IMG/VR virus record: IMGVR_UViG_3300024329_000060 | Location: 1-23,953 of that record | Direction: 5' to 3' (one strand) | From: a virus | DNA: 23,953 nt | In this document: one piece after another, positions 1 to 23,953 of the stretch | Layout of the letters: the number at the start of each line of letters is the position of its first letter | How positions within the stretch are numbered: position 1 is the first letter of the stretch | Position numbers and translations under genes: made by a program | Notes under the pieces: model-generated | What the model was told of the DNA's origin: nothing | Seen by the model: the letters and a program-made list of their open reading frames with translations, nothing else | Databases searched by the model: none

Positions 1-351
1 AATAAGAATTTCGTCTACAAACGTAATACCTGGAATGTGTTTTGCAAATGCTGTACTGTTAACGTCACGTTTGTCTTTATAATACAAATCGTGGTTGCCA
101 TCAAAGAAGTAAAACTTCTCAAATGCAGCACCTAGCTTTTCCATGCTTCTAATTGTAGCATCCATAGTTGTAAGATTAAGTGAATTACGATTATGATGCC
201 AGTCTCCGCAGAAGATGCCAGTCTCGCAACCGGCAGCTTGTGCTTGTTCTATGTACCAATCAATAAATTCTTCGCAATCTTCGTTATGTACGCGACTATT
301 GCCTTTTAAACCAAAATGTATATCCGTAAAAACGGCAGCTTTTTTAAACAA
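1..351 (-). CDS. 47: Recombination endonuclease subunit gp47 (Mre11/SbcD-like), partial at the window edge
   Basis: This is the N-terminal 117 codons of a calcineurin-type metallophosphoesterase; the gene continues off the left edge. Three metal-binding motifs of the family are in order: D10-x-H12 (TDIHFG), G49-D50 (CGDWH) and G85-N86-H87-D88, followed by a YYKDKRD stretch typical of T4-like gp47. In T4, gp47 with the ATPase gp46 forms the Mre11/Rad50-type complex that resects DNA ends for recombination-dependent replication and takes part in degrading host DNA. The frame starts at a TTG codon (349-351, minus strand). That start is chosen because a GGAGAT Shine-Dalgarno lies just upstream, the only nearby upstream ATG (within that leader) is out of frame and soon meets a stop, and the protein then begins with the usual FKKAAVFTDIH. 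A near-consensus promoter sits immediately upstream. Gene 55 is its upstream neighbour on the same strand. Family assignment is firm; the TTG start is an inference. Confidence 0.9.
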   Translation of the reverse strand, partial: MFKKAAVFTDIHFGLKGNSRVHNEDCEEFIDWYIEQAQAAGCETGIFCGDWHHNRNSLNLTTMDATIRSMEKLGAAFEKFYFFDGNHDLYYKDKRDVNSTAFAKHIPGITFVDEILI

Positions 352-378
352 GTGATATCTCCATGTATACTGTGTTTA

Positions 379-407
379 AGTATATAGGCTTTTTAGACAC
401 TTGTCAA
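379..407 (-). promoter_or_regulatory. Sigma-70-type promoter for gene 47
   Basis: Read on the minus strand, the -35 box is TTGACA (402-407, exact consensus), followed by a 17-base spacer and a -10 box TATACT (379-384, five of six). Transcription would start near 372, giving a leader of about 20 bases that contains the GGAGAT ribosome-binding site before the TTG start. It lies almost entirely in the 59-base gap between genes 55 and 47. The match is direct from sequence; activity and timing (early, using host polymerase) are inferred. Confidence 0.8.
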
Positions 408-410
408 CCA

Positions 411-1250
411 TTATTTTGTAAATGGTGACTGTCCAGCGTCTTCGTTGCGCTTAACTGATGCTTCCCATTCGCCTTGGTGCTGTCTAGTATAAGAAGGATT
501 TAGTCCGTTTTGTTCAAGTATGTCATCGCGTATGTTCTGATTTCGTTTTTCAATATTGATAACACGCACAAAACTGTTAGTAACAGCAGCAGTATAATAA
601 GCAAACGGATTATTTGATTTAGATTCATCAAACTGCAAGCCAATTTGCGAAAGTTGAAGAATTGCTTGCCCCTTCATTTCGTCGTTATAAGTGTAGCCAC
701 GAACATTACCGCGAGTAGCATAACGGTCTACTAATTTTAACCACATCATAGCAAGATTATCGGTTGCTTTACCGTGTTTATGATTAAAGAAACCGTTTTC
801 CATACCTCCTTGCCAGTGACTTTTACCTACACATACTAATTCGCCGTCTTCGTTAAACTTATAATGATGAAAAGGAGGAAAGTTTAGCTTTACTCTAGTA
901 TCAGCAACAGTTTTAGGATTCTTTTTACGTCCTGGCTCTTCTGGAATATGATCAAATGTCATTACACGGAAGATTAATTCTTCTTTTGTGATAGACTTGT
1001 AATCAACTTCGCAATCGGCTTGTTTACACTTTTCTCCTGCCGAGCGTCTACGTTCATATTCTTCAGTACTTAGGCGTTTTGCTTTGTTTCGTTTAGCTTC
1101 TGCAATTGTTCGAATGTGTATCTTATCTACACTTTCTAAAATTATGTCATAGTTTCCATACTCTTTGTCAACATAACTATTAAAAGTATTTTTTGATTTA
1201 TGTATTTCTTTAAGTATGTCTTTGTTGTTAAGATAGTTCTTTTTCCTCAT
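411..1250 (-). CDS. 55: gp55-like sigma factor for late transcription
   Basis: The protein has 279 residues. It resembles T4 gp55, the small divergent sigma factor that directs host RNA polymerase to TATAAATA late promoters. The N-terminal YLNNKDILKEI parallels T4's YVNNKELLQAI. The sigma region-2-like core spans about residues 163-245 (LAMMWLKLVDRYATRG, GYTYNDEMKGQAILQLSQIG, FDESKSNNPFAYYTAAVTNSF, VINIEKRNQN), aligning with T4's [20 protein letters not shown] and KKERK. T4 gp55 is about 185 residues; here an extra basic and aromatic segment lies between about 45 and 160. The C-terminus (DAGQSPFTK) does not show T4's hydrophobic-acidic clamp-binding tail. The open frame extends upstream to 1586, but the start at 1248-1250 is chosen because it has a GGAG site (1256-1259) and a promoter just upstream, the protein begins like gp55, and a longer reading would overlap the divergent gene. 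Confidence 0.88.
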   Translation of the reverse strand: MRKKNYLNNKDILKEIHKSKNTFNSYVDKEYGNYDIILESVDKIHIRTIAEAKRNKAKRLSTEEYERRRSAGEKCKQADCEVDYKSITKEELIFRVMTFDHIPEEPGRKKNPKTVADTRVKLNFPPFHHYKFNEDGELVCVGKSHWQGGMENGFFNHKHGKATDNLAMMWLKLVDRYATRGNVRGYTYNDEMKGQAILQLSQIGLQFDESKSNNPFAYYTAAVTNSFVRVINIEKRNQNIRDDILEQNGLNPSYTRQHQGEWEASVKRNEDAGQSPFTK

Positions 1251-1280
1251 AATTACTCCATATGTAATAATAGTACATAC

Positions 1281-1309
1281 ATTATAATATACTCTGTTAA
1301 TAAAGTCAA
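1281..1309 (-). promoter_or_regulatory. Sigma-70-type promoter for gene 55
   Basis: On the minus strand the -35 box is TTGACT (1304-1309, five of six), the spacer is exactly 17 bases, and the -10 box is TATAAT (1281-1286, exact). The predicted start is near 1274, giving a leader of about 24 bases with GGAG before the ATG at 1250. The -35 box directly abuts the divergent late promoter at 1310-1316. The sequence match is strong; function is inferred. Confidence 0.8.
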
Positions 1310-1316
1310 CTAAATA
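1310..1316 (+). promoter_or_regulatory. Late promoter (CTAAATA) for the baseplate gene block
   Basis: CTAAATA followed by CTT lies 19 bases before the ATG of the gp48-like gene and shares the nine bases TAAATACTT with the late promoter before gp6. T4 late promoters consist of a TATAAATA box at -10 read by gp55, with no -35 element. A GGAGAT ribosome-binding site (1322-1327) follows. The box is recognised by pattern and position only. Confidence 0.7.
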
Positions 1317-1335
1317 CTTATGGAGATATAATATT

Positions 1336-2265
1336 ATGTCAATTTTAGATTCATTCACCGATATAGCCGGCGCGATTGTAAGCGGCAACACAAGACAAAC
1401 ATCTCGAAGTTTAGGTCGTGTAACTTCTAATCTAGATACAGCAGTAACTTCTTTTAAGAATTTGGCGACCGGCAACGGCAATCCTATTGACAACTTCGCA
1501 GACGGCTTAGGAGCAGTTGATACTTTAATAAATGGTCGAAGTGGAACATTAGGACAAGTTGCGTCTGCAATAAGAATGGCTAACAATGCACTCCAGGGAG
1601 TAGGTTACGGAGCGTCACCACAGGAGAAAAGCTTTACAAAAGCTATAATTAGAGATGACTATAATACAGTTGATGCTATTGACTGGCGAGTAAAAATACA
1701 AGGACCGAGCGATCTTATACAGGGAGAGGTATTGAAGCCAATTAGTAACACAGGTAATTCTATGATTTTCCCCTTTACGCCTACAGTTATTATCGGTTCT
1801 AGTGCAAACTATTCAGCAGTGCATCCTACTCATACAAATCATCCATTTTATGCATATGAAAACAGTCAAATTGATAACCTTACCCTTACGGGAGAATTTT
1901 TTAGTGAAAACGATGATGATGCAAAATACTGGGTAGCATGTTTACATTTTTTACGTACGATGACAAAGATGTATTATGGTAAAAGTGAAAATTTAGGAAA
2001 TCCGCCACCCGTTTGCAGACTTAATGGCTACGGAAAACATGTTTTTAACAATGTTCCTGTACTGATAACTAATTTTACAACAGATATGCCTGCAGATGTA
2101 GATTATATTGAGTGTGATATAGCAGGAGAAGTAACATATGTTCCTACACAAAGTATAATTACAGTAACCGTAGCGCCAAACTACGCAAGAACAGCGCATA
2201 GCCGATTTAGTCTAGAAGCATTTGCAAGGGGTGACTTTATAACTACTGATGAAGGATTTATCTAA
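1336..2265 (+). CDS. 48: Baseplate tail-tube cap/initiator protein, gp48-like
   Basis: The protein has 309 residues. The first 100 or so are low in complexity and rich in Gly, Asn, Ser and Thr. Residues from about 110 onward look like a tube-type beta domain, with the aromatic stretch ENDDDAKYWVACLHFLRTMT and then MYYG, which parallels T4 gp48's WDLTPRSTEDLMAIINIYQYF. In T4, gp48 and gp54 sit on the hub and start the tail tube. It is the first gene of the late plus-strand block, behind a CTAAATA promoter and a GGAGATA site (1322-1328). The stop overlaps the next start as TAATG. Position before gp53 and overall character favour gp48; gp54 or another tube-like initiator is the main alternative, and the assignment rests on short resemblances. 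Confidence 0.62.
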   Translation: MSILDSFTDIAGAIVSGNTRQTSRSLGRVTSNLDTAVTSFKNLATGNGNPIDNFADGLGAVDTLINGRSGTLGQVASAIRMANNALQGVGYGASPQEKSFTKAIIRDDYNTVDAIDWRVKIQGPSDLIQGEVLKPISNTGNSMIFPFTPTVIIGSSANYSAVHPTHTNHPFYAYENSQIDNLTLTGEFFSENDDDAKYWVACLHFLRTMTKMYYGKSENLGNPPPVCRLNGYGKHVFNNVPVLITNFTTDMPADVDYIECDIAGEVTYVPTQSIITVTVAPNYARTAHSRFSLEAFARGDFITTDEGFI

Positions 2266-2591
2266 TGGCAGAGTTAACTGATAGTAATATTAAAAAAATA
2301 CAAAATAAAAGTCCTTATGGAAAAACTACTATTAATAGTGCAGGTTACTTAGATATAATGAGGGCAAGACCTGTTCCGGTTGCCGGCGATGATATTTTTT
2401 ATGAAATAGTTCCTGCATATACTTATAGACCAGATTTACTAGCGCATGACTTGTATGCTAGCAAAGATTTATGGTGGATTTTTTCACAAAGAAATCCTGA
2501 TATTCTTAAAGACCCAGTCTTTGATTTTATAGCAGGTACAAAAATATACTTGCCACAACGTAAACATTTAAAAAGCATATTGGGAGCATAA
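2265..2591 (+). CDS. 53: Baseplate wedge protein gp53
   Basis: This 108-residue protein holds the motif that characterises short gp53 homologues: a YRPDLLAHDLYASKDLWWIF stretch (about residues 53-72), followed by a segment ending GTKIYLPQRK. T4 gp53 has the equivalent PEELANAIYGNPQLYWVLL near its N-terminus but is longer (196 residues), so this is the compact form. gp53 joins wedges to one another and to the hub during baseplate assembly. An AAGGA site (2252-2256) lies inside the upstream coding sequence, and the ATG overlaps the previous stop by one base. The next gene begins immediately after its TAA. Function is by family resemblance and synteny. Confidence 0.82.
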   Translation: MAELTDSNIKKIQNKSPYGKTTINSAGYLDIMRARPVPVAGDDIFYEIVPAYTYRPDLLAHDLYASKDLWWIFSQRNPDILKDPVFDFIAGTKIYLPQRKHLKSILGA

Positions 2592-5500
2592 ATGCCAGCA
2601 ATCTGGAAGAATACTAGCGGATTACTTGCTACACAAACAACAGTTTCAGATGCAGTAACCGCACTCACAGGACAAACTATAAATGCATCCTCTGGATTAA
2701 ATCAAGCAGGAAGCATTCCTGGTTTCAGTAATAACGAGCTTATTACAAAGACTGCTGATGAAATTTTTGACGCAACTAGAGCAGCTGAAGGATTTACAGA
2801 TTCTACCGGAGGCGCCCAAAATATTTTAGCTGGATTTCAATCCGGAGGTTTTAATTATCTACAAGAATCTGGTGCAATTAAACTAGATAACATATTATCT
2901 TCGGTAGCAGAAGATCCTTTAGGAAATTTAACACAAACGGTTACTGGAAATTTAGATTTAAGTGTTTTTGACGGTCTTGGAGATGAAGAATTGGCAGCTG
3001 TAAGTGGTGCTATTTCAAATACTTTAGGCAGTTTTAACGGACCTTCAGATTTTCTAGGCGATTTTACTTTTGATACTTTGAATGATGTTATAGGCGGGTT
3101 TGACGACATATCTAGTTTTACAAACCAAGTCATAAATGTAGTACCAAAGGGATTTGGTTCTATATTAAGTGCAATTGACGGCACTTTCGGAAAATTACGC
3201 GAACTTGCCCAAGACATACAAGATAGAAGTGGTATCGGATTAATATCTAATGCAACGGGCGGCGCAAGTCCTAATTTTATAGCCAATCCACTCAAAGAAT
3301 TCAACTCATCTAATTATATAATTACCTTAGGAATATTGTCTACTACAGAACTTAATAATCCACTAATTTTGCGAGATAATGATTTTCAAAAAATTATTCT
3401 ACGAAGCGGAGGCGGAAAATACGAAACAAGACATCGTATTCCTATTGAAAATGAAATAGGCGGAGACGCAGAATATTTCATAGATTCTTTGTCAACAAAA
3501 GGAATAATTCAACCTAATCAAAAAACAGGAGTTACTCTTGGTACTGATTTAAGATTTACTGTAATAGAACCTTACAGTATGGGTAATTTTATACAATCAT
3601 TAATTACTGCTGCAGAATCTCTTGGCTACAAAAGTTACAACAGTGCTCCGTTTGGTGTAAAAATAGAATTTGTAGGATGGAATGACACTGGAACACAAAG
3701 TATTACACCTGTACAAGCTCCAGCATATATACCTATACAAATCATAAGTGTGAATTTTTCTGTTAATGGGTCAGGGTCAGAATATGAAGTAAGAGCTGTT
3801 CCGTTTAGTGAAATAGCTTTAAGTGACGAAGCAGCAGAAATAAAATCAGATATTAATACTGTAGGAACTACTGTTGCAGATGTGTTATCAGGTGTTGATA
3901 GATCTGTTTCAGCAACTATGAATCAAAGAACAGCAACGCTTGAAGAATCAGGAGCTCAACCAAACGGCGACAGATTTATAATTGCATTTCCAAAAGATCC
4001 ATCTGCTATTATGAAAATTGTAGCAGGACAAATGACAGTACCTGACATTACAAAAACAGCAGCAGAACAGCTACAAATAGAAAGAGGATTATCCGAGTTG
4101 CCTGAAGGCGATCCTAGGAAAGAAGAATCATTGGCAAATGTAGTTGTACCGTCAAAAAATACTATAGGTAGTAATTTAGAAAATTATTCTAGAGATATAA
4201 CCTTTATGAATCAAATTGGACTTAGCTTGTTAGTAGAAGATGATAACCAAGGGGGAACCGCAGCAGCGGCAGATCCTAGTGCTGCCTTTAATGACGAAGG
4301 CGTTGCTGATACTACAACAGCAGAATTATCTGTTTCAGAAAAAGCAAGAGAAAAATCTTTTCCTGCAGGGGAAAGAATAGATACAATAATTGAAAAAGTA
4401 TTAGTCGATAGCATTTATGCAGCTGAAAATGCAGAAAAAAACAACGAGACAGGTATAAGACAACTTTATAGAATTAATACCCATGTATTTTTAGATAATG
4501 ACCCAGAAACAGAAAAACGATTTGGAAGAAACCCAAGGATATATGTTTATAGTGTAGTTCCTTTTTATGCTGACGATGCTGCCTTCCAAGCACCATCGGG
4601 TGTTGCACCAAACCGTGCAGGAATACGTGCCGCAGCAAAAAAAGAATTTAATTACATTTATACAGGTAAAAATGAAGAGGTTTTAAATTTTGACATACAG
4701 TTTAATAATGCATTTTTACAAGAGGCATACTCCAACTTTGGTATGAACCAAGGGTCGAGAGCTTCTGGAACTTCAGATAGAAAAACTGCACAAAGTACAG
4801 GTGACCAAAAAGGCGCGACAGTACCAGAAACTGATCAACAAGCTGAAACCGGCGGAGTTGGATCAGGAAGTGTTAGCGAGACAAATAAATTTCCAATTAC
4901 TGGAGATAGCAGAACAACTGATGTGCGTAAAAGAATAGCAGAAACATTCCACCAAAGGTTCTTGAATAGTAATGTTGATATGTTAACTGCTGATTTAGAA
5001 ATTATGGGTGATCCGTATTTTCTTCCTACTCAAACAGGAAACTATATAGGAGATAGAGGCGACGGCCCGTCAATTACACAAGAAGGATACATGACATATA
5101 TTGAAAATCAAGTATATGTAATAGTGAACTTTAGAACACCTGTGGATTATTCTGCTACAGGTGATAATATCCTTTTTTCACAACTTGTACCTGAGTTTAG
5201 TGGTATATATCAAGTAATAAGTGTTGAAAGTTCGTTTTCTGGAGGTAAATTTACACAAAGCATGTCTTTAGTACGAAGTAGAGGACAAGAAAATGAAGAA
5301 GGCACATCGCAAGGATTTATAGGCGTAGACGATAGTGTGACAGTTAACAAGGGGGTAGCTGATACTCCTATTGATGGCGAAGTAGGAGGCACTGGACCTG
5401 GACCTATCTCAGACGATCCGTGTGAATCTCCTATAAAGAAAATATTGACCGATGTAGGCGATGCAGCAGATAATGTTTTGTCTAGTATTTTTCCCGAAGT

Positions 5501-5654
5501 TAACACGGTTCTTACAAATGTACCTACGTTGAATATTGCAGGAGTTACATGGAAACCGCCCCAAAATGCATTTTCTACTTTTCCTGGATTGAGGAAAGAG
5601 CTTGATGATGCTGTTGATGATTTAACTAACGCTACACGTCAAGGACGATTTTAA
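2592..5654 (+). CDS. Large baseplate hub-like structural protein (1020 aa)
   Basis: I do not recognise an established gene name. The first 230 residues or so are Gly/Ser/Asn-rich and helical-linker-like. A beta-rich domain follows (about 235-420) containing VIEPYSMGNFIQSLITAAES and KIEFVGWND, which has the character of tube/hub domains. Near residues 871-898 is GIYQVISVESSFSGGKFTQS then MSLVRSRG, a pattern (G-x-Y-x-V, then F-x-G-G-x-F-T-Q) common to hub proteins of the gp27/late-control-D type. The C-terminal 100 residues are Gly/Pro/Asp-rich and then helical. The gene sits between gp53 and the muramidase/gp5 pair, where a gp27-equivalent would be expected, so a hub role is a reasonable inference. 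GGGAG (2582-2586) precedes the ATG, which abuts the gp53 stop. The stop overlaps the next start (TAATG). The open frame is certain; the hub call is moderate. Confidence 0.72.
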   Translation: MPAIWKNTSGLLATQTTVSDAVTALTGQTINASSGLNQAGSIPGFSNNELITKTADEIFDATRAAEGFTDSTGGAQNILAGFQSGGFNYLQESGAIKLDNILSSVAEDPLGNLTQTVTGNLDLSVFDGLGDEELAAVSGAISNTLGSFNGPSDFLGDFTFDTLNDVIGGFDDISSFTNQVINVVPKGFGSILSAIDGTFGKLRELAQDIQDRSGIGLISNATGGASPNFIANPLKEFNSSNYIITLGILSTTELNNPLILRDNDFQKIILRSGGGKYETRHRIPIENEIGGDAEYFIDSLSTKGIIQPNQKTGVTLGTDLRFTVIEPYSMGNFIQSLITAAESLGYKSYNSAPFGVKIEFVGWNDTGTQSITPVQAPAYIPIQIISVNFSVNGSGSEYEVRAVPFSEIALSDEAAEIKSDINTVGTTVADVLSGVDRSVSATMNQRTATLEESGAQPNGDRFIIAFPKDPSAIMKIVAGQMTVPDITKTAAEQLQIERGLSELPEGDPRKEESLANVVVPSKNTIGSNLENYSRDITFMNQIGLSLLVEDDNQGGTAAAADPSAAFNDEGVADTTTAELSVSEKAREKSFPAGERIDTIIEKVLVDSIYAAENAEKNNETGIRQLYRINTHVFLDNDPETEKRFGRNPRIYVYSVVPFYADDAAFQAPSGVAPNRAGIRAAAKKEFNYIYTGKNEEVLNFDIQFNNAFLQEAYSNFGMNQGSRASGTSDRKTAQSTGDQKGATVPETDQQAETGGVGSGSVSETNKFPITGDSRTTDVRKRIAETFHQRFLNSNVDMLTADLEIMGDPYFLPTQTGNYIGDRGDGPSITQEGYMTYIENQVYVIVNFRTPVDYSATGDNILFSQLVPEFSGIYQVISVESSFSGGKFTQSMSLVRSRGQENEEGTSQGFIGVDDSVTVNKGVADTPIDGEVGGTGPGPISDDPCESPIKKILTDVGDAADNVLSSIFPEVNTVLTNVPTLNIAGVTWKPPQNAFSTFPGLRKELDDAVDDLTNATRQGRF

Positions 5655-6952
5655 TGGCAGTAACAGTTTCAGACCAAGATAGATCATTACTTAGACTAAT
5701 CGCCGACGGTGAAGCAGTTAGATCAAATCCGTATTGTAGTGTATGGCCCGGTTCTGTAGAACGTTCACTCACTTCTATGACATTGTCTCAAGTTGAAGAT
5801 TATCAAAAGAATAGAATTGCCGCAGGAAGAAAATCTAGTGCTGTAGGAAAATATCAATTTATAAAATCTACTCTAAAAGAATGTGTTGGATACTTAGGAT
5901 GTGATCCTCTAAGAACAGTGTTTTCACCAGACGTGCAAGACGCACTTATTATTAAAAGATTAGAAAAGTTTAGAAGATATAACGAATGGAAAAGCGGAGC
6001 ATTAGATAGCGGAAAATTTATGATTTTTTTATCTGCTGAATTCGCAAGTATGCCTGTACCTTACGATATTGCAGCAGGAAGTGTATACAAAGGATTGCCA
6101 AAAAGAAATTTAAAAAAAGGACAAAGCTTTTATGCAGGTGATGGGCTTAATAAAGCAAATCATAATCCTGATAGTGTATATCAAGCACTTGAAGATATTC
6201 GTAACGGCGGCACCGGAGAAATAGTCACTATAGACGTTTCTACAACCGGCGCAAATAGAGCCATGCCTGCAAGTGGAATTGGTGAAAAAGCTCAAGTTGA
6301 AAAAGCATCTGCAGGATCGGCCACAGGTGCCTATCGAGGTACAAGGGCAGGTTCTGCACCTTTACCTGCAACAACACTTCCAAACCCAGAAAATCCTTAC
6401 ATTTATTATCAAATAGATCCATTAGATGATAGATATGACTTTCGTACTGGAGAAAAAGTTAAAGATATATTAATTCATGGCATTAGTGCAGCAGCATCTT
6501 CTCCTGTAGAAGTAGTAACTGGGGGCGAAACAAACAGCACAACAAATGCAGGGGTTATTGCACCAGTGCCACCAGCGCCAGATCCAGAATCAGCAAATCC
6601 AACAGGTCAAGAAGTATTACCAGACTTAGTACCAAAAGAAGTCCCAAGTCCGTTGCCATTAGACGATCTGCCTAACGTTGACAAAATTGCTCCTGGTCTT
6701 CCGTATCCAGACGATATAATAGATGATGCGCTAAACAGTATTAAAAAATTATTTCCTGAGGATCCTGGAGACTGTGTAAATACACCAGTTACCCGCACTA
6801 GTGGCTTTCAAGATGCTTTCGATGATGCCACAGGTGCTTACAGTGACGTTGTGGGTGGATTGAAAGATGCTGCTGAAACTGCCTTAACTGAAACTAAAAC
6901 TGCTATTACTAATACTGCAAAACAATGGATAAAGACTAATGGCCCGCAATGA
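5654..6952 (+). CDS. Baseplate-associated muramidase (lambda R-type lysozyme domain with Pro-rich tail)
   Basis: The protein has 432 residues. Residues about 8-185 resemble the phage lambda R lytic transglycosylase: LLRLIADGEAVRSNPY places a likely catalytic Glu at E20, and KSSAVGKYQFIKSTL (about 60-74) matches lambda's KSTGAGRYQLL. A segment on QDALIIKRLE follows, as in lambda's QDAVALQQIKE. The enzyme would cleave the N-acetylmuramic acid to N-acetylglucosamine bond. From about residue 230 the chain becomes Ala/Thr/Pro-rich (PVPPAPDPESANP, VPKEVPSPLPLDDLP), then ends in a helix of about 50 residues. There is no signal peptide or membrane segment, and the gene lies inside the baseplate block, so it is more likely a virion enzyme than a free endolysin. 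AAGGA (5641-5645) precedes the start. Its end overlaps gp5 by 14 bases, suggesting coupled synthesis with the spike. Confidence 0.8.
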   Translation: MAVTVSDQDRSLLRLIADGEAVRSNPYCSVWPGSVERSLTSMTLSQVEDYQKNRIAAGRKSSAVGKYQFIKSTLKECVGYLGCDPLRTVFSPDVQDALIIKRLEKFRRYNEWKSGALDSGKFMIFLSAEFASMPVPYDIAAGSVYKGLPKRNLKKGQSFYAGDGLNKANHNPDSVYQALEDIRNGGTGEIVTIDVSTTGANRAMPASGIGEKAQVEKASAGSATGAYRGTRAGSAPLPATTLPNPENPYIYYQIDPLDDRYDFRTGEKVKDILIHGISAAASSPVEVVTGGETNSTTNAGVIAPVPPAPDPESANPTGQEVLPDLVPKEVPSPLPLDDLPNVDKIAPGLPYPDDIIDDALNSIKKLFPEDPGDCVNTPVTRTSGFQDAFDDATGAYSDVVGGLKDAAETALTETKTAITNTAKQWIKTNGPQ

Positions 6953-9677
6953 ACCACCTAGAAAAGGAACTACTTATACAAGGTCAACGCGAGAGTTGCC
7001 ACCTATTAAAGCGGGTGTACCTTACGAAGCTGTTATAGTAAACAACTTAGATGTAAACAGTATGGGTACTTTAGAGGTAGAGCTTTTAAATTATACCTCT
7101 GCAGGAAACTTACCAGAAAAAAGTGGACAACTCGAAACAGTAAAATATCTTAGTCCTTTTTACGGAGTTACACCAGGCAACGGATTAACCCAAAATGACG
7201 GTTATGAATATACTCAAAAAAGTTATGGAATTTGGGCAGTACCACCTGATGTTGGTACTAAAGTACTAGTTATTTTTGCAGAAGGTAATAAAAACTTTGG
7301 TTACTGGATAGGGTGTATTCAAGATGATTACATGAACTTTATGTTGCCTGATGGCCGCGCCGCCACCACCCTAACAACGGATATTACTCCTGAACATCTT
7401 AAAGGTAGCAAACTTCCTGTTGGTGAATATAACAAAATGGTTGAAACTGGCGAAAAAGTTGATCCTACCTTATTTAATAAACCTTATAATAAAGATTTTG
7501 CCCAGATATTAGAAATACAGGGTCTACTACAAGACGAAGCCCGAGGAACTACAACATCAAGTGCTAGACGTGATTTCCCTAGCATGGTGTTCGGATGGAG
7601 TACACCTGGACCTAAGGATAAAAGAACTAAATCTCCAAAATTTGAAATTGGTCCTGACGGTAAAAAAGTAGAACTGCCATACAACAGACTAGGCGGTTCT
7701 AGCATAGTTATGGATGACGGTGATGAACGTTTTGTAAGAGAAACCCATGCAGAAGACGGTCCGCCCAAATACGTTAATAAAGGTGCTAATTTCCCCGGCG
7801 GCGACGAAACAATACTTCAAAACGAATTATTTAGAATAAGAACTAGAACCGGGCATCAAATACTTCTACATAATTCAGAAGATTTGATTTATATTTCTAA
7901 CAGTAGAGGTACTGCTTGGATAGAGATGTCTAGTGATGGTAAGATTGATATACATGCACAAGATAGTATAAGCGTAATGAGCAATCAAGATATTAATTTT
8001 ACTGCTGAAAGAGATTTTAATATCGATGCCGGTCGTAACATAAACATGAGAGCACAGGCAAGATATAGTGATGGTCAAAAAACAATGGACGGCCTAGACT
8101 GTGGTAGAATACAAATAGAATCAAAATATGATACAAATATTTTAGTAGGCGACGAATATAAAAGAAATGTTCTTGGAACAAGTCAAGTTAAAATAGATGC
8201 TGATAGTTTTATTACAGTTGCAGCCAATCAACAAACTACAGCTGGTACTATTTATGACACATCTAAAGGCGGATTCCATCAAAAATCTGCACATACTTTC
8301 TATAGAGAAAGTGGAAGCAATATTAACGACTTATCAGCAGGGGTCTACTTAAACAAAGGCTCAGAAATAAATTTACACTCAACAGGAAATACAAAAATAC
8401 TTTCGGTTGGAAATCATGAAACTGTTACTCAAGGTGAACACTTACTAAAAGTAATCGGTGCAAGTACTGTGCAGGCAGATACTCAACACTACGAAGCTGT
8501 TAATGGAATCAATATGTTAGGCGGAACTGCAATTGCAGGAGATGCAGCTAAAATTTCTTGGAATACGCAAAAATCTGTTGCAGGAACTGAGGCTTCGACT
8601 GCACTAAGTGCAACACCTGCAACTTCAGCAAAGCCTGCAGAACCAATTATACCATTACCGCAAATTGTGTTACCGTATATATTTGCAGGAGCACAAGATA
8701 CTGTGCCGTATGAAAGTATACTCACTAGAGCTCCACAACACGAGCCGTGGCAGCACCACGAAAATTTAAATCCGCAAGCATTTAAACCAGAACAAACTGA
8801 TAGGGAATCGTCAGGACAACTATCACCAGCAGATAGAATACTTACACCAGACACATTTACAAAGTCTAAATCTAATGTCCAACAAAGTTCGCAGATTTTA
8901 GGTTCTAGCGGGAATGACAATTATGGAACACACGGTGATTCTCAAATTGTATTAGGTGATGTTGAACAACCAGAAAATGTCCCCGGAGCAGATGAAATTA
9001 GATCACTAGCAAACTTCACACTTGATAAAGAAAGATCAACAGATAACTGGGCTAACAGATTCTTTATAGGTGACGGACCGTTGGGCACAATAACTACTAA
9101 AAAGAGAGGCATAACAGCCGAAGTTGCAGAAGTTTGGGTTCCTAATTTCCAAGGCTTTATTGATGCTTTAGAAGATAGCGGATATGAAATTAAGGTATTA
9201 CTTGGGTATTGTAAACGTAATATCGGACGTTCTACTAGATGGAGTACTCATGCCTCGGGCGCTGCAATAGATATCAATCCACCAAATCCTGTTAAAAATA
9301 CATTTCCGAACGGATGGTATCAAAGTCGCCCAGCAAATGCGCCTATGACTGATATGCCTGAAGGCACCGGCGAGTTAGCCAAATCATTTGGTCTTGGTTG
9401 GGGCGGTGCATGGACAAGCTCAGACGATGCTATGCATTTTAGTACAGCAGCAAACGAAGGCGGCAATTATAGATTTGTACCAGGTATAATACCCCAAGGT
9501 CCGTCAACTGACAGTGAGATTACAGAATCAGGAGATCCTAGAGGAAAAGATTATTATATTGCTCCATCTAAAGAAATTACCGAGGCAGAAACCCAAGAAT
9601 CTCCTATAGAACCAGAAAATACAAATAATCCAGGTCCACAAAATGCTGACGGTACTGTAAATACTGGACCGCAATAA
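6939..9677 (+). CDS. 5: Baseplate central spike gp5 with C-terminal M15 peptidase domain
   Basis: The protein has 912 residues. An OB-fold region (about 27-137) ends in PPDVGTKVLVIFAEGNKNFG and YWIGC, as in gp5/VgrG-like spikes. The stretch GHQILLHNSEDLIYIS (305-320) with WIEMSSDGKIDIHAQDSISV (327-346) leads into short beta repeats forming the needle (about 327-530). The T4 lysozyme domain normally found between these parts is absent. After a Pro/Ala/Ser linker, residues about 690-845 form a peptidase M15 (VanY/L-Ala-D-Glu type) domain: S-T-H771-A-S-G-A-A-I-D778, then GWGGAW and D830-A-M-H833-F. Zinc ligands H771, D778 and H833 with D830 as the base keep the spacing known in M15C enzymes. The spike would pierce the outer membrane and cut wall peptides. 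The ATG overlaps the muramidase end by 14 bases, and no strong ribosome-binding site is visible, which fits translational coupling. Confidence 0.92.
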   Translation: MARNEPPRKGTTYTRSTRELPPIKAGVPYEAVIVNNLDVNSMGTLEVELLNYTSAGNLPEKSGQLETVKYLSPFYGVTPGNGLTQNDGYEYTQKSYGIWAVPPDVGTKVLVIFAEGNKNFGYWIGCIQDDYMNFMLPDGRAATTLTTDITPEHLKGSKLPVGEYNKMVETGEKVDPTLFNKPYNKDFAQILEIQGLLQDEARGTTTSSARRDFPSMVFGWSTPGPKDKRTKSPKFEIGPDGKKVELPYNRLGGSSIVMDDGDERFVRETHAEDGPPKYVNKGANFPGGDETILQNELFRIRTRTGHQILLHNSEDLIYISNSRGTAWIEMSSDGKIDIHAQDSISVMSNQDINFTAERDFNIDAGRNINMRAQARYSDGQKTMDGLDCGRIQIESKYDTNILVGDEYKRNVLGTSQVKIDADSFITVAANQQTTAGTIYDTSKGGFHQKSAHTFYRESGSNINDLSAGVYLNKGSEINLHSTGNTKILSVGNHETVTQGEHLLKVIGASTVQADTQHYEAVNGINMLGGTAIAGDAAKISWNTQKSVAGTEASTALSATPATSAKPAEPIIPLPQIVLPYIFAGAQDTVPYESILTRAPQHEPWQHHENLNPQAFKPEQTDRESSGQLSPADRILTPDTFTKSKSNVQQSSQILGSSGNDNYGTHGDSQIVLGDVEQPENVPGADEIRSLANFTLDKERSTDNWANRFFIGDGPLGTITTKKRGITAEVAEVWVPNFQGFIDALEDSGYEIKVLLGYCKRNIGRSTRWSTHASGAAIDINPPNPVKNTFPNGWYQSRPANAPMTDMPEGTGELAKSFGLGWGGAWTSSDDAMHFSTAANEGGNYRFVPGIIPQGPSTDSEITESGDPRGKDYYIAPSKEITEAETQESPIEPENTNNPGPQNADGTVNTGPQ

Positions 9678-9692
9678 TAAGGTAAATATAGT

Positions 9693-10130
9693 ATGAGCGA
9701 ACTTGAACAAAATATTTACAAAAGGCTACAAGTATCTAGTACAAGTATCCAACCAAAACCTTCTAGGGCTTATAGAGGATTTTATTCAGGCAATCCTTCA
9801 AACGGGTTTAACTTGTATGATCACGAATTAATTAAACAAGATATAATAAATCATTTTCATATAAGACAAGGAGAAAAAATAGGAGATCCTGGGTTTGGAT
9901 GTATAATTTGGGATATCTTGTTCGAGCCATTTACGCCTGCACTTCAGGCAGCAATCATTGAAAATGTTACTTTTATAATAAACTATGATCCTAGAGTACA
10001 GGCTGAAAATGTTATTGTAGATAGTCAAGATAGTGGTATACAAATTACTGCTACAGTAAAATTCTTAGACTATGCTATAAGTGAAAGTATGCGTTTTACG
10101 TTTGATAAATCCGTGGGTCTTGGTTTATAA
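9693..10130 (+). CDS. 25: Baseplate wedge protein gp25
   Basis: This 145-residue protein is a gp25/IraD-like wedge subunit. The hallmark segment is RQGEKIGDPGFGCIIWDILF followed by EPFT (about 59-81), equivalent to T4's conserved GxR...PxFGxxxWxILFEP, including the conserved Glu-Pro pair. The C-terminal half is an alternating beta pattern (NVIVDSQDSGIQITATVKF). In T4, gp25 with gp53 and gp6 forms the wedge core that docks on the hub and starts sheath assembly. Length is normal for the family. A TAAGGT site (9678-9683) precedes the ATG; the gap from gp5 is only 15 bases. A non-coding gap of 57 bases with a late promoter follows. Confidence 0.94.
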   Translation: MSELEQNIYKRLQVSSTSIQPKPSRAYRGFYSGNPSNGFNLYDHELIKQDIINHFHIRQGEKIGDPGFGCIIWDILFEPFTPALQAAIIENVTFIINYDPRVQAENVIVDSQDSGIQITATVKFLDYAISESMRFTFDKSVGLGL

Positions 10131-10158
10131 AAATTAAAACACGCACATAATTAATTCA

Positions 10159-10166
10159 TATAAATA
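10159..10166 (+). promoter_or_regulatory. T4-type late promoter (TATAAATA) before gene 6
   Basis: An exact copy of the T4 late promoter octamer TATAAATA lies in the 57-base gap between genes 25 and 6, 21 bases upstream of the gp6 start. It is followed by CTT, as at the other late promoter in this window (shared nonamer TAAATACTT). Predicted initiation is about 6 bases downstream. AAGGA (10176-10180) lies 7 bases before the ATG. Inferred to be read by gp55. Confidence 0.85.
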
Positions 10167-10187
10167 CTTTGTAAAAAGGAATGTGCT

Positions 10188-13100
10188 ATGTCTTCAAGTG
10201 ATAGACAGACTAGGCTCTTAGTAGCCGAAGACTGGAAAAGAATATATCAAGGTTTTAGGAACGCAGACTTTCAAAGTTATGATTTTGATAATCTTCGCAG
10301 ATCCATGATTAACTACCTGCGTCAAAATTATCCAGAAGATTTTAATGATTATATTGAATCTTCAGAATACCTTGCGCTGATTGACATGATTGCTTTCCTT
10401 GGGCAAAACTTATCCTTCCGTGTTGATTTAAATGCACGTGAAAACTTCCTCGAAACAGCAGAACGCAGAGAAAGTGTACTACGTCTTGCACGTATGCTTT
10501 CATATAATCCAAAACGTAATCAAGCTGCAAACGGGCTTATGAAAATTACAACAGTAAAAACTACTGAAACTCTTTTTGATAGTGCTGGATTAAATTTATC
10601 TAATAATGTAATAAAGTGGAATGACACTTCTAACACTAACTATGTTGAGCAATTTACAAAAATTTTAAATGCTGCACTGCCAGTAAATAATTCTATAGGT
10701 AATCCTTTAAAAAATGCAAATATTGAAGGAATACAAACGCAAAAATATAGATTTAATGCAACAAATACTGACACAGCAATTTTTCCGTTTACAAAAAATA
10801 TTGAAGGAAATAGTGTTAGATTTGAAGTAGTAAGTGCAGATATATCAAATACAACTATAAAAGAAGAATCACCGTTACCCGGAACGTCACCTGCATTTTT
10901 ATATAGGGACGACGGCCAAGGAGCAGGAAGTTCTAATTCTGGATTCTTTATGCACGTTAGACAAGGCGCATTACAAACAGGTAATTTTAGCGTAAAAAAT
11001 CCTGTTCCTAATCAAGTAGTGTCGATTGATGCAAGTAATATTAATAACACAGATGTATGGTTATACAATGTAGATACTAATGGATTTGAAACAACTTCTT
11101 GGACACAATTAACTTCTACTGAAGGTAACAACATAATATATAACAGTCTCTTTAACCAAGTAAGAAATATATTTTCTGTAGAAAGTAGAATTGGCGATAG
11201 AATTAACTTAGTGTTCAGTGATGGTGTATTTGGTAATTTACCTGCTGGGAACTTTAAAATATATTATAGAACAAGTATTAATAAATCATTAGCAGTTACG
11301 CCGGGACAAATAGGTAATATTAATATTGCAATTCCTTATCAAAGTAAATCAGGAAGCCAAGAAACTATTACTTTAGGACTTAGACTCCCTTTCAGTATAA
11401 CTAACGGCACTGGCGCCGAAACAAACGCAGAAATCAAAGCAAATGCACCTGCATCTTATTATACACAGAATAGACTTATAACAGGCGAAGATTATAATAT
11501 AGGACCGCTGTCTGTAAGCCAAGAAATTATTAAAACAAAAAGTGTAAACAGAATTTCAAGTGGAATAAGTAGATACTTAGATATAAAAGACCCAAGCGGA
11601 AAATACAGTACTACAAAACTGTTTGCAGACGACGGTGTTATTTACAAAGAATTATATGAAACAAAACAAGATTTTAATTTTTCAAGCCAAAGTGATATAG
11701 AGGGCATAATAGTTAACACACTACAAAATGTAATTAGATCTTCAGGTGTAAAAAACTATTATATAAGTCAATTTTCAGATATCTCAGTCTTAGACTTAGG
11801 AGCTTCGTGGAACAGTTATCAATCTACAACTAATTCTAATTTAGGTACATTAGAAGACATTGACGGAAATAAGATCAAGGTTGGCGCTTTTACAGCTAAC
11901 AATTTAAAAACAGCTAAAAGAGGAACTATGCTGAAATTTACACCACCGGCAGGTTTCCATTTTATGAAAAATAATGAACATGGGTTAATGCAAGGTGCAG
12001 CAGACCATCCTAATGCTGTTGAATACAAATGGACTCAAATTTCAAATGTTGTAGATGATGGTACATCTATAGATGCAGAAACTAATACTGGCGGAATCAC
12101 ACTTACTGATTTTATTCCTACAGGAGCTATATTGACAGAAATTGTACCTACGTTTAGTACATTTTTCTCAAACGATTTAAAAACACAAATTATAGATCAG
12201 GCATTTGCTTATAAAGATTTTGCTTTAAGATATGACAGAAGTGAGTCTGTATGGAAATTAATTCTTGCTGAAAATATTAATACTATTAGTAGTTTTTCTC
12301 TAGGTAAAGCAGGAGATATTACAGGCCAGAATTTAGATACAAGTTGGCTTTTGTATTTTAAAACCGACGGAGAAAAATATACACTTACTACAAGAAATTT
12401 AAGATATATTTTTGAAAGCGAAGACGAAATAAGATTTTTCTTTGATAGTGCTGATAAAATTTATGATCCTAAAACTGGTAAAATAATTCGTGATACAATT
12501 AAGATTTTAGATATTAATACTAAACCTCAAACCAACATTCCGTTTACAACGAGTTTTGATTGGAACATTAGCGGAGCATACAGAGATAAAGAGGGTTATG
12601 TTGACTCAAGAAAAATACAAATTGAGTTTTTTGATTTAGACAATGACGGAGTTATTGATGATCCAGACCTGTTTAATCAAATTGTAGAACCTAATACTGA
12701 TCCTCAATCTAAATTAATATTTTTAAAACGCTATGTAACTACAGACGGCGTAGAAGAATATAGATATTATGATAATTCTGACAATACTATACAAGTAAAA
12801 ACAAATGAAAAAGCAATAGGTGCATACAGTCAATATGATAATCCTACGCAAATATTTTATCTTTTCGAAGAAAAGATATTTAAACAACTAAATGCTAATT
12901 TGAATAATTTAACCGTAATAACAGACTATAAAGCATATACAGGTAGAAATAACTTAAGATTTAGTTATAGACATGTTGCAGATAGCAATTACAGAATAGA
13001 CCCTGCGGTAAGCAATATTATTGATACGTATTTGTTAACTAAAAATTATGACACAAATATTAGACAATTTTTAAATGGTAATTTGAAATCTTTACCATTG

Positions 13101-13790
13101 CCGCAAAGTAATGATGAATTATTTAGAAATTATGGTGGTGATATATCAAAAATAAAATCTATCACAGACGAAGTAATATATCATCCTGTAAAATATAAAA
13201 TATTGTTCGGCAAAAAAGCAAAAGAAGATCTACAAGTGATATTCAAGATAGTTAGAAATAAAGATGTAGTTGTAAATGACAACGAACTTAAAGCAGACGT
13301 AGTAAACAGTATAGATAGATTTTTTGCAATTGAAAATTGGGATTTTGGAGAAACATTTTATTTCCAAGAACTTGCTGCTTACATAATAAATCAACTTACA
13401 CCTAAATTAGTAAGTATTGTTGTAGTCCCTAGACAAGGTAGTCAAAGTTTTGGAAGTTTGTTTGAAATAAGATCTGAACCTGATGAAATTTTCATTAGCG
13501 GAGCAAATGTATCAGACATAGAGATTATTCAAGAGCATACTGCATCTCAATTACAAGCAGCAGGAAATGTATTAACAAACTTTAATAATGCAACTTCTCA
13601 AATTTCTAGCGCATCTGCTGTATCAAATATTTCTAGTTCAACAAGTTCAACAAGTACAAATAGTAACAGTCCAAGCAGTTTAGGTAGCTCAAGCAGCTCA
13701 AGCAGCTCGGGTAGTTCAAGTAGCTCGAGCAGTTCGAGCAGTTCAGGTAGTTCAAGCAGTGGTTCTTCAGGCGGAGGTTATAGTTACTAA
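10188..13790 (+). CDS. 6: Baseplate wedge protein gp6 (extended, 1200 aa)
   Basis: The N-terminal part (EDWKRIYQGF, YLALIDMIAFLGQNLSFRVD, NARENFLETAERRESVLRLA) and the central NAPASYYTQNRLITGEDYN (about 418-436) are hallmarks of gp6/gpJ wedge proteins. T4 gp6 has about 660 residues; this one is nearly twice that length, with extra beta-rich material after about residue 480. Dimers of gp6 form the inner ring that ties the six wedges together and reshapes on sheath contraction. Residues 816-827 form a canonical EF-hand-type loop (DLDNDGVIDDPD). The last 65 residues are mostly Ser with some Gly, encoded in part by a 9-bp tandem repeat, and end GGGYSY. The gene has its own late promoter and an AAGGA site (10176-10180). 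Its stop overlaps the next start (TAATG). Confidence 0.93.
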   Translation: MSSSDRQTRLLVAEDWKRIYQGFRNADFQSYDFDNLRRSMINYLRQNYPEDFNDYIESSEYLALIDMIAFLGQNLSFRVDLNARENFLETAERRESVLRLARMLSYNPKRNQAANGLMKITTVKTTETLFDSAGLNLSNNVIKWNDTSNTNYVEQFTKILNAALPVNNSIGNPLKNANIEGIQTQKYRFNATNTDTAIFPFTKNIEGNSVRFEVVSADISNTTIKEESPLPGTSPAFLYRDDGQGAGSSNSGFFMHVRQGALQTGNFSVKNPVPNQVVSIDASNINNTDVWLYNVDTNGFETTSWTQLTSTEGNNIIYNSLFNQVRNIFSVESRIGDRINLVFSDGVFGNLPAGNFKIYYRTSINKSLAVTPGQIGNINIAIPYQSKSGSQETITLGLRLPFSITNGTGAETNAEIKANAPASYYTQNRLITGEDYNIGPLSVSQEIIKTKSVNRISSGISRYLDIKDPSGKYSTTKLFADDGVIYKELYETKQDFNFSSQSDIEGIIVNTLQNVIRSSGVKNYYISQFSDISVLDLGASWNSYQSTTNSNLGTLEDIDGNKIKVGAFTANNLKTAKRGTMLKFTPPAGFHFMKNNEHGLMQGAADHPNAVEYKWTQISNVVDDGTSIDAETNTGGITLTDFIPTGAILTEIVPTFSTFFSNDLKTQIIDQAFAYKDFALRYDRSESVWKLILAENINTISSFSLGKAGDITGQNLDTSWLLYFKTDGEKYTLTTRNLRYIFESEDEIRFFFDSADKIYDPKTGKIIRDTIKILDINTKPQTNIPFTTSFDWNISGAYRDKEGYVDSRKIQIEFFDLDNDGVIDDPDLFNQIVEPNTDPQSKLIFLKRYVTTDGVEEYRYYDNSDNTIQVKTNEKAIGAYSQYDNPTQIFYLFEEKIFKQLNANLNNLTVITDYKAYTGRNNLRFSYRHVADSNYRIDPAVSNIIDTYLLTKNYDTNIRQFLNGNLKSLPLPQSNDELFRNYGGDISKIKSITDEVIYHPVKYKILFGKKAKEDLQVIFKIVRNKDVVVNDNELKADVVNSIDRFFAIENWDFGETFYFQELAAYIINQLTPKLVSIVVVPRQGSQSFGSLFEIRSEPDEIFISGANVSDIEIIQEHTASQLQAAGNVLTNFNNATSQISSASAVSNISSSTSSTSTNSNSPSSLGSSSSSSSSGSSSSSSSSSSSGSSSSGSSGGGYSY
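12633..12668 (+). other. EF-hand-type calcium-binding loop within gp6
   Basis: Residues 816-827 read D-L-D-N-D-G-V-I-D-D-P-D. Acidic residues at loop positions 1, 3, 5, 9 and 12, Gly at 6 and Ile at 8 match the canonical 12-residue calcium loop, except for Asp instead of Glu at 12. It is flanked by beta-like rather than clearly helical sequence, so a dockerin-like or isolated loop is more likely than a full EF hand. Calcium binding is inferred from the motif. Confidence 0.6.
13686..13757 (+). repeat. 6: Eight tandem 9-bp units coding Ser-Ser-Ser/Gly in the gp6 C-terminus
   Basis: Eight consecutive in-frame 9-base units fit the pattern AGY-TCR-RGY: two AGCTCAAGC copies, then AGCTCGGGT, AGTTCAAGT, AGCTCGAGC, AGTTCGAGC, AGTTCAGGT and AGTTCAAGC. 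They encode Ser-Ser-(Ser/Gly). Two related units, AGTTCAACA, occur upstream at 13635-13652. The third-base changes preserve Ser, so the tract looks expanded by slippage or recombination and then maintained at protein level. Confidence 0.88.
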
Positions 13791-16700
13791 TGGCATATGA
13801 TGATAATCAAAATGAGAGTGCCCTTCCTACACCTAATAATAATAGTAAAAAATCTATAGATTTTTTACCAAAGTTTTTTAGGACGGAAGCAAATAGAAAA
13901 TTCCTTCAAGGAACATTAGATCAACTAATTTCAGACGGAACTGCGGAAAAGGTTGACGGCTATGTTGGTAGAAAATTTACAAAGGGATATAGTTTATCAG
14001 ATAACTATATTCCAGAAATTAATAAACAAAGAGAAGACTATCAATTAGAACCTTCTGTAACGCTAAGAGATAATTTAGAAAATATTGACTTTGTAAAAGA
14101 TTACAAAGATTATATAAACACGTTAAAATATTTTGGATCAGATGTTTCTAATCATGATAAACTTAACACAGTAAATTCATACAGTTGGAATCCACACATT
14201 GATTTTGATAAATTTACCAATTTCCGCGAATATTATTGGCTACCAACTGGTCCGTTAAGTGTTCCTTTAAAAGGACAAGCAAGAGAAATTACTAGCACTT
14301 ACGCTGTTACACTCGAAGATCAAGGCGATAATATTGCATATGTATTTAATGATGGATTCACAAGAAATCCAACACTCAAGTTATACAGAGGACAAACTTA
14401 TCGTTTTGATATAGATACCCCGGGTCATCCAATTGCATTTTCTATAAGTAGAACATTTATACCCGGGCTTGCATTACTTGTAGCAGGAAAAGAAGGAGTA
14501 AGATCGTCTGGATTATTTGATGCAGAGCTATACGGCAATGAATATGATATCGGCGATTTTGTAGTTACTCCTGATGCCGGAAGTGTAAGTTTCGAAGCAG
14601 ACGAAAATGTATCTACTTTATATAATGACGGTATTAGTAAGTTTAACGATGCCGGCGACGAAATTGCAGTAGTATACATTGAAAAAGGCACAATAGAATT
14701 TACTATACCGACAAATGCTCCTAACAGACTATTTTATATTAGTCAAAATGATATCAATACAAGTGGACAAATTAGAATCTATGATGTAGAAGAAAATACG
14801 TTTTTAAACATTAAAAATGATATCTTAGGAAAAAAATATTACACTAGTTCAAACGGTATAGAATTAACTAATGGATTAAAAGTAGAATTTCCAGGCACAG
14901 TTATACCTGAAAAATATAGTACAGGTAAATGGTATGTAGAAGGCGTTGGTTCAGCAATAACACTAATTTCTGAATCTGATCTTACTATTCCGTCGACATA
15001 CACAGATAATATACAAACACCGTTTGATACTGAGGCATTTGATACAATGCCATTCTCTACAGCTAATAATTTTCCGCTACAAAAAGATTACTTGCTTATT
15101 AATAGAGCTGCACAAGACAAAAATCCATGGTCAAGAAATAACAGATGGTTCCATAAACAAGTTGTATTACAGAGCTTTGAGTATAATGGCTTACCTGAAA
15201 ACTTAGATGACAATTTTAGAGCAAAGCGTCCTATAATAGAATTTGAAGCAGGACTAAAATTATTTAATAATGGAACTTTTGCAAAAGCAGACGTAGACCT
15301 TGTAGACGATTTTACTACAGATGTCTTTAGTACTATTCAAGGACAACTAGGTTATATTATCGACTCAGTAGAAATTGCTGAAGGTATGAGAATTTTGTTC
15401 ACTAAAGACAACGATGTATTAGTGAGCGGAAAAATATTTGAGGTTAATTTTGTAACTATCGGTCAAGATAGAATTATAAATCTTATTGAAGTCGCAGATT
15501 CACTCCCGCTTGATTTAGAAACTGTATTTGTTAAAAATGGAAACAAATACTCAGGAAAAACACTACATTATCATAATTTAAATTGGACACTAGCACAAGA
15601 CAAAACATCATTAAATCAAGCACCGCTGTTTGATTTATGTTGCCCTGAAGGCACTGCATACAGTGATAATTCGGTATTTGAAAGTTCTAATTTTTATGGT
15701 ACTAAGATATTTTCATATAAACTAGGAGAAGGAATAACCGATACTGAATTAGGATTTCCTTTAGCATATAGAAATATCAGCAATGCCGGCGATATATTAT
15801 TTGAATTTAACTTATTAACCGATAATTTTTCTTACCAAGAAAATGATGAATTGATATCTATAAATGTTGCTACAGCTAATCTTAGGAAGTATAAAAATAG
15901 AGATACATTTGAATATGTAAATGGATGGAATTCAACACCGTCTAGATTTAAACAATATGTTATAAAAAATATTGTTGTTGATAGCAATAATACAAATAAT
16001 TTTAAAATAGATGTATACAATAAACCGCATCTTTTAGAAGATTTAAAAGTACACGTATATGTCAATAATACGTTACAATTTAAAAATAAAAATTATATTA
16101 TTACAAAAAGCCGAAATTCAGTTATTATCAACTTTGTACAGGACTTGGCAGTTGATGATATATTAGAAATCAAAACACATAGTCAAGAAGCAAAAAATCA
16201 AAACGGATATTACGAACTTCCAATTTCTTTAGAAAGAAATCCGTTAAACGAAGATGTAACAGAATTTACCTTAGGAGAAGTATATGATCATGTAGACAGC
16301 ATGATTGAAGATATACAAACTTTTGAAGGAGTTTATCCGGGCAACAGTAATCTTAGAGACGCAGGCAAAATTAATCAGTTTGGAAAAAGATTTGTTAAGC
16401 ACGAAGCTGGTTTAGTTAATGCAATTTATCAGATAACAAATAAGAAATATAATCTACTTAAAGCAGTAGAATATTCTAATAAAGAATATGCAAAATTCAA
16501 AAAAATATTCATTGATACAGCTACTAATTTAGGTTATGACGGAACAACTAATAAGCATGTTGATAGAATTTTAAAAGATATTAATAACGATAAATCTAAG
16601 TCGCAACCATTTTACTTTAGTGACATGTTAGGGTATGGTAATGGTAATCGTATAGAATATAATGTAATCGACAAAGAAATTAATATTTTTCCTCTTACCC

Positions 16701-19700
16701 AAAGTTTTAAATTATCTGACTTTACGCCACAGTCGTTAATTGCATACATTAACGGAACAATGTTAGTACATGGAAGAGATTATAATTTTAATACAGACGG
16801 GTTTATTGAAATTACTGCTGACAAGGAAAATGGCGATACTATAGAGATATACGAATATAACAGTACTGATGGATCTTTTATTGCACCAACACCGTCTAAA
16901 TTAGGACTTTACCCTACTTGGAACCCTGAAATTGTTTTAGATGATACCGGAAGCGAGAGCGTAGATATACTGATTTCAGGACCGTTTAAGGTATACGGCG
17001 AAGTTGACACAGGTGAAAAGAAAAATCTTCATGGGTGGTTTCATCCTGTATTTACGTCTAAAAATTCTGCACAGCAAAGTGATATTGCAGAAGGCGGCAC
17101 AGGTAACGTAAACAGTATTTGGTTTAAAGGGTTAACAACGCAATTTTATGTGCCTAAAACAAACAGCACACTTGCAGGAAATGATAATTTAAATATTGAA
17201 TTATACCCAATTGGTATACCTGTTATTAAAGGACATGACGGCAGTCAAGTTGCTTGTTACAAAGATTTTAGAGACGGTTTATTATTAGATTTAGAAAAGC
17301 GTATCTTCAATAATATTAAAATAAACTATGATGATAATGAATTTGATTTGTATAATTTTACAGGCGGCGCATTTAGAGGATTTAAAAACAACATAGACTC
17401 TATTAATAGTATATTACTGACTGATTTTATAACCTGGCAATCATCGTTAAAAGGTGACTATTCTGACAACAGTTTTTATGATAGGAATAACGGATTTACA
17501 TTCAATTATAAAAGTTCAAATGGAATAAATGGATCGCAGATACCTGGTTTTTGGAGAGGCATATATAAACAAGCATTTGATACAGACCAACCACATTCTC
17601 ATCCATGGGAAATGTTAGGCCTCCAAAAGAAACCTACGTGGTGGAATACAGTTTATGGGCCAGCACCTTATACAAGCAATAACTTATTATTATGGGAAGA
17701 TCTTGAAAAAGGTAAAATTGCAGATCCTAATAATACAAGAATTGATAAAAGATTTGCACGACCTGGCTTAACAACTTTTATTCCAGTTGATAAAATTGGA
17801 AAATTAGTTCCGCCAGTAAAGACTAACTATATCGAAGGGTTCATCCAGCGGTTTGCAGATTCAGCATTTGAATTTGGCGATTATTCCCCAATAGAAAGTT
17901 CATGGCGTAAAAGTTCAGAATATCCATTCTCTATCTTAAAATCTATGTTACTATTAAATCCTGCTGAAACTATAGGCAAGGGCTTTGATTTATCTAGATC
18001 TACAAAAAACTTAGCAGGCCAGTATGTTTACAAAGATACGCAAAACAGTATAAAAAATACAGATATTATTTTCCCTAATACCTACGCAGATGATCAAAGA
18101 AATATTACTTGTGGTTTAATTAATTTTACATATAATCTTGTAGCAAGCGACATACTAAAAGTATATACAGATTATCAAAACGAAATTCAAAATTTACAAG
18201 TAAATTTATCATTTAGGTTAGGAAGTTTTTCAGATAAAAATAAACTTAATTTTGTTTTAGAAAGTAAAACTCCTAACAGAGATATTGGATCTAGTGGCAT
18301 TTTCATCCCCCAAGAAAATTATAACTTAGTGTACAATGTAAGTTCACCTATAGATAATTTTATATATAGCGGCGTAATTATAGAAAAAACATCTAGCGGA
18401 TTTAAGATAAGCGGATATAACCAAAAAAATTCTTACTTTAATTATTATTCACCTTTGTTTGGATCAACAAATTTTATTGTGACTGTAGGAGGTATAAGTG
18501 AAGAATATTCAAATTGGAGTGGTCTAACACCGTATAAAAAAGATCAAATTGTTTTTCAATTAAACACATATTACAGAGTAACACAAGATTTTACAAGTAG
18601 TGAACTATTTGATACAGAATTTTTAGCTAAGTTGCCTGCTTTACCTTCTATTGGCGGTCGAGCAGCTGAATTTTATAAAACTTTTGATACTATCAATACA
18701 AAAAAACTTGCATATGGAACTATTCTTGGAAATATACAGGAAGTTGTTAGCTTTTTATTAGGATATGGAAAATATTTAGAAACCCAAGGATTTACTTTTG
18801 ATGATGTTACCGATGAAGTTGTAAATGACTGGTCGTCTGTTACAAAAGAATTTATGTTTTGGACTACACAAGGATGGTCAAACGGAACAGTTATAAGTGT
18901 TAGCCCTAGTGCAAACCAATTAGTATTCCAACAAGACTTTGCCGTAGTAGATGATGTATTTGACAGTTTCTATGATACATCAATAGTTTCTAGCAATGGC
19001 CAATTATTGGATAGAAATTTTAATAGTATTCTACGAGATCAAAATAATTTTGGCATTGTAATTAAAGATACGGACCTCGGACTATACGGTGCTGCATTAC
19101 CAATTGTTCAAAAAGAACATGTTGTTGTTTTTGATAATAATACAATTTTTAATGATGTGATATATCATCCTGCATCTGGTTATAGACAAGAAAGAATTAA
19201 ATTAAACGGTTATAAAGCTGCTGAATGGAACGGCAGTTTAAATATACCTGGATTTATTTACGATAATGCTGTTGTCAAAGAATTTGAAAATTATCAAGAT
19301 TATAAAATAGGTGATTTAATTAAGTATAAAGAATATTATTATGTTGCAAAACAAAATGTTGTTGGCAGTGCAACTCTTGACTATAATCAATGGTATTTGT
19401 TAAATTCGAAACCAGTACCTGATTTAGTGAGTAATTTTGATTACAGAGTTGCACAATTTAATGATTTCTATGAAGTAAACACTGCTAGTTTTGATGATAC
19501 GTTACATGACCTTTCTGCTAGATTAATTGGCTTCCAGAAAAGAAACTATCTAAGTAACTTAATAGTAGATGATGTAAGTCAATTAAAATTCTACAAAGGG
19601 TTTATTCAAGAAAAGGGAACAAAGAATTCTCTAAGTAAACTTTTTGAGCCACTAAGTGCTCAAGGAGAAGAAAGTCTAGAATTTTTTGAAGAATGGGCTG

Positions 19701-22700
19701 TACGAAGTGGGGTGTACGGTGCTTCTGAAAAAGTAAAACAAATAGAAATACCACTGACTGATACTAAGATGATCGAAAGCCCGCAACCGGTCCTATTTAC
19801 AGATAATTTGCCAGCAGACAATTTTGATAACATATATAGAGTTTTGCCATCAGATCTTTTAGACAAACCGTTAGATTATACTAGTAATGTATTTCCTAGA
19901 TTACAGGACACAGCTGAATTTATTAAATCTTCTGGTTATGTTGATGAAAAGGACATCGATTTTGAAGCGGCAAGCGTAGACGATTTAGCTTTAGGAAACG
20001 TTAATGTATTTAAGTTAGGCGGATACTTACATTTAACTAATCAAGATAATAACGATTGGACAGTATATCAACATGTCGAAACAGGGTTAAATGCTACACA
20101 GTTGACAGAAGCAGATATATTAGATAGTCAAGGTAGATTAATTTTTGAATTACAATTAGATACTTGGGTAGGAGATAGTCTACAAATTGGAGAAATGATT
20201 GCTGTTCGAGGAGCAGATGAATATAGCTTTAACGGATTTTATAAAATTATCGATATAAGTCTAAATAAAATAGCTATCAAGATTCCACTTAGCAATGACA
20301 TAAATGGTTTTATAAATGAAAGCTTAATAGTTACAAAATTACGTAAAGTAAGAATTCAAAATGCTAGCGAAGCAAATACAACAGTAGATCAGAATATATA
20401 TGAAAACCAGAAGTTATGGATAGACAATATAGATTCAAATTGGCAAGTTATACAGAATCAAAAAGTATACTCTTTTTTACATCAGTATGATAATCCTAGC
20501 GACTGGGACAGCACACAACAAAAATTTACAGATTCAATGGCAGCAACAGACGATAATCGAAATGTTTTTGTATCGTCTGCAGGCGATGACAGCGGCAAGG
20601 TCTTTATATACAAAAGGTCAAATGAAAATGCAAACTTGCAATTACAACAAGTTTTATCATTTGACGAAATATCAGATTGGAAACCATTTACGGAATATAG
20701 AAACGGTGCAAGAATAAGATACGATGACAAATATTATCTACTTAATTTGACATTACAGCCCGATGAACGCTATACTAGTGAAGAAACTTTTAATAGTTTT
20801 AAATGGACAGAAATTGATTCTCCTAATGGCTATATGGATTACTTCGATCAATATGGAGCAAGCATTGATGTAAGCAGCGACGGTGAATATTTAGTAATCG
20901 GAGTTCCAAATGCATCTGGCGTAAAAACAAAATATCTAGGCGACTTTAATCCTGATGTAGAATATTTAAAACATGATGTTGTAAAATTTAGAGAAACTTT
21001 TTGGCAAGCAAATTTAACTGTGTTCCCTCAGATAGGAACACAGCCATTTTCTACTTTTGATAGCTATATCGATTTAACATCAAGAGATGATACAGATAGT
21101 ACTAATTTACAGCTCTTAGTTTCGGGTAAATTTGGATTACCAACAGGAAATATAGACCATATATTAGTACGTGCTCCTTTAGACATGTATATAGGAACAA
21201 AAGGTCAAATTGGTGATCAACCTGGCGACAAAGTTAGTTTAGCATGGAACTCAGTAAGCTATGCATATCCTACACTCGATGAATATTTGCCTTTTGATAA
21301 CCAGATATCAGAAATTACACCCGAATTTTTAAATCAAGAACACGAAATTATAGAAAAAATAGATTCGATTCTTTTTGTAGAAACATATGTTAGTTTACCC
21401 ACAGTAGGTCAAATCGTAGAAACTGATACAGGATCGGGAGAAGTTTTTTACGTAGCAAGTTATAGAGATAGTGCTGTAATATATTTGAAAAACATTAATG
21501 GTATTATAGATATTACTGGAGAAATATTTGATCTTAACAATGGTAACTTTATAGGTTTTTATTCTCAAGAATCAACTTATGCAACTACGCCATCTGTAGG
21601 AGGATTTTGGTACATCAACACAGCTGAGTTTGATCAACAAGGAAATCTAATATCTGGTTTCACTTATGCAAACAATGGCAGATACCTAGATATAGGTAGG
21701 GGATTAGTGTATGCAGATACTAGACCTAGCAGCAATGACGATGTAACTAGACCTTTTGTATATTATAATATACAAAGCACAGTAAGTGATATAGGTAATT
21801 TTGTTCTTAATAAAAATCGTGTTAGTTTTCTAACAAATTTAAGTTATAGAGGTGATATTGCCGACGAAGAAAGCAACTTATGGGCAGTACGAGTCGGAAA
21901 ATCTTATAGTGATTTATTAGATAACATAGGAGCATTAGTAGGTCCGGGCAATGAAAATAACAAAACTTTAAAATTAAAGTTTAATGAAACACAAGCTTTT
22001 ATAGATGATGTTAATTCAAAAGGTTATAACATTAATGAATTAAATAATGAAAATAAACTGTATGATATTTGGGACGGGTATATAGATTTTGAATTTACAG
22101 AATTTGATTTTGTCGGTGAGCCATTTGAACCTGTTGTAGGAGATGTTATACAAGATGTACAATTTCCTAGAGACGGCCAAGGCGGACTTGCTCTTACTAG
22201 TAAAAGTACTAGTACAGCTCAAATTGTTAGCTACAGAAAACAATTTAATTCAGTCCGAGTTTATTTAAAAGTACTTTCCGGTTCATGGACACAGCTAAAC
22301 AACATTGGTAAATTCCAAATACGAAGATTAGCAAATGAAGCAATCAGAGGCTCCGGCGATGTCGATCGTGTAATGGGTACTGTAGAGGATGTAGACAACA
22401 GTATAATACTAGGAACTGACAAAGTAGGAAAATTAATAGTATTTGAAAAAAATAGTCAAGACCCTACTGATGTGTTTATAGCAGTAGACAATGCAGAGAT
22501 TTTAGAATCAGAATATTACTTCTTTGATGAAACTATAGAAGGCGGCATTAATAGATTATCTAATGCACCTAACAGTCTAAATAAAGATTGGTCTCAAGTG
22601 TATAATATCCCAGCAAATATTAGAGGAACTTCTAGCGGATTGTCTAACGAAGGTGCTGTAATTATCTATAGACGACAGCCTAATGGCCTATATGAATTTG

Positions 22701-23953
22701 ACTACGTTTTAACAAGTCAGTATAAGCAAAATGAAAGAAATTTTGGCGATCAAGTTAAAATTAGAAAATTTGGGAATACCTACCATCTATTAGTTGGATC
22801 TAAAGGAGATTTAAATTCTTCTACAAGATTTGATCCAGGTAGTATAGAAGTTTTTACTCATGGCCCGACCGATAATGATAGATTTAAAGGGGAGTACCAG
22901 TCTACTGTATACCAACGAGGTGATATTGTTCTATATAAAGACAACTTTTATGTTGCAAATAAAGATACAGACGAAGGTATACAATTAAATATTCTAGATT
23001 CTGTTGTTTGGAACAATATTAGTTGGAAGTATGGTGTCGACGAAAACTATAGAGGAAACTGGGATAACACATATGGTTATGCAATAGGATCTATAGTCTT
23101 ATATAATAATATGTTCTATGCAGCTAAAACAAATATTGCAGCAGGAACAGAGTTTACTGAAAATCTATGGGAACAAATTTCTAGTAGTATAGATTATCTA
23201 GGATACTTGCCTAACTTAACAGGTAATAATTTATTAGGTGAAGATGTTTTTGACCCAAATGAAAATATAATTGAATTTAGTAAAAGCTTTGATGTAAGTA
23301 AAAACGGAGAAATATTAGTTGTTACTGCACTGCTAGAATCTACAGATAGTACGTCAAATAAAAAAATAGCAATTTATAGGAAAGAAGATAGTAAGTATAA
23401 ACTTTACGAAACTATTTCAGCGCCACTAAGTGGGTTTGAATTACAGGATCATGATTTAGATAAATTTGAAACAGATGTAGACGGCAATTGGGTCTATAGG
23501 GATACAGCTGGCGAAATTGCTACTCCGTCAACGGGTACAAGAACGTTAAATCCAAATGCTACTCCTGATGTTTTTGTAGATAAAACAAACTGGGCACATA
23601 AAGTAGCTATTAGTCCTGATGGTACACGGATAGTTATTAGTGTACTAAATGATAATACTAGAAAATATAAACAAGGACTAGTTTTAGTATACACTCAAAA
23701 TAATGGATCTTTTACATCACAAGAACCACAATTTTTATATAGCCCACAAGGGGAAATTGCAGAAAACTTTGGCTACGAAATTGGGTTTACTGATGAAACT
23801 TTATTAATTACAAGCTTAAATGGCGATCAAAAGATCCCAACTAGATTCGACACATATGAAAATAGACTAACGGGTTATTTACTAGATACAAATTCAGAAG
23901 AAAGAACCGAAACTACATTCGACCTAGGATTTACCGAATTTAGAAATGTTGGC
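13790..23953 (+). CDS. Giant virion structural protein in the gp7 position, partial (at least 3388 codons)
   Basis: The frame opens at ATG 13790, overlapping the gp6 stop by one base, and stays open to the last base of the window. A GGAGG motif (13773-13777) inside the Gly codons of gp6 is the likely ribosome-binding site, though 12 bases away is long. T4 gp7, expected here by synteny, has only 1032 residues. The N-terminal region includes a split cupredoxin-like domain (about 193-321). Middle parts contain two related beta segments (VYVNNTLQ near 756 and AYINGTML near 985), a helical stretch (about 815-925) and aromatic-rich segments such as HSHPWEMLGLQKKPTWWN. From about residue 1576, six short CBM5/12-like aromatic modules appear, and from about 2248 FG-GAP/propeller-like repeats (VSSDGEYLVIGVPNASG, AISPDGTRIVISV). 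No signal peptide or transmembrane segment was seen. A large baseplate-peripheral or host-recognition protein is inferred; no established name is claimed. Confidence 0.85.
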   Translation, partial: MAYDDNQNESALPTPNNNSKKSIDFLPKFFRTEANRKFLQGTLDQLISDGTAEKVDGYVGRKFTKGYSLSDNYIPEINKQREDYQLEPSVTLRDNLENIDFVKDYKDYINTLKYFGSDVSNHDKLNTVNSYSWNPHIDFDKFTNFREYYWLPTGPLSVPLKGQAREITSTYAVTLEDQGDNIAYVFNDGFTRNPTLKLYRGQTYRFDIDTPGHPIAFSISRTFIPGLALLVAGKEGVRSSGLFDAELYGNEYDIGDFVVTPDAGSVSFEADENVSTLYNDGISKFNDAGDEIAVVYIEKGTIEFTIPTNAPNRLFYISQNDINTSGQIRIYDVEENTFLNIKNDILGKKYYTSSNGIELTNGLKVEFPGTVIPEKYSTGKWYVEGVGSAITLISESDLTIPSTYTDNIQTPFDTEAFDTMPFSTANNFPLQKDYLLINRAAQDKNPWSRNNRWFHKQVVLQSFEYNGLPENLDDNFRAKRPIIEFEAGLKLFNNGTFAKADVDLVDDFTTDVFSTIQGQLGYIIDSVEIAEGMRILFTKDNDVLVSGKIFEVNFVTIGQDRIINLIEVADSLPLDLETVFVKNGNKYSGKTLHYHNLNWTLAQDKTSLNQAPLFDLCCPEGTAYSDNSVFESSNFYGTKIFSYKLGEGITDTELGFPLAYRNISNAGDILFEFNLLTDNFSYQENDELISINVATANLRKYKNRDTFEYVNGWNSTPSRFKQYVIKNIVVDSNNTNNFKIDVYNKPHLLEDLKVHVYVNNTLQFKNKNYIITKSRNSVIINFVQDLAVDDILEIKTHSQEAKNQNGYYELPISLERNPLNEDVTEFTLGEVYDHVDSMIEDIQTFEGVYPGNSNLRDAGKINQFGKRFVKHEAGLVNAIYQITNKKYNLLKAVEYSNKEYAKFKKIFIDTATNLGYDGTTNKHVDRILKDINNDKSKSQPFYFSDMLGYGNGNRIEYNVIDKEINIFPLTQSFKLSDFTPQSLIAYINGTMLVHGRDYNFNTDGFIEITADKENGDTIEIYEYNSTDGSFIAPTPSKLGLYPTWNPEIVLDDTGSESVDILISGPFKVYGEVDTGEKKNLHGWFHPVFTSKNSAQQSDIAEGGTGNVNSIWFKGLTTQFYVPKTNSTLAGNDNLNIELYPIGIPVIKGHDGSQVACYKDFRDGLLLDLEKRIFNNIKINYDDNEFDLYNFTGGAFRGFKNNIDSINSILLTDFITWQSSLKGDYSDNSFYDRNNGFTFNYKSSNGINGSQIPGFWRGIYKQAFDTDQPHSHPWEMLGLQKKPTWWNTVYGPAPYTSNNLLLWEDLEKGKIADPNNTRIDKRFARPGLTTFIPVDKIGKLVPPVKTNYIEGFIQRFADSAFEFGDYSPIESSWRKSSEYPFSILKSMLLLNPAETIGKGFDLSRSTKNLAGQYVYKDTQNSIKNTDIIFPNTYADDQRNITCGLINFTYNLVASDILKVYTDYQNEIQNLQVNLSFRLGSFSDKNKLNFVLESKTPNRDIGSSGIFIPQENYNLVYNVSSPIDNFIYSGVIIEKTSSGFKISGYNQKNSYFNYYSPLFGSTNFIVTVGGISEEYSNWSGLTPYKKDQIVFQLNTYYRVTQDFTSSELFDTEFLAKLPALPSIGGRAAEFYKTFDTINTKKLAYGTILGNIQEVVSFLLGYGKYLETQGFTFDDVTDEVVNDWSSVTKEFMFWTTQGWSNGTVISVSPSANQLVFQQDFAVVDDVFDSFYDTSIVSSNGQLLDRNFNSILRDQNNFGIVIKDTDLGLYGAALPIVQKEHVVVFDNNTIFNDVIYHPASGYRQERIKLNGYKAAEWNGSLNIPGFIYDNAVVKEFENYQDYKIGDLIKYKEYYYVAKQNVVGSATLDYNQWYLLNSKPVPDLVSNFDYRVAQFNDFYEVNTASFDDTLHDLSARLIGFQKRNYLSNLIVDDVSQLKFYKGFIQEKGTKNSLSKLFEPLSAQGEESLEFFEEWAVRSGVYGASEKVKQIEIPLTDTKMIESPQPVLFTDNLPADNFDNIYRVLPSDLLDKPLDYTSNVFPRLQDTAEFIKSSGYVDEKDIDFEAASVDDLALGNVNVFKLGGYLHLTNQDNNDWTVYQHVETGLNATQLTEADILDSQGRLIFELQLDTWVGDSLQIGEMIAVRGADEYSFNGFYKIIDISLNKIAIKIPLSNDINGFINESLIVTKLRKVRIQNASEANTTVDQNIYENQKLWIDNIDSNWQVIQNQKVYSFLHQYDNPSDWDSTQQKFTDSMAATDDNRNVFVSSAGDDSGKVFIYKRSNENANLQLQQVLSFDEISDWKPFTEYRNGARIRYDDKYYLLNLTLQPDERYTSEETFNSFKWTEIDSPNGYMDYFDQYGASIDVSSDGEYLVIGVPNASGVKTKYLGDFNPDVEYLKHDVVKFRETFWQANLTVFPQIGTQPFSTFDSYIDLTSRDDTDSTNLQLLVSGKFGLPTGNIDHILVRAPLDMYIGTKGQIGDQPGDKVSLAWNSVSYAYPTLDEYLPFDNQISEITPEFLNQEHEIIEKIDSILFVETYVSLPTVGQIVETDTGSGEVFYVASYRDSAVIYLKNINGIIDITGEIFDLNNGNFIGFYSQESTYATTPSVGGFWYINTAEFDQQGNLISGFTYANNGRYLDIGRGLVYADTRPSSNDDVTRPFVYYNIQSTVSDIGNFVLNKNRVSFLTNLSYRGDIADEESNLWAVRVGKSYSDLLDNIGALVGPGNENNKTLKLKFNETQAFIDDVNSKGYNINELNNENKLYDIWDGYIDFEFTEFDFVGEPFEPVVGDVIQDVQFPRDGQGGLALTSKSTSTAQIVSYRKQFNSVRVYLKVLSGSWTQLNNIGKFQIRRLANEAIRGSGDVDRVMGTVEDVDNSIILGTDKVGKLIVFEKNSQDPTDVFIAVDNAEILESEYYFFDETIEGGINRLSNAPNSLNKDWSQVYNIPANIRGTSSGLSNEGAVIIYRRQPNGLYEFDYVLTSQYKQNERNFGDQVKIRKFGNTYHLLVGSKGDLNSSTRFDPGSIEVFTHGPTDNDRFKGEYQSTVYQRGDIVLYKDNFYVANKDTDEGIQLNILDSVVWNNISWKYGVDENYRGNWDNTYGYAIGSIVLYNNMFYAAKTNIAAGTEFTENLWEQISSSIDYLGYLPNLTGNNLLGEDVFDPNENIIEFSKSFDVSKNGEILVVTALLESTDSTSNKKIAIYRKEDSKYKLYETISAPLSGFELQDHDLDKFETDVDGNWVYRDTAGEIATPSTGTRTLNPNATPDVFVDKTNWAHKVAISPDGTRIVISVLNDNTRKYKQGLVLVYTQNNGSFTSQEPQFLYSPQGEIAENFGYEIGFTDETLLITSLNGDQKIPTRFDTYENRLTGYLLDTNSEERTETTFDLGFTEFRNVG
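14366..14752 (+). other. Split cupredoxin-like domain in the giant protein
   Basis: Residues 193-217 (NPTLKLYRGQTYRFDI then DTPGHPIAF) match the first half of plastocyanin-like domains seen in many marine proteins, and residues 300-316 (GTIEFTIPTNAPNRLFY) match the second half. About 80 residues are inserted between them. In relatives the second half continues Cys-x-x-His; here it reads ISQND, so the copper-ligand Cys and His are gone while H213 remains. A structural role is more likely than copper binding. Confidence 0.5.
18515..18634 (+). other. CBM5/12-like module A in the giant protein
   Basis: Residues 1576-1615: W1576, then TPYKKDQIVFQLNTYYRVTQ with Y1582, D1585, Y1594 and Y1595. This follows the pattern W...Y-x-x-G/K-D-x-V-x-(5)-Y-Y-x-V/A of small chitin/carbohydrate-binding modules, although the usual Gly before Asp is Lys and the closing Trp is absent. 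It is the weakest copy. Confidence 0.4.
19280..19408 (+). other. CBM5/12-like module B in the giant protein
   Basis: Residues 1831-1873: YQDYKIGDLIKYKEYYYVAK with Y1838, G1841-D1842, Y1846, Y1849-Y1851, and a closing W1868 (QWYLL). The Y-x-x-G-D-x-I-x-Y-x-x-x-Y-Y-x-A-K core and terminal Trp are characteristic of the CBM5/12 fold. Confidence 0.6.
20678..20815 (+). other. CBM5/12-like module C in the giant protein
   Basis: Residues 2297-2342: W2297, FTEYRNGARIRYDDKYYLLN (Y2303, G2306, Y2311, Y2315-Y2316), and a closing W2339 (FKWTEI). It lies between two propeller-like segments. Confidence 0.58.
20939..21070 (+). other. CBM5/12-like module D in the giant protein
   Basis: Residues 2384-2427: VEYLKHDVVKFRETFWQANL with Y2392, H2395-D2396, F2400 and F2404-W2405. 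It follows directly after a propeller-like strand set (EYLVIGVPNASG), as if inserted into a loop. The closing Trp is not obvious. Confidence 0.5.
22889..23026 (+). other. CBM5/12-like module E in the giant protein
   Basis: Residues 3034-3079: VYQRGDIVLYKDNFYVANKD with Y3041, G3044-D3045, Y3049, F3053-Y3054, and a closing W3074 (VVWNNI). This is the clearest copy of the module, complete from the opening strand to the closing Trp. Confidence 0.65.
23048..23179 (+). other. CBM5/12-like module F in the giant protein
   Basis: Residues 3087-3130: W3091, TYGYAIGSIVLYNNMFYAAK with Y3097, G3100, Y3105 and F3109-Y3110, and a closing W3127 (LWEQI). It follows module E with only seven residues between the two, forming a tandem pair. 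Confidence 0.62.

Follow-up and report, generated by a model that had tools for sequence, protein, structure and literature searches.

Baseplate wedge proteins are usually viewed as rigid parts of a ring. The C-terminal tail of bacterial SSB proteins consists of a disordered linker and a conserved tip, the latter being acidic, while contingency loci are coding repeats which vary by slippage, with changes of the on/off state. For the baseplate wedge protein gp6 of phage T4, PMC3004832 describes that the domain corresponding to the one studied here forms a contact between neighbouring wedges (inter-wedge dimer). Further, PMC10666635 describes an enrichment of tight overlaps (-1 or -4) for genes which encode subunits of one complex.

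The stretch of DNA analysed here (the window), a virus record of 23,953 bases, originates from a jumbo-type myovirus, a large uncultured virus of bacteria. It harbours, in this order, a gp25 homologue, gp6 and a giant structural gene (Table 1). The window gp6 has the C-terminal domain fold and the gp25-gp6 order in common with T4 gp6 and P2 gpJ and, by homology, also the ring-forming wedge role. However, T4 gp6 ends where the C-terminal domain ends, and only the window-type gp6 continues with a linker and a tip. As in contingency loci, the repeat number in this tail differs between near-identical genomes, but the changes are in frame and alter the length instead of the on/off state. The tip differs from the acidic tip of SSB in being composed of Gly and aromatic residues, and in that its codons double as a ribosome-binding site. 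Nevertheless, the layout is similar to that of the SSB tail, in which a fixed tip is carried by a compositionally biased disordered linker (cf. PMC12143593), without any sequence relation. The -1 nt TAATG overlap between gp6 and the giant gene resembles that of coupled overlapping subunit genes, which is common within one complex (PMC10666635), and by analogy this overlap type would fit gp6 and the giant protein as partners. The pair differs from such genes in that the codons which contain the Shine-Dalgarno (SD) sequence, 12 nt off, encode a conserved peptide tip. Among the papers listed in the literature searches (open-licence PMC papers) there was none on this tail, and it is not mentioned in the excerpt of PMC7824862.

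Table 1. Positions of gp6, of the parts of its C-terminus and of the following giant gene in the window.
Feature	Position	Strand	Basis
gp6-like baseplate wedge protein, 1200 aa	10188..13790	+	ORF; phrog_10646; C-terminal domain fold
Conserved junction past the folded domain, residues 1127-1142	13566..13613	+	alignment of relatives; predicted disordered
Variable disordered (predicted) Ser/Thr/Gly/Asn linker, residues 1143-1194	13614..13769	+	composition and length in 225/226 relatives (L027 left out); pLDDT < 50
AGTTCAACA repeat, 2.8 copies	13635..13659	+	TRF; exact copies at 13635 and 13644
Eight 9-bp units AGY-TCR-RGY	13686..13757	+	pattern scan; TRF 13686-13759
Conserved C-terminal tip GGGYSY, residues 1195-1200	13770..13787	+	Tyr end in 184/226 relatives, Phe in 3
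GGAGG, putative SD of the giant gene within the tip codons	13773..13777	+	sequence; 12 nt upstream of the giant ATG
TAATG, gp6 stop overlapping the giant gene start	13788..13792	+	sequence; TAATG in 181/226
Giant virion structural protein, at least 3388 aa, open at the window end	13790..23953	+	ORF; phrog_10938

Sequence searches with gp6 revealed matches to phrog_10646, a baseplate wedge subunit (E 5.5e-296), and to phrog_219 (E 7.2e-23), while no Pfam match and, at E values up to 1, no sequence match among solved structures were obtained. The first 1200 residues of the giant protein match the virion structural protein phrog_10938 (E 1.8e-113). An AlphaFold2 model (350 residues, 72 sequences) was confident up to about residue 1120-1126 and had a pLDDT below 50 over nearly all of residues 1127-1200; the gp6 tail is predicted to be disordered, in line with the flexibility proposed in the preliminary description of this DNA. 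When the C-terminal domain was compared with known structures, the 30 best rows were contractile-tail baseplate proteins (Z 6.5-9.7, unrelated rows at most 4.8). T4 gp6 (5iv5_A) was aligned with a Z of 8.8 over 138 residues, and since the folded part aligns up to T4 residue 658, T4 gp6 is without a counterpart of the tail. Residues of about 864-925 (model 14-75), which precede the C-terminal domain and are outside the tail, gave weak matches to collagen XV/XVIII trimerisation domains (Z up to 4.8).

Ser accounts for 41 of the last 65 residues of gp6 (1136-1200), while the maximum in 65 consecutive residues was 21 over 2000 shuffles of the protein. Thus, the described dominance of Ser in this region is beyond chance. 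The eight AGY-TCR-RGY units proved to be exact in a pattern scan, and the two related units reported upstream of them correspond to the AGTTCAACA copies. Scanning of the whole window revealed the 9-mer pattern at one further place (6289) and no occurrence on the minus strand. When the eight units are compared, all three third codon positions vary and every change is synonymous, while only one of the six non-third positions varies (Ser/Gly). This, together with the small polar composition retained among relatives, agrees with the earlier view that the tract is kept as Ser/Gly. The motif GGC-GGA-GGT, with which the tract was said to end, is indeed present at 13770-13778. However, the protein continues with Tyr-Ser-Tyr-stop, and the tip containing these residues is the most conserved section of the tail.

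The relatives comprise the hits of five IMG/VR scans and eight cultured phages, and since each IMG/VR scan gives the best 80 matches, they are a sample chosen by similarity. Out of 408 sources including the window, 393 had a complete gp6 end, and 15 were dropped because the end was not reached or the alignment anchor, window residue 1106, from which tail length was counted, was not found. The 393 ends correspond to 234 distinct ones, 226 of which (window included) are from IMG/VR. In these 226, the stretch past the folded domain is hypervariable, with 29-204 residues (median 58) following residue 1106. The counterpart of the junction, '...TGIQSS', is common to most IMG/VR relatives, and short forms stop at about this place ('...GIQSS'). 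The tails in the close population of the window (L083, L084) are identical to that of the window; L085 has 69 residues as compared to 95 in the window, and L003 has 47 residues without a Ser run. The longest end (L027, 204 residues) is a non-Ser sequence containing charged and hydrophobic residues, apparently an added domain which replaces the Ser tail.

All eight cultured ends stop 19-21 residues past the anchor, and junction, linker and tip are absent from the gp6 of RaK2, 121Q, Atu_ph07, Phosso, SCTP-2, Vibrio 2.275, Paride and XacN1, each read to the stop codon. These jumbo-phage proteins are 33-37% identical to the window gp6 over most of their length, the closest among the matches listed being Phosso, SCTP-2, Atu_ph07 and the RaK2/121Q group (33-37%), and in seven of the eight phages a giant structural gene follows gp6 (the exception is SCTP-2, as annotated). 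The C-terminal domain is common to 60 cultured records, in which the matches listed end at query positions 264-273, corresponding to window residues 1114-1123 (the query ended at residue 1125). As an extension of a known protein, the gp6 tail is real, well supported and somewhat unusual. In a wide range of phages, for which metagenome contigs are the only source here, the domain which joins wedges in T4 has acquired a hypervariable, predicted disordered stretch at its end; this stretch carries a conserved tip and is merged with the signal at which the next gene starts.

The linkers are composed of 50% Ser, 17% Thr, 12% Gly and 7% Asn (4491 residues, L027 left out). In the 177 linkers of at least five residues, 68 of 4459 residues (1.5%) are charged and 139 linkers lack any charged residue, as compared to approximately 23% charged residues in the core of the same genes. 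The low charge is reached via different codons, namely by Ser runs, Thr runs or GGGGS repeats. In 73 Ser runs, the AGY/TCN class matched at lag 3 with a frequency of 0.756 versus 0.583 expected, and because the Ser runs show this codon-class period of three, the 9-bp unit of the window is a common product. Other periods exist, for example AGY-AGY-AGY-TCN in L019 and L037. Three tails (L064, L074, L132) contain natural GGGGS-like repeats instead of Ser runs; such repeats are similar to a linker used in protein engineering. A Ser/Thr tail of this kind was detected in 35 of 72 gp6 proteins and in none of 245 other ORFs of at least 150 aa in the loci tested, which rules out that such tails are a general habit of these phages.

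The repeat number, for which variation among relatives had been predicted, differs even within near-identical groups. Tail length is different in 21 of 41 distinct pairs whose core DNAs share 98% identity or more, and in nine aligned tail sets all differences are whole codons. For example, tails are 24 nt (L353/L354) or 30 nt apart, the latter being two 15-nt units (L316/L317), or differ by 6 and 12 nt (L282/L285/L286); in single contigs, repeat length may carry assembly error. The comparison of related genomes, which had been suggested beforehand, thus excludes a constant length and sequence of the tract. On the core tree (FastTree, 214 rows), the Ser-8 runs of 41 rows need at least 28 changes and the GGGGS sequences of 12 rows at least nine.

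At the very end of gp6, Tyr is present in 184 and Phe in three of the 226 IMG/VR sequences (aromatic 187/226), and the tip is commonly G-G-x-S/G-Tyr. The gp6 stop codon (13788-13790) shares one base with the next ATG (13790-13792), and a TAATG overlap with the giant gene is found in 181 of the 226 relatives. A general effect of the TAATG context as the cause of the terminal Tyr is ruled out by 38 other TAATG junctions of the same loci, in which the end is aromatic in only two cases and A, not C, precedes TAA in 29. An aromatic end was found in 174 of the 181 coupled (TAATG) but in 13 of the 45 uncoupled gp6 genes (Fisher p 9e-22; for uncoupled gp6 versus the other junctions p 0.008), although these p values are too small because the rows are related. 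The tree provides 12 independent pairs on supported branches which differ in coupling: approximately seven agree in aromaticity, approximately five show no difference and almost none is opposite.

The last codon of the coupled genes is TAC in 153, TAT in 18, TTC in three, AAT in three, GCA in two, GTC in one and TCA in one case, while the non-synonymous transitions CAC and TGC do not occur. The occurrence of 18 TAT without any CAC or TGC points to selection on the amino acid. In uncoupled genes, terminal Tyr is encoded by four TAC and nine TAT, and core Tyr is 28% TAC; the TAC excess, being absent from both, speaks for an additional preference at the nucleotide level. When each 90% cluster was represented by a single sequence (140 in total), the result was similar (87 TAC and 8 TAT among 103 coupled genes). 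One tip pattern was present once each in four of 15 long records and in none of the other 11, and by coordinates all four places fit the gp6 end; a module shared with other genes was rejected on the basis of these records.

Since GGAGG is located at 13773-13777 and the giant ATG at 13790, the SD lies 12 nt upstream. A GGAGG-type motif at this distance is present in 139 of 218 junctions, while gp6's own starts have an SD spacing of 4-7 nt in 63 of 72 cases. Of 71 tips of the type GGY[S/G]Y, 70 use GGA for the first Gly, while the codon after it varies freely in its third base; in agreement with the earlier proposal, GGAGG thus appears to serve the giant gene as ribosome-binding site. Taken as a whole, the earlier interpretation of the serine tail is partly supported. 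An SD-like match was detected in all but 10 of 167 coupled junctions with aromatic ends. However, terminal Tyr is also retained where the SD is at 6, 8, 9 or 11 nt or not found, for example in the tips SGSGY, EGNDY and TGTTY, which have differing SDs. Three uncoupled junctions with non-aromatic ends likewise have the 12-nt spacing, which counts against a purely peptide-level view. Tails have a median of 64 residues in coupled and 40 in uncoupled genes, and gains or losses of tail, tip and coupling tend to coincide. The distance from the giant N-terminus to an LPKFFR-like motif (23-29 residues, 209/218) is nearly constant, and its correlation with tail length is only 0.18; a coupling between the two was rejected.

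The anatomy of the gp6 C-terminus, its length variation and composition, the conservation of the tip, the position of the SD and the overlap are properties of the sequences themselves; we infer from them that the tip may bind something, that the linker may set reach only and that translational coupling may occur. With about even chances of being correct, we propose that the gp6 C-terminus is a slippage-expanded disordered linker with a selected anchor tip, which doubles as the ribosome-binding site of the giant gene. The folded inter-wedge domain would end near residue 1126 and be followed by the short conserved junction; the uncharged Ser/Thr/Gly/Asn linker would drift in length by in-frame repeat slippage; the selected tip, with the consensus G-G-x-S/G-Y, should bind a fixed baseplate partner; and in the mRNA the tip would serve the overlapping giant gene as SD and start leader, coupling its translation to that of gp6. 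Possible partners are the giant wedge protein, a neighbouring gp6 or hub-side proteins; the tether to the giant protein, which was considered in the preliminary description, is a guess. Yet the tip conservation follows coupling and this holds on the tree, as expected if the tip mainly serves translation of the giant, which counts against an anchor, as do the nucleotide-level TAC preference and the existence of short forms without linker or tip. Although we consider it rather unlikely, the tip could merely result from translation of the giant gene's ribosome-binding site, with selection on coupling and not on the peptide: an ancestral gp6 ending in '...GIQS-stop' would have lost its stop codon and been extended across the SD leader as far as the TAA which overlaps the giant ATG, the linker being tolerated, slippage-prone filler. 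This is supported by compact forms which stop after '...GIQSS' or '...GITSA' and whose SD is separate, by the non-coding GGAGG leader after or at the gp6 stop in L008, L022 and L023, by the association of aromatic end and long tail with coupling, which is backed by the supported independent pairs, and by the fixed GGA and preferred TAC. It does not agree with the other TAATG junctions, in which aromatic ends are rare and A usually precedes TAA, nor with the terminal Tyr, which is kept despite an altered SD and also occurs in some uncoupled genes that possess an SD of their own (L061, L069, L389). Moreover, the SD is more distant than at gp6's own starts, and nothing would favour the retention of such a distance in a pure leader. 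An anchor and a translated leader do not exclude each other; the tip may have begun as a leader and later have been recruited as an anchor.

The proposed anchor could also be part of a baseplate tether of tunable length, in which slippage would continually reset the reach of the anchor, either across the ring of wedges or towards the giant protein translated along with gp6, the anchor codons being the ribosome-binding site of the giant. This, however, would imply that the repeat number itself is selected, and we regard it as improbable. It is still more doubtful that the tail is glycosylated or phosphorylated and acts as a platform for surface modification: about two thirds of the linker residues are Ser or Thr, but Gly/Asn-rich and GGGGS-like linkers replace the Ser runs in some relatives and the tip would be left unexplained. 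Finally, the low-complexity tract could act as a spacer at the level of RNA, keeping the mRNA ahead of the giant start unstructured. In line with this, the SD was slightly more often unpaired than in synonymous controls (0.47 versus 0.43, Wilcoxon p 0.044, 90 genes). However, no difference from these controls was seen in folding energy (mean z 0.15, standard error 0.13, p 0.17), and the constraint on the tract is on amino acids and not on one codon set. An RNA-structure role was therefore rejected, with hardly any chance left to it. Returning to the selected anchor tip on a drifting linker, if the tip binds, the evolvability of tether length could be tested in a contractile machine, and the linkers, with the GGGGS-like sequences included, would form a natural series for the study of reach and binding.

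Two minor observations were made in the vicinity. The longest perfect palindrome of the window (24 nt, 13845-13868) is located 55 nt inside the giant gene; 20 nt of it are left in L085 and it is not kept in L003. Further, two tail-region proteins in the window have a Gly-Pro-Gln C-terminus (6939-6952 and 9665-9677). The codons at 6939-6952 overlap the start of the next gene, and GPQ ends are also found at upstream TAATG junctions in L006, L019 and L045.

Follow-up and report, generated by a model that had tools for sequence, protein, structure and literature searches.

CBM5/12-superfamily modules in a giant phage baseplate protein with a predicted integrin-like propeller: candidates for docking

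Introduction

What would a phage baseplate protein do with a series of small domains of the kind that is otherwise attached to chitinases? The question is raised by a virus record of 23,953 bases, analysed here over its whole length and referred to as the window, in which a giant open reading frame (ORF) within a baseplate gene cluster encodes six short, aromatic-rich segments. An initial annotation likened these segments to the CBM5/12 modules of bacterial chitinases, and proposed that their multiple display on a six-fold baseplate would give the virus strong avidity for surface glycans. The assignment to the CBM5/12 fold proves to be correct, and the function of the segments is probably different from sugar binding.

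Genomic setting of the giant protein

The window contains a T4-like baseplate cluster, recognised by PHROG matches and by gene order. Ahead of the giant ORF, the cluster encodes hub or structural proteins, a wedge protein resembling gp53, a lysozyme-bearing hub of the gp5 type, a gp25-like wedge protein (9693..10130, + strand) and, immediately upstream, a gp6-like wedge protein (10188..13790, + strand). The giant ORF itself (13790..23953, + strand), of which 3388 residues are seen before it is cut by the window end, matches phrog_10938 "virion structural protein". By the gene order of the window and the PHROG matches it is the gene directly after gp6, the place of the wedge protein T4 gp7/BW3, and the baseplate location first ascribed to the protein is borne out by this position behind gp25 and gp6. 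The full protein comprises 5,249 residues in the near-identical contigs L005 and L010 (99.8% identity). Profiles of its N-terminal ~560 residues and of residues ~1140-1560 retrieved neither a gp7 chain nor another known fold from the PDB, and the whole ORF, used as a single-sequence PDB query, gave no meaningful match. Jumbo phages such as Vibrio phage 2.275.O, Pseudomonas phages PA5oct and PAC2, and 121Q of E. coli encode named relatives of both the giant protein and gp6, with identities of 25-36%, and the window gp6 is also matched in cyanophages.

Two features of the neighbouring genes may be recorded here. The gp6-like protein terminates in a long Ser/Gly low-complexity tail (13600-13790) that abuts the giant gene. 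Further upstream, positions 5654-9677 hold two adjacent ORFs with endolysin-like domains; one is of the lysozyme type, and the other is the gp5-like hub, whose C-terminal endolysin-like region resembles, as judged by eye, a D-Ala-D-Ala peptidase.

Six divergent copies of one module

Six divergent copies of a single module of ~45 residues are present in the giant ORF at the positions originally reported, all on the + strand. Module A spans 18506..18643 (residues 1573-1618), module B 19274..19408 (residues 1829-1873), module C 20666..20818 (residues 2293-2343) and module D 20930..21079 (residues 2381-2430), followed at a distance by module E at 22880..23023 (residues 3031-3078) and, in tandem with it, module F at 23045..23185 (residues 3086-3132). 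The module HMM found no further copies in the 5,249-residue version of L005 and L010.

The strict form of the motif matches the giant protein twice and its shuffles not at all, and a relaxed form matches five times against a mean of 0.005 over 200 local shuffles. The spacing that the initial annotation described fits two copies in its exact form. An opening Trp and a closing W-x-x-I had likewise been attributed to most copies, and each is found in three of the six, the former in A, C and F, with Phe or Tyr in the others, and the latter in C, E and F, with W-x-x-L in B.

Each window site was also scored with an HMM trained on the other five sites only, and this leave-site-out test returned 5.8 bits for A, 23.3 for B, 16.4 for C, 7.3 for D, 21.6 for E and 36.4 for F. 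Because the best shuffles in these runs reached 3.8-7.2 bits, this test taken by itself leaves A and D marginal. Module A is nevertheless secured by orthologues above the Pfam cut-off together with its predicted fold, and module D by its conservation among orthologues together with four predicted strands.

Homology to CBM5/12 and predicted fold

Together, modules E and F of the window match Pfam CBM_5_12 (PF02839) at 24.8 bits (2.2e-5), which is below the cut-off of 26.2; modules A-D alone gave no Pfam match, and no single window module reaches the cut-off. As Pfam was silent on A-D, relatives were brought in. Orthologous giant proteins score above the CBM_5_12 cut-off in seven of 15 records (27.7-31.5 bits), and the family is matched by 19 of the 26 members of the giant-protein module set.

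A profile built from 26 giant-protein modules was searched against the PDB, where its chitin-binding matches include a chitin oligosaccharide deacetylase (3wx7; 2e-9) and ChiA1 (1ed7; 4e-5), among others. The same profile has its top two matches in phage tail proteins, namely 9rkv (1e-13), which is a putative tail fibre, and the tail spike gp124 of Agrobacterium phage Milano (7e-12). Lower down, the profile matches residues 47-90 of 9x3r_M (8e-6), near the N-terminus of a long-tail-fibre proximal subunit of 1289 residues. The subunit is of the T4 type and has the length of T4 gp34, and its N-terminus is the baseplate end.

Structural models agree with these relationships. Residues 1500-2240 were modelled with AlphaFold2, and in this model module A fits the CBM of 3wx7 at 1.4 Å over 45 residues with a Z of 6.8, a value that, being below 8, is weak by itself and agrees with the profile match. 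Module B superposes on residues 74-118 of Milano gp124 (8fqc_P1) at 1.2 Å over 45 residues, with a Z of 8.2. Model confidence is moderate, with a mean pLDDT of 70 and 75 for the two models, and it is low at module C, which is poorly modelled; D, E and F have four predicted strands each. Foldseek returned no match with E <0.001 for the A/B region, the module match standing at rank 34, by high probability only, and appearing again in a second look. The structure list of that second look was otherwise dominated by a separate beta domain (window residues 2093-2187, ~20066-20350; residues 594-688 of model m439). The best matches of this domain are riboflavin-synthase-like and E1-enzyme beta barrels, at a Z of ~8 that is not decisive.

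It could be supposed that aromatic-rich beta hairpins unrelated to CBM5/12 had arrived at the motif by chance, and the low scores of A and D with models trained on other sites, along with the lack of any window module that exceeds the Pfam cut-off alone, would fit such a convergence. This explanation is already contradicted by the orthologues above the cut-off, by the profile matches to solved CBMs and by superpositions at 1.2-1.4 Å, and shuffles never came near the scores of B, C, E and F. Rejected by the shuffles and the leave-site-out models, it is scarcely credible. As judged from sequence and models, the modules are members of the CBM5/12 superfamily, and the resemblance first noticed in their pattern is borne out by the Pfam scores, above the cut-off in relatives and below it in the window, by the profile matches and by the structural comparisons. 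With CBM5/12 modules such as those of ChiA1 (1ED7) and 3WX7 they share the fold, a detectable sequence homology and the core aromatics, namely W/Y/F at the opening, the hairpin with Y..G.x.V and YY.A, and a closing W. Unlike them, they belong to a structural protein of the virion, where the others are attached to enzymes acting on glycans.

Fate of the ligand-binding residues

Although the core of the CBM5/12 fold is retained, the residues that serve ligand binding in the solved modules are not. At the position of ChiA1 W687, the exposed ligand Trp of the CBM12 type, all five solved CBM12-type controls have Trp (with the final residue of 1ed7 supplied as background), whereas Trp is found in only two of 60 giant-protein modules, in none of the six window modules and in none of 21 modules from the tail-fibre arrays described below. 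The residue is mostly replaced by Phe, in at least 32 of the 60 giant-protein modules; these counts are based on ungapped offsets, so that Phe is undercounted in modules with earlier insertions, such as D. Most phage copies are also shorter than CBM5/12 modules between the ligand-Trp position and the closing Trp. At site A the aromatic is conserved as a well-kept Phe, which may be a core, interface or platform residue. In CBM5, the surface aromatics Y282-W283 (CjCBM5) and Y296 bind chitin, and Y265 and W299 form part of the core (PMC8449059). The core aromatic positions are kept in the phage modules, and the WW/YW pair is present in none of the 81 examined.

These residues bear directly on the proposal that each module binds glycans weakly and that six-fold display on the baseplate confers avidity for polysaccharide, extracellular or on the host surface, through a site remodelled from that of CBM5/12. 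The homology to CBM5/12 is genuine, and the Phe conserved at the W687 position in many copies could mark such a site; by the same token, the frequency of this Phe and the aromatic kept at site A count against a pure docking role, since a modified glycan platform is possible. The loss of the CBM5 pair and the rarity of the CBM12 Trp point the other way, as does the attachment role of the closest relatives with a solved structure, and we regard glycan binding as possible but doubtful. The initial proposal is thus partly supported: the fold and the baseplate setting hold, and multivalent sugar binding faces evidence to the contrary, given that the ligand aromatics are not kept and that the solved phage relatives lie in tail-attachment regions.

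Docking modules in phage tails

Precedents for another use of this fold come from phage tails themselves. In Milano, the motifs 55-VPPGTP-60 and 100-RTDLPPGPFDPANWQ-115 contact the wedge proteins BW2 and BW3 (PMC10811340), and these contact motifs correspond to the stretch that holds the ligand Trp in CBM12. The head-binding subdomain D2 of CBA120 TSP1 has the ChiA1 chitin-binding fold, and polysaccharide binding is not reported for such domains (PMC3966878); set beside the window modules by its published description only, it likewise has a chitin-binding-domain fold that serves virion attachment. The modules of Milano gp124 (8FQC) and 9X3R are among the best PDB profile matches of the window's family and are arranged in tandem like E-F, and module B superposes on gp124 as described above. 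They differ in their location, which is N-terminal in a trimeric spike or fibre, whereas those of the window are inserted in a giant protein of the baseplate, with four of the six in its predicted propeller.

Related modules also occur in the tail genes of the relatives. The gp6 wedge protein of Vibrio phage 2.275.O (L074:15001-18864), annotated as CBM5/12, contains three CBM5/12-like modules, and the HMM that finds them detects none in the window gp6. The phrog_9851 tail-fibre ORFs of three relatives (L065, L066 and L067) begin with 7-8 CBM5/12-like modules in tandem, and several of these lie far above the Pfam cut-off, at up to 41 bits. The presence of these more canonical arrays in the same phages may also be cited for glycan avidity. 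Taken together, the tail-attachment relatives in Milano and CBA120, the gp6 modules and the fibre arrays favour docking, with glycan binding as its main rival. The explanation we favour, at about even odds, is that the six segments are CBM5/12-superfamily domains that serve for docking, like those employed inside phage tails. We infer that they would be knobs through which proteins of the tail contact each other. Modules A and B, the conserved pair, would pack within the baseplate itself, and the changeable modules of the propeller would receive or brace peripheral parts, for example the tail fibres with their own N-terminal arrays.

Gain and loss among relatives

Of the 25 relatives that were aligned, nearly all have A and B and most have D and F; E occurs in a single clade, and C is limited to the window and its nearest kin. 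The modules are therefore of mixed age, with A and B family-wide and C and E recent or lineage-specific. The initial annotation was right that the copies differ strongly from each other; its explanation, that they are old or differently selected, applies to a set in which only some members are family-wide. The giant proteins of PAC2 and 121Q are likewise encoded behind gp6 and are homologous to the window protein in their N-terminal and central parts, and differ from it in module number. The homologue in Pseudomonas phage vB_Pa-PAC2 (XAI93979.1), already annotated as "chitin-binding type-3 domain-containing protein", has one recognisable module at about site A, and that of E. coli phage 121Q (gp582) has no recognisable modules, compared with six in the window.

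This distribution also bears on whether the modules are inert spacers, that is, small stable beta domains that a large protein tolerates in its loops, spread by duplication and recombination between tail genes and lacking a dedicated ligand. Their strong divergence, the gain and loss at the sites and the 121Q homologue are all compatible with such an origin. The family-wide retention of A and B, which have near-invariant positions, argues otherwise, as does the module that the Pseudomonas jumbo phage homologue still has close to site A, and we consider inert spacers unlikely. The coming and going of C and E between close relatives, moreover, fits host-range adaptation as well as docking, and such high turnover speaks for glycan avidity.

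A predicted integrin-like propeller carrying modules C-F

Modules C-F are placed within a predicted integrin-alpha-like, seven-bladed FG-GAP beta-propeller (20522..23953, + strand; residues about 2245-3463), the last blade of which lies past the window and the blades of which were assigned by eye from sequence and model. Modelled residues 2250-3449 are nearest to integrin α subunits, with a Z of 30.4 and 3.2 Å over 327 residues for integrin alphaM. Pfam FG-GAP_2 is matched in 16 of 21 orthologues (best 1.3e-12), and the window sequence itself gives no match to it. According to this assignment, C would separate blade 1 from blade 2, D would occupy the loop that joins strands B and C of blade 2, and E-F would come after strand C of blade 3. 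Blade 2 further contains an insert of about 500 residues (21110..22639, + strand), which holds two copies of a duplicated beta domain (hhalign 97%, E 6e-11).

Seven blades are common to this propeller and that of integrin alpha. Unlike the latter, the phage propeller has loops filled by CBM5/12-like modules and the duplicated beta domain, and its context is a viral baseplate. FG-GAP propellers are present in other predicted viral proteins; an integrin-like propeller in a phage baseplate was not found in the literature searched. As far as that literature extends, it is new for CBM5/12-type modules to be inserted in a propeller of the integrin type within so large a baseplate protein. The kind of module is already known, homologues or neighbours carrying the labels "chitin-binding type-3" or "CBM5/12".

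The loops of a propeller are a usual place for ligand-binding inserts, and the position of C-F in them weighs against docking and in favour of glycan display, while the moderate confidence of the models, lowest at C, likewise tempers the docking interpretation. A more far-reaching proposal is that the baseplate bears an integrin-like adhesion head, in which modules derived from CBM5/12, each with a glycan site rebuilt around Phe, are acquired and lost in the propeller loops. This seems rather unlikely; were it true, not only the fibres but also the baseplate wedge itself would bind the host.

Implications for phage annotation

Automatic annotation labels such genes "chitin-binding" or "carbohydrate-binding module", and if the CBM5/12 fold is a general phage docking module, many of these labels would mislead as to the target of the virus. 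In the giant protein, whose insert sites vary between close relatives, it can be tested how a single fold may serve either as a sugar binder or as a structural joint.
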